Below, in pieces: positions 1-64,000 of a stretch of 64,000 nt of DNA; position 1 is the first letter of the stretch; each line of letters opens with the position of its first letter. The notes beneath the pieces were generated by a model. The model was given only the letters and a program-made list of their open reading frames with translations. It had not been told where the DNA came from and made no database searches. The stretch spans positions 5,270,001 through 5,334,000 of the forward strand of contig NZ_PYFT01000001.1 in NCBI RefSeq assembly GCF_003023845.1, in the 5' to 3' direction. The position numbers and the translations under genes are program-made. Source of the DNA: Adhaeribacter arboris (lineage in GTDB: Bacteria > Bacteroidota > Bacteroidia > Cytophagales > Hymenobacteraceae).

Positions 1-142
1 TTTTACTGGCCGTAGCTGCCAGCCATTTAATACTCCCTACCTTAATAACTCTGGGCGGCTTTTTATTCCAGAGGTGAATCAGCACCGGAACCAATAGGCC
101 AGCCAGTGCGATAAACCAAAAGGAAGAAAGCAGTTGCAACAT
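1..142 (-). CDS. BatA N-terminal domain membrane protein (partial)
   Basis: The reading frame starts at ATG 142-140 on the minus strand and runs off the window edge, so only about 47 N-terminal residues are visible. They form a hydrophobic membrane segment followed by the pattern IHLWNKKPP and a basic stretch. This is how the BatA/'aerotolerance regulator N-terminal' family (PF07584) begins, with a vWA or membrane-anchored part following. It is 28 bp downstream of the DUF58 gene and follows MoxR, the usual moxR-DUF58-batA order in Bacteroidota. The family sits in the inner membrane and is thought to work with the MoxR ATPase in envelope maturation or stress tolerance. The identification is good, but the rest of the protein is not in the window. 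Confidence 0.75.
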   Translation of the reverse strand, partial: MLQLLSSFWFIALAGLLVPVLIHLWNKKPPRVIKVGSIKWLAATASK

Positions 143-170
143 AAAATATTTTAAATTTTGGAATTTTATC

Positions 171-1055
171 TTATCGCTGCAGACGATACTTCAGCAATAA
201 GCGCAGCGCTTTATCTAAAGGTTCGTGCAATAGCAACTGGTCGTAAGTAATTTGTTTTTTGCGCAAGCTAGCGGCCAATTTTTGCAACCAAGCCTGGTAA
301 TTGGCTTCGTACAGCAACCGTTGTTGGCTAGAATCTACCTGAATCGTTTCGCCGGTTTCTAAATCCTCCAATAATACCGCACCCGAATAAGCTAAATTTA
401 ATTCCTGCTTACCCAATAGGTGCAGCAATAGAACCTCCTGGCCGCGACGGCGCAAAGAACTTAATACATCCGTAATTTCCGTTTCCTGTTCGTACATATC
501 GCTCAGAAAAACGGTAATGGTTTTCTTTTTAGTGGTTTGTAATAAACTATTGCTTACTGGCACTGTAGCAAAACGGCCGGTGGCCGTTAATTTATCGAGT
601 GCGGTAAAAAAGCGGGGCAACTGACGGTTACTACCGGCGGGTAAAATATTAGTTAATTTGTTTTCGTGTAATACGTGTAAGGAGATTTCATCGCCTTGTT
701 GGACTGCCAAATAACCTAAACAAGCCACCACTAATTTAGCGTAAGTTATTTTACTCATACCGGCTTCCTCGTAGTTCATGGAATTACTGGCATCTACCAC
801 AAATTGTACCCGCAAATTGGTATCGGTTTCAGATTCCCGGATATAATATCGGTCGGAGCGGGCAAACATTTTCCAGTCCAGTTGTCGCAAATCGTCGCCG
901 GGCTGGTAGCTCCGGTATTGGCTAAACTCTAATCCAGCACCTCGTTTCAGACTATTATGCAAACCGGCAGTAAACCCAGCCACCACCATGCGTGCCACTA
1001 AAGACAGATCTTTTAGGGCGGCCAGGGTTTGCGGATCTATTAACTTGGTTTGCAT
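171..1055 (-). CDS. DUF58 domain protein (vWA-like), MoxR partner
   Basis: 294 residues, of usual family length. The DUF58 signature is visible near residues 48-62 (RSYQPGDDLRQLDW). It is followed by a vWA-like beta strand and a MIDAS-type DASNSM motif near residue 90. No membrane segment is seen, so it is probably cytoplasmic or peripheral. DUF58 proteins are encoded beside MoxR AAA+ ATPases and are thought to be their clients or adaptors. It starts at ATG 1055, 53 bp after the moxR stop, and is followed by the BatA-type gene, so the three genes are probably one operon. The precise biochemical role of DUF58 is not known. Confidence 0.9.
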   Translation of the reverse strand: MQTKLIDPQTLAALKDLSLVARMVVAGFTAGLHNSLKRGAGLEFSQYRSYQPGDDLRQLDWKMFARSDRYYIRESETDTNLRVQFVVDASNSMNYEEAGMSKITYAKLVVACLGYLAVQQGDEISLHVLHENKLTNILPAGSNRQLPRFFTALDKLTATGRFATVPVSNSLLQTTKKKTITVFLSDMYEQETEITDVLSSLRRRGQEVLLLHLLGKQELNLAYSGAVLLEDLETGETIQVDSSQQRLLYEANYQAWLQKLAASLRKKQITYDQLLLHEPLDKALRLLLKYRLQR

Positions 1056-1108
1056 TTTTTAGTTGAGCTTTATAAGGTAAAGAACATTCAATAACCAAAG
1101 GCTAATTT

Positions 1109-2107
1109 TTATTTTAAACTAGATTTCGGAAGTTTAATGGCTTTTAATAACTCGGAAACTACGCGGTCGGTATTTATTTCTTCCGCCTCGGCGTTAAAAT
1201 CGGTTACGATGCGGTGCCGCAGTACGGGGTAAGCTAAGGTTTGAATATCCGGGGCAGTAACCGAGAAACGATTATGCAGCAAGGCCCGGGCTTTAGCCGT
1301 TAAGATTAAAGCTTGTCCGGCCCTTGGACCAGCACCCCAGCGCACGTATTCTTTTACCATACTAACCGTGGTGGTAGCCGAGCGGGTATTCCGTACCAGC
1401 TGGTTCACGTAAGAAACTAAATCCGGACTAATGGTTACTTCCCGCACTAATTTTTGTAATTGCACTAAGTCGTGGCTGGTTAAAGCGGCTTTTACTTCTG
1501 GTTGGTGGGTGCCGGTTGTGTTGGCCAAAATACTTAATTCTTCTTGTTCGGTGGGGTACTGAATACGGATGTACAATAAAAACCGGTCGAGCTGAGCTTC
1601 TGGTAAGGGATACGTGCCGGCTTGTTCAATGGGGTTTTGAGTAGCTAAAATAAAAAAAGGGCGGGGCAGCACATAGGTTTTACCGGCGTAGGTTATCTCA
1701 AACTCCTGCATGGCTTCGAGTAAGGCGGCCTGGGTTTTAGGGGGAGTCCGGTTAATTTCATCGGCCAGAACAATATTGGCGAAAACGGGACCTTCGTTAA
1801 ATTTAAAAAAACGCTTACCGGTACTATGGTCTTCCTCCAGAATTTCGGTACCTAAAATATCGGTGGGCATTAAATCGGGCGTAAACTGAATGCGCCGAAA
1901 AACACAATCTGTGGCGTTAGCCAACGTACGAACTAATAAGGTTTTTGCCAGGCCCGGTACTCCTTCCAGCAAACCATGACCACCTGCTAATAAAGTAATG
2001 AGCACTTCTTCCAGAACCTGTTCCTGCCCCACAATTATTTTCCCGATTTCAGTTTTGAGCTGCGGTAATTTAGCTAATAAATAATGTACTTGTTCTTCGG
2101 TTTGCAC
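1109..2107 (-). CDS. MoxR family AAA+ ATPase
   Basis: 332 residues. Walker A is visible as GVPGLAKT near residues 49-56 and Walker B as VLADEINR near 113-120, followed by the family pattern KTQAALLEAMQE. Sensor 1 appears as ATQNP. The C-terminal lid has the MoxR-type RAGQALILTAKARAL segment. MoxR ATPases act as chaperones with vWA/DUF58 proteins to mature or insert metal cofactors or to assemble complexes. The reading frame starts at a GTG (2107-2105), with no in-frame ATG near it. It is the first gene of a minus-strand moxR-DUF58-batA set. The 511 bp upstream contain a palindromic repeat and then the DUF4159 gene. Confidence 0.95.
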   Translation of the reverse strand: MQTEEQVHYLLAKLPQLKTEIGKIIVGQEQVLEEVLITLLAGGHGLLEGVPGLAKTLLVRTLANATDCVFRRIQFTPDLMPTDILGTEILEEDHSTGKRFFKFNEGPVFANIVLADEINRTPPKTQAALLEAMQEFEITYAGKTYVLPRPFFILATQNPIEQAGTYPLPEAQLDRFLLYIRIQYPTEQEELSILANTTGTHQPEVKAALTSHDLVQLQKLVREVTISPDLVSYVNQLVRNTRSATTTVSMVKEYVRWGAGPRAGQALILTAKARALLHNRFSVTAPDIQTLAYPVLRHRIVTDFNAEAEEINTDRVVSELLKAIKLPKSSLK

Positions 2108-2346
2108 GGGTGGAGTAGACTTTAAATTTTTAACTGCCAGTATTTACACGGCTTGCCTTACTGGTTTATCAACTACTTTCTAAATGATATTACGCAAGGA
2201 TACTATTTTGTCTCTTGGGAAGCTAATCTGTAGAGAAACATTTGAAATCTGCCCTTAACCGAAAGTAAAGCAGAACTTAGCAATCTATAAACAGTAAAAA
2301 AGTGGCTTATCTCCATGGAAAAGTTTTTTTTTGAAAATTAAGTTGG

Positions 2347-2484
2347 CGCGAGCGTCCTCGATCGTGTCTCCCCATGTAGTAGGCCTCTGGCCGGACCAAC
2401 AGATAACCGATTTTAAATGCAATTAAGTCAAATTCCTGCCGGCCAGAGGCCGGACGATGAACATCACGAGCGAGGACGCTCGCG
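2347..2484. repeat. REP-like imperfect palindrome, copy A
   Basis: 138-bp element in the 511-bp space between the DUF4159 and moxR genes. The outer arms (2347-2366 and 2465-2484) are inverted and match at 19 of 20 positions, with core CGCGAGCGTCCTCG. The inner arms (2382-2394 and 2439-2451) are a perfect 13-bp inverted repeat, GGCCTCTGGCCGG. The same outer and inner arms, with a different centre, recur at 39480-39618. The remaining bases of this intergenic stretch show nothing else I recognise. The layout resembles repetitive extragenic palindromes that can fold as cruciforms or RNA hairpins. Confidence 0.85.
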
Positions 2485-2618
2485 ATAGAGTAAGAACGTA
2501 ATGGCCTTATCTTTCAATAAAAAATTTCAAGTTTTGCCTCATAGAAACGAATAGTGTTCCGGCAGTTTCATTTTCTTGATTCATTTTAATGAGGAACGGG
2601 TATTACTTTGGCGAAAAC

Positions 2619-3248
2619 TTAGGCAGTGAGCGCGTACATAATTATATTAACGCCAAACTTGGTATTATCTTCGGCTAGCCAACGTTTGTTCCGGAAATCG
2701 TAATCCCATTCACAGCCGTAATCTTTGTTGCTGTATAAAACGCCTATCCGGCCATCAATTATTATGGCTTTTAAATAATCGTGCACCAGGTCATCGCCCC
2801 AGCCGTTTAGTTCAAAAGAAGTGGGCGGCGGACCATCCGGAAATTTAAAAAAAGCTTTATAAATAGGATGTGTATTGGGGATTTTGCGCAAAGCGTTGCT
2901 GCCAAAGCAGGTTTCCATTTGTCGTTCGAACGAGCGGGCAAAAAGGCCGTCGATGTCGTGGTTGCAATCGTCGACAAAGACAAAACCACCGTTTTTAACG
3001 TATTTTTTGAAGTTGCTTTTCTCTTTGGCCGTAAACTGAACTAGTTTATGCCCGCTGAGATAACAGAAAGGATGTAAAAATAAATCGTCGCTTTCCAACA
3101 ACACTACTTTCTCCTGGGTATTTACCGGAAGGGTGGTATATTCAATAAGGGAATTCAGGATGTTCGAAGGCATCCGGATATCGGTATCCCAATCGCCGGA
3201 ACGGTATTGCAAACGAACAAAAGTAAAAGCCGAGGTAAAAAGCATCAA
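2619..3248 (-). CDS. DUF4159 domain protein
   Basis: 209 residues. The protein begins FVRLQYRSGDWDTD and continues through a Rossmann/ThuA-like fold: the hydrophobic strand KYVKNGGFVFVDDC near residues 84-97, then an Arg-rich helix. This matches DUF4159, whose members are usually encoded with MoxR/DUF58/BatA proteins or with TldD/TldE proteases. Here it lies between those two groups on the same strand. The N-terminal 10 or so residues are hydrophobic but too short for a clear signal peptide in this start choice. It may be exported or cytoplasmic. Function is unknown, and a glutamine-amidotransferase-like fold is only a family-level inference. Confidence 0.8.
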   Translation of the reverse strand: MMLFTSAFTFVRLQYRSGDWDTDIRMPSNILNSLIEYTTLPVNTQEKVVLLESDDLFLHPFCYLSGHKLVQFTAKEKSNFKKYVKNGGFVFVDDCNHDIDGLFARSFERQMETCFGSNALRKIPNTHPIYKAFFKFPDGPPPTSFELNGWGDDLVHDYLKAIIIDGRIGVLYSNKDYGCEWDYDFRNKRWLAEDNTKFGVNIIMYALTA

Positions 3249-3461
3249 TCGGTTTCAAACGGTGTCGCCGAAATATTTTCTTATTCGACTACTTATTCTT
3301 TAGCTTCTAAAGTAGAAAATTAAATTAATAATTCCGATTCTGCTTTAAAGGAAGTACGCACTGGTGTTTCGTCCATGGTCGATAGATGATAGTCAGTAAA
3401 TCTGAGCTATAATGGGGCCAGAGCAGGTGAGATAATTATTTTCCGTAATATTTATTAATGT

Positions 3462-4799
3462 TTAAACCGCATCGGATAAACTGGTAAAGGTAAAATCTCG
3501 AATTTTTAACGGCGGAATCATGTAGTTTTGGAAAGATTCACCGCTTACGGTTCGCTCGGGTTTACCCATCGCTTCCAGGTTGTTGAGCATAATAACCGGA
3601 CTCTCATTAAACCGGAAGTTTTTAACCGGAAAAGCTATTTTGCCATTTTCGATGTAAAAAGTGCCATCGCGGGTAAGACCGGTTAAAAGTAAGGTTTGCG
3701 GGTCTACCGTCCGGATATACCACAAGCGCGTAACCAGGATGCCTTTATCAGTACCTTTAATCAGATCTTCCAGGCTGGCGTTGCCGCCCTCCATGATAAA
3801 CCCCTTAGGCGGCGGCACTGCTTTTACGCCTTGTTTTTCGGCCCAGTATCGGGAATAAGTTAAGTTTTTGATGACGCCCTTTTCAATCCAATTAATTTTT
3901 TCCTGTTTGCGGCCATCACCAGCCCACGGTGAAGTGGGTAGTTCCGGGTGCTGCGGGTCGGAGTAAATATGAATTCGCTCATCTACTAACTTTTCGCCGA
4001 GTTTGGTTTTTCCGCCGGGTTTACTCAGAAAGCTGCGGCCTTCGTCGGCGCTACGGGCATCCAGGTTAAAAAATAAGTTTTCCAGCAATACGGCGGCGGC
4101 CGTCGGCTCCAGTATTACGGTGTATTTTCCGGGTTCAATGGCTTTGGCGTTTACCGAGCCTTGTGCTTTCTGAATGGCTACCCGGGAAGCGGCCGCCGTA
4201 TCTAATTTTTGAATATCGTTGTAACCCTTAGTGGCATAGCCCGAACCTTTTCCATCGGCTGTCCGGACGGTTAGAGAAAAGTCGACGTTGGTGCTGGGGT
4301 AATAGGCAAATAAACCTTTCGAATTCATTAGGGCCGTGTAGCCTTTGTAATTTTCGAGGTAGCCAGCGGCCGTTAAATTCTGAGCCCGAACTAGCTCCAG
4401 GCTTTGCGCTACGGCTTCGGCGCGGGTAGCCGGACTGGCATTAGCCGTAGCCTCCACAAAGCCTCTGCTCTCTAAATACTCCTGGGGAGTAAGCGGTGGC
4501 ACAAATTCCGGGCTTTCCGGCGATAAGCGGGCTAGTTCTTCTGAGCGGCGTACTACTTTTTCCAGCGAAGCTTCATCAAATTCATCAATGGTGGCCGTAC
4601 CCACGCGCTTACCAAAAGACGATTGTACCGCAATATTTTTATTGACGAGCGAACCGCTGGTAGAAACTGTGTTGCGGGCATAACGCAAATTGCCTCTTTC
4701 TTCACCCAGAATATTTATTTCGCACGTTTCCGCTTTAGAATAGCTCAGAATCTTCTTGCACAAGCTTTCTGCCTCTACCTTTGATAATATTGTTGCCAT
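3462..4799 (-). CDS. TldE/PmbA family metalloprotease-like subunit (copy 1)
   Basis: 445 residues, the usual TldE/PmbA length. Features visible are the N-terminal region with CEINILGEERGNLRYARN, the central EPGKYTVILEPTAAA segment, and the C-terminal SPVIMLNNLEAMG pattern typical of the family. No HExxxH motif is present, as expected for the TldE-type partner, which lacks the zinc ligands of TldD. In E. coli TldD/TldE form a heterodimeric protease that trims microcin B17 precursor and degrades unfolded peptides. It is directly downstream of a TldD gene (222-bp spacer), so they are likely co-transcribed. A close paralogue lies at 7746-9077. The substrate here is unknown. Confidence 0.9.
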   Translation of the reverse strand: MATILSKVEAESLCKKILSYSKAETCEINILGEERGNLRYARNTVSTSGSLVNKNIAVQSSFGKRVGTATIDEFDEASLEKVVRRSEELARLSPESPEFVPPLTPQEYLESRGFVEATANASPATRAEAVAQSLELVRAQNLTAAGYLENYKGYTALMNSKGLFAYYPSTNVDFSLTVRTADGKGSGYATKGYNDIQKLDTAAASRVAIQKAQGSVNAKAIEPGKYTVILEPTAAAVLLENLFFNLDARSADEGRSFLSKPGGKTKLGEKLVDERIHIYSDPQHPELPTSPWAGDGRKQEKINWIEKGVIKNLTYSRYWAEKQGVKAVPPPKGFIMEGGNASLEDLIKGTDKGILVTRLWYIRTVDPQTLLLTGLTRDGTFYIENGKIAFPVKNFRFNESPVIMLNNLEAMGKPERTVSGESFQNYMIPPLKIRDFTFTSLSDAV

Positions 4800-4854
4800 A
4801 TTTTAGTCGATAGTCCATGGTCCACCGTCCACGGGTTTATTTTATAGTTGAAAA

Positions 4855-5021
4855 GTTAAAAAGTTGGAAGGTTGGAAAATTTTAAAGTCAGAAAGTTTAA
4901 AGTTTTACAAAGTGCATTCCTCATTTACTTCCAAATGATCATTCATTAAAAGATTTAAAAATCATCTACTTTAGTAGTTCATTAATTTAAAAACCTTCTA
5001 ACTTTCCAACCTTCCAACCTT
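4855..5021. repeat. Inverted repeat in the tldD-tldE spacer (copy 1)
   Basis: The 222-bp spacer between the TldD stop and the TldE start has a left arm near 4860-4880 reading AGTTGGAAGGTTGGAAA. A matching inverted arm near 4996-5015 reads TTTCCAACCTTCCAACC. The mRNA could fold across about 120 nt. A similar arrangement with related sequence lies in the second pair's spacer (9085-9250). Short AGTCCATGG-type repeats are also present at about 4805-4835. It could stabilise the upstream transcript, attenuate the downstream gene, or be a mobile repeat. Confidence 0.65.
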
Positions 5022-6659
5022 CTACAGCTTCCGGGCGGTATTGATAACGTTTACACCATTAAACCGAGCGGTGGCACTGCCGTGCGACACGGCGCTTATC
5101 TGTTCGGGTTGTCCTTTGCCATCGAAAAAAGTGCCGCCTAACCGGTAATCGCGCTCGTCGCAGATAGCCGTGCAGGAGTTCCAGAATTCCTGCGTGTTCG
5201 ATTGGTAAGCCACATCTTTGAGCATGCCGGCAATTTTACCGTCTTTTATTTCGTAAAAAAGCTGTCCGCCAAACTGAAAATTGTAACGTTGCTGGTCAAT
5301 CGAGAAAGAGCCGTCGCCAATAATATAAATGCCTTTTTTTACATCTTTTATCATTTGTTCTACGCTGAGGGGCAGGGTGCCCGCTGCGAGCGAAACATTC
5401 GCCATCCGCTGAAACTGTACATTGCTCCAACTGTCGGCGTAACAGCAGCCATGCGATTCTTTTTCACCAATAATGTGCGCCTGGTCGCGGATAGCCTGGT
5501 AATTTACCAAGGTTCCATTTTTTACTAAATCCCAGCGCTTGGTTTTAACACCTTCGTCGTCGTAGGCAACGTAACCCAAAGAGCCAGGCTGCGTTTTATC
5601 GGCAAATAAATTTACCTGCGGACTACCGTATTTAAAGGTTTTACTCTGCCATTTATCCAGAGTGGCAAAGCTGGTTCCGGCAAAGTTAGCTTCGTACCCC
5701 AAAACCCGATCCAATTCCAAGGGGTGCCCCACCGATTCGTGAATAGTAAGCCACAGATGCGAAGGATCCAAAACTAAATCGTATTTACCGGGTACTACGG
5801 TTTTGGCGGTCAGTTTTGCTTTACTTTGCTTGGCAGCGGCTACAATATCTTCGAGCATGTCGTAGCCTTTGTGGTAGCGGGTAGTAACGCCACTTATTTT
5901 ATCCTGGGGGTTAGTAGTTAAATATTCATAACCCCGGCCCACCGGAGCGCTTAAAGAATCGCGGGTTTCAAATTTACCCGTAGTTTTATCTATAGAAGTT
6001 ACCTGAAAAACCGGCCAAATGCGGTGCACATCCTGATCGATGTAAGAGCCATCAGTGGAGGCAAAATATTTTTGTTCGTTTACTAAAAACAAAAGCGAGT
6101 TTACATAATTTGCTCCGTTTTTGAGGGCGGCGGCATTAGCGGTAAGTAATAAATCGGCTTTTTCTTTGATGGGTATTTCAAAAGCGTTTTTCTGAATGGG
6201 CGTTTTCCAGGTTACTTCTCCGGCTCCTTTTTGCGGGGCCAATTGTACCGGCTCCGTTTGCAAGCGGGCATTGGCTTTGGCAATAGCTACCGCATCGGCG
6301 GCGGCGAAAGCAACTTCCTGTTCCGTTTTGGCATCTACCACAGCGGCAAAACCCCAGCAACCATTGGCAATAACCCGGATGCCCACGCCGTACGATTCGG
6401 TATTAACAATATTTTCTACTTTTTCTTCGCGGGTTATCACAAACTGCCTTAAGTAACGGCCAATGCGCACGTCGGCGTAGGTAGCTCCTTTGGACTTAGC
6501 GGCATTTAACGCGGCGTCGGCCAGCCTTTTTTTCAGGGCTACGTCTATAATTTCTAAATAAGCTTCCGGAGAAACCGCACGGCCAAACGCCGGCACCTGC
6601 GACAGCAATACGCTGCCCATGCCAATAGAAGTTAACTGAAGGAAATCACGTCGTCTCAA
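5022..6659 (-). CDS. TldD family zinc metalloprotease with Tat-like leader (copy 1)
   Basis: 545 residues. The zinc-binding motif HESVGH is at about residues 307-312, and downstream the family pattern YADSWSNVQFQRMANVSL is seen. The N-terminus MRRRDFLQLTSIGMG followed by a hydrophobic stretch resembles a twin-arginine signal, so export by Tat is plausible, unlike cytoplasmic E. coli TldD. The start is TTG (6659-6657). No ATG fits, and the paralogue has the same TTG at the equivalent place, which supports this start. It sits upstream of the TldE-like gene and presumably forms a heterodimer with it. The substrate is unknown. Confidence 0.9.
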   Translation of the reverse strand: MRRRDFLQLTSIGMGSVLLSQVPAFGRAVSPEAYLEIIDVALKKRLADAALNAAKSKGATYADVRIGRYLRQFVITREEKVENIVNTESYGVGIRVIANGCWGFAAVVDAKTEQEVAFAAADAVAIAKANARLQTEPVQLAPQKGAGEVTWKTPIQKNAFEIPIKEKADLLLTANAAALKNGANYVNSLLFLVNEQKYFASTDGSYIDQDVHRIWPVFQVTSIDKTTGKFETRDSLSAPVGRGYEYLTTNPQDKISGVTTRYHKGYDMLEDIVAAAKQSKAKLTAKTVVPGKYDLVLDPSHLWLTIHESVGHPLELDRVLGYEANFAGTSFATLDKWQSKTFKYGSPQVNLFADKTQPGSLGYVAYDDEGVKTKRWDLVKNGTLVNYQAIRDQAHIIGEKESHGCCYADSWSNVQFQRMANVSLAAGTLPLSVEQMIKDVKKGIYIIGDGSFSIDQQRYNFQFGGQLFYEIKDGKIAGMLKDVAYQSNTQEFWNSCTAICDERDYRLGGTFFDGKGQPEQISAVSHGSATARFNGVNVINTARKL

Positions 6660-6869
6660 AATAGGTGCGTTAGAAAGTGCCGGGATAAGGTTAGTAAGTG
6701 TTTAAAAATAGGCTACTTAAATGTAATCAATTTTAATTATTTTAAAAGAAAGGGCAACTATTTATTTGCGGTAAAATTGTGAGTAGGTTTTTTTGTGAGT
6801 ATTGTGCAAGTTTGTTTGCGAGGGTAATAGTTAATTTATTAATAATCGATCCTAAAGTGTAGATTTACT

Positions 6870-7331
6870 TCATTCTCCTACTATTGCTAGAATTTTTTTA
6901 AATATATTTTCTGATATCCTGAAATCAGTTTCTTGCACTTGCTCCAGAACTGGCGAAAGCTTTTCAACATAGCCTTTTTCTTTAGCTTTGACTAAAATTC
7001 CTAAACTTCCCGTAATTTTCAGATTTAGTGATTTGGCTACTTTTCTGGCTTTTAAGTCGTCAAGTGCTACAATAGAATCAGGTAAATCAAAAGTCAAGGC
7101 AATGGCGCTTGATTCTCCTGGTCCTAAAACATGGGTGAGTGTCTTTTGAAGTGCTTGGTTTTTTGCTTCTATTGTTTTTATCCAATCAGGTAAAGCATCA
7201 CCAAATTCGGCGGCTATAATGGGCGTAACATAAATAGTGTCATAACATTGTCTGAGAAGCTCCAGTTTGCCTATTTTATCAAATAAAATCAAACAACTTG
7301 TGTCGCAGATAATTAATTCAGGCATTGGCAA
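6870..7331 (-). CDS. PIN-domain (DUF3368-type) putative toxin
   Basis: 153 residues. The N-terminus IICDTSCLILFDKIG has the first PIN-domain acidic residue. An ITxxIxxEFG-like segment (PIIAAEFGD) and a later ALDDLKARKVAKSLN helix carry the other acidic positions. This is the DUF3368 branch of PIN RNases. The gene overlaps its upstream neighbour, a UPF0175 protein, by 14 bp, the usual arrangement of an antitoxin followed by a toxin. A membrane or secretion signal is absent, so it is a cytoplasmic protein. It lies between two TldD/TldE pairs. RNase activity is inferred from the family. Confidence 0.8.
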   Translation of the reverse strand: MPMPELIICDTSCLILFDKIGKLELLRQCYDTIYVTPIIAAEFGDALPDWIKTIEAKNQALQKTLTHVLGPGESSAIALTFDLPDSIVALDDLKARKVAKSLNLKITGSLGILVKAKEKGYVEKLSPVLEQVQETDFRISENIFKKILAIVGE

Positions 7332-7545
7332 TATCAGATAATAAATCTTCTTCTGATTTGCTGAACAGAGAAAATCCGTACATACCCATTATTTCTATGA
7401 AAGCTCTTTTAGAAAGTCCGGCTAAATCAGCGGCTTGACCTAAAGAAAGCTTTTCTCTTTCGTATAACTCACCAGCTAATATTATTTTCAACTCTGGTTC
7501 ATTTATATCCAGATTCTCCGGTAGGGATAAGTTTACTATTCTCAT
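7318..7545 (-). CDS. UPF0175 family putative antitoxin
   Basis: 75 residues. The pattern EKLSLGQAADLAGLSKRAFIE near residues 31-51 is the helix-turn-helix-like core of UPF0175 proteins. These small proteins are commonly found directly upstream of DUF3368 PIN-domain genes. The start is ATG at 7545, and its 3' end overlaps the toxin start by 14 bp, which suggests translational coupling. As in other modules it probably binds DNA through the N-terminal half and the PIN toxin through the C-terminal half. That is inferred from the family. Confidence 0.8.
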   Translation of the reverse strand: MRIVNLSLPENLDINEPELKIILAGELYEREKLSLGQAADLAGLSKRAFIEIMGMYGFSLFSKSEEDLLSDIANA

Positions 7546-7745
7546 ATTATTATCCGTTTAAATTCTTCTATTCTCATTGCTGCAGGTGAAGAGCGTGTCG
7601 TTTTAAGTGATAGATTCTCGAACGGTTAGGAAAAAATCTAATGCTTTTTATCTATTATTATACGTGGTTTTTCCTTTCAGAACGGTCAAATCTCAATTGA
7701 ATGAAAGCTGAACTGGCACTATTCGTCTAGTAATATCAAACTCAT

Positions 7746-9077
7746 TTAAACCGCATCCGACAAACTGGTAAACGTGAAGTCCCGGATTTTCATGGGCGGA
7801 ACCAGATTGCCGCCTACGCGTTGGGGCTTTCCTAAAGCTTCGAGGTTGTTGAGCATGATTACCGGGCTTTCGTTGAACCGGAAATTTTTTACCGGGTGTT
7901 TTATTTTACCGTTCTCAATGTAAAAAGTACCGTCGCGGGTGAGGCCGGTGTACAGTAAGGTTTGCGGGTCTACCGCCCGGATGTACCACAAGCGGGTTAC
8001 CAAAATGCCCCGGTCGGTACTTTTAATCATGTCGTCGATGCTTTGGGTGCCACCCAGCATAATAAAGCCGCCGGGCCGCGGAATAGATTTGATGTTTTTA
8101 TGCTGCGCCCAGTAACGGGTGTTGTACAGGTTTTTAACCACGCCTTTTTCAATCCAGGTTATTTTCTCTTGCGGCCGGCCATCGTCCGCCCAACCGCTGC
8201 TAGGTATGTCCGGGTTAGTAGGGTCGGAGTAAATGGTGATGCGTTCGTCAAATAATTTTTCGCCAAGTTTAGTGCCACCACCTTTTTTAGCCAGAAAGCT
8301 GCGGCCTTCGTCGGCATTACGGGTATCTAAACTGTTGAGTAAAGCTCCCATCAAACTGGCGTCGGTGTTGGCCATTAAAGCGGCGGGCTCCAGAATAACC
8401 GTGTATTTTCCGGGTTCAATCGCTTTCGCATTCGAAGAGCCCATGGCTTTGGCAATAGCTACCTGCGAAGCTTCGACCGCGTCAAACTTACTAACGTCGC
8501 TAAAATCGCGGGTGGCGTAACCAGAACCGGTACCATCGGCAGTGCGCATGGTTACCGAAAATTCTACGCTTGAATCCTGGTTGTAGGCAAATAAACCTTT
8601 CGAATTCATTTTTGCGTTGAAGTTGCTGTAATCTTCCAGGAAACCAGCGGCAGTTAATTTCTGAGCATTGGCCATCTCAATGCTTTTACCGGCTACTTCG
8701 GCCCGGTATTCTGGGGTAATATTGGCCGTAGAAGCAAAGTGCGCGTTGGTGGGCAAGTAGGTTTGTGGGCTTAAAAATTCGATGTATTCTGGGTTTTCAG
8801 GGGCTAAGCGCGCAGTTTCTTCGGCTTGCCGCACTAATTTTTGCAGCGCGGCATCGTCGAATTCGTTAATTGTAGCCGTGCCCGCGCGTTTACCGAAACG
8901 TGATTCTATCGCCAGTGAAGTATTTTCTTCTGCCCCACTCGTAGAAACACTGTTACGCGCATACCGGATGTTGCCGCCCTCGGTTCCGCTCAAATTAACC
9001 TCGCATTCATCTGCTTTGGAGTAACTTAAAATTTTGCGTAAAATAGCTTGCGCTTCTTCTTTGTTTAGTATTGCCAT
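7746..9077 (-). CDS. TldE/PmbA family metalloprotease-like subunit (copy 2)
   Basis: 443 residues, clearly paralogous along its whole length to the 3462-4799 protein. It shares the AKAIEPGKYTVILEPAA segment, the RNADEGRSFLAKKGGG region and an almost identical C-terminus ending MKIRDFTFTSLSDAV. As in copy 1 no HExxxH is seen. The gene follows its TldD partner (9250-10893) after a 172-bp spacer with inverted repeats. The two pairs are a tandem duplication, later separated by insertion of the toxin-antitoxin module or by divergence. Both copies are full length and undamaged, so both are probably functional. Confidence 0.9.
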   Translation of the reverse strand: MAILNKEEAQAILRKILSYSKADECEVNLSGTEGGNIRYARNSVSTSGAEENTSLAIESRFGKRAGTATINEFDDAALQKLVRQAEETARLAPENPEYIEFLSPQTYLPTNAHFASTANITPEYRAEVAGKSIEMANAQKLTAAGFLEDYSNFNAKMNSKGLFAYNQDSSVEFSVTMRTADGTGSGYATRDFSDVSKFDAVEASQVAIAKAMGSSNAKAIEPGKYTVILEPAALMANTDASLMGALLNSLDTRNADEGRSFLAKKGGGTKLGEKLFDERITIYSDPTNPDIPSSGWADDGRPQEKITWIEKGVVKNLYNTRYWAQHKNIKSIPRPGGFIMLGGTQSIDDMIKSTDRGILVTRLWYIRAVDPQTLLYTGLTRDGTFYIENGKIKHPVKNFRFNESPVIMLNNLEALGKPQRVGGNLVPPMKIRDFTFTSLSDAV

Positions 9078-9084
9078 GTTTTTT

Positions 9085-9250
9085 AGTTGAAAAGTTGAAA
9101 GGTTAGAAGGTTGGAAAGTTGTTAGATTTCTAGATTGTTAGAGAGTTGAATAGATAATTATATAGAGTTAAATAGGACACACGCTCCGTAAAACTCAAAA
9201 CTTTTTAACTTTTCAACCTTCTAACTTTATAACCTTCCAACCTTCTAACT
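9085..9250. repeat. Inverted repeat in the tldD-tldE spacer (copy 2)
   Basis: The spacer begins with AGTTGAAAAGTTGAAAGG and related units (9085-9120). It ends with the inverted set TTTTCAACCTTCTAAC and AACCTTCCAACCTTC (9205-9250). The units are built from the same AAGGTTGGAA-type words as the spacer of copy 1, but the interior is different. The arms reach the last codons of the TldD gene. It is likely the same kind of element as at 4855-5021. Confidence 0.65.
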
Positions 9251-10893
9251 TAAATCTTCCGGGCAGTATTAATTACATTCACTCCGTTAAAGCGGGTAGT
9301 AGAACTGCCGTGCGACACGGCACTTATTTGGGCCGGTTGGCCTTTGCCATCGAAGAAAGAACCGAATAAACGGTAATCGCTTTCATCGCAGATAGCCGCG
9401 CAGGAATTCCAGAATTCCTGGGTGTTCGCCTGATAAGCCACATCTTCCAGCATGCCCACAATTTTACCATTTTTAATCTCGTGGAAAACCGTACCGCCAA
9501 ACTGGAAATTATAGCGTTGCTGATCGATGGAGAATGAGCCGCGGCCGGAAATATAAATGCCTTTTTCCACGTTTTTAATCATATCATCAACGGATAGCTT
9601 GGTTTTACCGGGCGCCAAAGACACGTTGGCCATGCGTTGGAACTGCACCGAACTCCAATTATCGGCGTAGCAACAGCCATGCGATTCTTTTTCGTGAATA
9701 ATATGCGCTTGGTCGCGGGTTGCCTGGTAATTTACCAATAAGCCTTCTTTAATAAGGTCCCAGCGTTTGGTTTTTACCCCTTCATCGTCGTATTCTACAT
9801 AACCCAAAGAGCCGGGCTGCGTTTTATCGGCGAAAATATTAACCAGCTTACTGCCGTATTTAAAGTTTTTGCTTTGCCATTTATCTAAAGTGGCGAAACT
9901 GGTGCCCGCGTAATTGGCTTCATAACCCAGTACCCGGTCTAACTCGGTGGCGTGGCCCACGGATTCGTGAATGGTTAAGCCTAAATGATTGGGATCCAAT
10001 ACTAAATCATATTTGCCGGGAACTACCGATTTAGCCGAAATTTTAGCTTTAGCTTGTTTGGCGGCGGCGGCGGCATCTTCCAGAATATCATAATATTTAT
10101 AATAACCTTGCAAACCGGTACCAGCCGGACCGGCAATTTTAGGGGCAGGATTACTTAAATATTCATAACCCATTCCCATGGGGCTGCTCAGGGCTTCCCG
10201 GGTCCGGAATTTACCAGTAGTTTTATCTACTGCCGTTACCGTAAAAGTGGGCCAAATTCGGTGCACATCCTGATCGATATAAGAACCATCGGTAGAGGCG
10301 AAATATTTTTGTTCATTTATCTGAAACAGGTTAGAATTTACAAAACTAGTCCCGTTCTCCATGGCTTTGGCGTTGGCCGCCAATAATAAATCCGCTTTTT
10401 CGGCTACAGGCACCGCAAAAGCATTTTTCACGATGGGAGTGCGCCAGGTAACTTCGCCGGTGCCTTTTACCGGGGCCAGTTGCACGGGTTCTTTCTGAAA
10501 TTTAGCATTGGCCTGGGCAATAGCTACGGCTTGTGCGGCAGCCTTGGCAATACCCGCCTCCGTAACATTACTGGTGGCCGCAAAGCCCCAGGTACCGTTG
10601 GCCAGTACCCGGATTCCTACCCCGTAAGATTCCGCGTTGACAATGTTTTGTACTTGTTTCTCGCGGGTAAAAAGATACTGTTGCAAGTAACGGCCAATGC
10701 GTACGTCGGCGTAAGTAGCGCCTTTGGCTTTAGCGGCATTTAAGGCCGCATCGGCCAGCCTTTTTTTCAAGGCCACGTCCACGGTTTCTAGATAAGCATC
10801 GGGATGTACGGCGTGGCCAAATACCGGCACCGATCCTAAAAGCAAACCGCCCATGCCGGCAGAAGTTAACTGAATAAAATTGCGTCGTTTCAA
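9250..10893 (-). CDS. TldD family zinc metalloprotease with Tat-like leader (copy 2)
   Basis: 547 residues from the start chosen here. HESVGH is near residue 309. The sequence is colinear with copy 1, including the N-terminus KRRNFIQLTSAGMGG, a twin-arginine-like signal. The open frame extends upstream to another TTG at 10938, but the TTG at 10893 aligns exactly with the start of copy 1, so 10893 is preferred. The partner TldE gene follows. The zinc ligands are intact, so proteolytic activity is expected. The gene is the first of the minus-strand series and probably has its promoter in 10894-11200. Confidence 0.88.
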   Translation of the reverse strand: MKRRNFIQLTSAGMGGLLLGSVPVFGHAVHPDAYLETVDVALKKRLADAALNAAKAKGATYADVRIGRYLQQYLFTREKQVQNIVNAESYGVGIRVLANGTWGFAATSNVTEAGIAKAAAQAVAIAQANAKFQKEPVQLAPVKGTGEVTWRTPIVKNAFAVPVAEKADLLLAANAKAMENGTSFVNSNLFQINEQKYFASTDGSYIDQDVHRIWPTFTVTAVDKTTGKFRTREALSSPMGMGYEYLSNPAPKIAGPAGTGLQGYYKYYDILEDAAAAAKQAKAKISAKSVVPGKYDLVLDPNHLGLTIHESVGHATELDRVLGYEANYAGTSFATLDKWQSKNFKYGSKLVNIFADKTQPGSLGYVEYDDEGVKTKRWDLIKEGLLVNYQATRDQAHIIHEKESHGCCYADNWSSVQFQRMANVSLAPGKTKLSVDDMIKNVEKGIYISGRGSFSIDQQRYNFQFGGTVFHEIKNGKIVGMLEDVAYQANTQEFWNSCAAICDESDYRLFGSFFDGKGQPAQISAVSHGSSTTRFNGVNVINTARKI

Positions 10894-10938
10894 AGTATGA
10901 AAAGTTTTAAAGTACGCGGAAAATACAGAATGCTCCAA

Positions 10939-11718
10939 TATAACGAAACTGCTCTAGGATAAAATAGAACTTGATTAAAATTTAAGTTACCGGCAACCGG
11001 CCACTTCAAAATATTAAATTTTTATATTTTAACGGTTGATCCCCGATGGTGGAATTCACCTAGCTACCGGTACTAACGGAAATGAAATAACTACTGCCGG
11101 TGATCTTGTACACAAATGTATCATTAAACCGGGTTACCCCAAAAAGTGCACTAGTACCTAGAGAAATGATTTTAGACGTAACTTGTTAAAGGTACAATTA
11201 AAATTTATTTAGCTTCTATTGTTGAGAGATCGGATAATTTTGTTCCGTAGACTATTCTTTTTTGGGCTTTATTTCTTTAAAATGAAATTTCAAATCCAGG
11301 CAAGTTTCTATTATAACTACTTAAGTAATAATATATTTTTATATTATAGTATTTTTTGTTTTATTTTTGGTATAATTATGTGGTCAAAAGCTTTGCTCGA
11401 AAGTAGGAATATTCTTTCATCATCCTAAGTTAATAAAACGTAGCTTATTCCTTCGGTTAAGGACACTAGCGAGATCATAAAGTTTGCTTAATAAGAAAAA
11501 AATTTAAATTAATATACGTTAAAAGCTTTGTTCTATGTAAATCGAAAGTAGTTTTAGATACGCAAGTGCATTTAAGCCTGATTAAATTGTTTGAATGCTT
11601 ACAATAGAACGAAGGTCTTATATAATAGCGGAACTGCGCGCAAACCGGCAGCCTTCTCTTTTCATCTGTTCATATGGTTGTTGGTTAGTTAATACTGTAT
11701 CCTGTAATTATATGAAAT
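10939..11718. other. Intergenic region, divergent genes
   Basis: 780 bp between the minus-strand TldD gene and the plus-strand kelch gene. It is AT-rich from about 11200 on. It must contain the promoters of both flanking genes, but I cannot point to a convincing -33/-7 pair. A 69-residue open frame at 11219-11428 has a composition typical of AT-rich non-coding DNA and is not called. I see nothing else. Confidence 0.5.
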
Positions 11719-14490
11719 ATGCCATCAACTTTACCTGTAAAACTGCTTTCTAAAAGAAAGAATTGTTCTTATTCTTCTATTTCTAAAATTAGTATTTTCT
11801 TTTTAAGTGTATTTCTGCTGCAAGCAAATCGCACTTTTGCTCAATGGACACGTCGGCAAGATGCCTGGAAAAAACACGGGGAGCTTACCAGCATTTTATA
11901 CAAAGGAAAGATTTATAATTTTACCGGCTTTGGCGTTTGGCCCGAAGCCGAAAGTTCCAGCGAGGTATACGATCCGGTTCTTAACCGCTGGACTCTGCTT
12001 GCCGCCATGCCGGACGGAAAAACGGTTACGCACCAAGGTGTCGCCCGGGTAGATGATAAAGTCTGGCATATTGGCGGCCGACTAAAAAATACGACCGGTC
12101 CTTTAACCAACGAGGTCTGGATTTATGATTTAAGCCAAAATAACTGGCAACCCGGTCCGTCGTTAAAAGATCCGGCTACCGGCGCTCCCATTTTGTGGGC
12201 GGCGGGTGGAGCGGCTTTGGTAGGGCGTACTTTACACGTTTTCGGGGGTTTTACTACCAATGCCTGCAACAACGACCAGGATAAGTACCACCTGACTTTA
12301 GACGTAGATAAATGGCTAACGGACCCGCAAAATACTACCTGGGAAAACAAGTTAACGCCCCTACCCATTAAGCGCAATCATGTTAGCACCACGGTATTAG
12401 GAGGTAAAATTTACGCGTTAGGCGGTCAGTTTGGGCACGATTGCAATGGTGGTCAGGACCAGAAATATTCGCACGTATACAATCCGCTTACCGACCAATG
12501 GACTCGTTTAACCGATTTGCCCAGTGTCCGCTCGCATTGCGAAGCCGCAATTTTTCCTTTGGATGGTAAAATATACATGGCCGGCGGCGATGGCGCTCAA
12601 AATAAAGTAACTGTCCTGAACCCTGATGCAAACGGGGGGCTCGGTTCCTGGTCGAATGTAGCGGCGTTGCAATTACCCAAAAATTACATTGGGGTTTCGG
12701 CCAAAGTAGTCGGTACTAAATTTATTATCTCGTGCGGCAAGTGGAGCTCCAGTGATACCCGTAAAGAAACTTACCAGGCTACTATTTCGCGGAGCATACC
12801 GTATAAATTTGGCTTTACGGCTAGTTGCCTGAGCAAAACCGTACCAGCCGGCGAGAAAACCACCCTAAAAAACTTACTTTTTACCGTAGAAGAGGAAAAA
12901 AACTATACCTTAACTTCGAATGCTAGCTGGTTAAAAATAACGAAAAATGCTACCGGGCTGGCTATTCCAACGGCGGTGGAGATAGAAGCTACCATTGATG
13001 CCACGGACTTAGCGCCGGGTAATTATCAGGCAATTGTTACCGTAAATGGAACGGGAGGCGCCCCTAATTTCACCAGTACCAGTTTTTGTGTAAACCTATC
13101 TATCCCCGGTGCCACGAACGGCCAAACTTTAACCGTAAATACAGTGGGTAACGGAACCGTATCTAAAACTCCGGATAAGCCTGCTTATAATTCCGGTGAA
13201 TCGGTGGTTTTAGCAGCCTTGCCCGCTTCGGGTTACCAGTTTGCCGGTTGGAGCGGTGCCGTTACCAGCACGGTTAATCCGCTTACTTTAGTCATGAATA
13301 ATAACCAAACTATTACCGCCAACTTCACGCGGATGGAAACGCTTCCTACTACCATTCGAATAAATGCGGGCGGTACTACGCAAACTATTAACGGAATAAC
13401 CTGGTCGGGCTGTTCGGCTACTAACAGTTGCAGCAATTACGTAAAAGGCGGCGCCGCGTACACGCAAAAAAACTTGCCCTTTATTACCGGGGCCAGCTTC
13501 GATAACTTAAACCAAAGTATTTACCAAACCGAGTGGACCGGCGGTGGCGTAGGAACCGGAGCAGTACCCGTAGGCGCTACTGCTTTTTCTTATACCGTAC
13601 CCGTATCTAATGGCGATTACCTGGTACGCCTCTACTTTACCGAGTTAAATAAAACCGGCGCTAATTTGCGCCAATTCGATGTAAAAATGGAGGGCAACTT
13701 ATTGCTTTCTAACTTTGATGTGTTTGTAGAAGCGAATGGCATCCACAAAGCCATTAAACGCGAATTTCCGGTTAGTATTGCGGATGGAGCTATTACGATT
13801 GAGTTTATTCGCCGGATTGAAAATGCGAAAATAAGCGCCATTGAAATTATTCCCCGACAGGAAGCCAGCCAGAATATAAATCCTACGGCCAATGCCGGAT
13901 CAGATCTGGTGGTAACCGCGGGAGCGGATGGTTGGGCCAGCGTTCCCTTAGATGGCACTGCCTCCCTCGATGCCGATGGATACCTGGTAGCTTACGCGTG
14001 GCGTTTAAATAATACGCTGCTGGCAACTAGCTCTAGTGCTACTATACCGCTGGAGGTGGGAACACATGAAATAACTTTAAGCGTGAAAGATAATGCCGGG
14101 GCAATGCATTCCGTTACCAAGCAAATTATTGTGGAACCTATGTCAGCTCCAGCGCCAAGTACATTAAGCCGGGTTCAGGTAATCAGCGCTTCTGCCCGCA
14201 AGGAAATTACGCCTGAAAAATCTATCCGTGAAGTTAGAGTATTCCCGAACCCAGTAAAATCAGGGCATAAAATTTACCTGAACGTAAGCCAGGCTGCTAA
14301 GCAGGAAAAATTTAAAATTACTTTACACGATATGGCCGGCCGAGTTATTCAAACCAGTGAGCTTGTGAGCGATTCCCGCGGAGTTATTCATGCCGAGTTT
14401 CCATTCGGCAAACCTATTCCAGCGGGCATGTATTTAGTAGAAGTGGTTTCTGCTTTACACAGAAGCCAATTAAAGTTATTACTAGAATAA
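11719..14490 (+). CDS. Secreted kelch/malectin/PKD protein with T9SS sorting domain
   Basis: 923 residues. A long N-terminus with hydrophobic core ISIFFLSVFLL and a likely cleavage after TFA (about residue 41) indicates Sec export. Residues about 50-360 hold kelch repeats (GGxxxx...VYDPxxNRW, repeated GRTLHVFGG, GKIYALGGQ, GKIYMAGG). About 470-535 is a GYQFAGWSGA-type bacterial repeat (InlB B-like). About 543-710 is a malectin-like carbohydrate-binding domain (RINAGGTTQTINGITW). About 720-800 is a PKD/cadherin-like domain, and the last 80 or so residues (VFPNPVKSG ... AGMYLVEV) are a type A T9SS sorting domain. It is probably a surface glycan-binding protein. No catalytic domain is recognised. 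Confidence 0.88.
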   Translation: MPSTLPVKLLSKRKNCSYSSISKISIFFLSVFLLQANRTFAQWTRRQDAWKKHGELTSILYKGKIYNFTGFGVWPEAESSSEVYDPVLNRWTLLAAMPDGKTVTHQGVARVDDKVWHIGGRLKNTTGPLTNEVWIYDLSQNNWQPGPSLKDPATGAPILWAAGGAALVGRTLHVFGGFTTNACNNDQDKYHLTLDVDKWLTDPQNTTWENKLTPLPIKRNHVSTTVLGGKIYALGGQFGHDCNGGQDQKYSHVYNPLTDQWTRLTDLPSVRSHCEAAIFPLDGKIYMAGGDGAQNKVTVLNPDANGGLGSWSNVAALQLPKNYIGVSAKVVGTKFIISCGKWSSSDTRKETYQATISRSIPYKFGFTASCLSKTVPAGEKTTLKNLLFTVEEEKNYTLTSNASWLKITKNATGLAIPTAVEIEATIDATDLAPGNYQAIVTVNGTGGAPNFTSTSFCVNLSIPGATNGQTLTVNTVGNGTVSKTPDKPAYNSGESVVLAALPASGYQFAGWSGAVTSTVNPLTLVMNNNQTITANFTRMETLPTTIRINAGGTTQTINGITWSGCSATNSCSNYVKGGAAYTQKNLPFITGASFDNLNQSIYQTEWTGGGVGTGAVPVGATAFSYTVPVSNGDYLVRLYFTELNKTGANLRQFDVKMEGNLLLSNFDVFVEANGIHKAIKREFPVSIADGAITIEFIRRIENAKISAIEIIPRQEASQNINPTANAGSDLVVTAGADGWASVPLDGTASLDADGYLVAYAWRLNNTLLATSSSATIPLEVGTHEITLSVKDNAGAMHSVTKQIIVEPMSAPAPSTLSRVQVISASARKEITPEKSIREVRVFPNPVKSGHKIYLNVSQAAKQEKFKITLHDMAGRVIQTSELVSDSRGVIHAEFPFGKPIPAGMYLVEVVSALHRSQLKLLLE

Positions 14491-14639
14491 AGCACAACAA
14501 AGCTTCACTTTGTACCGGAGCTACCATTAGAACACAAAAAAGAAAATACATAAAAGACTGAAGCCAGAAAAGCGGTAGCTAAGAAGAATCGACAGCAGTC
14601 GGGACAACGAGGACGGGCGTTGATTTTCCGGTGCCGTAA

Positions 14640-14770
14640 ACATTTCGACGTGTAGGGGCGTGCTGCGCACGTTTCTACCAGAGAAAAGGAAAAAAGTAAT
14701 AGCGGCCTCTCCTCCTCTGTTTTTAGGGGAGGTGCCCGGAGGGCGGAGGGGTAGAAGAGGCCCGCCGGCC
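14640..14770. repeat. GC-rich repeat-like intergenic segment
   Basis: In the 412 bp between the convergent kelch and EF-G genes there is a GC-rich patch. It contains the small palindrome CGTGCTGCGCACG (about 14668-14680), then TAGGGGAGGTGCCCGGAGGGCGGAGGGG, quoted here in pieces as TAGGGGAGGTGCCCGG and AGGGCGGAGGGG (about 14723-14750). Similar 'GGGGAGGTGCCCG' words are typical of dispersed repeats in Cytophagales genomes, which is my recollection and not tested. A weaker hairpin may act as a terminator for the convergent genes. The rest of the stretch shows nothing. Confidence 0.4.
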
Positions 14771-14902
14771 TTGAGGCAAACTCAGCCTTGTCGAATAAGT
14801 TAGCACAAGAAATCGAAGACTTTAAAAGGATCCACCTAAAAGCAGTTATTCTAACTTTATTTCACTCCGGCTCATTAAAATAACCTCTACCTACTATTCG
14901 CT

Positions 14903-17038
14903 CTAATGCAGTTCGGCCATTTCTAATTGGTGGTATTCTTCGGTGATGCGTTTTTGCAGCTCAGCAGGAATAGGAGTATAATCGGCAAAATGATTGCGCA
15001 CTTTGGCCCGGCCCTGGCTGATATTCCGCAAAGCCGACAAAAATTTATCTAATTCCGCTAAAGGAATACGGGCTCTTATTACCTGGGCATCTTTTTCACT
15101 TTCCATACTCAGAATAATACTGCGCCGGATTTGCAGCTCCGTCATGGCATCTCCCATAATAATCGCCGGCACCGAAACTTCTACTTCCTGGATGGGTTCC
15201 AGTAAGAGAGGTTCTGCCTGTAGAAAAGCGTCGCGGAATGCCATAGTACCGGCAATTTTAAAGGAAATATCGTTGCTATCTACCGGGTGCATCTTGCCAT
15301 CGTATACGCTTACCCGCACGTCGCGGACGTAGGAACCAGTAAGCGGCCCCTGCGACATTTTCTCCATCACACCTTTTAAAATAGAAGGAATAAAACGCGC
15401 ATCAATCACCCCACCCACGATGCAATTATTAAATACGAGTTTTCCGCCCCAAGGCAAATCGACTATTTCTGTTTCCCGCACCGGAAATTCTTTCACGGGA
15501 GGCATTCCTTCGTAATAAGGTTCAATTTTCAGGAACACTTCGCCAAACTGGCCGGCTCCACCCGATTGTTTCTTATGCCGGTACGAAGCAAGAGCTGCTT
15601 TCTGAATGGTTTCCCGGTAGGGAACTCGCACTTTCTGGAATTCTACGGGTATTTTCGATATATTCTCCAAGCGCCATTTCATTACGGCTAAATGCAATTC
15701 TCCCTGGGCTTCCAGAATAAACTGCTTCAATTCCTGGTTATATTCAATGCCAATCGTCTGATCTTCCAGGTGAACTTCGTTTAATAATTCACTTAATTTC
15801 TCTTCGTCTTGCTTGTTTTTGGCAATAATGGCCACCCGGGTTTTATAGGCCGGGAAAAATATAGGTTGCATACTGCCTTTGGCGCCCTTACCGTTGAGCG
15901 TATGATTGGTATAGGTATTTTTAAGTTTTAAGGTACAGCCAATATCGCCGGCTTTCAGTCTTTCAATGGGGTTTCGGTTTTTTCCATCCGCGATAAACAA
16001 CTGACTAATTCGCTCAGTTGTATTGGTTTTTTCGTTGAACAACTCCATGCCGATGGCTACTTCCCCGGCCAGAACTTTAAAAAAAGACAAGCGCCCTAAA
16101 TGCGGTTCAATCAAAGTTTTAAAGATAAACAGCCGGGTAGGAGCGTTCGGGTCGCAAGGTACTTTATGCCCATCTTCGGTACTACCGGCGGGCATATCTA
16201 CCGCCGAAGGCGCTACATTATCAATAAAGCCCATCATCCGGCCGGTGCCCATGTCTTTTTTGGCGGATAAACAAAACACCGGGAATACCTGGTGTTTCAT
16301 CATGCCTATTCTTAAACCTTCGCGCATTTCATCTTCGTCCAGGCTGCCTTTCTCAAAATATTGTTCCATTAAAGCTTCGTCGTTTTCGGCGGCTTTTTCT
16401 ACCAGTTCGTTGTGCAGCGCATCGGCTCGTTCTTTTTCGCTGTCCGGGATAGGTAATTTTTCGGGTTTGCCGCCGCCGGTTGGAAATTGGTACATAACCA
16501 TTTTTAGCAAATCAATAATGCCGTTAAAACCCAGACCCGCATTTAAGGGATATTGCATGACGGTTACCGCCGAACCAAGAAAGGCTTTGGCTTCTTCCAG
16601 AGTCTGGTTAAAATTGGCCTTATCCGTATCCAGTTGATTTACCGCCAGAATAGTGGGTTTGTTATACTGGTCTACGTAATCCCAGAGTACTTCGGTGCCT
16701 ACTTCCACGCCGTTTTGCGCGTTTAGCACTAAAACAACGGTATCGCACACGGTAATAGAGGTAATTACTTCGCCAATAAAATCATCCAGACCAGGGGTAT
16801 CAATAATGTTAATTTTATAATCCCGCCATTCGGTGTGCAAAGTAGAAGCGTACACAGAACTGCCCCGTTCCCGCTCTATTTCCTGGTAGTCCGAAATGGT
16901 ATTTTTTTCTTCTACGGTTCCCCGCCGGTTAGTAATTCCGGCTTCAAACAGCATGGTTTCGGCCAAGGTGGTCTTGCCGCTTTTCGCAGAGCCAATCAGC
17001 ACCACGTTTTTAATGTGTTTTTCGTCGTAAGCTTTCAT
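14903..17038 (-). CDS. Elongation factor G paralogue (EF-G-like GTPase)
   Basis: 711 residues, the normal EF-G length. G1 is GSAKSGKT at residues 16-23, G3 is DTPGLDD near 77, and G4 is NQLD near 133 in place of the standard NKxD. The rest includes domains II-V: the HKKQSGGAGQFGEV segment of domain IV, and a domain V ending in ISQGRAKVRNHFADYTPIP. It belongs to the second, divergent group of EF-G-like proteins that many Bacteroidota carry in addition to canonical FusA. Such paralogues may act in ribosome recycling or antibiotic/stress tolerance. The gene is monocistronic. A housekeeping role cannot be claimed without the canonical fusA, which is not in this window. Confidence 0.85.
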   Translation of the reverse strand: MKAYDEKHIKNVVLIGSAKSGKTTLAETMLFEAGITNRRGTVEEKNTISDYQEIERERGSSVYASTLHTEWRDYKINIIDTPGLDDFIGEVITSITVCDTVVLVLNAQNGVEVGTEVLWDYVDQYNKPTILAVNQLDTDKANFNQTLEEAKAFLGSAVTVMQYPLNAGLGFNGIIDLLKMVMYQFPTGGGKPEKLPIPDSEKERADALHNELVEKAAENDEALMEQYFEKGSLDEDEMREGLRIGMMKHQVFPVFCLSAKKDMGTGRMMGFIDNVAPSAVDMPAGSTEDGHKVPCDPNAPTRLFIFKTLIEPHLGRLSFFKVLAGEVAIGMELFNEKTNTTERISQLFIADGKNRNPIERLKAGDIGCTLKLKNTYTNHTLNGKGAKGSMQPIFFPAYKTRVAIIAKNKQDEEKLSELLNEVHLEDQTIGIEYNQELKQFILEAQGELHLAVMKWRLENISKIPVEFQKVRVPYRETIQKAALASYRHKKQSGGAGQFGEVFLKIEPYYEGMPPVKEFPVRETEIVDLPWGGKLVFNNCIVGGVIDARFIPSILKGVMEKMSQGPLTGSYVRDVRVSVYDGKMHPVDSNDISFKIAGTMAFRDAFLQAEPLLLEPIQEVEVSVPAIIMGDAMTELQIRRSIILSMESEKDAQVIRARIPLAELDKFLSALRNISQGRAKVRNHFADYTPIPAELQKRITEEYHQLEMAELH

Positions 17039-17483
17039 AGAACAGCATTTTGAAGGTGATTTTTGCTTAAAAAACAGTTAAAAAAGAAAAATCTAAAAGC
17101 TGGCAATAACCTGGATATGAATCCTTTAAATTACTATCTTTTAAAGAAATATAAAACGAAAAGCAACTGTTTTCCTGGTTAGAATTATTTTAGCACTATC
17201 AAGCATAGAGTGTTTGAATTTAGAAAAAGGAAAGACGTGATTTTAAAGAAAGTTGATGGAGAAGCCAGGTGTACATAACTTCCCAAAGAAATTGCTTCAG
17301 GGTAATTAATAGTTAGGCTGCTACTGAAGTATGTATAACTTTTCTAAAGCTCGGAAAACTGCTTTTACAAACTCAGAGTTGCGTTACTTAGAGGGATTCT
17401 TTGCTTTATAAGATGGAAATAGTTCTTTAAATTTTTTATAAAATACTTATAAAAAATGGGTAACAAATAAGATCTTAACTTCC
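17039..17483. other. Intergenic region without recognised features
   Basis: 445 AT-rich bases upstream of the EF-G-like gene and before a decayed secretion-cargo gene. It should contain the EF-G promoter (minus strand). I see no RNA gene, repeat or credible small reading frame. Confidence 0.4.
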
Positions 17484-17954
17484 AGTACGAGCATAAAGCA
17501 ATGGGATAAACGTTTTGGCGGCAGTGGCTACGAAGAAATCCGGATGGCTTTGCAAACGGCCGACGGGACTACTTGTTAGGCGGACGCTCGGAATCGGGAA
17601 TTACTGGCTGGTGAAAGTAGCCCCGGAAAATACAGCTATAATGGTTGAGAGAGAACTATACTGGCAGAAGAACCCAAAGTAAAAACAGAGTTTAGCCCGC
17701 TAAAAGCTTATCCGAATCCAATAAAGGATAAGGTTACTACCAGCTTTATCTTGCCACATACGCAACCAGTAAGCCTAAAAGTGTATAATTCCCCAGGCCA
17801 GGAGATAGCCACTTTATACCAAGGCGAAGCCAAGGCCAATAAAGTATATGAAATAATTTGGCAACCCAAAACTAACCAGTTGAATAATATGTATATCCTC
17901 CGGTTGCAAACTTCGCACGTTGCTCATGCGCAGAGAATCCTGTTAACCAAGTAA
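17484..17954 (+). pseudogene. Remnant of a T9SS-exported repeat protein
   Basis: Coding-like pieces in different frames can be joined. 17484 onward reads TSSTSIKQWDKRFGGSGYEE then a stop. A shifted frame continues YLLGGRSESG. Another frame gives YWLVKVAPENTA. From about 17664 a frame reads LAEEPKVKTEFSPLKAYPNP and runs to the stop at 17954 as a complete T9SS type A sorting domain (ending MYILRLQTSHVAHAQRILLTK, cited as two parts: MYILRLQTSH and RILLTK). The words WDKRFGGS and YLLGGxS are typical of beta-propeller 'delta-60' proteins of Bacteroidota. At least three frameshifts or deletions are needed, so this is a deletion-shortened pseudogene. Confidence 0.75.
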
Positions 17955-18495
17955 TCTTTGCTGCTTTTCCCAGCCGGTGATTCTATAATGTAGAAAATGC
18001 CGGTTGAAAAATAAAGCCTGATTGAAATAATCCGGACACGATCCTAAACAGCCACTTTTTAGACCGGTAATTTTAAGAAATGAGAAATCTAATCATCCTC
18101 TTTACACTAAGAGTGTGTTTAGAATTTTTAAGAGCTAATATTAAAAAGAAGGTAAAATATAAGTTTACTGATTTTTAAAAAGTTACATCATTCTGTTTCT
18201 GAATGGATGGCTCCAGTAGGCTGCCAACTGAAATTGAAGCAAGGGTTGAAGCCACTACTTTCACTAAGTAAGGGAAATATTTCCTAACAAAACGAGTGTT
18301 AAAAAGCTGACTCAAGGCAATCAACCGCATTCGTTAGATAATCTCTAATTGTACAACCTTTAAAATTTAAACATCCTCTAAGTTAGAATAAATTTTAATT
18401 CTATTTCTATAAGTCAAATTGGGGAAGTAGTAGTGAGGTAATAAGCTGGGCTGCTATGCTGCACAGAAGCATATATGAAATTTGCTTGTTAACTT
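17955..18495. other. Intergenic region without recognised features
   Basis: 541 AT-rich bases after the decayed T9SS gene and downstream of the minus-strand DUF779 gene. No reading frame with coding character, no clear hairpin and no RNA gene are seen. Confidence 0.4.
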
Positions 18496-18858
18496 CTACA
18501 AACTGCTTAATTCTTGCAATTCGGCATCGGTAAAGAGCCGCGACCGGATAATAAAACGTACACCCATTGGAATTTCTAAGGAAAAGCTGGAACCACGTCC
18601 GGGCGTTACATCTAGGGTTAACTGGGTATGTTTCCAGTACTCATACTGGTCGCGGGACATATAAAAGTTGCAGCCGTAAATTTCTTCGAGTAATACATCC
18701 GAGTCGCCAGTTCGAAATTCGCCGGCTTCAAAGCACATAGGTTGGGAGCCGTCGCAGCACCCGCCGCTCTGGTGAAACATTAACGGACCATTCCGCTGCC
18801 GGAGCGTATCAATTATTTCTTTGGCCTCTTCCGTGACTAATACTCTTTTTACTTCCAT
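18496..18858 (-). CDS. DUF779 protein, aldehyde dehydrogenase partner
   Basis: 120 residues, the usual DUF779 length. The family pattern is visible: HQSGGCCDGSQPMCF near residues 29-43, with the paired cysteines, then GCNFYMSRDQYEYW and TLDVTPGRGSSFSLE. DUF779 proteins are encoded next to aldehyde dehydrogenases of the AcoD/ExaC type, and their role is not established (a cofactor or activity-modulating function has been suggested). Here it follows the aldehyde dehydrogenase gene (58 bp) on the minus strand, with a terminator-like hairpin in between, so its expression may be partly uncoupled. The protein itself is intact although its partner gene has a stop codon. Confidence 0.9.
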   Translation of the reverse strand: MEVKRVLVTEEAKEIIDTLRQRNGPLMFHQSGGCCDGSQPMCFEAGEFRTGDSDVLLEEIYGCNFYMSRDQYEYWKHTQLTLDVTPGRGSSFSLEIPMGVRFIIRSRLFTDAELQELSSL

Positions 18859-18870
18859 AATTTTTTAAAT

Positions 18871-18898
18871 AAAAAGCCTGCCGGAGTAACGGCAGGCT
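18871..18898 (-). terminator. Terminator-like hairpin between ALDH and DUF779 genes
   Basis: A perfect 9-bp stem, AGCCTGCCG with CGGCAGGCT, encloses a 6-nt loop. On the minus strand it is followed by a T run (TTTTTA), as in an intrinsic terminator. It lies between the end of the aldehyde dehydrogenase gene and the start of DUF779 and could attenuate read-through. Confidence 0.8.
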
Positions 18899-18915
18899 AA
18901 AACAGGATTTAATTA

Positions 18916-20448
18916 TTAAAAAAAACCTAGTTTGTTCTGGTTGTAAGAAATCAGCATGTTTTTGGTCTGCCGGTAATAGTTGAGCATCATTTTATGATTT
19001 TCGCGGCCAAAACCTGATTTTTTATATCCGCCAAATGGGGCGTGGGCCGGATACGTGTGGTAACAGTTTACCCAAACCCGACCAGCTTCAATAGCCTGGG
19101 GCATTTGATAAATTTCGAAAGAATCTCGGGTCCAGAGGCCGGCGCCTAAGCCGTACATAGTATCGTTGGCAATGGCAATGGCTTCTTCCGCAGTTTTAAA
19201 AGTAGTAACCGACGTTACCGGGCCAAAAATTTCTTCCTGAAAGATGCGCATCTTGTTATTGCCTTTAAAAATGGTAGGCTGAATGTAATAGCCCTTTTCG
19301 AGGCCACTGTTCAGGTTTGCCGGTCCACCACCGCAAAGTACTTCGGCGCCTTCTTGCTTACCAATATCTAAGTACGATAGTATTTTCTCGAACTGGTCGT
19401 TAGAAGCTTGGGCTCCCATCATGGTATCTTCAGCGAGCGGATGTCCCATTTTAATGGCTTTGGTGCGGGCAATGACCCGTTCCATAAATAGCTCGTAAAT
19501 ATCTTCCTGCACCAGAATCCGGGAGGGACAAGTACACACTTCGCCTTGATTTAAGGCAAACATAACGGCTCCTTCCACGCATTTATCGAAGAAAGCATCA
19601 TCGGCATCGGCAATGCTTTTCATAAAAATATTCGGCGATTTACCGCCTGATTCCATGGTTACCGGCACCAGGTTTTCCGAAGCGTACTGCATAATTAAAC
19701 GGCCGGTAGTGGTCTCCCCGGTAAAAGCTACCTTGGCTACCCGCGGCGATGAGGCTAACGGCTTACCGGCTTCTACGCCAAAACCAGTTACTACATTTAA
19801 TACGCCGGGCGGCAAAATATCCTGAATTAATTCCATTAGCACCATAATGCTGGTGGGAGTTTGTTCGGCGGGTTTTACTACTACGGCGCAGCCAGCGGCT
19901 AAAGCCGGCGCTATTTTCCAGGTAGCCATGAGCAGCGGGAAGTTCCAGAGAATAATCTGACCCACCACGCCCAATGGTTCTTGCAGGTTAATGCTAATGG
20001 TAAATTCGTCGTGCTCCGAAAGGGTAATTTCATCGGCCCGGATAGCCCCGGCAAAGTACCGGAAATGGTCGATGCACAGCGGTAAGTCAGCCGCCCGTGT
20101 TTCCCGGATGGCTTTACCATTATCCACTGTTTCTACCCGGGCCAGGAATTCCAGGTTTTTTTCCATCACGTCGGCAATATCCAGGAGTAACTTGCTGCGG
20201 GTAGCCGCCGATGTTTTAGACCAGGTTTTAAAAGCAGTATGAGCAGCATCTAAAGCCCGTTCAATATCGGCTTTGGAACCGCGGGCAGCTTGCGTGAAAA
20301 CTTTGCCGTCAATCAGCGAAATATTATCAAAATACTCGCCGGAGACAGGAGCTACTCATTCGCCCCCAATAAAATGGTCGTAGCGCTCTTTAAAGGTGGG
20401 GCGAGGAAGGACGGAGGATTTTTCCTGAATTAATTCTGCTTTTTCCAT
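18916..20448 (-). pseudogene. Aldehyde dehydrogenase with in-frame TGA at codon 31
   Basis: The full frame runs from ATG 20448 to 18916, 510 codons, with a single in-frame TGA at codon 31 (20358-20356). The residues before it are FIGGE and after it [10 protein letters not shown]. Family members have Trp there (FIGGEWVAP), so TGG to TGA is the simplest change. The rest is intact: NAD-binding [19 protein letters not shown], Glu near 266 (TMESGGK), and catalytic Cys near 305 (GEVCTCPSR). It most resembles the AcoD/ExaC acetaldehyde dehydrogenases. A restart at internal GTG/ATG (20169/20166) would lose about 93 residues of the N-terminal cofactor domain and is unlikely to give an active enzyme. 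A sequencing error is possible. Neighbours are DUF779 and a divergent AraC regulator. Confidence 0.85.
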
Positions 20449-20624
20449 TGGTAAATCTTCGTTTTAGTGGATAAAAGAATTCCCAAGTTCAATCTTTTAC
20501 ATACCAATTGCTTTCACTATTATCGCAAAAAAGAGACTTATTGGCTCAATTTTATAAAATCATAGACAAGGTTTCCGGTTGTGTTATAAAGTTCCTATCT
20601 TTCTGAATAGCAGAAAAATATAGG

Positions 20625-21542
20625 TTGCAGCCGGTGCCGCTTCATCCAGAGCCATCCTTGTTTTCGCTCGTCGAAAACCGATCGGCCTATTCCCTGGAAA
20701 ATTGCGAACTGAACGTGTTCGAAACGCACCAGTCGGCAGTTAACGTTAACTTGTCGTTTAAGGATTGGGTGCTCACGAGTATGCTGCGGGGTAAAAAGGT
20801 GATGCATCTTTTTAATAAACCGGCCTTCGAATATTTGCCCGGCGAATCGGTAATTGTACCTCCCCACGAAGTCATGAAAATTGATTTTCCGGAAGCGGAA
20901 AGAACTAATCCTACCCAGTGTGTTGCCTTAGCTATTTCGGCGGAACAGATTCGGCGTACCATTGATGCTTTAAACGAACGTTGCCCCAAAGCCGATAGCC
21001 AGGACCAATGGGGGTTAAATCAAAACTTTTTTCATTTAATAAATAACCAGGAACTAGCCGAAAGTATTAACCGGTTAATTCGGCTAAGTTTAAATGATAA
21101 AACCCGGGAAAAAGATATGCTGGCGGGGCTTACCCTGCGCGAGTTGTTGATTCGGTTAATGCAAACCCAGGCCCGGAAGCTTTTCGAATTAAATTACGCG
21201 CAACTATCGGGTAGTTACCGGTTTGCGCACGTTATGCAATACATAAAAGAAAATATTACCGCTAAGCTGGAGGTAGATAAACTAAGCGAACAAGCCTGCA
21301 TGAGCCGCGCCAATTTCTTCAGGAAGTTTAAAGAACAGTTTGGCTATACGCCCGCCGATTATATTTTGCAGGAACGTTTACGATTGGCGAAAAAATACTT
21401 ACAGAATCCTTTTAATAGTATTACCCAGGTTTGCTTTATGGCCGGCTTTCAGAATCTGCATTATTTTATCCGGGTTTTTAAAAAAGTAACCGGAAATACT
21501 CCTAAAGCTTACCAGCAACAATACAAGATAAATGAAGCATAA
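20625..21542 (+). CDS. AraC family transcriptional regulator
   Basis: 305 residues. The C-terminal third has two helix-turn-helix motifs (LSEQACMSRANFFRKFKE and ITQVCFMAGFQNLHYFIRVF), as in AraC/XylS proteins. The N-terminal 190 residues are a cupin-like AraC_N-type effector domain (YLPGESVIVPPHEVMKIDFP). It is divergent from the aldehyde dehydrogenase gene, separated by 176 bp, and AraC regulators of this kind are often paired with ALDH/DUF779 loci, so it probably controls them. The start used is TTG 20625. An in-frame stop lies at 20604-20606 with no ATG between, so only non-ATG starts keep the whole N-terminal domain. Confidence 0.85.
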   Translation: MQPVPLHPEPSLFSLVENRSAYSLENCELNVFETHQSAVNVNLSFKDWVLTSMLRGKKVMHLFNKPAFEYLPGESVIVPPHEVMKIDFPEAERTNPTQCVALAISAEQIRRTIDALNERCPKADSQDQWGLNQNFFHLINNQELAESINRLIRLSLNDKTREKDMLAGLTLRELLIRLMQTQARKLFELNYAQLSGSYRFAHVMQYIKENITAKLEVDKLSEQACMSRANFFRKFKEQFGYTPADYILQERLRLAKKYLQNPFNSITQVCFMAGFQNLHYFIRVFKKVTGNTPKAYQQQYKINEA

Positions 21543-21860
21543 GCGTGAATAGCATTATTTTGCCGAGTACCAGAACTAAAGGTTATATAGTTGCTTATTA
21601 ACGAAATACCAATTCAGAAAATACGCTAGTTTTTTTAAGAATGGTTGGGGTTGAAGTACTTTAATCCCACACTATGGCGCGGACGAAGCATAAGAGTAGC
21701 TCTACTTACTCTATTAAGAATTATAGTTTCATATGGCCCGTGCCTCAACACACGACTGCTCTTATAACTTTGTAAAGCACTCTTCCAGGCTAATAACAAC
21801 TTGTTGCCATTTTAGGAGAAGAAAGGCCATGGAAGTAAACCTATACCATTGATAATTAAT
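21543..21860. other. Intergenic region, convergent genes
   Basis: 318 bp between the AraC and RES genes, which converge here. No strong hairpin, repeat or reading frame is recognised. Confidence 0.4.
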
Positions 21861-22367
21861 TTAAAACTGACGGTCCCGCCACAGGCGCGCGTCAATGTTA
21901 AAGGGAGAGGTGTTAATAACTTCTACGCGGGCGTACGCCAAGTGGCGCGGATGCAATAAGTAATTTTTGGATTCTACCACCACGGCCGAGGGTACTTCTA
22001 ATGCCAGCACCTTTGGGTTCGCCAACCACTCGGCCAATGCCTGGTAATTAACCTGATATTCGGCTTCTTCACGCCAGTCCGGGGGGAGTTCCGGTAGAGG
22101 AACAGGCAATTCCGGTAAAGCTAAGGTTACTAAAAATAAGTGGGGTAAATCTTCGTAGGGCAAAGCAGGTAAGTGTACTAATTGCTCCAGTAAAGCTAAT
22201 TCCGGACTCGCCGAAGTATACAAAATGCCTATCCCCGGTGGGTTCCAGCGGCCGCCGTAGCGCCGGGCTCCCTCCGTGGATAAAGGAGAATTTATAAAAC
22301 GTTCTTTTACTAACCGATAAGCTACCACCGGTCGTTCGGTGGAAAGAGAAGTACTGCCTTCAGGCAT
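21861..22367 (-). CDS. RES domain toxin
   Basis: 168 residues from the ATG at 22367. The family hallmarks are YRLVKERF, then RRYGGRWNPPG near residue 37, and YTSASPELALLEQLVH, with the conserved Arg, Tyr and Glu of RES NAD-glycohydrolase/ADP-ribosyltransferase toxins. A longer frame begins at 22439, but the 22367 ATG overlaps the end of the antitoxin gene by 8 bp (ATGCCTGA), the common translational-coupling layout, and leaves all of the domain. It is a type II toxin that depletes NAD in related systems (MbcT, Res). The partner lies upstream. Confidence 0.9.
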   Translation of the reverse strand: MPEGSTSLSTERPVVAYRLVKERFINSPLSTEGARRYGGRWNPPGIGILYTSASPELALLEQLVHLPALPYEDLPHLFLVTLALPELPVPLPELPPDWREEAEYQVNYQALAEWLANPKVLALEVPSAVVVESKNYLLHPRHLAYARVEVINTSPFNIDARLWRDRQF

Positions 22368-22764
22368 AAATGCCGTGTTCCATTCGACCCAGGACGGCGT
22401 GCACCATCCCAAAACCAGTAGCGGTGTCCAGTAAAGCAAGTGGCGCCTGGCGCCGGAGTTCGGACAAGGGTATTCGTAACCATCGCCCTAAAACTTCCGC
22501 TCGCCCATCGAAAACATCCAATCCATGACGTAACAAGCCCTTTAGCAACAACAACCGTTCAGAAGCATTATTATCCAGCAAGGCTTCGGGCCGAAGCCGG
22601 TGCAAGGTTCGTTCGGAAAGATTAAGAATGCGCGCCATTTCTTTATCGGTGAGCCCCACTTGATGGGCTAATTCATCGGCTTTTCCGCGCGCTACGCCGG
22701 CACGAGCTTGCTCTACTACGGCAAAACTATCACCGGCAGTACCTGTTCCTAAGAGTAAATCCAT
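22360..22764 (-). CDS. Xre/MbcA/ParS-type antitoxin (DUF2384)
   Basis: 134 residues from the ATG at 22764. A GTG two codons earlier (22770) is an alternative. The N-terminal part has a helix-turn-helix (LTDKEMARILNLSERTLHR). The C-terminal part is the DUF2384/MbcA_ParS_Xre toxin-binding domain (LDVFDGRAEVLGRWLRIP ... LGRMEHGIYA). It is directly upstream of and overlapping the RES gene. Such proteins bind and block RES toxins and repress their own promoter. The promoter would lie in the 190 bp shared with the divergent (2Fe-2S) gene. Confidence 0.9.
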   Translation of the reverse strand: MDLLLGTGTAGDSFAVVEQARAGVARGKADELAHQVGLTDKEMARILNLSERTLHRLRPEALLDNNASERLLLLKGLLRHGLDVFDGRAEVLGRWLRIPLSELRRQAPLALLDTATGFGMVHAVLGRMEHGIYA

Positions 22765-22956
22765 AATCACTGTTTCTTGTCACTAATATAACTGCCATTT
22801 GGCACTAATGCAAATAACGCAAGCTTTAACCGGTAAGTTTCGCTACAAAAATTTCTATTTTATTCTTTTACCTAATTCTCTCAGTTCCATGCTTTCTTGG
22901 CTTTTTAAAGAAATTTTTCTAAGTTTAATGTATCTGCTCATTTTAAAAATTGAATT

Positions 22957-23409
22957 ATGGAGCTTCAGGTAAACGGGGTAAAGCGTACGGCCAAAGCCAC
23001 TCCGGAAACGAGTCTGTTAAGTGTTTTGCGCGACGAATTTGACCTGACGGGTACCAAGTACGGTTGCGGAGAAGGGCAATGCGGGGCTTGTACCGTATTG
23101 TTAGATGGAAAAGCAGTTCGCTCCTGCCGTACACCCATAAGTTCTCTTTCGGGTAAAGAAATTATTACCGTGGAAGGCTTGGAGAAAAACGGACGTTTGC
23201 ACCCGGTGCAGGAAGCGTATTTAAAGGTAGATGTATTTCAATGCGGATATTGTGCTTCGGGTATGGTACTATCTACGGTAGCTTTGCTTAAAAATAATCC
23301 ACATCCTACCCAGGAACAAATTATAGATTTTATGAACGGTAATATTTGCCGCTGTGGTACGTATCCCCGCATTCTGCAAGCCATTCAAGAAGCTGCCTCG
23401 CAAGCATAA
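22957..23409 (+). CDS. (2Fe-2S) subunit of a molybdenum hydroxylase
   Basis: 150 residues. The plant-type ferredoxin cluster ligands are seen as YGCGEGQCGACTVLLDG (residues 41-57), and the second, alpha-helical cluster as FQCGYCASGM and NICRCGTYPRI. This is the small electron-transfer subunit of xanthine dehydrogenase/isoquinoline 1-oxidoreductase-type enzymes (IorA-like). It precedes the catalytic subunit by 13 bp, with an AAGGAG ribosome-binding site at 23407-23412 between them, so they are co-translated. Without a FAD subunit here, electrons are probably passed to a cytochrome or another acceptor. Confidence 0.92.
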   Translation: MELQVNGVKRTAKATPETSLLSVLRDEFDLTGTKYGCGEGQCGACTVLLDGKAVRSCRTPISSLSGKEIITVEGLEKNGRLHPVQEAYLKVDVFQCGYCASGMVLSTVALLKNNPHPTQEQIIDFMNGNICRCGTYPRILQAIQEAASQA

Positions 23410-23422
23410 GGAGAACAAACCC

Positions 23423-25594
23423 ATGAAATCTAAAGAGATAGTAAATGACTCAGTAGCTAATCTGCCGGAACAATTAACTACTCCTTCCGGACAGGAAATG
23501 AGCCGACGGAAGTTTTTTAAATGGTTAGGTAGTGGCTTAGCAGTAGCCTTGGTATTACCAGATACATTGGTTCAAGCAGCACCCACTACAATTAATTTAG
23601 CCACTACAAAAGTTCCGGTCGAACAAATCGGGGCCTGGCTGCATATTGGCCAAGATAGTACCGTTACAGTTTTTACCGGAAAAGTAGAAGTAGGGCAAAA
23701 CATTCGTACATCCTTGGCCCAGGTAGTAGCCGAAGAACTTCGGGTGACGGTAGCTTCGATAAAAATGATAATGGGCGATACCGACCTGGTGCCTTACGAT
23801 GCCGGAACTTTTGGTAGTCGCAGTACTCCGGCTATGGGTAGTCAACTCCGGAAAGCGGCCGCTGCGGCTCGGGAAACTTTATTGGATATGGCCGCTCAGG
23901 AGTTAAAAGTAGATAAAAGCTCTCTGAAGGCAGCAGATGGCAGAGTCATGCATGTGGCTAGCCGTAAATCACTACGCTACGGCGAAGTGGTGAAGGGAAA
24001 ACAAATGCTGCAAACTATTTCCGAAGAAATAACCGCCACTCCGGTAAATCAATGGAAAATTGCCGGAACCTCGGTGCCCAAAGTAAACGGACGCGATTTT
24101 TTAACCGGTAAACACAAATACGTTTCAGATTTGAAACTACCAGGAATGGTATACGGCAAAATTCTGCGCCCCCCTGCCTACGGCGCTACCCTGGAAACAG
24201 TAGATGCAAGTGCCGCTAAAGCCATAACGGGAGTTACCGTAGTACACGAAGGTGATTTCGTAGGGGTTACAGCTCCTGACGTAGCCACTGCTAACAAGGC
24301 AATAGCAGCGATTAAAGCCCAATGGAAAACAACCCCTCAGCCTTCCCGTCCGGAAATATTTACCTATTTAAAAAGTAAGGCCACGGCTGGTCAGGAAAGC
24401 GGTCGCGATGCGGGCATTAACAAAGGTAATATTCAACAAGGCCTGGCTACCGCTGATAAAACCATGAAAGAAACGTACCAGGTAGATTACATTGCCCATG
24501 CCCCTATGGAACCCCGGGCGGCTCTGGCCTACTGGGAAAATGGAAACCTTACCGTTTATACGGGTACGCAACGGCCGTTTGGCGTACAAAGCGATTTAGC
24601 CGAAGAATTTAAAATTCCGGAAGAAAAAGTGCGGGTAATTATGCCCGATACCGGTTCGGCTTACGGCGGCAAGCATTCCGGTGAGGCAGCCCTGGAAGCT
24701 GCCCGGCTGGCGAAAGCTATCGGCAAACCCGTAAAACTAACCTGGACCCGCCCGGAAGAATTTACCTGGGCTTACTTCCGGCCAGCCGGTGTAATAGAGG
24801 TAAGCAGCGGCGTGAAGAACGATGGTACCCTTACAACCTGGGAGTTTCATAATTATAACTCGGGTGGGTCGGGCATGCATACGCCTTACGAAGTACAAAA
24901 CCAACAGATTCAATACCACCCATCCGATTCGCCTTTAAAGCAAGGCTCTTACCGCGGACTAGCCGCCACGGCCAATATTTTTGTGCTGGAATCACAAATG
25001 AACGATTTGGCGCAATTAGTCAACCAAGACCCGCTAGCCTTCCGGTTACAGAATTTAAAAGACCCGCGTTTACGGGCTGTTTTAGAAGCGGCCGCTAAAG
25101 CTTTTAACTGGGGTAGAATTAAACCCGCTCCAGGCCATGGTTTCGGAATAGCCGGTGGTACCGAAAAAGGCGGCTTTACCGCTACCTGCGCCGAAGTAGC
25201 CATTGACCAAACCAGCGGGCAAGTAAAAGTAATTCGCACAGTTACTGCTTTTGAATGCGGCGCCGTTATTAATCCCGAGCACTTAGATAACCAGATTATG
25301 GGAGCCATTGTGCAAGGGCTGGGCGGAGCCTTGTTTGAAGCCATGGAGTTTGAAAACGGCAAAATTTTAAATCCTACCTTTGCGCAATATCGGGTACCGC
25401 GGTTCAAGGATATTCCCACTATTCAGATTATTCAGCTTAACCGAACGGATTTGCCTTCGGTGGGTGCCGGCGAAGCGCCCATTGTCGCCATTGCGCCCGC
25501 TATCCGAAACGCCATTGCCGATGCTACCGGTTTAAAATTAAAAACCTTGCCTTTAGCCCCGCAAGGTTTATCGGCGTATTTGAAGAAAAGCTGA
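23423..25594 (+). CDS. Molybdopterin-binding oxidoreductase subunit (IorB-like), Tat-exported
   Basis: 723 residues from ATG 23423, preceded by AAGGAG at 23407-23412, which decides the start over an upstream one (23354). Near residue 30 the Tat motif MSRRKFFKWLGSG is followed by a hydrophobic stretch. Then come the Ald_Xan_dh_C2-type domains, with KVEVGQNIRTSLAQVVAEEL, the segment GTQRPFGVQSDLAEEF and the Mo-site region GSAYGGKHSGEAALEAARLA. The GAGEAPIVAIAPAI stretch carries the catalytic Glu region. The single-chain large subunit, with the (2Fe-2S) subunit, oxidises an aldehyde or an N-heterocycle in the periplasm. The substrate is not predictable. Confidence 0.9.
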   Translation: MKSKEIVNDSVANLPEQLTTPSGQEMSRRKFFKWLGSGLAVALVLPDTLVQAAPTTINLATTKVPVEQIGAWLHIGQDSTVTVFTGKVEVGQNIRTSLAQVVAEELRVTVASIKMIMGDTDLVPYDAGTFGSRSTPAMGSQLRKAAAAARETLLDMAAQELKVDKSSLKAADGRVMHVASRKSLRYGEVVKGKQMLQTISEEITATPVNQWKIAGTSVPKVNGRDFLTGKHKYVSDLKLPGMVYGKILRPPAYGATLETVDASAAKAITGVTVVHEGDFVGVTAPDVATANKAIAAIKAQWKTTPQPSRPEIFTYLKSKATAGQESGRDAGINKGNIQQGLATADKTMKETYQVDYIAHAPMEPRAALAYWENGNLTVYTGTQRPFGVQSDLAEEFKIPEEKVRVIMPDTGSAYGGKHSGEAALEAARLAKAIGKPVKLTWTRPEEFTWAYFRPAGVIEVSSGVKNDGTLTTWEFHNYNSGGSGMHTPYEVQNQQIQYHPSDSPLKQGSYRGLAATANIFVLESQMNDLAQLVNQDPLAFRLQNLKDPRLRAVLEAAAKAFNWGRIKPAPGHGFGIAGGTEKGGFTATCAEVAIDQTSGQVKVIRTVTAFECGAVINPEHLDNQIMGAIVQGLGGALFEAMEFENGKILNPTFAQYRVPRFKDIPTIQIIQLNRTDLPSVGAGEAPIVAIAPAIRNAIADATGLKLKTLPLAPQGLSAYLKKS

Positions 25595-26678
25595 AGTACA
25601 TGGTAAGTAGGAGAAAAAAAGTTCTCTAAAGATAGAACTATGATACAGCAGAAGTTTAGCTTAATAGAGGATGCCTTTAAGTTCATTACCATAAAGATAA
25701 ACTAATACCAAATAGTAAAAAGTAGCCGCCATAGCCGACTACTCCCCTCGGCTGATCGTTGGAACCTTTTCAAGTCTCCATGCTCTGGTGCTATCTAGTT
25801 GGAGAAGTAACCCGTTTGCCTCGGGGCCGGCGGGCCCCGTTTAACTCTTCCAGGCGGTCTAAGCTTCCTTCTCTCCTTCGTCGAGATGCCTCGTTCCTCG
25901 GCACCGGAACCTTCGATAATACCCAATCGCTTCAAGTAGCTGCCATAACGCAGGATATGAAACCCGGCGGGTTGGCGCAATTTTTTAAATCAACCTGATG
26001 GAAGGTAACTCATACTATTGGGTAGTAATTTATTTCCCGCAAGGTGAGTAACCACAATCGCTATAAAATAACTGTAGTTTCCGGCAAAAAAGCTTCAAGC
26101 TAAAGGCGAAAACTATTTTTAAAATTTTCTCTGTTGGTAGGTAACAATCAATCTGTGCGCCGGATGTATTGATGAAAGTAAAGTTTAAAAGGAAGTTATG
26201 TATTCAACCTTTTGAATACGGTCTAGTGTTAGTCAAATAACCTTAAATATTATAGTAACCAAATAAAGTTAGTACATTGTTAAATTAATTTTTAGAACAG
26301 ATTGAATGGATGAAGTGATAGGTGAAGGTATTCCAAACTTATTTCTAATTCCTTATTTCTAATTTTTAATTTGACAGTTTAGGTTAACTTTAAATAAGGC
26401 TACAAAAAAATATTTGATTTCTGTTCCTGACAGGTGATTAGATACTTTTTATTTCCATTCCGAGCTAATAAAAACTACAGGGATTACTTTATTACTTAGC
26501 AAAAAGTAACAGACTGGCAGGCATCAATACATGCGGTCTTAAAAGTTGAAGAATACTTTTTCTCCTAAATCAAAATTACCTATGCCTATTTAATCAATTC
26601 CTTTTAACATACATACTGCAGATCAGTATGGCGAAAAAGGTGCTTTGTTCTAAGAATATTTAATCTAATTTATACTTA
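25595..26678. other. Long intergenic region
   Basis: 1084 bp between the Mo-hydroxylase and the histidine kinase gene. There is a small GC-rich palindrome at 25823-25838 (GGGGCC GGCG GGCCCC). A 79-residue frame at 25759-25998 has no coding character. The remainder is AT-rich and should hold the promoter of the kinase/regulator pair. I see no remnant of a sensor domain that might belong to the kinase. Confidence 0.4.
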
Positions 26679-27452
26679 ATGGTGGTTACTAATATGCTGA
26701 GTAACGTCCTGGATTGGACGTACCGGCTCTTGCAACAATATAAATCAAGGGAACAATTATTAACTGCCTACCACTTACTGCAGCAATCGGTATTCGAAGC
26801 AGAACGCAAGCAGCAGGCAGAACAAATTAAAGCTTTGCAGCTGGAAAAAGAACTACAAATTCACCGGGAACGCTTAGGCCGTGATCTGCACGATGGCTTA
26901 GGCTCTCAACTCACGCACTTAATTTCCCGCCTCGACATACTGGTTTACCTGGGAAATCCGGATGTTAACCAGTTAGTACGCTTATGCGAATTTGCCCGCG
27001 AAATGAACCAGACCCTGCGCGAAACCATCTGGCTTTTAGACCGGGGAACAGTGACCCTGGAAACATTCGGTTCTCGCCTGCACGGTATATTACTTAAAAT
27101 AGGGGAAGACCGGGAAGTTCCGGAACTTCGCTGGCAGCTCCGGAACTCGCCGGATAACCCGGTCCTATCGCCCTTAATAGCTTTGCACCTGATCCGTATC
27201 ACCCAGGAAGCTACGAATAACGCCCTAAAATATGCCATAGCTACGCAGGTAAGTGTTAACCTGGCTGTTGATAAAACTAATTTGTTGCTGACTATTACCG
27301 ACAATGGACAGGGCTTTGATGCCCGCACAACCAGCAAGGGATTTGGCCTGACCAACATGCGCAAACGGACCGAAGAGGTGAAAGGTAACTTTAATCTGCA
27401 AACTAGTCGTTCCGGTACAAAAATTCGGGTAATTATACCGTTAAATACCTGA
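26679..27452 (+). CDS. Sensorless NarL-type histidine kinase
   Basis: 257 residues. A coiled-coil N-terminus (about residues 20-60) leads to the HisKA_3 box RLGRDLHDGLGSQLTHLI (phospho-His near residue 71). A HATPase_c domain follows, with N box ITQEATNNALKYA, G1 box DNGQGFDA and G2 GFGLTNMRKR. No transmembrane or input domain precedes the kinase core, so it is soluble and senses through another partner, or its N-terminal part has been lost. It is followed 84 bp later by a NarL/LuxR response regulator, its likely partner. Confidence 0.88.
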   Translation: MVVTNMLSNVLDWTYRLLQQYKSREQLLTAYHLLQQSVFEAERKQQAEQIKALQLEKELQIHRERLGRDLHDGLGSQLTHLISRLDILVYLGNPDVNQLVRLCEFAREMNQTLRETIWLLDRGTVTLETFGSRLHGILLKIGEDREVPELRWQLRNSPDNPVLSPLIALHLIRITQEATNNALKYAIATQVSVNLAVDKTNLLLTITDNGQGFDARTTSKGFGLTNMRKRTEEVKGNFNLQTSRSGTKIRVIIPLNT

Positions 27453-27536
27453 AAAATACGGCAAATTGCGTATTTACAAGGGTAATTATCTGCTTTATAT
27501 TTGAAGGAAAAAAAGGTAACCATTAACTCTTTGCTG

Positions 27537-28160
27537 ATGACTGCTACTTCTGTTGGCCTCGTTGAAGATAATACGCAGCTGGCGCGGGATATCCGGGAGA
27601 AATTGGCTTTGAGCGAAGAAACCAACGTGGTGCTGGAAGCCCGGAACGGATTAGAGTTGCTGGAGTTGCTGGCAAAAGGCCCAATTCCCCAGGTAGTGCT
27701 CATGGATATTGGCATGCCCGGCATGGACGGGATTGAAGCTACCAAGCTGGCCAAACAGAAATACCCGGACCTGAAAATTGTCATGCTGACGGTGATGGAT
27801 AACGAGCAGAAACTTTTTGAAGCCTTACAAGCCGGAGCTTCGGGTTATCTGCTCAAAGATGCCCGACCCCACCATTTGCTGAATGCCATTGGCGAGGTAT
27901 TGGAAGGCAGTTTACCCCTTTCGCCGAGCCTGGCGAATATGGTTTTGAATTATTTACTGGAAAAGGAACCACGGCGAAAGCCACCACTTCCCGGAACAGA
28001 AAATTTAACGAGGCGGGAAATGGAAGTATTGGAATTATTAAAACAGGGTTCAACGGTAAAGCAGATTGCCGCCCAACTATTTATTTCCGATAAAACCGTG
28101 CGCAAGCACATCGAACATATTTACGAAAAACTGCAAATACATTCCCGAACCAAATTGTAA
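27537..28160 (+). CDS. NarL/FixJ family response regulator
   Basis: 207 residues from ATG 27537. A TTG 12 codons earlier (27501) would add residues with no family match. The REC domain has GLVEDNTQLAR, phospho-Asp in VLMDIGMPGMDG near residue 55, and the Lys in LLKD. The C-terminal LuxR-type helix-turn-helix is TRREMEVLELLKQGSTVKQ... followed by ISDKTVRKHIEHIYEKLQ. The protein stops shortly after that helix (HSRTKL), a few residues shorter than most family members. It probably receives phosphate from the kinase upstream. Target genes are unknown. Confidence 0.9.
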   Translation: MTATSVGLVEDNTQLARDIREKLALSEETNVVLEARNGLELLELLAKGPIPQVVLMDIGMPGMDGIEATKLAKQKYPDLKIVMLTVMDNEQKLFEALQAGASGYLLKDARPHHLLNAIGEVLEGSLPLSPSLANMVLNYLLEKEPRRKPPLPGTENLTRREMEVLELLKQGSTVKQIAAQLFISDKTVRKHIEHIYEKLQIHSRTKL

Positions 28161-28747
28161 CGCAGCAAACAGTAATTGCCAGAGAAAGCAGGCAGCCGAT
28201 TTCTTGAATTTTCCTCTGTTGGTGAAATACTGAAGTAAGAAGGGAAAAGTAAAGAAATATAGGAAAATGCTAACTTCAAATGTGAGTTGTGATTTGTTAA
28301 AAAATTGAATACTAGGCATTCAATCACAAAACAATGAACAGATGAAATTATAATCTGTAAAACGGAATGATATTATAAAATAGCGCAAAAAATACTTAAA
28401 AATCAGTATTGAGCGGGAGTAAATAACCGGTTATAATTACACAAAAAAGAATAATCCCTTAATAAATTGACTACAAGATTAAAAAATACTTCCCAAAAGG
28501 AAGGCGGTTGTTTATTGCCTTTCCGCAAGGATTTATAACAATTGGTGGCGAATAACTAGCTACAAAAACCCCCTTTTGAAAGGGATATGGGGATGATTGG
28601 TGCTAGTCTCTTAACACAGAAAAGACAGGCATTGCCAAGAGAGTAAAGATTCTTTTACCCAAATTAAGATTAACTTTTTATACAACTAGAAAGACCATGA
28701 AATGAAAATTTTACTAGTCATAAAGCCATTGAATTCATTCACAAGCC
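28161..28747. other. Intergenic region
   Basis: 587 AT-rich bases. A purine/pyrimidine patch near 28566-28590 (CCCCCTTTTGAAAGGG, then GATATGGGG) is the only compositional anomaly and resembles dispersed GC-richer repeats. No reading frame is convincing. Confidence 0.4.
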
Positions 28748-29782
28748 ATGAAAAATATATGCTTATTAGGTAAGGGTAACGGCTGGATATTGGCGGCCCT
28801 GTTTATCCTGGTAGGTCTTTTTGCTGCACCCGCCACTGCCCAAAAAATCAAGAACGATAAACTCCGGACAACTTACTACAAAACTCCCCTGCTAGCGCTC
28901 ACGCCCAAGTATAGTTCTTACTCCATTGAATATGATTGCGGTGATAGGATAGTACTGGCCGGCGAGTGGCCTCAGTTATCCAGCTTGGAATTTAAGAAAG
29001 CCGACGGTGATTTAAACCTGAAAATGCGTGTAAAAAGTGTGTACAGTGCCGATAAAGTGCTAAAGCTAGATCAAAGTGATGGCAAACAAAGAGGCTACTA
29101 CAATGTGACCTATAAAGCCGATTACGGGTACGATTTAGTAGACAAAGCCAGTGGCAATGTCATTGCTTCTTACAAAAGAGCGGGTGGCGTATTTAGCACG
29201 CCGTCTTTTGATTCCAAAACGGAAATGAACATGTACATGAAAAATGCCTTGGAGTCTGACCTAATTAAATACCTGGTGGAGAAAGTAAATGACCGGGTAA
29301 GCTACGATTTGGTACCAAACAAATACGCCGTACGCTTAGTAGCCAATACCGTTGAAGGCACCGCCCCCGCTTACCAGGAAATATACAAAGCTTCCGCCAA
29401 TTTATGGCGGCTATTGCCAGTTCCCAACCCGATAAAGAAAAACTACAGTAAGCCGCCACCGTGTGGGAAAACCATTTGAAGAATGTAAAATGGGAAGATA
29501 AGAAAGCGAAATAAACAAGAAGGTAGGCATGGCCTTGCTCGAGAATCTCTGTGCCACTTACCTGCTCCTCGAAGATTACCTTAAACTAAATTTAGCGGCA
29601 GAGTTAGCCGACAGCAAAAACAAAGGACTCTTGGCCGATTTTTCTAATCTAACCTTTGATATTGGTGGCAAATATCCTGGCCCTTGTTCCTATATCAAAA
29701 CCACTATCAAAAAAGGCAGAATTGCCCGTGATTACGACCTAATTTTGGCGAGTTTGCAGAGGATTTAGTATCGAAGAAGTGA
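28748..29782 (+). pseudogene. Secreted hypothetical protein, multiply frameshifted
   Basis: The first frame (28748-29479) begins with a clear signal peptide (hydrophobic ILAALFILVGLFAA, cleavage after TAQ) and continues to residue 218. There coding shifts to another frame at about 29402 (reading MAAIASSQPDKEKLQ, then a TAA stop at 29449-29451). It continues AATVWENHLKNVKWEDKK, shifts again at about 29508 to a frame reading EINKKVGMALLENLCATYLL, and near 29742 shifts back to end in NFGEFAEDLVSKK at 29782. At least three indels and one nonsense codon are needed. The family is not recognised. The intact gene would encode about 340 residues. A sequence-quality problem is possible but less likely in view of several independent lesions. 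Confidence 0.75.
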
Positions 29783-29907
29783 GGAATATCCATATAACAT
29801 ATGAAGCAAGCAGAAAAAAAGAAGTATTAGATTGCTTGAAGCGAGGATCACTAGTAAAGCAAAAAAATAAATAATTCAAATCACTAATTAAAAGTAAAAA
29901 AATCAAA

Positions 29908-31062
29908 ATGGAAACAGAACAACCTAGAGATGAAGTAAATAAAGTAAATGAAACATTACAGACTACGACAGATACAGGAAATAATGAAAGTGAAATACTT
30001 GATGAACAAGTAAAGAACATTATCAATCCTATTACAACTACTAGAAAGGGTAAAGCTAAAAGTTCAAGGACAACAAAAAACAGCATTTACTTAGTAGTGG
30101 CATTGTTATTTATTGTTTTCATAGTTTTATACAATAATCAGGAATGGTTTATTACTAACAATGCTCTGCTAATACAATTTTATGGTTTATTGTGGGTTGC
30201 ATTTACTTTTTGGTTAATCAGATGGATATTTACCAATGACTTGTTAAATCCAAAAAGAGAGATGATAGCCCATGGAGAAGGAGATCCCCCACCTGATCTT
30301 GTAAGAAAAAGAGGATTCTTAGATTTCTTTGTTGGCGATGATGGACGTTATAGTATGGTTCGATTGCAAGTAGTAGCCTGGGCATATATAATTATTAGTT
30401 ATCAGGTTGCAGTTTTAATTGCACTTAAAATTAATTACAAAGCTGGTTTAATGGATTTTAAACCAGTGTTTACAGAAGAAGTTTTATGGTTATTAGGCTT
30501 AAGCCTTGCAAGTTATGTTTCTATCAAAGGGATAACAGCAGCAAAATCCGAGGGTAATTCAATTCAAAGAGCAACCCCTAAATTAGCTGATTTCATTACT
30601 GCAGATAATGGATTGGACTTTAGTAAATTTCAAATGTTTATTTGGACATTAATTGCCATAATTACCTTTTTAGCACAGGGTACCCCATTCATAGTTGCAG
30701 CAAGGAATTATAACGATAGGACTTTAATCAATAGGTTATTTGAAGTACCAGATAATAATAAGGATAAACCGCCAGTCCCTTTGCCATCCTTGCCTTGGTC
30801 TTTTGTTGTATTAATGGGGTTAAGCCAAGGTGCTTTTGTAGGAAAAAGGCTTGTTCCTACTTTTAAGATTAGTGAAGCTAAAGATAAGCGTAAACTTGAA
30901 ATTGAAGAATTAAAATTAGCTAGTCAGAATAAAATTAAACTTCTTGAAGAATCATTAATTTTAAAAAAAGATGACCCAGCAATAATTAAAGAACTATTTG
31001 AGAATAAAACTAAATTGAGTGATTTGGACCGTGAATTAAAAGAGCTTGAATCAATTACTTAA
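29908..31062 (+). CDS. Six-helix inner-membrane protein with internal duplication and C-terminal coiled coil
   Basis: 384 residues, family not recognised. The first 50 residues are polar. Hydrophobic segments lie at about 60-75, 85-108, 152-173, 191-210, 240-263 and 295-315, and residues 315-384 are highly charged and coiled-coil-like. Two halves look alike: YSMVRLQVVAWAYIIISYQV then LLGLSLASYVSIKG, and DFSKFQMFIWTLIAIITFLA then LMGLSQGAFVGKRL. Proteins with similar 'xxRxQxxxWT' plus 'LxGxSxxxYxxxK' halves exist as uncharacterised membrane proteins in many bacteria. Codon use is AT-rich (many AGA and ATA codons) compared with flanking regions. It begins a plus-strand set of unknown genes. Confidence 0.8.
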   Translation: METEQPRDEVNKVNETLQTTTDTGNNESEILDEQVKNIINPITTTRKGKAKSSRTTKNSIYLVVALLFIVFIVLYNNQEWFITNNALLIQFYGLLWVAFTFWLIRWIFTNDLLNPKREMIAHGEGDPPPDLVRKRGFLDFFVGDDGRYSMVRLQVVAWAYIIISYQVAVLIALKINYKAGLMDFKPVFTEEVLWLLGLSLASYVSIKGITAAKSEGNSIQRATPKLADFITADNGLDFSKFQMFIWTLIAIITFLAQGTPFIVAARNYNDRTLINRLFEVPDNNKDKPPVPLPSLPWSFVVLMGLSQGAFVGKRLVPTFKISEAKDKRKLEIEELKLASQNKIKLLEESLILKKDDPAIIKELFENKTKLSDLDRELKELESIT

Positions 31063-31172
31063 AATTTAGCTATTGTTTCTTCAAAAGGGTTCTAAATTTA
31101 AATAGTATAAAATATTAAAAGCAAAAAGAAATTAATATATAAACAAAAAATGTTTTTATAAAAAATATAATT

Positions 31173-31586
31173 ATGGCTGACGCAAAAATAATAAGTTCTT
31201 TTGTGAATTTCAAAACTAATGAAGGTCCCATTACTATTGAAGTAACAAGCGGATTCGCATCATTAGGGACATTTATACTTTCTTGTTCAAAAGTAGATGA
31301 TTTTGATTTCAAAGAGTTTGGAAAAGATCCCAAAAGAATCGATGATAGTATATTGGATATTTTCCAAGTTCCAATTGATCTGAAAGTAATTAGTAAATAT
31401 GAAGTTGCCATTTTAGGTAAATATGCACCTGCTCCAGGGCATGAGCAAATTAAAGTAAATTATAAGTTTATTCAAAACAATAAAGAATTAGTAATAACTC
31501 CTCCAGGTAGTAATATTATTGAAGAAAAATCCGATGAGCCGTTTAAAAGGTACACTAATTTTTTTAAGTTCGAAGAAAACGGATAA
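31173..31586 (+). CDS. Small soluble protein of unknown function
   Basis: 137 residues, no signal peptide and no membrane segment. The sequence begins MADAKIISSFVNFKTNEGPI and contains alternating hydrophobic residues suggesting beta strands. A recognisable motif or family is not apparent. It lies between the membrane protein at 29908 (111-bp gap) and the signal-peptide protein at 31607 (20-bp gap) on the same strand, with the same AT-rich codon use, so the three are probably one transcript. Confidence 0.7.
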   Translation: MADAKIISSFVNFKTNEGPITIEVTSGFASLGTFILSCSKVDDFDFKEFGKDPKRIDDSILDIFQVPIDLKVISKYEVAILGKYAPAPGHEQIKVNYKFIQNNKELVITPPGSNIIEEKSDEPFKRYTNFFKFEENG

Positions 31587-31606
31587 TAAATTTTTAAACA
31601 AAGAAC

Positions 31607-32665
31607 ATGAAAAAACTGTCATTATTTACTTTAATTATTATATCTGCCTTTACTTTAAGAGCTCAAGATAATTCAAAAAGTATCGCTGAAGCCACTAATT
31701 TTGCTGTGCCGTCATCACCTGCGTTTTTACTACTTGATGTTAATCCTACTAAAGTAAATAAACCAGGTTTTGCCCGTGATTTTAAATTTGATTGGGTGTT
31801 CCAAGGCGAAGGTTTAGCCCCAAATATTGCAATTGAGGCTCAACCTATTTGGCTATTATTTTACGATAAAACTAGTTTGAAGAATTATCAAGATCAGGAT
31901 TGGCTTCCTAGGACACTTTCTACATTGAGCGTTTCACTTGGAACTGTAGAGCAGGAAAATGTAAGCTCTTTAGCATTTGCTTTTAAAATAAATTTATACA
32001 GAGAGGCTGATCCTATAATGGACAATGCTTATATCAATAAAATAGCTCCTGTCTTTAGTGATAAAAATTTAGAATTAAGAATAGCATCTTTAGAAGCAAA
32101 AAAAGAACGAACAGGTGCATTAGACCAAAGTGAGCAGAGTGAGTATGGTTTATTGATTCTAAATAGAAACACCCTTGATGAAAAAGAAAGAGAAAGAATT
32201 AAGGAAGCACAAAAGCAATATATCAAAGATAATTGGAATGCCACATTGGTAGATATTGGTTATGGAAGGTCGTATAATTATAATAATGCTAATTTTAATA
32301 ATTTGGATTTTATAAGTAGTGGAAGTGGATTATGGATAAATGCGTGTAAAGGTTTTGGTAGAAGGACTCTCATCTCTGGATTATTAAAATATACCGATGT
32401 TGCTAGAAAAGAACAATATATGGGTGGTATAAATTTTCGGTATGGAAGCTCTAAGGTCAACTTCTTTGCAGAATGTGTTTACGAGAATATACCTGGAGAA
32501 GAAAGTAAAAGAGTGGATAGATATACATTAGCATACGGAGGTGACTATAGAATTCAACAGAATATTGCTCTACAATTTGGAGTTAGAACAGAATACAACA
32601 AAGATTTCAATTTAAATCAATTACGCCCTGTTGTGAATTTAAATTATATTTTAAATAAAGATTAA
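31607..32665 (+). CDS. Signal-peptide protein, possible outer-membrane barrel
   Basis: 352 residues. A typical signal peptide (MKKLSLFTLIIISAFTLRAQ, cleavage near residue 20) starts the protein. The C-terminal 130 residues have the alternating aromatic/Gly pattern of outer-membrane beta strands (for example GINFRYGSSKVNFFAEC, IALQFGVRTEYNKDFNL) and end in LNYILNKD. The middle (about 120-210) is charged and helical. It is 20 bp after the 137-residue gene. I do not recognise a family; an outer-membrane or periplasmic location is an inference from the pattern. Confidence 0.75.
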   Translation: MKKLSLFTLIIISAFTLRAQDNSKSIAEATNFAVPSSPAFLLLDVNPTKVNKPGFARDFKFDWVFQGEGLAPNIAIEAQPIWLLFYDKTSLKNYQDQDWLPRTLSTLSVSLGTVEQENVSSLAFAFKINLYREADPIMDNAYINKIAPVFSDKNLELRIASLEAKKERTGALDQSEQSEYGLLILNRNTLDEKERERIKEAQKQYIKDNWNATLVDIGYGRSYNYNNANFNNLDFISSGSGLWINACKGFGRRTLISGLLKYTDVARKEQYMGGINFRYGSSKVNFFAECVYENIPGEESKRVDRYTLAYGGDYRIQQNIALQFGVRTEYNKDFNLNQLRPVVNLNYILNKD

Positions 32666-32876
32666 CAAACAGTTTTAAGATAAATTTATTTCAGATTTCA
32701 ACTTACTGAAAGTAGGTTTAACTTTTTAAAGGTTTTGAAAAACCAAAAAATAATCACTGATTACTGCTCTATACTGAATTTAATGTATTCCAAAGCGGCT
32801 GAGTTTTTCCAATAATTATACAGTTAAATAACTCTTGAAATTCTATGTGAGTTATTTACCTTTTTTCTGTAAACAA

Positions 32877-33782
32877 ATGTCTCAATTTCAAATTGACCAC
32901 TTAATTTTGGATTTTTTGTGCCGGCGGAACAGGTTTTCTTTACCTCCTGAAGAAATGATTTTCTTAGGAGTACGAGGAGCCATGCCGGTAAATCCAGACC
33001 AACCTGCTTTTGCTGGTTCACACCAATTAATTTTGACTTCTATCGACCATCAGCATCCTCGGTGCACTTTGGTGCAATGGTTGCCATCCCAGCAAAAGCT
33101 GGCTGTTTATCCGGGTAGTACCGTTCCTCACCAAAGATATATCCGGCAGGCCAGAGCCGATGGTGGAGCAGGTGCCAACCAATTGGTAACCGGGTATTAC
33201 AAAGACTACCGCAAAGGAGACCATAACCTAGATTCGCCTACCCGGCATCGTGCCTTCCGGCAGATGGAGGCCCGGTACGTACAGCGAACCATTGATGATT
33301 TGGTTTATAAAACGGATGACCGGATGGAATTTAATAACCCTTTTGATAACCTCCATGCCGCTTGGTGCATGGGTGTAAACCACCCCGATTTTGCTAGCGC
33401 CGGATGCCAGGTGGTGGTAGGCTATCCGCACTGCGTAAAGCGAGGTGCATTGCCCGACAGTGGTCCGTGGGCTAGTTTTGTAGATAATGCTTATAAATTA
33501 GCTCAGGACCGGTTCCCCTATGTACTGCTTACCGGTCAGGATTATTTCCGGGCTGCTGCCGGCAATCTAGATGTCTCGGATTATCGGTTGCGGTTTGGTT
33601 CGGTTGGCAATGAGGTTAGAGAATTGCAAATGCGCCTGAAAAACAAACGTTTTTATGAAGGTATTATTGATGACCAATTCGGTCCGCGTACCATGAGTGC
33701 CGTATTTACTTTTCAGCGTGCTTCATTTGGTGCCGATGCGGCTGATGGTATTGTAGAACCAGTTACTTTAAGTGCTTTATAA
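32877..33782 (+). CDS. Peptidoglycan-binding protein with possible L,D-transpeptidase-like fold
   Basis: 301 residues from ATG 32877. An upstream TTG at 32835 is less likely. The last 65 residues are a PG_binding_1 domain (LRFGSVGNEVRELQMRLK then DDQFGPRTMSAVFTFQ). The central region contains NPFDNLHAAWCMGVNHPDF followed by ASAGCQVVVGYPHC. The histidine then S-x-G-C spacing is reminiscent of YkuD-type transpeptidase sites, but the rest is not clearly similar. No signal peptide is visible. It is 211 bp after the barrel-like gene. Codon use is less AT-rich than the neighbours, so it may have a different origin. Confidence 0.7.
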   Translation: MSQFQIDHLILDFLCRRNRFSLPPEEMIFLGVRGAMPVNPDQPAFAGSHQLILTSIDHQHPRCTLVQWLPSQQKLAVYPGSTVPHQRYIRQARADGGAGANQLVTGYYKDYRKGDHNLDSPTRHRAFRQMEARYVQRTIDDLVYKTDDRMEFNNPFDNLHAAWCMGVNHPDFASAGCQVVVGYPHCVKRGALPDSGPWASFVDNAYKLAQDRFPYVLLTGQDYFRAAAGNLDVSDYRLRFGSVGNEVRELQMRLKNKRFYEGIIDDQFGPRTMSAVFTFQRASFGADAADGIVEPVTLSAL

Positions 33783-33783
33783 A

Positions 33784-34266
33784 AGTAAGCTGATTGTTAA
33801 AAATACGAATGACAATAAATTGGATCAATTAATTAAAGCTTTTGACACTTCTAAAATTAAGGACAAGATTGATAAATATTACATCATTATAATTATTAAA
33901 TAAATATAAGTATCTCAGTCTAAGTCTTTAAAGTTAATTCCTGCTGAATTTAATCACTATTTTGGTATAAGAGAAAACAATTTTGATAATAAGTTCGAAT
34001 TTTTGATACTATTTTCAAAAATTTATAGGCAAAACCTACAGATTTATGTGGTAAGTATCCTTACTATTTATCAATTAATAAGGGTTAGTTATACATTTTG
34101 ATCTAGTGAAGTTTACGATAATTTTGTGAAATTGATAATCAATCAAGATAGAAGCACTAGGACCATTGAAACTCAAAAATTTGCAGGTATTTTAGGTGTA
34201 AGAGATTCTACGAAAGTTTCTGTTAGAAATACTGATTCAAAAAATACTTTAGAAAAAAATAAATAG
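33784..34266 (+). pseudogene. Decayed gene in one frame with three stops
   Basis: One frame is open in pieces: KNTNDNKLDQLIKAFDTSK then KIDKYYIIIIIK, two TAA stops near 33900-33910, then QSKSLKLIPAEFNHYFGI onward, a TGA near 34099, then SSEVYDNFVKLIINQDRST to a stop at 34266. The composition is that of coding sequence. The start resembles SMEK-type domains (TNDNKLDQLIKAF, IKDKIDKYY), but this is a weak similarity. The stops and short length make it a remnant. It belongs to the AT-rich island. Confidence 0.5.
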
Positions 34267-34389
34267 AACAGGAAGGACTCCAACAAAGGCCGCCTTCTTC
34301 AGGGTTGAACAGAAAAATAGAATCTGAATAGTTTTATTCCCATTTTAATAAGACTACAATAAAGCCTTCTGAATAAATAATGATGTATC

Positions 34390-35304
34390 ATGGATTTAGG
34401 GTTAAAAGATATTGGATTTACATTTATTGTGGGAGCTATAACAATTTTGGGCTTTGAACTTATTCTTTTTTATTTTCTTAATACAAACATTACTGGTTTT
34501 TTTTCTGGTAAAATCGGCTTAGGTGTTGCACCAAAAAAGTCTAAACTTAATGCTAATACTACAGGATCAAATAATCAAATGGAAAGTATAATTGGAACGA
34601 GCGGGTTTCTTTTATTAAGTTTTACAATAGGAATAATAGTTGAAGATGCATCATATAAATTTATGGATCCTGATAAAATCCCGATTTTTGAAGAATGGTT
34701 GTCAAATATCTATCCTCAGAGAAAAAAAATGGATGTAGCTAGTGTTCATGTGTTAATGAATGATTGTGATAAACTGATACCTAATTCATTAGGAAAGGAT
34801 TTAGCAAGAGTAAATGCATTTACTAAAGGGCTATATCATCCAGATTCATATAAAAGAGATACTATCAATCAAATAGAACAATGGTTTGTCAACTCCAATC
34901 CGGAAAGTTCACCTATAAGGATGTGGCCTAAGTTTAACAAGTCAGTAGAAGGAGCAATTAAGGGGTTGTATTACGTTGCTAAAAATACTGTTTTCTTAAA
35001 AGAAAATTATTACGATGAGTTAAAAAGAATCCAAAACAGAATCGATCTATCAAGATCATTATTAATTTTATCAGTAATTTACTTTTTTATATCTCTGCCT
35101 TTTGCAATTATAGCTTTATTTTATAAAGGATCAAATAGAATACCCCTTAGAAGTTATTTAATTGTATATATAACTTTTTTATCAGCTTGGTATTTCTCTA
35201 ACTTAGCTTATAGAAGAGAGTCAGAAGAATTTAACAAAAGAGTATTTGGCTATTTTTCAACTATGTTATTAAATGAAAGACTATTTAAAAGTGAAGGTAA
35301 ATAA
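34390..35304 (+). CDS. Four-helix membrane protein of unknown function
   Basis: 304 residues. Hydrophobic segments are near residues 10-31, 68-87, 222-245 and 254-275, so the 130-residue stretch between helices 2 and 3 forms one loop. Charged residues are abundant (RINQIEQWFVN, FKLKEN-like helices). No known family is recognised. The gene is AT-rich. Its neighbours are two gene remnants and a single-pass membrane protein, so it may belong to an abandoned accessory or defence locus. Confidence 0.7.
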   Translation: MDLGLKDIGFTFIVGAITILGFELILFYFLNTNITGFFSGKIGLGVAPKKSKLNANTTGSNNQMESIIGTSGFLLLSFTIGIIVEDASYKFMDPDKIPIFEEWLSNIYPQRKKMDVASVHVLMNDCDKLIPNSLGKDLARVNAFTKGLYHPDSYKRDTINQIEQWFVNSNPESSPIRMWPKFNKSVEGAIKGLYYVAKNTVFLKENYYDELKRIQNRIDLSRSLLILSVIYFFISLPFAIIALFYKGSNRIPLRSYLIVYITFLSAWYFSNLAYRRESEEFNKRVFGYFSTMLLNERLFKSEGK

Positions 35305-35385
35305 TTTATTTTAAGAAGAATATAGCACAAGCAGTTCATACAACTTAAAAGTAGTTAATTCATAGTACAATAATATAAAGCCATT

Positions 35386-35761
35386 ATGGATGGAAAAATA
35401 TACCTCCAGAAATATTGTACTCTCTTAAGTTTTATGATAGAACAGCTTTCTAGCTTAGAGTATTACTAATCATTTTAGGTCTGTTAGCTATTATATCATC
35501 AACCTTTGTAACTGCTCTCCTGGATAAGGGTTATGTTAGCAATTTTGTAATTCAGATCTTATCCTTTGTTTTTGCTATCACAATCGCAATCATTTCAGCT
35601 TTCGGGATAAGTACCAAAGGTATTAATGCAAGACGAGCATATAGGGTATTACTAAATGCTATACTGTTATACAAATCAGATAAATTAGATATTGAAGGTT
35701 TAATCAAGATGCATTTCCAAGCAGAGGAAATTTTAGGTTCAGTAGATTTTACTTCTAAATG
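35386..35761 (+). pseudogene. Frameshifted small membrane protein remnant
   Basis: A coding-like frame reads NIPPEILYSLKFYDRTAF, meets a TAG, then continues with LLIILGLLAIISSTFVTALL, NFVIQILSFVFAITIAIISA (two hydrophobic segments) and ends EEILGSVDFTSK at 35761. A start ATG at 35386 is in another frame, so at least one frameshift plus one stop have occurred. Two transmembrane segments followed by a short tail resemble small cytoplasm-facing membrane proteins such as SLATT-type, which is only a guess. Confidence 0.55.
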
Positions 35762-35780
35762 AAATTGATCAATACTTTTT

Positions 35781-36317
35781 ATGGATGATAATACGAAGAA
35801 CATACTTGAAGTGGCTTTTCAAGGTATTCAAGCGACTGTATTAATTGCAAGTGCGTTTTGGGCTTATTTTCGTTTTCGGCAAGAAACGCCTTTACACCCA
35901 CGAATTGAATTTGACGTTAAATGCGTTCTTTATGGACCTCACCTTAATAATTATCTAGCTACTTTTACAATTACAGCTAACAATAAAGGTAATGTTGAGC
36001 ACAGATTTAGTGAAATTCGGTTAAAGGTGCTAGGAATAAAAAATAATGAACCTTTAACCGAACATATAGAATTTACCCCTTTAATTAATTTTCCAGATAA
36101 AATAATTAGAGGAGTAAATATAGTACCATCTAGTTTCGGATATTTTTTTGTGAGACCTAGCGTAAATCAAACTTTTAATTATGCAATTAAAATTCCGGAA
36201 CATTATCGTTTTATACTTGTTAGAGCTACTTTTAAATACCAGCAAAATGGCGATCTTCATACGGCTGAAAGAGTATTCGAAGTGAAAGCAGAAACAAACC
36301 AACACATTCAATTATAA
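35781..36317 (+). CDS. Single-pass membrane protein with beta-rich domain
   Basis: 178 residues. One hydrophobic segment near residues 12-28 (FQGIQATVLIASAFWAYF) precedes a domain of alternating hydrophobic residues that looks like a beta sandwich (about 40-170). No family is recognised. It starts 20 bp after the end of the frameshifted remnant, whose downstream neighbour it probably was in the original operon. Confidence 0.7.
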   Translation: MDDNTKNILEVAFQGIQATVLIASAFWAYFRFRQETPLHPRIEFDVKCVLYGPHLNNYLATFTITANNKGNVEHRFSEIRLKVLGIKNNEPLTEHIEFTPLINFPDKIIRGVNIVPSSFGYFFVRPSVNQTFNYAIKIPEHYRFILVRATFKYQQNGDLHTAERVFEVKAETNQHIQL

Positions 36318-36407
36318 TTTTAAAGTGTCACTATATTTAATTTAGGTTTTAATGGCTTTTAAAATAATTAAAGCCTGAAACGTTATTGTTAGTTGGTTAT
36401 AACTCAC

Positions 36408-36800
36408 ATGCTGTTAAATATGAAAGTTGAAATAGTAGATAAAGATGTTCGGTTTTATAACTATATAGTGGATGTGCTAGCTATCATATTTTTAACTTTA
36501 TTCTTATCAGTATTCGCTAATTATTTTTTATATATCTACTCTACCCTTATCTTTCTTTGATTTTAGGTAGTCTACTTTGTATATTATTTTACCATGGAAT
36601 ACAGTTGCCACAAAACTTTAGGTAAAATGGTGACCAAAACAGTCGTTGTCCATAAGAGTGGAAGAGAACCTTCCTTAGGTAATTATATTGTTAGAACTTT
36701 TTTTAGAATTGCCACATTAGACGTTATTTCCTTTTTACTAGGAACTAAGATTGGCATGCATGATATGCTTTCTAATACGAGGGTAGTTAAAATTCAATAG
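36408..36800 (+). pseudogene. RDD family membrane protein, frameshifted
   Basis: The first frame (ATG 36408) reads VDKDVRFYNYIVDVLAIIFL, then ends at TGA near 36558. The second frame, from about 36567, contains EYSCHKTLGKMVTKTVVV and SNTRVVKIQ and runs to 36800. Together they match RDD proteins, which have an N-terminal RF-Y-D helix and the pattern EYxxxKTLGKxxTKxxVV. A frameshift and small deletion separate them, removing part of helix 2. RDD proteins are small membrane proteins of unclear function, some linked to ion transport. Confidence 0.75.
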
Positions 36801-36937
36801 TAAGAAGTTTTAAGCATTTATTTGTTTATAAAATTTCCAAACGGGAGTTATACCTTTTACTAAAGGTACAATTGTCGAAAGGTTCTTGGAGCAATTAAGA
36901 AGTAAACATGTAAATTCAAGGCTCGTATTTATTAAAC

Positions 36938-36980
36938 TCTTATTTTGTATTTGTCAGCCACTGACAAATACAAAACAAGA
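36938..36980. terminator. Strong bidirectional hairpin
   Basis: 20-bp stem (one mismatch) with a 3-nt loop CCA: TTTTGTATTTGTCAG and its inverse CTGACAAATACAAAA, plus a further TCTT/AAGA. It lies between the RDD remnant and the end of the minus-strand gene at 36996, which converge. It can end transcription from both sides. Confidence 0.8.
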
Positions 36981-36995
36981 ATGGCAGAATTACCT

Positions 36996-37910
36996 CTACA
37001 TACCCGTCAGAGTAGCCGAAACAACTTCTCCGTCCACTAGTAAGGCGCTGATGTAGCCCAGCGAAGATTCAATGCGGACGTCGGTGCCAATGGCAGCGGC
37101 AGGTTGCGCATAACATTTGCCGTTGGCTATTTCTTTGGCTAAAGTTTGGGCAGGGCTATCTAGTACACTTTCTTTCCGGATAACAGGGGCATATTCGTGG
37201 CCGGAAATTACTTGGGGCAATACTTTCTCAAAGGCCGAAGTATTCGCAATCAGGTCTACGGATGGTTCGCCGTTTACCTGTAAAAGTACGCCCTCGGCGG
37301 GGGGAAGAGGCAGACCGGAAGGAAATACCCGGTTTTTGCTTTGGTTGCGGTGATACATGTCCTCAAAATCGCTGGAAGAATTATGCAAGCCGCTGGAACT
37401 GGAATACGCTTTTATTTCGGACCAAACCCTACTTTGGCTCCCAAATGAACTTTTACAATACATTATTTCTTCCCGCATGGCTTTGCGCAAATTAATGGGG
37501 GAATGATGCGCCGATTTTTCAAACGTGGACGAAGTTCGGCGCCAACGACCTTGTTCGATGCAGCTGGCCGGAATAATGTGCCTGGATAAAGGCGGAATTA
37601 ATTGGGTAGCATTAATTACCCGGTTTTGCTTGCCACCTTTTAATAGGGTGCCTTCGTAGATTAGTAAATAGCTGTTGCTTAAATTAGAAATAGTTAGTTC
37701 TTGTACCGAGCCCGACTCATCTATCTCGGATACTTCTACCAGCTTTTTTTCCAAGGCTTCGGAAAATTCAATAACGGGCTTAGAAAAAGTTTGGGGCGTA
37801 TGAATGGTAAATACCTGAATCTTGGCGACATCCGCCGAATAGTCAAAAGGTTTGAAGTCACAAGCCAATATATAATCGGCCAACTGGGTTTTATAAGCAG
37901 TAGTTTCCAT
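36996..37910 (-). CDS. DUF6569 / ARPP-1 domain protein
   Basis: 304 residues. The core pattern LLIYEGTLLKGGKQNRVINA followed by the HIIPASCIEQGRWRR segment near residues 112-126 is the signature of the ARG-and-rhodanese-phosphatase-associated domain (ARPP-1, now DUF6569). This family occurs near signalling and antiphage-like genes, and its biochemical role is unknown. The gene is monocistronic, ends at a strong hairpin, and has ordinary codon use. No signal or membrane segment is seen. Confidence 0.8.
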   Translation of the reverse strand: METTAYKTQLADYILACDFKPFDYSADVAKIQVFTIHTPQTFSKPVIEFSEALEKKLVEVSEIDESGSVQELTISNLSNSYLLIYEGTLLKGGKQNRVINATQLIPPLSRHIIPASCIEQGRWRRTSSTFEKSAHHSPINLRKAMREEIMYCKSSFGSQSRVWSEIKAYSSSSGLHNSSSDFEDMYHRNQSKNRVFPSGLPLPPAEGVLLQVNGEPSVDLIANTSAFEKVLPQVISGHEYAPVIRKESVLDSPAQTLAKEIANGKCYAQPAAAIGTDVRIESSLGYISALLVDGEVVSATLTGM

Positions 37911-38009
37911 AGGTTTTTTTTTGATTGATTACCTAAACTGCTTAAAGGTTACAGGGGCATCCTACATTTTTTTTGTTAAGAGATTAAAGAGTTACCCCAT
38001 TTATTAAAT

Positions 38010-38666
38010 TCAGTCTTCTGCCTGAAGCGGAGCAATAGGCTGATTTAATTTTAAAGAATATTCTTTGGCTTCCATTCGTAGTTTAATAACTTCTTGGTTC
38101 TCTTTTTTATGGTAAAGGAGAATGAGTTTAGTTGGGTCAAAATCGCCGTACAAGAGTAATAGGGTATTGATAGTAGTTGGGTTATATTTACTAGGCACTA
38201 CTTTAAACCGGTAATGAAAGGTTTGCGACCCGGAAGCCGGAAAGATTTTTACAAACGGAAACAGGTTTTTCCCGGCAGCAGATGTAATGGGAAAGGGTGG
38301 TTTGGGATCTCCTTCGTAAGTAATGGTAATATCCGGGTTAGGAGTTGGACGTTCAAAGCTTTTTTCAAGGAATTCCCGGGGAGCAGGTTCTCTATAAGCC
38401 TTCGCCGCTACTCGTTCCACCTCCTCAAACGACTGCCGGGGGGGCCATTGAAAAGTACCTTTATCGGTAATATCCCTCTGAGCCTTCTTTAAAGCACGTA
38501 GAATTTCATTTTCTTTAATGAGTAAGATCGTCTTTTTCTGTAATTCTACTTCTCTTAAAAACACAGGGTCCGCTTTCAACCTTTGCTCAAAAAGTTGCAG
38601 TTCCTCTCCTGAAAGTTCTTTTCTTAAATACCGGTCAATTAAATGTAAATTCTCTGCTGCATTCAT
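38010..38666 (-). CDS. Soluble anti-sigma-like protein
   Basis: 218 residues from ATG 38666. A longer frame starts at 38684, overlapping the sigma gene by 14 bp. The N-terminus (LHLIDRYLRKELSGEELQLF) resembles the Bacteroidota anti-sigma N-terminal helices. Unlike classic anti-sigma factors no transmembrane segment is visible anywhere, and the C-terminal half is Pro-rich then beta-strand-like. It follows an ECF sigma gene and so probably controls it, but a different cytoplasmic role is possible. Confidence 0.6.
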   Translation of the reverse strand: MNAAENLHLIDRYLRKELSGEELQLFEQRLKADPVFLREVELQKKTILLIKENEILRALKKAQRDITDKGTFQWPPRQSFEEVERVAAKAYREPAPREFLEKSFERPTPNPDITITYEGDPKPPFPITSAAGKNLFPFVKIFPASGSQTFHYRFKVVPSKYNPTTINTLLLLYGDFDPTKLILLYHKKENQEVIKLRMEAKEYSLKLNQPIAPLQAED

Positions 38667-38670
38667 GTTT

Positions 38671-39219
38671 TTAGTTGAATACATCTTTTAGCTTTTGCAT
38701 ACACCTGAATTTCTTAACTTTAAGGGCGTTGGTGCTGGAATAAGGAATAGATTGGGCGATTTCTTCTAAACTTTGATTAAGATAGTAAAATTTTCTCAGA
38801 ATTTCCTGGCATGACGCATCTAATTGTTCAAAAGCTTCTCGGAATCTTTTCTCCAAAAGCATATCTTCTTCTTCCGGCAGGTAATCCGGAATATCAATGT
38901 AATCGTTGGTATCAATGATTTTAATAATGGCTAGTTTACGTTTTTTAAGTTGGTACAGCCATTTTTTACGGCAAATAGAATAAATATAAGTGGACGGCGC
39001 ACAAGTAAGCACAAAATCAGGCTGAAGCAGTTTTCGGAACAGGACAACGGAAGCTTCCTGGAGTAAATCCTGGGCATCTTCATCCTGTCCGTTATTTAAA
39101 TGAACAAATCGGATTAGGGAGGGTAAAGATTTGCAATAAAGCTTTTCGTAAGCTTTGGTTTCCCCTTTTCGCAGGGCATTAGTTAGCTCTTCATTTGTCG
39201 GATTACTTTCTGGGTCCAC
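38671..39219 (-). CDS. ECF RNA polymerase sigma factor
   Basis: 182 residues from a GTG start (39219). Region 2 is seen in DAQDLLQEASVVLFRKLL and region 4 in SLEEIAQSIPYSSTNALKVK. The length and domain order fit extracytoplasmic-function sigma factors of Bacteroidota. It is directly upstream of and almost overlapping the anti-sigma-like gene. Signal and regulon are unknown. A REP-like palindrome lies 261 bp upstream. Confidence 0.85.
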   Translation of the reverse strand: MDPESNPTNEELTNALRKGETKAYEKLYCKSLPSLIRFVHLNNGQDEDAQDLLQEASVVLFRKLLQPDFVLTCAPSTYIYSICRKKWLYQLKKRKLAIIKIIDTNDYIDIPDYLPEEEDMLLEKRFREAFEQLDASCQEILRKFYYLNQSLEEIAQSIPYSSTNALKVKKFRCMQKLKDVFN

Positions 39220-39479
39220 ATTTTTTCTATTTTACGTAATAAACCATTATTATTTGGCTACTACGTATTTGTACCCAATTTGTGCTTAAAATTTTAAGTA
39301 GTTTTACGATAATTATTAAGAGTATCCGTGAATAGTTTTCCCGTTTTCAAAGACTAGAGTTTAACGCCGGGAAATGATCCTACTAAGATAAGTAAGGTTG
39401 AAAAAGGTAACAGATTTTAAATGATAGGTTATTTATTTCGAAGGGTCAGGGTTGTTAAGTTCTCTACTGTCTAAGCTGG

Positions 39480-39618
39480 CGCGAGCGTCTTCGCTCGTGG
39501 CTACTATCCGGAAGGCCTCTGGCCGGGTAAAAAGATAAACTTTAGCTATAAAGATGTAAGTTAATTTACTACCGGCCAGAGGCCGGACGATGGAACATCA
39601 CGAGCGTGGACGCTCGCG
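39480..39618. repeat. REP-like imperfect palindrome, copy B
   Basis: 139 bp. Outer arms at 39480-39499 and 39599-39618 share the same word, CGCGAGCGTCTTCGCTCGTG on the left. Inner arms at 39514-39526 and 39572-39584 are the perfect 13-bp repeat GGCCTCTGGCCGG. Both are the same as in copy A at 2347, while the interior has diverged. It lies in the 474 bp between the sigma and the nuclease-inhibitor genes. The rest of that space is AT-rich without recognisable features. Confidence 0.85.
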
Positions 39619-39693
39619 ATAGAACAAGAACTTAACAGCTCTCCTTTCGAAGTAAGATTTTGTCTGATTTTACGAAAGTCCTAACACTATTAT

Positions 39694-40113
39694 CTACGTT
39701 TCAATTATAGTAGTTTTTACACCTATCCAGTTGCCAGAAGCTGTTTTGCCTAGTAATAAAGCCAGAATTGTTCTTCGGCCAATGCGGTAAACTTTTGTTT
39801 CTCTTAAATACTGCTCAAAGAAGAGCTGCAATGTTTGAGAATTATTTACAGAACTAACCTCTTTTTCACCGCCTGAATTTACCGGAATAATAGGGCGAAA
39901 GAAAGAAGCCGATTCTACCACTTCTACGGGCTCCGCGGGTGTTTTTCCGACTAAGCTCAGAATGGCTTCTTTTGATAACTCATTGGTGGCAGTAGCATTA
40001 TATTGAACGATTTCTAAAGGGTAATCGGCTTCGCTTTGGTAATACAAGCCCTGGGTTAGTTTTTGGAGTTGATGAAGTATTTCTTCGGTGGTTAAGGTAA
40101 GGGGAACGGCCAT
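39694..40113 (-). CDS. NuiA-like nuclease A inhibitor
   Basis: 139 residues. The opening LTTEEILHQLQKLTQGLYYQSEADYPLE (given here in pieces: LHQLQKLTQGLYYQSEADYP) is typical of the nuclease A inhibitor family (NuiA, PF07924), and the C-terminus contains YRIGRRTILALLLGKTASG. It is 25 bp after the NucA-like nuclease gene on the same strand, so the pair is a nuclease with its inhibitor, as in Anabaena. The inhibitor has no signal peptide, so it would protect the cytoplasm while the lipoprotein nuclease acts outside. Confidence 0.8.
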   Translation of the reverse strand: MAVPLTLTTEEILHQLQKLTQGLYYQSEADYPLEIVQYNATATNELSKEAILSLVGKTPAEPVEVVESASFFRPIIPVNSGGEKEVSSVNNSQTLQLFFEQYLRETKVYRIGRRTILALLLGKTASGNWIGVKTTIIET

Positions 40114-40138
40114 ATTTTAAATGAATAAAGCTTAAGGC

Positions 40139-40993
40139 TTACTGCGTTGGTCCTTTGTCCACGTTGGCTTCCAGAATTTGTTGGATATCTTCCGGAAGCG
40201 AGGAAAGCAAATCATACCCGGTTGCTTTTTCAATCGCATCCACGGTAGTTCTGTACAAACTCCAATCAGAATTCACGCCGTTGCTGTTAGGAGTGTCTAT
40301 GGCAATAACGCGGGTGTTAGCGGTTATCCGGTTAAGGTCATCGTCTCCTTCCGGCAGAATTACCAGCACTTTCCAGATTTGTTTCGGGACTTTTATTCGC
40401 CCGTCTTCTATGGTTCGGGCAGAGCCATTAGAGCCGGTGCCACCCGAGCCGTAATTTCCCATAATCACGTACACTTCCTGGCCTTGTTCCACTAAACTGC
40501 GGGTGTATTCTTCCAGGTTGGCCCAAGTATTCCGGTTATTATCCGGCGCCTGCGGCATCATGTTGGTCATCAGGAAAGTGGCCGAGTTATCTTCTATGCT
40601 TTTGGTTCTGTCCGCGGAAGGGCAGTTATGGCCCCGGTCGAAACCGCTATTGGTATAACTCCCCGGGCTTACCTTATACCAATCATCCGGTAAACTTTCG
40701 TCGGTTCTAAAATCATCTTGCCGGGGAGCGGAACCTAACCAGGTAGAGCTCACGTGCCAGCTCACCCAATTAGGAATACTATTATCGCGACTATAAGATA
40801 ACACGTACTGCGGCTTTTCCAGGAGATAGTTATTGTAATGGTTGATGTCGGTGGTAGCGTTACTGGGGTTGCCTAAAGTCAGGTGCTCATTCTCCGAAAT
40901 TAAATTTCTGTTTTTATTGGGTACAACTTCGATTTGCTTACAGCCGGTTAGGAGTAAGATAAAGGAAAATAGGAAAAGGATTTGGTAACGCAT
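40139..40993 (-). CDS. DNA/RNA non-specific endonuclease, lipoprotein
   Basis: 284 residues from ATG 40993. A longer frame begins at 41011. The start gives a lipoprotein signal (LFSFILLLTGC, lipidated Cys near residue 18). The catalytic motif DRGH is seen in SGFDRGHNCPSADR, and the metal-binding Asn in TNMMPQAPDNNRNTWANLE. It is a NUC1/NucA-type beta-beta-alpha metal nuclease that degrades DNA and RNA at the cell surface, perhaps for nutrient scavenging. Downstream is its likely inhibitor gene. Confidence 0.92.
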   Translation of the reverse strand: MRYQILFLFSFILLLTGCKQIEVVPNKNRNLISENEHLTLGNPSNATTDINHYNNYLLEKPQYVLSYSRDNSIPNWVSWHVSSTWLGSAPRQDDFRTDESLPDDWYKVSPGSYTNSGFDRGHNCPSADRTKSIEDNSATFLMTNMMPQAPDNNRNTWANLEEYTRSLVEQGQEVYVIMGNYGSGGTGSNGSARTIEDGRIKVPKQIWKVLVILPEGDDDLNRITANTRVIAIDTPNSNGVNSDWSLYRTTVDAIEKATGYDLLSSLPEDIQQILEANVDKGPTQ

Positions 40994-41011
40994 ACTAGTA
41001 GAAAGCAACAA

Positions 41012-41370
41012 AAGTAGTAACTGATTTTTAGATTTTATTTAGACAGCTTATTACTTGTACGGGTAATTACCTCTTTCTGCCGGAAGAATACCTGTGATTT
41101 TATCCGGTAAATTTCAAATATAGGAGTCGATTGTTAGTCTTTAGGTAAATTTAATCTGAGGAATACTGAGTTATGAGGCAAAAAAATGCTGAATATATTT
41201 TTATATGCTAATTTATTTAGTATTATTGCCAATACATTTAGTTTATAAATGAAGGAATACCACATACAATAATCTATAACTACTTATTAAATTTCAAATT
41301 TGAACGGGATGAAGCAAGGTTCAGGCAGTTTTATACTCTTGATTAATCTTAATATATAACGATATTCTCT
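41012..41370. other. Intergenic region, divergent genes
   Basis: 359 bp between the nuclease gene (minus) and the 2H-type gene (plus). AT-rich. It should hold both promoters. No repeat or RNA gene seen. Confidence 0.4.
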
Positions 41371-41934
41371 ATGCAAAAAGCGGATTACCTTCTTATTATT
41401 TCTCCTTCTCATGCGGTTAAAAGTGTAGCTATTTACTATAAAAATTGGTTAGCTAGTTATATTGGCTCCTTTACAGCAAGATTTTCGGAACCGCACCTAA
41501 GTATTGCTAGCTTTATAATGGATGTTTGTAAAGAAAAAATTTTGGTGCCTACGCTCCGTAGAGCGGCCGCGGAAGAAAAGCCATTTTCCTTATCAACCCA
41601 CGGCTTTGGGTCTTTCTTTAACTCCCGAACCGTATTTATGCAAATAGAAGAAATAAAAGAGTTTGCTCAATTAAGTAGGAATTTGCATGAGAAATCAACT
41701 ATTTCCTTCTTACCAAGTACTTGTAAATCCCTGTTTTATGTGCCTCATCTCACGATCGGAAGAAGATTAGAACATAAGTATGAGTACGCTTGTCGTTTGT
41801 TTCAATACCAAACCATTAGCCAAACCTTTACAGCATCGGCAGTAATTTTGCTCAAAAGAGATGAACAAGGATTGTTTCAATCTATACAAGAGTTTCCCTT
41901 TCTTTCCAGACCAAGCCAACTGTCGTTATTTTGA
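41371..41934 (+). CDS. 2H phosphoesterase (2'-5' RNA ligase-like)
   Basis: 187 residues. The two HxT/S motifs of the 2H superfamily are seen as EPHLSIA near residue 41 and VPHLTIG near residue 129, separated by 88 residues, as in LigT/YjcG-like proteins. The length fits. Family members hydrolyse or ligate 2'-5' or cyclic phosphates. No neighbour suggests the substrate. It is the last gene before the tRNA fragment and integrase. Confidence 0.8.
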   Translation: MQKADYLLIISPSHAVKSVAIYYKNWLASYIGSFTARFSEPHLSIASFIMDVCKEKILVPTLRRAAAEEKPFSLSTHGFGSFFNSRTVFMQIEEIKEFAQLSRNLHEKSTISFLPSTCKSLFYVPHLTIGRRLEHKYEYACRLFQYQTISQTFTASAVILLKRDEQGLFQSIQEFPFLSRPSQLSLF

Positions 41935-42050
41935 TTATGGTTGCTTGTAGCTTCTTGTTTATTGGTTAGCTAGCGCGAAGGCCTATCCTTTTAATTTGCC
42001 GGATGAAACCACTAAATCCAGAAGCATTTATCGGAAGAAATAGGCAAATT

Positions 42051-42112
42051 GGGAGCAAATAAAAAAGCCACTCACAAGTTTTATCTCGTGAGTGGCTTTT
42101 TTATTTGCTCCC
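42051..42112. terminator. Perfect inverted repeat with tRNA tail
   Basis: 25-bp perfect inverted repeat (42051-42075 and 42088-42112) with a 12-nt loop. The arms contain GCCACTCAC and an A/T run, so it is an intrinsic terminator of the tRNA gene on the minus strand and also reads in the plus direction. The outer 7 bp (GGGAGCA) are the tRNA 3' end itself on one side and a mirror copy on the other. Confidence 0.85.
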
Positions 42113-42154
42113 CCTCTTGGGCTTGAACCAAGGACCCCATGATTAACAGTCATG
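42106..42154 (-). other. tRNA-Asn 3' fragment (integration attachment site)
   Basis: On the minus strand 49 nt fold as a perfect anticodon arm (CATGA, loop CTGTTAA with anticodon GTT, TCATG), a variable loop and a perfect T arm (CTTGG, loop TTCAAGC, CCAAG), then the acceptor 3' strand ending GGGAGCA. No D arm or acceptor 5' strand precedes it; the sequence upstream (toward 42160) does not continue the tRNA. This is what remains at one end of an element integrated into a tRNA-Asn gene. The element is expected to extend rightward, starting with the integrase. Confidence 0.85.
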
Positions 42155-42303
42155 TGGAGGTGTGTTATTGTTATTTATATTTTTTACTAAATATTATGTT
42201 TAAATGTAATTTAAGCGGTTTCTTGTAATTTTTAGAACTGTTTAATTATTGCTTTTAATTGCAAATGTATGTAATTTGTATGTAATATTAAAAGCCAGCA
42301 TCA

Positions 42304-43941
42304 ATGTCTAAAGTTACTACTGAAATTGTTCTTAATAAACGGATACCAATGAAAGACGGAACTTTTAGAGTAAAACTCCGAGTGACTTATCTAAGAAAAC
42401 AGATTTATTATCCAACTAAATTTACCCTTTCAGAAAGTGATTTTGAGAGGACCAGATCTATAAAGCCCAGGGCAGAATTTAAAGATCTTGCTCTTAGTTT
42501 CAATAAAATAGAAACTAAGGCCAAAGAAATAATTGATAGATTACCAGCTTTTACCTTCGAAGCCTTCGAAAAGCGCTTTTCAGATACCTCGGATAGAACT
42601 GATGTTTTTTCTGCTTTTGATAAACAGATACAAAAGTTAGAGGAGGAAGAAAGAGTTGGAACTAGAGAAAGCTACGAATCAGCCAGAAATTCATTAATTT
42701 CTTTTGTTAAGAGAATGCCACCTTTTTCTACTAAGGGGTTAACTAAAGATCAGATTGCTGCCAGGAAAAAAGAGTTCGAAGTAAGGCCGCCGCTTCCATT
42801 TATTAATGTTACTGTAGAGTTTTTGAAATCCTATGAAAAATGGATGAAAAAACACGGCCGATCCCGGACAACCATTGGTATTTATTTGCGGCCGTTGCGG
42901 GCACTATTCAATGTCACCATAGAAGCGGGTGATCTGAGTAAGGAATTCTATCCTTTTGGTAAACGTAAATATAAAATTCCTTCCGGAAGCAATGTAAAAA
43001 AAGCCCTAGAAGAGGAAGATATTGCCTTACTATTCAATTACCATTCCGAAAATGAAAATGAATTATGGGCTCGGGATATGTGGATCCTGACCTATTTAGC
43101 TAATGGGATTAATATGAAAGATATTGCCCACTTAAAGAATGAAGATTTAGATAAAGAACATATAACTTTTATCAGAGCTAAAACGGAGCTTACTACTATT
43201 GAAAATCAGAGGCCCATTATTGTTACCATTACTCCACTCATCACAGAAATTATTAAGCGGTGGAGAAGTGCAGATTACTCCCCAAGAGCTTTTGTTTTTC
43301 CAATCTTAAATAGAGGAATGACCCCTAAGGAAGAGCATAGCAAAGTAAGGGACACGGTAAAAAAGGTAAATAAATACATCCGACAAATTGCCCAAAAGCA
43401 GGGAATTGAGGATGATGTTACCACCTATGTGGCTAGACATTCTATGGCGACTGTACTAAATGATGCTGGGGTACCAACCTCCTTCATATCTGATTTATTA
43501 GGCCACGGAACAGAGAAAACTACGAAAAGTTATATTGATGGAATAAAAAGTGGGAAGCGGGCTGAGTTAACGATACATCTAACCACATTCCTAGAGAAGG
43601 AGGCACAGACTCAAATAATAGAAAAGGAAGATCCGTTAGCATCGACCCTAAAAGTATTGCTAAAACAGAAAGTAGCCCCACCAAAAATTAAATTAACTTG
43701 TATTAAAACTTTAGAATATGCGGGAGGGGAGTTTCTAAAAGGGAATGTAATAGTTTTTCAGAATAATAAGCACTTAGTAATTACTGATCCACAAAACATA
43801 GTATTTCCAGATTCTGAATTTACCTCCAACTATGGTTCCTTTATCTATTTAAATCAAATTGCAGAATTACTACTGGCTGGAACTACTGGTCAAATAAAAG
43901 AGCATTTTAAAGTTGAACTTATCAACGATGTAATTAAATAG
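42304..43941 (+). CDS. Tyrosine recombinase/integrase
   Basis: 545 residues. The N-terminal Arm/SAM-like region (about 1-230) includes the 'FRVKLRVTYLRKQIYYPTKF' strand pattern. The catalytic domain has TYVARHSMATVLNDAG (H-x-x-R region) and LLGHGTEKTTKSYID (His and nucleophile Tyr near residue 417). The first-arginine region reads NGINMKDIAHLKNED, a pattern common in Bacteroidota integrases that deviates from the usual Arg. A long C-terminal extension of about 125 residues follows the Tyr. It is 150 bp from the tRNA-Asn fragment, so it probably inserted the element there. Confidence 0.88.
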   Translation: MSKVTTEIVLNKRIPMKDGTFRVKLRVTYLRKQIYYPTKFTLSESDFERTRSIKPRAEFKDLALSFNKIETKAKEIIDRLPAFTFEAFEKRFSDTSDRTDVFSAFDKQIQKLEEEERVGTRESYESARNSLISFVKRMPPFSTKGLTKDQIAARKKEFEVRPPLPFINVTVEFLKSYEKWMKKHGRSRTTIGIYLRPLRALFNVTIEAGDLSKEFYPFGKRKYKIPSGSNVKKALEEEDIALLFNYHSENENELWARDMWILTYLANGINMKDIAHLKNEDLDKEHITFIRAKTELTTIENQRPIIVTITPLITEIIKRWRSADYSPRAFVFPILNRGMTPKEEHSKVRDTVKKVNKYIRQIAQKQGIEDDVTTYVARHSMATVLNDAGVPTSFISDLLGHGTEKTTKSYIDGIKSGKRAELTIHLTTFLEKEAQTQIIEKEDPLASTLKVLLKQKVAPPKIKLTCIKTLEYAGGEFLKGNVIVFQNNKHLVITDPQNIVFPDSEFTSNYGSFIYLNQIAELLLAGTTGQIKEHFKVELINDVIK

Positions 43942-44487
43942 TTACGTCGATGCAAACATCGAGGGTGATGATTTTTACCTGGACGTTCTCTTGTATCATA
44001 CAAAGCTACGGTGTCATGTAGTAGTAAAGATGACGGAGTTTCAACTAAAGTTTGCTGGAAAACTGAATTTCTATCTTAATGCCGAAGATGCCCAAATCCG
44101 CTACCCAAATGACAATTCAAGCATTGGCATTTTTCTATGTAAAACACCCAATAAGCTCTACTTTATCATTTTTCTAAACTCGAATTGGCGATTCAGGCAA
44201 ATAAAAGCCAATTCTTAAACTTATTATTGTATGTAGTCTTAAAAACAGGACATTAAAAAATTAAAAATACCTCTAATTAGGCTTTAAACGCAGTTTATTG
44301 TTGTTTTTTAAATGGCTAAAGTCGAGATAAGGAGGTAGTGAAATATTCATTAAAGGATATAACCGCTCCGTTGGGTGTAGCGGAAGATTAGCTGATTCAA
44401 GCTGTTCCAGAGGAACTTAGAGGAGAGTTGTCAGCTATTGAAGTGTTAGAAAAAGGGCTCGAAAGAAGACTTCATAGTAAGAATTAA
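43940..44487 (+). pseudogene. DUF1016/YhcG nuclease C-terminal remnant
   Basis: Directly after the integrase a frame reads DFYLDVLLYHTKLRCHVVVK, then AGKLNFYLNAED and SSIGIFLCKTPNK, the C-terminal PD-(D/E)XK domain of YhcG/DUF1016 proteins. It ends at 44218. After about 120 bp of unrelated sequence another frame begins VKYSLKDITAPLGVAED, has a TAG, then continues VPEELRGELSAIEVLEKG to 44487, the family's last helix. The N-terminal half is missing. It may be the leftover of a restriction-associated or defence gene carried by the element. Confidence 0.75.
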
Positions 44488-44728
44488 TAGCTATCTATCT
44501 TTATTAAAGGAGATTGATTTCTAGACTTGTTAAAGCAATATTGTTCTACCTTAAGACGCAGTGTTTTTTCTTAGTAGTACGACTACTTATCATAATACTG
44601 GTTGTCAGAAAAGTTCAGAGAGTTCTGAGCGGGCACAAGGAATAGGGTAGGAGGAGTTAGACGGTCATTTGAGCCAGGATCGTTACCCCTACCGGAAGGA
44701 CAAAGGGAACGCTGGCGGGCTGTTCGAG

Positions 44729-45370
44729 CTAGGAGGGAGGCAAAGGTAATTTTTCGATGCTTTTTATTTCTTTTACGGTCCATTTCTCTTGCTGATTCAA
44801 CTCCATAAGGCAATGCACCCGGACGTGACCTTTCGTGCCGTATATAGTTACTTTCACCTCCTCGAGGGAAGGAGAGTCAGGGAAACCAGAGCCATTAAAT
44901 TTCCCCAAATGCTTTTTAATACTTTTATCTTTCTTCAAGATCTGAATGGCGGCATCCGACGCTTCTGTTTCCGTCCAGGGATAGAGGGTAATTCTAATGG
45001 ATGCCCCAAGCGCGGCGATCCGGGTGAGGGTAGCGGCGGAGAGTTGTTGCTGTAAATCTTCCGACTGGGCAGTACAGTTATAAGCAATGTCAAACTCGCG
45101 GAGGATACAGGCCTCCCATAGCGCTCGGGAGGGTTTAGGTAATGCTTCCATGACCGTGAGCAGGGAAGCAATATCTAGGTCAGGCTCCTGGTGGCGGTCT
45201 CCCCCTATAGCAAAACGGGCCGACCAGGAGCCGTCTTGATATGGTCCCACGTAAGGTCCCACATAATAGGGTAAAAGCCCGGAATGAACCAGGGATTCCG
45301 CCAGTGAGGCCAAATCAAAGGAGGCAATCAGGAAAAGATCTGTGGTGGCGTAATTCGTTCCGTTTATCAT
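44729..45370 (-). CDS. Hypothetical protein (DUF4279-like?)
   Basis: 213 residues, no signal peptide or membrane segment. A middle region reads GGDRHQEPDLDIASLLTVME and RALWEACILREFDIAYNC, then LTRIAALGASIRITLYPW, a pattern that recalls DUF4279/immunity-like proteins, but I cannot confirm it. A C-terminal half with VKVTIYGTKGHVRVHC-like strands suggests an alpha/beta fold. It follows the 45406 gene after 35 bp on the same strand, so the two may form an operon. Confidence 0.65.
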   Translation of the reverse strand: MINGTNYATTDLFLIASFDLASLAESLVHSGLLPYYVGPYVGPYQDGSWSARFAIGGDRHQEPDLDIASLLTVMEALPKPSRALWEACILREFDIAYNCTAQSEDLQQQLSAATLTRIAALGASIRITLYPWTETEASDAAIQILKKDKSIKKHLGKFNGSGFPDSPSLEEVKVTIYGTKGHVRVHCLMELNQQEKWTVKEIKSIEKLPLPPS

Positions 45371-45405
45371 GGGTGAGGGTTTTAGCGGGTTAAGGTGCTT
45401 ACCAT

Positions 45406-46128
45406 TTAAGATTCAAACAATTTTACTTTAGCAAAATACCAGGGAACAGGTTCTGCCGGACTATTTTTATCATTCATATAGGCTACCAACTCTTGCCACT
45501 TAGAATCTGTTTCAATCAAGCCGTATTCATTTACTTGGATTTTAAATTCTTTTTCCAAATATTTCGCCAAACTATGACAATGAAAGGTATGAAAGCTCCC
45601 CCCCACTTCTACCCCAATCAAATCATAACCGATAGCTCTTCCTTCATTGGTTTCCAGTTCTTTTTTTTCTAATAGTTGTAGAATACCACCCTCCTCTAAA
45701 TTTGCGTCTTTAAAGGCTTCATTTGCCTCCTTAAAGGTTTCAACATTACATTCTTTTATTAACTTATCTGCTTGTGAATCGGGTAAATACAATCCTAGTA
45801 GTTTTACTTTATCCAGGTGGGAAAAGAATTTCTGCTGGTAATTAGTAGCTGATTCAAGGGTATTAAATACATTTTCATATCCTAGCATACCCGCGGCATC
45901 CTTTTGGCTTGTCCAATCCTGAATCCGACTAATAGTTGCAGCAGCAATTTCGAAGGCGTCAATTGCTTTTTGAACATCCTCTTCATTAGAAGTCCAGGCC
46001 CGGGAAAAATCATCCAGTAAGTGGCAATTGAAGCAACTGCTAGCCGTTAAAATCTCTGGCCGGTTAAAACTATCATATTCCAAAGGGTTCGCAATAATTA
46101 AATAGAATCCGGCTAAATAGTATTTCAT
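45406..46128 (-). CDS. Hypothetical protein
   Basis: 240 residues from ATG 46128. An extended frame begins at 46176 with no typical start region. The N-terminus MKYYLAGFYLIIANPLEYD is moderately hydrophobic but not a convincing signal peptide. The middle is helical and charged. A GYDLIGVEVGGSFHTFHCHSL segment near 170-190 is distinctive. No known family is recognised. It precedes the 44729 gene on the same strand; together they may be a toxin/immunity or stress pair, which is a guess. Confidence 0.65.
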   Translation of the reverse strand: MKYYLAGFYLIIANPLEYDSFNRPEILTASSCFNCHLLDDFSRAWTSNEEDVQKAIDAFEIAAATISRIQDWTSQKDAAGMLGYENVFNTLESATNYQQKFFSHLDKVKLLGLYLPDSQADKLIKECNVETFKEANEAFKDANLEEGGILQLLEKKELETNEGRAIGYDLIGVEVGGSFHTFHCHSLAKYLEKEFKIQVNEYGLIETDSKWQELVAYMNDKNSPAEPVPWYFAKVKLFES

Positions 46129-46247
46129 AGTATTTTGCTTTCTAAGGTCTAGTCTAACAAGAAGGGATCTATCCATTCATCTTACTTCTTCAGTATGGTT
46201 GTTACAAGGCTTATTTACGTATTATAAAGATTTTACCATTCCCTTGG

Positions 46248-47291
46248 TTAGGGACTCACCCCACTCTCCAATAGGGAAAATATTTTCCGGTCCCCATCAA
46301 TTTGGGCCATTACTCCGTACGGAAGCGTAAAGGTAGGGCAAGTGTGTCCAAAGTCCATTTCGGTAATTATGGGTAATTGGTCCTGGCCTTGTTCCTCCCG
46401 GATGACCTCTAACAGTAATTGATTATACTCGGCCGTATACTTATTATCATAAGGTCGTCCCACCAAGAGTCCGGATATTTTTTGGAATATTCCTTGGGCC
46501 GCATAGTTTCGGAGGATGCGCCGGAAATAAACGGGCTCCATGCTTTCTTCGGAAGTCTCCAGAAACAAAATGGCTCCTTGCCATTCGGCGGGACTTAACC
46601 AAAAATCAGTTCCTTTTAAAAACTCTAAAACCTCCACACAGCCGCCCAAGAGACGGCCTTGGACTTGCCCGCGGCCTTGCAAATAATTCCACCCACGATT
46701 AGGATTTAGCTTCCGTTTTACCCCTTGCAGGGCTAAATCATTCCAATCCTGATGTTCGGAGGTCCACCCACTTCCATTTGGCCAGACCGGCCCAATGGGC
46801 AATGTCGAAAAAAGAGTACGCTGGATATCGGCAATTTGATAGGGATGCATCCCGCCGTTTTCGGCAAAGCCCACTAACAAGGAAGTACCATAAAAGGAAG
46901 TTAGCCCCGCCTTATAGCACGCCCAATGGGTAACGGTGGTATCGGAAAAGCCCAAGAATATTTTGGGGTTGGCTTTGATGATTGCTAGGTCGGTGTAAGG
47001 TAAGGTTCGGATGCTGTCCTCGCCGCCGATGTTAGAAATAATGGCTTTGATGGACGAATCGGCAAAAGCTTCCATCAAATCCTGCGCCCGAACTTGGGGA
47101 TTTTTAGCCAGAAACTCAGCGGATTTTAAGGCGTTCGCTGTTTCGACCACTTGTAACCCAAAAGTTTGCTGGAGTTGTTTCTTTCCTTGGTAGTAACGGT
47201 GCACCAAATCCCCGGCTCCTCCCCAGGAAAGCGAAATTGTGGCTACTTTGTCACCTGGTTGGAGTAATTTAGGTTTAAGAAGTGATTTCAT
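46248..47291 (-). CDS. S66 family peptidase (LD-carboxypeptidase/MccF-like)
   Basis: 347 residues from ATG 47291. A longer frame starts at a TTG at 47342. The nucleophile Ser lies in GFSDTTVTHWACYKAG near residue 104, the Glu in LETSEESMEP, and the catalytic His in MDFGHTCPTFTLPYG. The region AIISNIGGEDSIRTLPY is typical. S66 includes LD-carboxypeptidase A (murein recycling) and MccF, which detoxifies microcin C. MccF-type members often have a loop pattern like the GPVWPNGSGWTSE seen here. It is monocistronic, with a hairpin at 47418-47456 upstream. Confidence 0.85.
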   Translation of the reverse strand: MKSLLKPKLLQPGDKVATISLSWGGAGDLVHRYYQGKKQLQQTFGLQVVETANALKSAEFLAKNPQVRAQDLMEAFADSSIKAIISNIGGEDSIRTLPYTDLAIIKANPKIFLGFSDTTVTHWACYKAGLTSFYGTSLLVGFAENGGMHPYQIADIQRTLFSTLPIGPVWPNGSGWTSEHQDWNDLALQGVKRKLNPNRGWNYLQGRGQVQGRLLGGCVEVLEFLKGTDFWLSPAEWQGAILFLETSEESMEPVYFRRILRNYAAQGIFQKISGLLVGRPYDNKYTAEYNQLLLEVIREEQGQDQLPIITEMDFGHTCPTFTLPYGVMAQIDGDRKIFSLLESGVSP

Positions 47292-48135
47292 AAACTGGCG
47301 ATTAAATGGCCGAATGCTATCCTTAACTGGCTGTTCCTTCAAGAGCAGGAAGGAAGCTTAGAGGAACGAGCAATAAGTACTATTTTCCATAATAAAAAGA
47401 AAGATAAAGAAGGTAAACCTGGCTGGCAATACTGATTTTTCAGTATTGTTACCAGGCTAGCTACTATCTCCTGATGAGCAGATAGAAGGCCTAGGTCCAA
47501 AAAAAATGTTGGATCAAGTCTCGTTCTAAATGGGGAAACGATAAAAAGAGTCTTGACCACAGCCCGTTGTTTTGCCAGTTTTAGTAAAATTGTTAAGCAT
47601 CTCGGCCTAGTTTTTAAGCCTACCTTACGGGAAGGGCTTGGTCTGGAGCAGGCATGATATAAACTTGATTATCTCATGCCTATCTCAGTAGAGTCAAACA
47701 TTTTCGTTTAGAGCTCTAGCCGCTTAGAGGTGGGCACTCCCGTTCTATTAGCTTTCTTGATGCTTTCTTTTAGGAACTTGCTTGGTGATGACGGAAAAGA
47801 AAGAAGGTCAACGTAAAAAAGACTAAATTTTATGAATATTTAATTAGGGAGGCTATTTCGACAATAGATAGGCAAAAAAGTCAATTGGAAACGAAGAATA
47901 AAGGCTTAAAAAAGTATACGTATTAAGTATTTAATCGAAGTTTTAATCAGTAAATAAACGAGGGGTAGATTACTGGAACTGTATTGTTAGTAAAGCACTA
48001 GCAAAGGCACAGGAAAAAACCTAAAGTTAGCAGGTAGTATAGTCCGGCAATAACCTGACTTAATTTTTCAGGCAATGACCGTCTTTTTGAGAATATAGCA
48101 AGCCATTTAACATAAGGGTACTTATAGAACCCGGG
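47292..48135. other. Long intergenic region with hairpin
   Basis: Part of the 985 bp between the S66 peptidase gene and the LRR gene. At 47418-47456 a hairpin has 9-bp arms CAATACTGA and TCAGTATTG with a TTTT loop and outer CCTGG/CCAGG pairing. It is about 130 nt upstream of the S66 start, so it may be a 5' untranslated regulatory fold. No coding frame or RNA gene is recognised in the rest. Confidence 0.45.
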
Positions 48136-48188
48136 TAAGTTCCGGAAATAGCTTTATCCTCTGAGGATAAAGCTATTTCCGGAACTTA
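48136..48188. repeat. 53-nt perfect palindrome
   Basis: 26-bp perfect inverted repeat with a single-nucleotide loop (T): left arm starting TAAGTTCCGGAAATAGC and right arm ending GCTATTTCCGGAACTTA. It lies 89 bp downstream of the LRR gene stop (minus strand). No T run follows, so it may not be an ordinary intrinsic terminator. Confidence 0.9.
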
Positions 48189-48276
48189 AAAGGTCACGCA
48201 AAAGAAACTTATTCGTCTCCTAAGAAAAGAAAGCTAGTCGCGGAAATTTGTTTGGGTTCGTGAAGCCTAAAGCTGC

Positions 48277-50607
48277 TTATTCCACCACTAACTTCAGCTG
48301 CTGGACGCTCTTAGCTGCCTTCAGTCGAGCCAGGTACACGCCTTTCGCTTGTTTTCCCGCCTGCCATTCTACCTGCACGTGTTCCCCGGCCTTAGCTGTG
48401 CCACTCGGCAGTTGACTCACCAACTTACCCGATAAATCATAGATGGCTAAAGTATACTCCTCATCCTGGTTGAAGGTAAACTCTAAGGTCGTCTTCTCGG
48501 TGAAGGGATTGGGGTAGTTCTTAAACACCGGTAAAGTTTTTTCTGTTATGGCTAGTTCTACTCCAGGCACACTCAGGCGGGCCACCGCCGCTTGGCTGGT
48601 TTGAATCAGGATAAATCCCACAATAGCGGTAGCAGGATCGGCTGTTTCGGCGGTGTTACTTAAGTTGTTGTCGTAGACGATCTGGTTACCCTTGTCTTTG
48701 TTCCAGATTTTGATGCGGAACTTATCCGGCCGGCCATCCAGAAGAGAAACTAAGAAGCCGTAATTGCCCTGCCCATTGATTCTACCCCTACCGGTATAGC
48801 GGGCTTTGGTGCCACTGATAGTTAAAGTTTCGTAAACCGTACTGGCAAAAGCTAATTTTACTTTACCCGCTTTAAAGGCGAACAAGGTGCTGCCTTCGGG
48901 TAGGCTGGTGCCTTTTTTGTAGCGGGCGTACAAGCCCAATACGGCGGTTCCGGCGAGCTTGGTATCGGCTTTGTAGGCTTGTTTGGGCGAAGCAAAGCCC
49001 CCCGCACCGGTGATCGCGCCGGACTCGTAGACCACCACGTATTCGTACGTCGCTTGAGTCGTTTGTCCACAAGCATCGGTGACGGTGAGGATGGGCGAAT
49101 AAGTACCTGCCTTAGTGTATTTATGGTTACCTTGCAGGGTGTTACCGCTGATGATAGCCGGAGAAGTGCTGCCATCGCCCCAATTCCAGGTGGCGCTGCT
49201 AACGGTACTGCCCGAGAAAGAAACACTTAAGCTAACGCTGGTATTGACCGCTACCGGCGCCGTAGGAGCGGTAACTTCACCTAAGACCAATGCCGGTTTC
49301 ACCGTTAAAGTGGCTGCATTAGAGGTGACAGTAGTATAGGTTCCTATTACTTCAACCGAGTAATCACCCGCATCCTCTGCGCTTACTGCCTCAATGGAGT
49401 AAGTAGGGCTGGTAGCCCCAGGGATAGGCTTAGTTCCCTTTCGCCATTGATAAGTAAGGTTAGAGCCCGTAGCTTCTACCTGAAAGATAGCCTTTTCGCC
49501 GGTACAGACGGTAACGTCATTGGGCTGAGCGGTGATGGTAGTCGGAGTACAGGCCGCTTCTATTTCGGCGGGGCTGGTGCAGTTGGTGGCATTATTGGAG
49601 ATGTTGACCGCACCTTCAGTCGCCTGAATAACCGACAGCAACCGGCAGCATTGCGAAAGTTTAGCATTATCACGAACGTAGAGATCGCTTCCCACGGAAG
49701 TAAGCTTTTCCAGTCCGACCAGGCTAGTTAAATTACTATTATTATTAATAGAGAGATCTCTACCCACAGAGGTAAGATTGTCCATGCCAGCCAGGCTGCT
49801 CAAATTATAGTTCTCAAAAATGGTGAGACCTCCTCCCACGGAGGTCAGCTTTTCCAGTCCGGCCAGACTGTTCAGACTATTGTTGCCCGTAATGGAGATA
49901 TCCCCTGACATAAAATTACCTCCTACAGAAGTAAGCTTTTCCAGTCCGGCCAGACTGCTCAGACTACCGTTGAAAGTAATGGCGAGATATCCCACGGAGG
50001 TCAGCTTTTCCAGTCTGGCCAAACTGCTCAGACTATTGTTATCAGAAATGATGACTGCTCTCGAGGAGGTAAGGTTTTCCAGCCCGGCTAAGCTGCTCAG
50101 ACTACTGTTATTACTAACAACGAGGTTTCCTGCCACCGAGGCAAGGTTTTTCAGTCCGGCCAGGTTGCTCAGATGACTGTTATTAGTAATAACGAGACCT
50201 TCTCCCACCGAGGTGAGGTTTTCCAGTCCGGCCAAACTGCTAGAACCAGGTATGGAGTAGAGGCCTAAACTAGTTTGCTCAACACGGAATGGTCCTCCCA
50301 CTTTGGTTAATATAGCCAGGGGCCTAAGATCATAAATGCCTGAACCCTGAATAGTAAGATTGCCGGTTACTTCGGTATAGTTAAAGGCATTTACCTGCGC
50401 CTGAGTGCTTAAAATCATAGGACCATTGTAGATTTGGGCTTGTAACAGACGGGGGTATAGCAGCAGTAAACCCGCTACTACCCAAAGGCAAAAACTGGTT
50501 TGAAACTTTTTCCCGCTCCCCAGGAGCCACTCCGCCCCTACTGGATGCGGTAGGCGGTTTACTAGTATAAGATTTTTCATTTGTGTGAAATTTTTCAGGT
50601 GTAACAT
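48277..50607 (-). CDS. Secreted LRR/Ig/PKD protein with T9SS sorting domain
   Basis: 776 residues from ATG 50607. TTG 50637 and ATG 50580 are alternatives. A signal peptide ends at about LLQAQ (hydrophobic LWVVAGLLLLYP). Then come about eight leucine-rich repeats of 23-27 residues with the core SLAGLEKLTSVG (about residues 100-330), an Ig-like domain (TITAQPNDVTVCTGEKA), a PKD domain (SATWNWGDGSTSP), a further beta domain, and a type A T9SS sorting domain (FKNYPNPFTEKTTLEF ... GVYLARLKA). It resembles cell-surface adhesion or sensing proteins. It is downstream of the hybrid sensor gene and transcribed in the same direction. Confidence 0.88.
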   Translation of the reverse strand: MLHLKNFTQMKNLILVNRLPHPVGAEWLLGSGKKFQTSFCLWVVAGLLLLYPRLLQAQIYNGPMILSTQAQVNAFNYTEVTGNLTIQGSGIYDLRPLAILTKVGGPFRVEQTSLGLYSIPGSSSLAGLENLTSVGEGLVITNNSHLSNLAGLKNLASVAGNLVVSNNSSLSSLAGLENLTSSRAVIISDNNSLSSLARLEKLTSVGYLAITFNGSLSSLAGLEKLTSVGGNFMSGDISITGNNSLNSLAGLEKLTSVGGGLTIFENYNLSSLAGMDNLTSVGRDLSINNNSNLTSLVGLEKLTSVGSDLYVRDNAKLSQCCRLLSVIQATEGAVNISNNATNCTSPAEIEAACTPTTITAQPNDVTVCTGEKAIFQVEATGSNLTYQWRKGTKPIPGATSPTYSIEAVSAEDAGDYSVEVIGTYTTVTSNAATLTVKPALVLGEVTAPTAPVAVNTSVSLSVSFSGSTVSSATWNWGDGSTSPAIISGNTLQGNHKYTKAGTYSPILTVTDACGQTTQATYEYVVVYESGAITGAGGFASPKQAYKADTKLAGTAVLGLYARYKKGTSLPEGSTLFAFKAGKVKLAFASTVYETLTISGTKARYTGRGRINGQGNYGFLVSLLDGRPDKFRIKIWNKDKGNQIVYDNNLSNTAETADPATAIVGFILIQTSQAAVARLSVPGVELAITEKTLPVFKNYPNPFTEKTTLEFTFNQDEEYTLAIYDLSGKLVSQLPSGTAKAGEHVQVEWQAGKQAKGVYLARLKAAKSVQQLKLVVE
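49660..50250 (-). repeat. Tandem DNA repeats encoding LRR units
   Basis: Within the secreted LRR gene, copies of about 66-80 bp share near-identical words (AGCTTTTCCAGTCCGGCCAG, CTGCTCAGACTA). They encode the leucine-rich repeats. Some neighbouring copies differ by few bases, so recombination between them could change the repeat number. Not a CRISPR: no spacer pattern, reading frame maintained. Confidence 0.8.
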
Positions 50608-50650
50608 TTTTAAATCAGGATTACCAACCTTTATCAAGCAAAGCCATTAG

Positions 50651-50672
50651 AAAAAGCCCCGAAAAAGGGCTT
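50651..50672 (-). terminator. Terminator-like hairpin
   Basis: Stem AAGCCC/GGGCTT with a 7-nt loop; on the minus strand it is followed by TTTTTC. It lies 297 bp beyond the stop of the 50970 gene and could end its transcript. The other 300 bp of this stretch hold nothing recognised. Confidence 0.55.
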
Positions 50673-50969
50673 ACTGCGGGGTCAAAGGGGTATTTAAGCA
50701 GACTGACTCACTCGGGGAAACTTTGCCTAAATAATAAGCTACAGTAGTCCAGACCGAGAGAACACTCCCGGCGCTTCCATCATCGGTCTGACCGATAGCG
50801 GAGAATAGCGCAGATTAATTTTAGCGGCTAGCCAAAAATAAATTCCAGGAAAAAAAAGGGTTAACAAAATTCGGCCAATGAGTACAACTTATTCGCCAAA
50901 AGATTAAGGAGGTGGTATTTTGGGGTAATACTTGGGAAAATGTGCTTAAAAATGACTGCTAATTCTTTA

Positions 50970-53900
50970 TTAGCGGGGCTGGGAAAGAGCGTATTCGGAG
51001 GGAGAAACAGAAAACTGCGCTTTAAAACACTTGGCGAAATAAGATAACCCTTCGAACCCTACCCGATAAGCGGTCTCCGCCACCGGATGGCCTTCCCGCA
51101 ACAGCACCGCCGCCTGACTCAACCGGTAATAGCGCATTAACTCATTGGCGTTCATGGCCGTGATGGCCGCTAATTTCCGGTGCAAGGTCCGGGTACTGAC
51201 GGCCATCTCGCGGGCGAGCTCGTCTACTAAAAAACCGGAGTTGGCCAGTTCCCGGTCCAGCACCTGATGGACTTGCCGCAGGAAGGGGTCTTCCGAAGGC
51301 GATGCTGGCTCTTCTGCCGGATTAGACAGGCTGAACTTTTGGCGCCAATATTGGCGCAGGGTCTGCTGGTAACTTAGCCCATTGGCCACGCGTAATTGTA
51401 ATTCCTGTAAGTTAAACGGTTTAATCAGATAATCGTTGGCCCCGGTGGTGAGCCCTTTCACCCGATCCTCCACCGAGGTCCGCGCCGTGAGTAAAATAAC
51501 GGCGATATGGGTAGTAAGCGGGTTATTTTTAATGAGTTGGCTCAGGGTAAAGCCATCCATCTCCGGCATGGCTACGTCCGCAATTACCAAGTTGGGTAAT
51601 TCCTGCTGGGCTAGTTGCCAGCCTTCGGCGCCGTTTGGGGCGGTGAGTACCCGGTACTGCGCGGTCAATTCCTGGGCGATAAAGTGCCGCAGTTCCTCGT
51701 GGTCTTCTACCACCAACACCAAAGGTGCCTCCTCCGCGGATGGTGGCAGCGGCAAAGATACCGCTTCTTCCTCCGGGACAATAACTGATTGGGAAGCAAG
51801 CGGCCCGGCTGGAACGTTATTCCCTGCTATCCGGAGCGGAAGCACGACGGTAAAAGAACTACCTTTTCCTTCCTGGCTCTCGGCGGCTACGTGTCCACCC
51901 ATTAACTCGACCAGTTCTTTTACCAGAAACAATCCCAGGCCCGATCCGGCCAAAGCTGCGGTACGGGCATCAGTTACCTGATAAAACCGATTAAAAATAA
52001 AGGGCAACTGCGAGGCGGGAATACCTCTACCGGTGTCCCGAACCCGCAACTGAAGTTCATACGTTTCTTCCCTGGAGGCCGGAAGATTTACTTCTACCCG
52101 CACCTTACCTCCCGATGCCGTAAACTTTAAAGCGTTGGCCAGCAGGTTATAAATAATTTTCTCTAGTTTTTCGGCGTCAAAAATATACTCCACCGATGCA
52201 CCGGTGAAAACGTATTGCAACTGGACACCTTGCTGCTCCGCCGCCGGGCGAAAAGATTCGACTATCTGCTCCACCAATAAAGTTATTTCTCCCCTCGATT
52301 CATCTAAAATCATATGACCGGCTTCCAGTTTGGCCAAATCTAGCAGTTGGTTAATCAGGCGCAACAGGCGCTGGGCATTTCGGAAGATGACCTTGAGTTG
52401 CGGCTTGATAAGCTCGGGCGGGGGCAGCGTCGGCTGCGTACATAACGGTTCCAGCGGACTGATGATGAGCGTTAAAGGCGTGCGGAACTCATGGGTAATG
52501 TTGGTGAAGAATTGTGACTTCATTTGTTCGAGTTCCCGTAGCTTTTCCTGCTCTAAATGCTCGAATTTTAACTGGTTTTGCAATTGGAGGCGCTTGAATT
52601 GCGACCAGAAAATAATCCCTATAATCGTGAAGATGACAAGCGCATAAAACCCATAAGCAACCGGGGTAAGGTAAAAAGCTTGCCCTACTTCAATGGGAAG
52701 GCGTAACTCTTTCCCCCAGATACCACTGCTATCCATACCTTTAATGCGCAGGGTATACTTTCCCGCTGGCAAACCGGTAAATTGGATATAATTTTTGGCA
52801 CCGATAGGTTGCCATTCATCGGTAATGCCCACTACTTGATAGGCAAACTGGGGAACATTAACATCATCGAAATAAGCTTGCAGGGCAAAATAAACGGTAA
52901 AGAACTTGTCTTTATAATGGAGCTGGATGTTGCGAATCAGATGGGCGGCTAATGCATTTTCTTCTATCTTATTTTTAGTACCCCGGTGCTGTACCAGTTT
53001 GGTGAGGATGACCCGGGAGACAGCAGCTGTTGGCCGAAACTGCTCCGGATCAAAGGCTACAATACCGTCCAGGGAACCAAAGTATAAGGTTCTATCGCTG
53101 CCCGCCCAAGCCGCGCCTGGATGAAAGGTATTATTCGGCAAGCCGTCTTTAACCAGAAAATTCCGGAAGGTTTTCTGCTGGCGATCCAGTCGGGATAATC
53201 CATTATCGGTGCTAATCCAGAGTTCGCCGGCCTTGCCCGGTAATATGGCACAGACAATATTGTTAGCTAAGCCTTCTTTTATCGTGTAAGTCTCTTCTAT
53301 CTGACCATTTGCCGGATGGAGGACGTTAATGCCGCCACCTTTGGTCCCTACCCACAAGCGGCCGTCCAGACCTTCGTATAAGCAGGTAATAAATTCATTG
53401 GTTAAACCCGCACGTGGATTTTGTTCTGCAATGGCCGCAAAGTAGCCGGTAATACTTTTACCTTTTACGATGCGGTATAAGCCGTAATCAGTACCCACCC
53501 AAATGGATTGGTCTTTCGCCTGGTACAGGGCCATTATTTGCAGGGAGGAGAAGGGCTGTTTGGTTTTTCCCCAGGTAAAAGGCAGGGCCTGCTTGGTTTT
53601 GGGATTAAAAAGATAAAGATTATTGTTCCCTCCTAGCCACAGCTGCCCATCGGTGTCTCGTAAGAAAGAATAATTGAAGAGAGAAGCCCGCTCTTCGGGT
53701 TTCAGGTCGTCCGGAATAGCGGGTTGGGAAAAGGTATGAGATTTAAGATTAAAAGATAAAACCCCGTTCCCTTCCGTGGCCACCCAGAGATTGCCGTTGG
53801 CCGCGGGCACAAAAGCTTTTACCAGCGGATTATACCAATTGCTCCAGCCACGGCCTTGTTTAAACATTTTATATTCCTGGAATCTTTTCGTGAGAGCATT

Positions 53901-55058
53901 ATACTCAAAGAAGCCTTGATAGCTGCCAATCAATATTTTTCCGGGACTGGTTTCATAAATAGCCGGCGCACTAAAAATAGTATTATTGGCTATTCCTGGG
54001 GGCGAGATAACCGAAAATCTATTTTCCCGGTTTTCTAACCGGAAGACGCCGAAATAAGTACCCAGCCAAAGCTGACCCTTGGCATCTTCGTACAAGCAGT
54101 CGATCGCATAAGGGGCTCCCCCCGTACGCTTAAACGCCGGCGTAAAATCATCGATTTTTTGGGTACGAACGTTGAGACGGCACAATTTTTCGGACGTTGC
54201 TACCCAGATATAACCTTTATTATCTTCATAAATATAGCGCAGCTTATTATCCAGTAACTCGGATAAGTCGGCAGATACGAGGGGAAGAAATTGGTTTGCG
54301 GAGGCGGAGTAGGTATAAATAGAATGGTAATCGGCGAAAAGCAATTTATTTTTCTGAACGTAACTGGTAATCCATTGTTGCATTGGGGGAAGAGGATACC
54401 AGTGTAGTACCGCTCCTTCTGGGCTCAATTTTTGGTATCCGTGATGGTCATCCGCTACCCAGATGAAACGCTGGGAATCTTCGGTTAAGTGCTTCACCAA
54501 GGGCGAAAATATACCCGTGGTGCCGGCCGCAACATTTTGCATAAAAGTAAAATGCTCCTTATCCGCCGAACGATACAAATAACCGTTATGCGTGCTGCAC
54601 CAGAGGGCTCCGTCCGAAGCCTGCAGAATGGCCTGAATACTATTTTTTCCGGTTGCTGCGGCTTTAGCGGTGGCTAAATAGGCCGTTATTGTTTTCCGAT
54701 CGGTACTTAATTTATTTAGGCCATTGTCGGTGCCAATCCAAAGGTTGGCTTCCCGGTCTTCGTACAACGCCAAGACGGAATTGGAAGACAAACGTATCCC
54801 GACGGTGGTAGTAGGAATGAATTCGGTTTGGTAACCATCGTAGCGGTATAAGCCGGTTTCGGTCCCCAGCCACATAAAACCAGAGCTGTCTTTTAGCATA
54901 CATTTTACCTTCAGCCCCTGTAAATGGGCGACTCTGGTAAACTGATCCTGGCCAAACTCCCTGGACTGAGCAACCCCCCAGCCAGGTAAAACCCAACATA
55001 GAGTGAGCAGCCCTAGCATGCATTTTAAGGAATAACTACGAAACCGTTGTCCACGCAT
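50970..55058 (-). CDS. Hybrid two-component system sensor/regulator (HTCS)
   Basis: 1362 residues from ATG 55058. The frame extends to 55262, but a terminator hairpin lies in that extension and ATG 55058 precedes a clear signal peptide (LGLLTLCWVLPGWGVAQ). The N-terminal 750 residues are Reg_prop beta-propeller repeats (WLGTETGLYRYDG, WIGTDNGLNKLS). Next are a Y_Y_Y domain, a transmembrane segment, HisKA (His 856 in NITHEFRTPLT), HATPase, a receiver domain (Asp 1161 in VIADVAMPEMDG) and an AraC-type HTH. It binds a periplasmic ligand, often a glycan, and controls transcription directly. The adjacent LRR gene is a possible target. Confidence 0.92.
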   Translation of the reverse strand: MRGQRFRSYSLKCMLGLLTLCWVLPGWGVAQSREFGQDQFTRVAHLQGLKVKCMLKDSSGFMWLGTETGLYRYDGYQTEFIPTTTVGIRLSSNSVLALYEDREANLWIGTDNGLNKLSTDRKTITAYLATAKAAATGKNSIQAILQASDGALWCSTHNGYLYRSADKEHFTFMQNVAAGTTGIFSPLVKHLTEDSQRFIWVADDHHGYQKLSPEGAVLHWYPLPPMQQWITSYVQKNKLLFADYHSIYTYSASANQFLPLVSADLSELLDNKLRYIYEDNKGYIWVATSEKLCRLNVRTQKIDDFTPAFKRTGGAPYAIDCLYEDAKGQLWLGTYFGVFRLENRENRFSVISPPGIANNTIFSAPAIYETSPGKILIGSYQGFFEYNALTKRFQEYKMFKQGRGWSNWYNPLVKAFVPAANGNLWVATEGNGVLSFNLKSHTFSQPAIPDDLKPEERASLFNYSFLRDTDGQLWLGGNNNLYLFNPKTKQALPFTWGKTKQPFSSLQIMALYQAKDQSIWVGTDYGLYRIVKGKSITGYFAAIAEQNPRAGLTNEFITCLYEGLDGRLWVGTKGGGINVLHPANGQIEETYTIKEGLANNIVCAILPGKAGELWISTDNGLSRLDRQQKTFRNFLVKDGLPNNTFHPGAAWAGSDRTLYFGSLDGIVAFDPEQFRPTAAVSRVILTKLVQHRGTKNKIEENALAAHLIRNIQLHYKDKFFTVYFALQAYFDDVNVPQFAYQVVGITDEWQPIGAKNYIQFTGLPAGKYTLRIKGMDSSGIWGKELRLPIEVGQAFYLTPVAYGFYALVIFTIIGIIFWSQFKRLQLQNQLKFEHLEQEKLRELEQMKSQFFTNITHEFRTPLTLIISPLEPLCTQPTLPPPELIKPQLKVIFRNAQRLLRLINQLLDLAKLEAGHMILDESRGEITLLVEQIVESFRPAAEQQGVQLQYVFTGASVEYIFDAEKLEKIIYNLLANALKFTASGGKVRVEVNLPASREETYELQLRVRDTGRGIPASQLPFIFNRFYQVTDARTAALAGSGLGLFLVKELVELMGGHVAAESQEGKGSSFTVVLPLRIAGNNVPAGPLASQSVIVPEEEAVSLPLPPSAEEAPLVLVVEDHEELRHFIAQELTAQYRVLTAPNGAEGWQLAQQELPNLVIADVAMPEMDGFTLSQLIKNNPLTTHIAVILLTARTSVEDRVKGLTTGANDYLIKPFNLQELQLRVANGLSYQQTLRQYWRQKFSLSNPAEEPASPSEDPFLRQVHQVLDRELANSGFLVDELAREMAVSTRTLHRKLAAITAMNANELMRYYRLSQAAVLLREGHPVAETAYRVGFEGLSYFAKCFKAQFSVSPSEYALSQPR

Positions 55059-55103
55059 CAGGAAGAGATAAAGGAGGTTAATATCTAAAGATACTCTTTT
55101 TAC

Positions 55104-55136
55104 AAAAAAACCGAGCCTGGCAAACTCGGTTTTTTC
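55104..55136. terminator. Bidirectional hairpin with A/T runs
   Basis: Stem ACCGAG/CTCGGT, flanked by a run of A on the left and T on the right; loop of 9 nt. It lies just upstream of the HTCS start and next to the IS fragment. It supports 55058 as the HTCS start. Confidence 0.75.
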
Positions 55137-55273
55137 TCCATTAGAGTTCATTTTGGGCCGATTACTATCTGAACAGGTGGAGGTACTGCCCGGAGACCCA
55201 ACGTTTTTTAGGACTAGGCAAGTCGACCAATCGTTCATGAAACGATCGTGGTTGTTGCACAACTACCTGATTA

Positions 55274-55596
55274 ATGGTAGCCGTTAAAGAAGGTTACCAA
55301 TTAATCTTTGATGTTATGCAAGGCAAGAAGGTATTTGCCGAGGAGAAGGTGCTGCTCTTCTCCCTCTCGGCGCACGTGCCGAAACACAACTTTTACCGGC
55401 GGTTGAAACAAGAGGTGGATCTGGATTTTCTCTACGAACTTACCCAGCCCTATTTCGGGCGTTGTGGCCAACAGTCGATTGACCCGGTAGTCTTCTTTAA
55501 GCTCTGCTTAGTGGGTTACCTGGAGAATATTGTCTCGGACCACCAGCTTATCGAACATTGCAGCCTGCGATTGGATCTGCTTTACTTTCTGAACTA
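55274..55596 (+). pseudogene. IS1182-family transposase N-terminal fragment
   Basis: About 108 residues with LLFSLSAHVPKHNFYRRLKQ and QQSIDPVVFFKLCLVGYLEN, SDHQLIEHCSLRLDLLYFL, the DUF772 N-terminal domain of IS1182-type transposases. The frame then enters the IS3 element (55597) and reads unrelated residues to 55642. The catalytic C-terminal two thirds are absent, also on the other side of the IS3 element, so the element is dead. Left inverted repeat not identified. Confidence 0.85.
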
Positions 55597-55664
55597 TGGA
55601 GTTGCTACCTTTGACTGGAGGGAAAGAGATAGGCAGATTTAATGAAAGTTTTAAATTTGATTAT

Positions 55665-55991
55665 ATGAGTAGACGAGTATTCGATACCGCCTTTAAGAAG
55701 ATGGCCGTAGAGCTTTCTTATGCCAGAAGCTCCGTGAAGGAGGTCGCCACGGAACTGGGTATAGGTATAGATCCGGGCCGGATAACCAAATGGCGCCACC
55801 AGCAACAAAAACCTGGGGAAAAAACTGCTGCTGGCCTCACCGAAGAACAAAAAGAGATCTGCCGACTTCAAAAAGCCCTGAAGGAGGCGCAGTTAGAGCG
55901 CGATATGGACCCGATGCTGACGCACGTCTGCGGGTCAAAAAAGGCAGTCAGCATCTTCTCCAAGGGAGACGGGCGATATACGGATTCATAA
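55665..55991 (+). CDS. IS3 transposase OrfA
   Basis: 108 residues from ATG 55665. A helix-turn-helix (ARSSVKEVATELGIGIDPGR) and a leucine-zipper-like tail (EEQKEICRLQKALKEAQLER) identify OrfA. Normally LERDILKKAVSIF follows; here about 11 residues (MDPMLTHVCGS) intervene between LERD and KKAVSIFSKGDGRY, a small insertion. The frame then ends within the region where related elements continue. A frameshift to OrfB is normal in this family. Confidence 0.8.
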   Translation: MSRRVFDTAFKKMAVELSYARSSVKEVATELGIGIDPGRITKWRHQQQKPGEKTAAGLTEEQKEICRLQKALKEAQLERDMDPMLTHVCGSKKAVSIFSKGDGRYTDS

Positions 55992-56021
55992 AAGAGCACC
56001 GGAATCAATTCTCCACCAGAG

Positions 56022-56855
56022 AAGAGGTGCCAGGTGCTCCGGGTAAGTATCAGTGGCTTTTATTATTGGCTGCAGCACCCAGTTGGCTCAAGAGTTCGTC
56101 AAGAGTAGCAATTGCTGGCTGCGATTAAAAAGGTGTACCAGCAGAGCGATGGCCGCTATGGTAGCCCCAGGATTGCGGTAGAACTGCAACAGCAAGGCAT
56201 CTGGGCTTCCCGGCCTCGGGTGGCCCGGCTGATGCGCAAGCATGCCATTCGAAGCATCATCCGCCACAAATACCGGGTGCAAACCACCGATTCTAACCAT
56301 AGCTTTGCTCTAGCGGAGAACTATCTGAACCGGAACTTTTATGCTACCAGGCTGGCGGAGAAGTGGGTTTCTGACTTAACCTACATTAAAACGCAGGAAG
56401 GCTGGCTTTATCTGACAGCAGTGTTGGACCTGGCGGACCGAAAGGTGGTGGGTTGGGCCCTGAGTGAAACCATGGAAGCGGAAGTAACCAGTGTGGCTGC
56501 CTGGCGGATGGCAGTGAGGAACCGACCGATAACGCAATCGCTGTTGTTTCACTCCGACCAAGGCGTACAGGATGCCTGTCAGCCGTTCCCAAACCAGCTA
56601 AAAGGCATGCCAGTGCTGCAGAGCATGAGCCGTAAAGGAAACTGTTGGGATAATGCCGTAGCGGAAAGTTTTTTCAAAACCATAAAAACGGAGCTAATCT
56701 ATCATCAAAAGTTTACCACCAGGCAAGAGGCCAGACTAGCCGTCTTTGAGTACATCGAGGGCTGGTATAATAGAAAAAGGAGGCATTCCGTATTGGGCTA
56801 TCGCACACCCTGCCACTTGGAAAGCTTATACCTGGAAAATTCAATAGCTGCCTAA
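56022..56855 (+). pseudogene. IS3 transposase OrfB with stop
   Basis: The OrfB frame is recognisable from CQVLRVSISGFYYWLQHPVG, meets a TAG near 56104 in place of Gln (RQE*QLLAAIKK), then is open to 56855. It has the rve-type DDE catalytic domain: D in WVSDLTYIKT, D in LLFHSDQGVQ, E in WDNAVAESFFKTIK. The region before 56022 is in yet another frame (RRAIYGFIKEHRNQ). One frameshift and one nonsense mutation inactivate it. Confidence 0.8.
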
Positions 56856-56887
56856 TAAAAAGCCTCCAGTAAACTGTTGCAATTCCA

Positions 56888-57070
56888 GTTAACTTTCCCA
56901 CTTCCTTAAAAAACTGGCCCTTTAAAGGACCAGGCGTGTACTTATTGCTAGGGCGAGTAGTAGCCGAGTTTGGATTTCCCAGTTTAGAGGTGGAGAAGAT
57001 GGATAAACTGCCTTTTCAGGAAAAGCATCAAACCCTTACTAGCTTGGAAAAATCAACTAATTGTAGCTAA
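56888..57070 (+). pseudogene. C-terminal remnant of an interrupted gene
   Basis: The frame is open from the first base after the IS right end and encodes 60 residues (NWPFKGPGVYLLLGRVVAEF then GFPSLEVEKMDKLPFQEK) ending at 57070. The residues look protein-like and the 5' part is missing, so the IS, or a deletion next to it, removed the beginning. The family is not recognised. Confidence 0.5.
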
Positions 57071-57190
57071 ATTTATTTTGCTAATAATATTGGTTTTAAG
57101 AAATAAATAGTTAAATATGCTAAATAAATTCGCAAATCACTTTTATTCATATCTCCTCAAATTAAGAGGATAAACTAAAAACTAAAATCT

Positions 57191-57514
57191 ATGGAAAACA
57201 TACCCCGCCACGTTAGAGCCGAAATGAAGGAAATAGCTGCCCAGGTGCGCACTTTTCAGGTGCAAAAAATTACGGAAACCTTAATTCATCTGGGTTTTAC
57301 CTTCTCCACCCAGGCCGAATTAACCACTTTTGAACGCGAGCGCATGCATGGCATTATCGATGCGGAATGGCCGGAAGTGGAGCACCTCTATGTGGATTAT
57401 GGGACAGAAAAGGAAATCTACTTAGCGAAGTGTAATAATTATCCCGAAGAAAATGAAGCCGAACAGCTCTACTTTCATGATGGTTATTTTCAATTGCCGG
57501 AGGAAAACCTGTAA
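57191..57514 (+). CDS. Hypothetical protein
   Basis: 107 residues, acidic, no signal or membrane segment. The sequence starts MENIPRHVRAEMKEIAAQVR and ends in an acidic tail. Good codon structure and an ATG preceded by an AT-rich leader. Family not recognised. It precedes two more small genes on the same strand. Confidence 0.65.
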   Translation: MENIPRHVRAEMKEIAAQVRTFQVQKITETLIHLGFTFSTQAELTTFERERMHGIIDAEWPEVEHLYVDYGTEKEIYLAKCNNYPEENEAEQLYFHDGYFQLPEENL

Positions 57515-57600
57515 GTAGATAATTTTTCCTATATACACATGAACTAATATTGCATTCTCGTGTTCTTTAAGCAATTCGAACCATTACGGGTATTTGCTTC

Positions 57601-57849
57601 ATGAACCTTTACTACTTCCATCAGCTTCCTTCGGAGGACAGAGCGACCCTTGTTTGGGAGCAGGGCGAGTTTCTCACGGTTCGCGTGAGCGGCAACTGCA
57701 ACGTTTGTTTATATGACATGAGAAAGTTCTTTGCCGAGATCTGGTACCGGGTAGAAGAAAACGAAGTGGAGGCCGTCAGAGGTTTTACGAGTAACTCGTG
57801 CTTGGAGCCTTATTTAAATCTGGTGGATTTATCCGATATAATCAGGTAA
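57601..57849 (+). CDS. Small hypothetical protein
   Basis: 82 residues; the pattern NLYYFHQLPSEDRATLVWEQ then FLTVRVSGNCNVCLYDMRKF is distinctive, with a further Asn-Ser-Cys near the end. Soluble. I believe short proteins of this kind recur in Hymenobacteraceae genomes, but cannot test it. Unknown function. Confidence 0.65.
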   Translation: MNLYYFHQLPSEDRATLVWEQGEFLTVRVSGNCNVCLYDMRKFFAEIWYRVEENEVEAVRGFTSNSCLEPYLNLVDLSDIIR

Positions 57850-57983
57850 GCTATGGAAGAAAGGCAATGGTAGTACTGGCCTTTAAATCTGATGGTTTTG
57901 ATATTGGCAAGATTCATCTTAAAAGCTTGGATACAGGAGCGCTGGATTAACCCTTACATAAAGCAAAAACGCAATAGACGTAA

Positions 57984-58211
57984 ATGGTAAAACACGATGA
58001 CCCACGCCTGACGTATAAGTTACACTTTCCCCGTAAAGAATCAAGACGGTTAATGCGTTTACTCCCATTTTTATTCCTGATAGCCGTATTTATTAACAAT
58101 TTCCGTGCTTGGATGAATGGCGGTCCCTGGTACTACTCTGTGTTGAATGTATGGCTACTAGCAGGTTGGATTGTGGTGACAGCAGTGATTTATAGAAAGA
58201 AGAGACAATAA
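57984..58211 (+). CDS. Small two-helix membrane protein
   Basis: 75 residues with hydrophobic segments near 25-43 (RLLPFLFLIAVFINNF) and 52-70 (VLNVWLLAGWIVVTAVI), and basic ends. The stop overlaps the terminator at 58208-58241. Function unknown. Confidence 0.6.
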   Translation: MVKHDDPRLTYKLHFPRKESRRLMRLLPFLFLIAVFINNFRAWMNGGPWYYSVLNVWLLAGWIVVTAVIYRKKRQ

Positions 58212-58241
58212 AAAAGCCACTCGCGAGAGTGGCTTTTTTAT
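58208..58241. terminator. Intrinsic terminator hairpin
   Basis: 15-bp perfect stem (ATAAAAAAGCCACTC with GAGTGGCTTTTTTAT), 4-nt loop GCGA, and T run. The core AAAAAAGCCACTC / GAGTGGCTTTTTT is identical to that of the hairpin after the tRNA fragment at 42061-42102. Confidence 0.9.
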
Positions 58242-58265
58242 ATTTTATAAATGTTTATCCAATTA

Positions 58266-58445
58266 TTAATATAGCGGCACATCATAGTGGGTGAAGGTCG
58301 TAAATCCTATTAAGATTACTTCATCAGCAATCTTAATAGATTTATATTCATTCGTCGCTGCTACATTCTTGCGAATCCAGGTATACTTACGGGCGTAGTT
58401 GTTTTTTTGACAATCTTTAAATTGTTTATAGGGCCAACTTTCACT
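58266..58445 (-). pseudogene. C-terminal coding remnant
   Basis: A minus-strand frame encodes 59 residues (WPYKQFKDCQKNNYARKYTW then IRKNVAATNEYKSIKIADEV and TFTHYDVPLY) and stops at 58266, but has no start codon and a stop directly before it. It looks like the last part of a protein whose beginning has been lost or shifted frame. Family not recognised. Confidence 0.4.
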
Positions 58446-58561
58446 TTAACAAGAAACCCATACGAATAATGTTGTATGTGGTCCTATTTTCCCAAATAGG
58501 CTTATGGATCAGAACGATTAGCTTAATAACAGTTGTAGTAAGGCCATAAAGCTATAAATCT

Positions 58562-58738
58562 ATGGACGTAAAAATCTACTCTAATTCTACAGAACAAAAA
58601 AACATTAACCTAGCCGAATCACTAAACTTGTTAGCAGAAACATTATCTAATGCGCAAACCAAAGCAGATTTGTCCAAATTAACACTCAGCCATAAAGATA
58701 CCCGAGAAGCGATTCAATTCTTAAAAAGCTTGCTTTAG
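58562..58738 (+). CDS. Small hypothetical protein, 58 aa
   Basis: ATG 58562 to TAG 58736. Residues MDVKIYSNSTEQKNINLAES followed by LNLLAETLSNAQTKADLSKL form two amphipathic helices; the end DTREAIQFLKSLL is also helical. It has no close neighbour that would overlap. Coding is plausible because the frame ends in a natural stop and hydrophobic positions are periodic. Confidence 0.45.
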   Translation: MDVKIYSNSTEQKNINLAESLNLLAETLSNAQTKADLSKLTLSHKDTREAIQFLKSLL

Positions 58739-58814
58739 AGATTGCCTTAGTTTAGGTGTTTTATATTTTAAGTCAATTAATCCATTTACGATAATATAAA
58801 TTTAACATTTAGCT

Positions 58815-58907
58815 ATGAATCCTATTGACCTATTCGCCCTTTCTACTACTGGCTTTATTGTTTCTACCACATGGTTAGTTTTGCGCCTTAAAAAGAAATC
58901 CGCTTAA
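58815..58907 (+). CDS. Very small membrane protein, 30 aa
   Basis: ATG 58815 to TAA 58905. Residues MNPIDLFALSTTGFIVSTTW continue to LVLRLKKKSA, one membrane span with a basic C-terminal tail, like many small bacterial membrane proteins. It is 76 bp after the 58-aa frame. Low confidence because of its size. Confidence 0.35.
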   Translation: MNPIDLFALSTTGFIVSTTWLVLRLKKKSA

Positions 58908-59424
58908 ATTATCCAGCTGTTCCTTATGAGCTTTATTTCTTAAGCCTAAGGATCTAGCGATAATTAACGGGTTAAATGCCCCTACACCTGCTCCTTCAAA
59001 TTGTTGCACCCAGATTATGTTCTCTATGGAGACTATGGTAAAATAAAGTTCTTGTTTATTAAGTCTTTTTCTGCTCTTAGGTCCTGAAATGTACTCTACT
59101 ACTTACCTACTTCCTTAACTACAATAATGAAATAATATCAATAAACCAGGTGTCAACAAGATTAAGGCAGCTATAATGGTTTTATGAGCAATGACAGGCT
59201 TTGGCATGGTAATACTTTTTTAGTAAGTGGTTAATACATATATTTTTATGTATCCATGAACCTTGTCAGACCTTTTCTTGCTTATAGTTCCTCGATTAAT
59301 CAACAAAAAATTATTATATAGCTAAAGGTAATCCAGTATTCTCCTTTTCTTGGCAGGAACTAAAAATCAGGCTAAAAGCGCTACTCTGATTACTGGTAAT
59401 TAAATAATCATTAAGTAATTTTAT
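58908..59424. other. Intergenic region
   Basis: 517 AT-rich bases before the convergent lipoprotein gene. No frame, hairpin or RNA gene stands out. Confidence 0.4.
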
Positions 59425-60282
59425 CTAATTACAAGAGTAGGATCTGGTGCTGGTAAGGGGTTCACTAACTTTACCTTGAAAACTGCTGATGGAAGAAGCT
59501 TTAACTTCATACCCTTCTGCATTGTACTCCCGGGTTAAATCATTGTAAGAGAATACCCCGGGAACATCCGTTTGAGTACTTATTTTAAGCAAAGGATTTT
59601 TACTAAGTGGTATAGTTTCCCAATTATATACTCTCAATAAGGAGTATTCCGAATACTTGTTTTCCTTAGTAAGATCATATTCCAGGGTACTTACATAGGG
59701 TTTATTGTTGATGTAGTCAATTTGTTTTACCACATTGCCGTTAAGGTATTCATATTCAATCACCCTTATATAATCCGGACCTGTTGCATACTTATGAATG
59801 TAGGTTATTTTAGAAACTTGTCCTTCGGATTTATAATCCGCTGAAATTATAGTAGTGAGTTCCCCTGACGAATTATACATACTGGTTTTTATCCACTTAT
59901 TATTTTGGTCATACTCATAACTGGCCATGCTTTTACCCTCCGTATTTGGATTGCTTTTTTGCAGCCTGATGATTTTACCGGCATTATCTCTAATGACAGT
60001 ATCAGTGGAAGTCAATACCGGATTGTATTTTGTAGCAGGAATATAAGTAAAAATACTCTGTAACTTTTTATCCGCTCCGTACTTTAGAGTGACATAGTTG
60101 CCGTTGCTACTCTCTTCCTTGGTGAGTAAACAGGTTACTTCTAGCTTCTCAGGAGTTTCGGGTACTGGTACCGGATCCGGTTCTTTTTCTTGATTCTGGG
60201 TGCATCCAGCAATAAGAATAAGTCCCAGCAGAATACCAAATGCATTGTTTTTTCTGAAAATAAAATGTATAATATTAATCAT
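59425..60282 (-). CDS. Lipoprotein, YD-like repeat family (copy 1)
   Basis: 285 residues. The lipobox LILIAGC places the lipidated Cys near residue 27, followed by an acidic/Pro linker (EPDPVPVPETPE). The rest consists of YEYDQNNKWIKTSMY-, YEYLNGNVVKQIDY-type strand repeats. Two related genes follow upstream (60481, 61464). Such lipoproteins with YD/'YEYxxxG' repeats are common in Bacteroidota; the function is unknown, possibly surface or outer-membrane related. Confidence 0.75.
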   Translation of the reverse strand: MINIIHFIFRKNNAFGILLGLILIAGCTQNQEKEPDPVPVPETPEKLEVTCLLTKEESSNGNYVTLKYGADKKLQSIFTYIPATKYNPVLTSTDTVIRDNAGKIIRLQKSNPNTEGKSMASYEYDQNNKWIKTSMYNSSGELTTIISADYKSEGQVSKITYIHKYATGPDYIRVIEYEYLNGNVVKQIDYINNKPYVSTLEYDLTKENKYSEYSLLRVYNWETIPLSKNPLLKISTQTDVPGVFSYNDLTREYNAEGYEVKASSISSFQGKVSEPLTSTRSYSCN

Positions 60283-60480
60283 TGCTTCTAGGGTAGGCCC
60301 ACATAGGGTCTATAAAATAATAGGTATAGAATATTTTATATTTAATTAATCTCTTTTGATTTTTAAATTAAGGGAATGGTATGCACTGTTTTAAGCTTTG
60401 TACTAAGCCTAAGGTAACGTAATAGGATATACCAATAATTTAATAGTACTTAATCCGAATTCTACTATTTGTAATACCAA

Positions 60481-61366
60481 TTACTGACATTCATACTCGG
60501 CAATGTTAGTAAATATATCAGCTTCCACCCCATCGGGATTCTGAAAATTATAATCCATTATATTTTTTAGGGCATAGCCCAGTTCATTGAATTCATAGGT
60601 GATTAGAAGCGTAGCGGCAGCTTGGCCCTTGCCATCATACTTTGTTTCTTTTTTAAGCATGTTCTTATTGGCAGTCGGACCCATGAGGTACTTCCTCGCG
60701 TAGGTCTGGTAGAAATCCCGGAGTTTTTCTTCCTTATCCAGGTAGTACTCATATTCGGTTTTTATATCCGGCAATCCGGGCTGGTGAATTACTTCTTTCA
60801 TGCAGTTGCCGTTTAAGTAAGTGTATTCTCTAACAGCATTATAGACCGCCATGTTGGTATTGTAAGTACTCGTTATCCGGGTACGATTTCCTTCCCTGTC
60901 GTATTCACAAGTTCCCTCCAGTTTTCCATCGGTGAATAATCCAGTGGTTGGAATAGGCCTTGTTTTAAAGAATTTTGTGATTAGTCCCAGGGTATTGCGC
61001 TCAAAAGTAAAAACATCCACAATGTTCTCGGTGAGTTCCTGCTGTCCATAAAAGTAAGTAGCTTTTTGCTTAACAGTAAATTTTTCCATTTGCCCTAGGG
61101 CATTAAAAGAATAGGCGTAAGTAGATTTTACCTTACCTTGCCCATAAGTTGTTTGCAGCGTTAACCGGTTTTGACTATCATACTGATAAGTCGTGTAGGA
61201 TGTAGTATCCTTTTGGTTATATAATTTAACGATCCGGCAAGCTGTCGGCTCAGCTTGAGGATTAGATACCATCACTGTCGCCTTTTTCGCAACTAGTAAG
61301 CAATGCTATAATAGCCAGGCACAAAGCTATGGCCCAAGTGGTGGCAGGGAGTAAAGGTTTATTCAT
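60481..61366 (-). pseudogene. Lipoprotein, YD-like repeat family (copy 2, frameshifted)
   Basis: The ATG at 61366 starts a lipoprotein signal (WAIALCLAIIALLTSCEKGD) that reads into a stop after DSDGI. One base shift at about 61265 joins it to the frame beginning SNPQAEPTACRIVKLYNQKD, which is open to 60481. The paralogue at 61464 has the equivalent junction in one frame (FLTGCEQGDG ... ASFCRVAKLYDLNDT). A single-base indel therefore breaks an otherwise complete gene of about 294 codons. It may be a genuine mutation, a sequencing error or phase variation. Confidence 0.8.
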
Positions 61367-61463
61367 GTATAAGGATTAAATTTAGACGGTACTATTGGGT
61401 TTAAAATCGGAGTAGGTTACCGGAGATAAGTACAAGTCTCTACACTATTGGTATAATGTGAAT

Positions 61464-62336
61464 TTACAAGCAATCATATTCGAACAGGCGAGAAGTAGTA
61501 CCTTGTCCGTAGCTACTGGTACGCGTAAAAATCTGTTTGGTGGGATAGCCTTGATCGTTGTACTCCTGAAAGAATTCAAACGTCCCACTTGTAGCTGTAT
61601 ATACTTTGTAAGAACGCGTTTCCAATAACAGCATGTTCTTATTAGCGGTGGGTCCTAAAAGGTTAGATAAATTGGAAGCTTGTTCAAATGCTTGCAGCTT
61701 ATTTTCTTTCGTTAAATCAAATTCATACAGGTTGGTTCGCTCCGATTCCTGGCCTTCATTGATTATTGCTTTTACACAGTTTCCGTTCTCGTAGGTAAAA
61801 TAACTAACCGCAGTTAAGGCGGTAGCTAAAACGGTGGTCGTAGTTTTGATCCGATTGCCCTCACTATCATAGGTGCAAATAGTCTCGAAGATGGGTCCGG
61901 GGTTGTTATTTTGCAGATCAGAAGTCACGTATTTGGCAACTTGTCCCTGGCTATTATACTCAAAAGTGTAAACCTGGTGATAGCCTCCGTTGTATTCTTG
62001 TGCAAAATCGAAGTTCCGTTCCCGTACATCTACCGTTATCAGTTGTCCCAGGTTATTGTATTCGTAAGTTATGGTACTCTTTTCTTTTCCTTTGTAATAA
62101 CCTTTGGCTTGAAGTACCCGGTTTTGATAGCCATATTGATAAAGGGTATATTGAGTGGTATCATTTAAATCATAGAGTTTAGCTACCCTACAAAAAGAAG
62201 CTAGGGGTCTAACTTCTTCTTTCGGTTCAGAACCATCACCCTGCTCGCAGCCGGTTAAAAAGGATAAAAGCACCAGGCACCAAATAATTGGCCTAGAAGC
62301 GGTACTAAGTAAGAATTTATTTATATGGAAGTACAT
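61464..62336 (-). CDS. Lipoprotein, YD-like repeat family (copy 3)
   Basis: 290 residues from ATG 62336. An extended frame to 62399 overlaps nothing useful. The lipobox LLSFLTGC has the Cys near residue 30. The protein is paralogous to the 60481 protein throughout (CRVAKLYDLNDTTQYTLYQY; YEYNNLGQLITVDV; LGPTANKNMLLLETRSY). It is intact. All three copies are on the minus strand with 98-198 bp gaps, probably arising by tandem duplication. Confidence 0.75.
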   Translation of the reverse strand: MYFHINKFLLSTASRPIIWCLVLLSFLTGCEQGDGSEPKEEVRPLASFCRVAKLYDLNDTTQYTLYQYGYQNRVLQAKGYYKGKEKSTITYEYNNLGQLITVDVRERNFDFAQEYNGGYHQVYTFEYNSQGQVAKYVTSDLQNNNPGPIFETICTYDSEGNRIKTTTTVLATALTAVSYFTYENGNCVKAIINEGQESERTNLYEFDLTKENKLQAFEQASNLSNLLGPTANKNMLLLETRSYKVYTATSGTFEFFQEYNDQGYPTKQIFTRTSSYGQGTTSRLFEYDCL

Positions 62337-62398
62337 GAGTTGGAAGTACAGAATGTTTTGTGTTTGATGATAATGGAAGACTGTGAGGCTGAATAACA

Positions 62399-62668
62399 CT
62401 ACTTACCGGGCCGGCGGCCGTAACTATTCTCCGCATCCGATTTGCTTACCGCGGAAATCGGATGCGGACACCGGTTCAAATCGGCTCTGCTCTCCGTGCG
62501 CTGATAGGCATAGGCACTGCCACCCTCACAGGTGTACACCGGTGGAGCTTGCTGTTTTTTTACCGACGGCTTGGAAGTAAAAGCTTGTGGTTTAGCGGGA
62601 GTGGTCGTTTGAGCCGAAGCCAAACCTGTGTGCAGTAGAAAAGCTAAAAGGAGTAAAAGTTGTCGCAT
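62399..62668 (-). CDS. Small secreted cysteine-containing protein
   Basis: 89 residues. A signal peptide (QLLLLLAFLLHTGLASAQ, cleavage near 20) is followed by a Pro/Lys-rich linker and a short tail with VYTCEGGSAYAYQRTE and RADLNRCPHPISAV, two Cys with a spacing of about 20. Small proteins with 'VYxCxSxxAxxYH' tails are frequent in Bacteroidota; the function is unknown. It is the first gene upstream of the lipoprotein series on the same strand. Confidence 0.65.
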   Translation of the reverse strand: MRQLLLLLAFLLHTGLASAQTTTPAKPQAFTSKPSVKKQQAPPVYTCEGGSAYAYQRTESRADLNRCPHPISAVSKSDAENSYGRRPGK

Positions 62669-62966
62669 TAATAAAAGTTTAATTTGCCTGATTAAATATT
62701 GTAATTATAAAATATTTCACTAGGCAAATTAAAAGCCAGTTTTAAGAGTATGCTGGAATTAAGTAGATGTTAGACAAAGATTAGGTGTAAAGTAGAGTGG
62801 CATTGTTTAATAGTATAATTTGTATCTTTAATGGCAAACATACTCCATGGGGATAATTGTAATAATCGTTCTATAATGCTATAAGAATATATAACTTTCT
62901 GAAGGGGCATCAGCAAAACATATTTTGAGAACAGGTCGTTTTCAACACAGAATATTAATTCAACGC

Positions 62967-63143
62967 ATGAAGCCGTACCACGAGCTAACCTCAAAAGGTA
63001 AAATCATCCGCATGACTATTGCCCGGATAGTTATTCATAGTGTTTTACTCCTTGCCTTTTATTTTGCCTGCGCCCGTTTATACAAGAAAATAAATAAAGT
63101 GAGAACACCGGCTAATCGGGATAAAAGCTTACCTATTGCTTAA
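62967..63143 (+). CDS. Small membrane protein, 58 aa
   Basis: ATG 62967 (the frame extends to 62925). One hydrophobic segment (MTIARIVIHSVLLLAFYFAC) is followed by a basic tail (RLYKKINKVRTP). Plausible small inner-membrane protein. Family unknown. Confidence 0.45.
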   Translation: MKPYHELTSKGKIIRMTIARIVIHSVLLLAFYFACARLYKKINKVRTPANRDKSLPIA

Positions 63144-63187
63144 ATTAGAATCGTCCTTTTTCCTCCTTGCCAGAATAGCTTGCCGGA

Positions 63188-63976
63188 TTAAGGCTCAATT
63201 ATCTCTACTGAGGGCTGGCTATCATCTTGGGTATTCTCGGCTGCACCATTAAACTCGTAATACTGAATATTAATGTTTAATATATTGTCGTAGGGGATAG
63301 AAAGGTAATTACCCGGGATCTCTCTAAAATGGGTTTCCCCGGTAGCACTAAAGGTCTTTTTGGATGGGTACTTTATGATGATGCGGTCCAGGCCTCCACT
63401 CGTTCTGGATAGATAATAATCTTCCAGAATGCCGGAATAAATAATTCCCTCACCAATATTGGTTAAAACATCCACCATTATAAAGTCAATATTTTTGTGG
63501 TATTTCCAGCCCCGTTCGGTGTTCAGGTATTCTCCGGTAAACCAATAATGCCAGGTATTCGGAAACCGGAGAAAAGAAAAATAAGGTAGCGTATCCAGGC
63601 TTAAACCTCTGACGAAACTTCTCGCTCCGGTACCTACTAAAATACCAAACACGGTTAAACCAATATTATAGGTTAGTATAGGAGCTATATGCGCATGTAT
63701 GTTCTGGAAGATAGGAGGAACCCGTTCTTTATCGTTTCCGCCCACTACCAAATAACCAATGTTCTCCAGTAATACTTGATAGGACGTTGTAGCTTCTACG
63801 ACTAAAATGGCAAAAGCATGTAAGAGGATGGCTGGGATAATGGCCCAGATAATCTCATTAACTAGATTAGTGGTAATGTACTCAATGGAGAATCGGGAAG
63901 AAAAATAGCTTCGGCGAAGGGCAATACCAAGAAGAGTAATGAATACGAGAAGTACTGTAACAAAAGCAAAATTCAC
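63188..63976 (-). CDS. Membrane protein of unknown function (DUF6338-like?)
   Basis: 262 residues from GTG 63976. Three hydrophobic segments lie at about 3-19, 42-62 and 100-118. Then comes a cytoplasmic part with LRFPNTWHYWFTGEYLNTER (about 138-157) and a C-terminal beta-rich region ending in an acidic tail. The WHYWFTGE pattern resembles DUF6338-like proteins, but this is uncertain. It converges with the small gene at 62967. Confidence 0.65.
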   Translation of the reverse strand: MNFAFVTVLLVFITLLGIALRRSYFSSRFSIEYITTNLVNEIIWAIIPAILLHAFAILVVEATTSYQVLLENIGYLVVGGNDKERVPPIFQNIHAHIAPILTYNIGLTVFGILVGTGARSFVRGLSLDTLPYFSFLRFPNTWHYWFTGEYLNTERGWKYHKNIDFIMVDVLTNIGEGIIYSGILEDYYLSRTSGGLDRIIIKYPSKKTFSATGETHFREIPGNYLSIPYDNILNINIQYYEFNGAAENTQDDSQPSVEIIEP

Positions 63977-64000
63977 CTACTAAAGCTCTTTTACTTTTAC

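Follow-up and report, generated by a model that had tools for sequence, protein, structure and literature searches.

A genomic island in the tRNA-Asn gene of Adhaeribacter arboris and the probable role of the anticodon stem in the targets of its integrase family

Islands that lie between an intact tRNA gene and a displaced 3' fragment of it, with a tyrosine integrase inside, have been collected by Islander, and 2,083 of 3,919 such islands are centred on the anticodon (PMC4383910). The anticodon loop has long been noted as an overlap at tRNA sites (PMC8371274). In Bacteroidota, the integrases of CTnDOT and NBU1 have an arm-binding domain and lack the first catalytic Arg, which in the IntCTnDOT subgroup may be replaced by a downstream, conserved Arg (PMC8138268). 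A title cited in that source places the integration of NBU1 at the 3' end of a tRNA (Leu) gene (PMC8138268). A 10K island beside a tRNA-Arg gene of Riemerella anatipestifer encodes an IntN1-like integrase that was shown to integrate and excise (PMC6764341). Related integrases of archaeal pT26-2-like plasmids switch among many tRNA genes, with the overlap at the anticodon loop in some, and a review of archaeal recombinases states that the way in which integrases change their target is not fully understood (PMC8371274).

The window analysed here is a stretch of 64,000 nt (G000:C1:5270001-5334000), where G000 stands for the 7.25-Mb genome of A. arboris in two contigs. The element in it has the ends, the internal integrase and the anticodon-centred site of the Islander islands (PMC4383910), but it also restores a terminator hairpin, its paired arm sites are defined at both ends, and a stem-based target rule appears to hold across its family. 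It resembles CTnDOT and NBU1 in its arm-binding domain, its host phylum and its Arg pattern (PMC8138268), but differs in that no conjugation or mobilisation gene was found in it and in that the targets are Asn and other TG/CA-stem tRNAs. The R. anatipestifer island is likewise a Bacteroidota island at a tRNA gene, but it is 10 kb long, has 53-bp repeats and was reported to excise without other island proteins (PMC6764341). Whereas the archaeal integrases are restricted by tRNA class, with or without an extra loop (PMC8371274), the present family would be restricted by two anticodon-stem base pairs.

Structure and cargo of the island

The first-pass annotation had described a 49-nt 3' fragment of tRNA-Asn with anticodon GTT, without D arm and acceptor 5' strand, about 150 bp from an integrase gene. 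The sequence agrees with this description. The minus strand of 42107-42156, CACATGACTGTTAATCATGGGGTCCTTGGTTCAAGCCCAAGAGGGGGAGC, contains the anticodon arm with GTT, the variable loop, the T arm and the acceptor 3' strand; the D arm and the acceptor 5' strand are absent. The fragment corresponds to tRNA positions 26-74 plus one base (26-75), and the exact repeat is thus 50 bp rather than 49; the distance to the integrase start codon (42304) is 147 bp. ARAGORN detected no complete tRNA in the 64-kb window. The last 43 nt of the fragment, with up to 3 mismatches allowed, occur at only two sites in the 7.25-Mb genome, the fragment and the complete tRNA-Asn, which indicates that the fragment is not a chance resemblance. 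The complete gene, expected at the right end of the element beyond the window, was located there 97,106 bp from the fragment on the same strand; it is the only tRNA-Asn gene of the genome, and its 3' end is the exact 50-bp repeat. The fragment lies on its 3' side in the same orientation, as integration into a tRNA gene requires.

Past the 50 bp, the repeat extends at lower identity through the adjoining terminator hairpin (96 bp in total, 89.6%). The hairpin behind the fragment is the displaced terminator of the original gene and lies outside the element; the matching hairpin behind the intact tRNA-Asn was supplied by the element. Rfam matches in the neighbourhood of the fragment, among them MIR9486 at 42044-42121, were rejected; they scored far below the gathering thresholds and reflect the near-perfect hairpins. 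Coordinates of the features are given in Table 1.

Table 1. Features of the island and its ends. Positions without prefix are those of the window; positions with prefix are those of the A. arboris contig.
Feature	Position	Strand	Remarks
Original terminator hairpin of tRNA-Asn, displaced	42051-42112	-	Outside element; inverted repeat, 28-nt arms, 96% complementary
Displaced tRNA-Asn(GTT) 3' half, left attachment site (attL)	42107-42156	-	Exact 50-bp repeat of intact gene
Part of the element in the window	42107-64000		Continues to intact tRNA-Asn at G000:C1:5409213-5409287
Left putative arm-type site pair, ATTACATACAAATTACATAC	42267-42286	-	Two ATTACATAC units, 11-bp period
Tyrosine recombinase, 545 aa	42304-43941	+	Pfam Arm-DNA-bind_5, Phage_int_SAM_5, Phage_integrase
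Two uncharacterised genes, 213 and 256 aa	44729-46176	-	No Pfam, NCBIfam or PHROG match
LD-carboxypeptidase (peptidase S66)	46248-47342	-	Pfam
Surface protein with repeats and a Por secretion (type IX) sorting tail	48277-50637	-	Pfam Recep_L_domain, PKD, Por_Secre_tail
Hybrid two-component system, AraC-type output	50970-55262	-	Pfam Reg_prop, HisKA, HATPase_c, Response_reg, HTH_18
Insertion-sequence remains: DUF772 transposase piece, rve/HTH_21 transposase	55274-56855	+	Pfam
RHS/YD-repeat type fragments	60481-62399	-	Pfam RHS_repeat, NCBIfam YD repeat
HTH protein, 119 aa, excisionase-type	G000:C1:5407376-5407735	-	Above curated excisionase-family cut-off
Right putative arm-type site pair, ATTACATACAAATTACATAC	G000:C1:5409146-5409165	Same orientation as left	47 bp inside intact tRNA
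Complete tRNA-Asn	G000:C1:5409213-5409287	-	97,106 bp right of fragment, same strand

The tandem 20-nt sequence ATTACATACAAATTACATAC occurs in exactly two copies in the 7.25 Mb, with up to 2 mismatches allowed. Both copies are located just inside the ends of the element, the left one between the fragment and the integrase gene. The integrase has arm-binding, core-binding and catalytic domains (PF17293, PF13102, PF00589). Asn270 (N270) replaces Arg I and is invariant across 13 aligned sequences, as are R291-x-K293, R378, H401 and Y410. These domains and the Arg I pattern fit the definition of the IntCTnDOT subgroup; we infer from its position which Arg is catalytic in this enzyme. The integrase is extended at its C terminus by about 110 aa (residues 435-545), a feature absent from all 12 aligned relatives. 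At the right end, the small HTH protein is probably an excisionase, to judge from its family score, and a 368-aa protein at the same end had no matches.

The repeat, the intact tRNA-Asn, the ends with integrase and excisionase-type genes, the ATTACATACAAATTACATAC pairs and an element in the same gene of the nearest relative (see below) mark the locus as a tRNA genomic island whose integrase is of the CTnDOT/NBU type. On the strength of both ends, the repeats, the genes and the recurrence in relatives, we consider it very probable that a 97.1-kb island has integrated site-specifically into the single tRNA-Asn gene. It qualifies as an Islander island: fragment and intact tRNA have the same orientation, the 3' fragment is downstream, the integrase is inside and the length falls within the range of 2-200 kb. 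The relaxase by which ICEs and IMEs are recognised was not found among 45 island proteins examined with Pfam; the single match of the genome to the relaxase family PF03432 is on contig C2, outside the island. Phage structural genes were also absent from the Pfam-scanned island proteins; PHROGs covered 10 proteins.

Among the cargo is a type I restriction-modification operon that has Schlafen-type and AbiV-type genes. The island also encodes a ThsA-like SIR2 protein, a Fic protein similar to SoFic, surface proteins secreted by the type IX route, adhesin cargo and sensor kinases, and it holds several insertion sequences. The surface-protein gene in the window contains tandem repeats of about 72 nt. 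Downstream of it, a perfect inverted repeat with 26-nt arms and a 1-base spacer (48136-48188) is probably a terminator. A copy of one arm of the tRNA-type terminator (about 85-89%) was also observed in mid-island at 58202-58228, in a stretch without long genes.

A direct repeat of 2,668 bp, 99.9% identical, lies inside the island (G000:C1:5343573-5346240 and 5404440-5407107, 60.9 kb apart) and points either to a second insertion or to duplication of a large internal segment. Its left copy adjoins hsdR and a 102-aa gene, neighbours that are also found at the right end of the element of the nearest relative, and the excisionase-type gene is beside its right copy. This arrangement, with the near-identity of the copies, is what accretion would give, in which a left part (to about 5,346 kb) was joined by a second insertion of about 58 kb marked by the repeat, perhaps through homologous recombination of a related circle. 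We put such accretion at slightly below an even chance. The Pfam-scanned genes include no second integrase, and neither an arm pair nor a third tRNA-Asn fragment, as a tandem array would give, was found inside the island; the same picture would result from an internal duplication and later activity of insertion sequences. With its many insertion sequences and the internal duplication, the element may no longer excise.

Elements and remnants in the tRNA-Asn gene of relatives

The nearest relative, G003, has an element of 54 kb in the same tRNA-Asn gene, with an integrase 45% identical to that of A. arboris and with other cargo. The right flanks of the two genomes are the same, their proteins being mostly 85-97% identical. 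Beyond the distal fragment of G003 there are endonuclease, inhibitor and 2'-5' RNA ligase genes, as in the left flank of the window. A size difference between relatives had been predicted, and it was found in these elements (97 kb against 54 kb); a clean empty site with both flanks was not found in any relative. Further tRNA-Asn elements measure about 43 kb in G012, 37 kb in G029, 25 kb in G021 and 15 kb in G026. The last is the smallest seen (L104:1736-16419, 14.6 kb). It encodes an integrase, an HTH protein, a D12 methyltransferase, a HerA-type ATPase, a PLD-TPR protein, SIR2 and DUF4365, and its cargo looks like defence-type genes only.

Pairs of repeats with an 11-bp period are present at both ends of all six tRNA-Asn elements (those of G000, G003, G012, G029, G021 and G026). 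The pair is identical at the two ends of one element, save for small changes in G021 and G026, and its sequence differs among most elements (TTTGCACAC, TTTGCATAC and GGTTTAAAC types). At the right end the order is the same in all six, namely the tRNA 3' half, the terminator hairpin and the arm pair; therefore, integration restores the tRNA gene together with its terminator.

Arm pairs also occur without an element. In G004, which has no relative of the integrase, tRNA-Asn and terminator are followed by one intact copy of the arm pair of A. arboris (L317, G004:C3:3754101-3754120), and in G002 by one copy with two mismatches (L316) and no integrase nearby. Intact or decayed pairs were seen behind the tRNA-Asn terminator in G004, G006, G001, G002 and G007; none was seen there in G005. 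Because the pair persists behind the terminator, these five genomes look like carriers of remnants of old elements, and the solo pairs are likely right ends left behind by lost elements.

A reading of the left flank of the fragment as plain backbone throughout was rejected, since several blocks of it match cargo inside the G003 element (5291.9-5292.8, 5296.7-5299.7 and 5308.7-5309.3 kb; window 21861-39288). On account of these matches, the flank appears to consist in part of island DNA of earlier date.

Targets and arm-type sites across the integrase family

One genome per species (84,980 species) was scanned and the best 80 relatives were taken, all from Bacteroidota save one Chlorobiota MAG. 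Upstream sequence was readable for 79 of the 80. In 71 of the 79, a T arm stood about 168-285 bp upstream of the integrase match and on the strand opposite to it, and a variant or decayed tRNA fragment was recognised by motif or by eye in 7 more. A tRNA 3' fragment thus adjoins the integrase gene in 78 of the 79 readable relatives, L178 being the one without it. Fragments of tRNA genes can arise by duplication and decay, and the fragment of A. arboris could on that account stand beside an integrase by coincidence. No observation favours such an origin, and we regard it as extremely improbable, given that the same geometry recurs beside nearly every readable relative, that the arm pair sits at the two ends of the element and nowhere else, and that five other genomes contain different elements of the same layout in the same gene.

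Across the family the target tRNAs are Asn, Met, Arg, Val, Thr, Lys and Ala. Counted together with the window and five relatives (76 labelled rows), the fragments have the anticodons GTT (25), CAT (16), ACG (11), TAC (6), TCT, TGT and CTT (5 each) and GGC (1), and two have a long variable arm. In two Spirosoma loci (L149 and L151), the integrase lies beside a fragment reading TGATT-TGT-AATCA with a long variable arm.

The bases C40-A41 were found in all 69 scored class-I fragments, and T33 was also invariant; in the element-side half of these fragments, T29 occurred in 57 and G30 in 60. The stem played no part in the selection, since the fragments had been found by their T arm. Exceptions are a decayed fragment, L141, which reads C40-T41, and L178, which has no fragment. 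The stem T29G30/C40A41 is borne by 9 of 39 tRNA kinds in A. arboris, 8 of 34 in Pontibacter qinzhouensis and 11 of 39 in Maribellus sp. YY47. Of the target kinds, A. arboris has seven, and every one of them falls among its nine stem-bearing kinds (hypergeometric, 2.3e-6). This comparison makes it quite probable that the anticodon stem, and not the anticodon, sets the target. No earlier statement of such a rule was found in the literature searched, a set that stood apart from papers on NBU1 site binding and tRNA sublocation.

The pattern of targets might instead reflect ancestry or the abundance of tRNAs. On a quick tree of the integrases the target label shows some clustering, with at least 37 changes against a shuffled mean of 45.9 (the least possible being 8). 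Against this account stand the 37 changes among 76 rows, which include two 95%-identical integrases of P. qinzhouensis, one beside an Asn and one beside an Arg fragment. In genomes with three or four CAT-anticodon tRNA kinds, the fragments match the kind with the TG/CA stem. In Maribellus sp. YY47 the tRNA-Asn has lost the stem and the element uses a CAT tRNA with a CA stem; Lys-CTT, a stem-bearing tRNA in Maribellus, is the target of a related Prolixibacteraceae element. Ancestry or abundance is accordingly an improbable account of the pattern, and we prefer recognition of the stem.

Repeats matching at 9 or more of 10 bases were found at 64 family loci with a period of 11 bp (43) or 12 bp (21). 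Control stretches, taken downstream of the integrase, gave 1 repeat at the 11- and 12-bp spacings and 3 at any spacing. Similarity of the arm motif was correlated with that of the arm-binding domain at r 0.44, and at 0.40 when the catalytic domain was partialled out (0 of 500 permutations). Its correlation with the catalytic domain was -0.02 when the arm-binding domain was accounted for. Because motif similarity tracks the arm-binding domain and not the catalytic domain, the pairs are read as sites of the former, for which this is good statistical evidence from sequence.

Proposed mechanism and meaning

We propose that the N-terminal domain of the integrase would bind the arm-type pairs just inside both ends of the element, and that the core sites would be the two sides of the anticodon stem (T29-G30 ... 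C40-A41), with strand exchange across the 7-bp anticodon loop. The copies carried by the element would replace the 3' half and terminator of the tRNA gene, and it is for this reason that the gene at the right end would be complete, while the original 3' half and terminator would have been displaced by 97 kb to become the fragment. The same integrase scaffold could then move to any stem-bearing tRNA by a change of the carried tRNA copy, since the anticodon triplet falls within the overlap, a region in which nothing but identity of attP and attB should matter. Binding, strand exchange, the role of the excisionase and the reason for target switching are deduced here from comparison of sequences. 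The mechanism appears to be ordinary tyrosine-recombinase integration, to which the comparison adds the stem as the thing that the integrase appears to read.

Taken jointly, the data favour, with some reserve, a reading in which this Bacteroidota integrase family would read only T29-G30/C40-A41 and leave the anticodon to overlap identity. The target would be changed by carrying another tRNA 3' half, with the integrase altered little or not at all, and the arm sites and the arm-binding domain would evolve as a separate matched pair. If this is true, two independent codes would set the target and the identity of the element.

As an island the element is unremarkable, whereas its integrase family offers a natural data set on change of target. 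Target switching is directly testable in it, because near-identical integrases occur at different tRNAs and the two-base-pair rule predicts the targets. The paired arm sites may allow the DNA recognition of the arm-binding domain to be decoded, and would make the ends and remnants of such elements easy to find.
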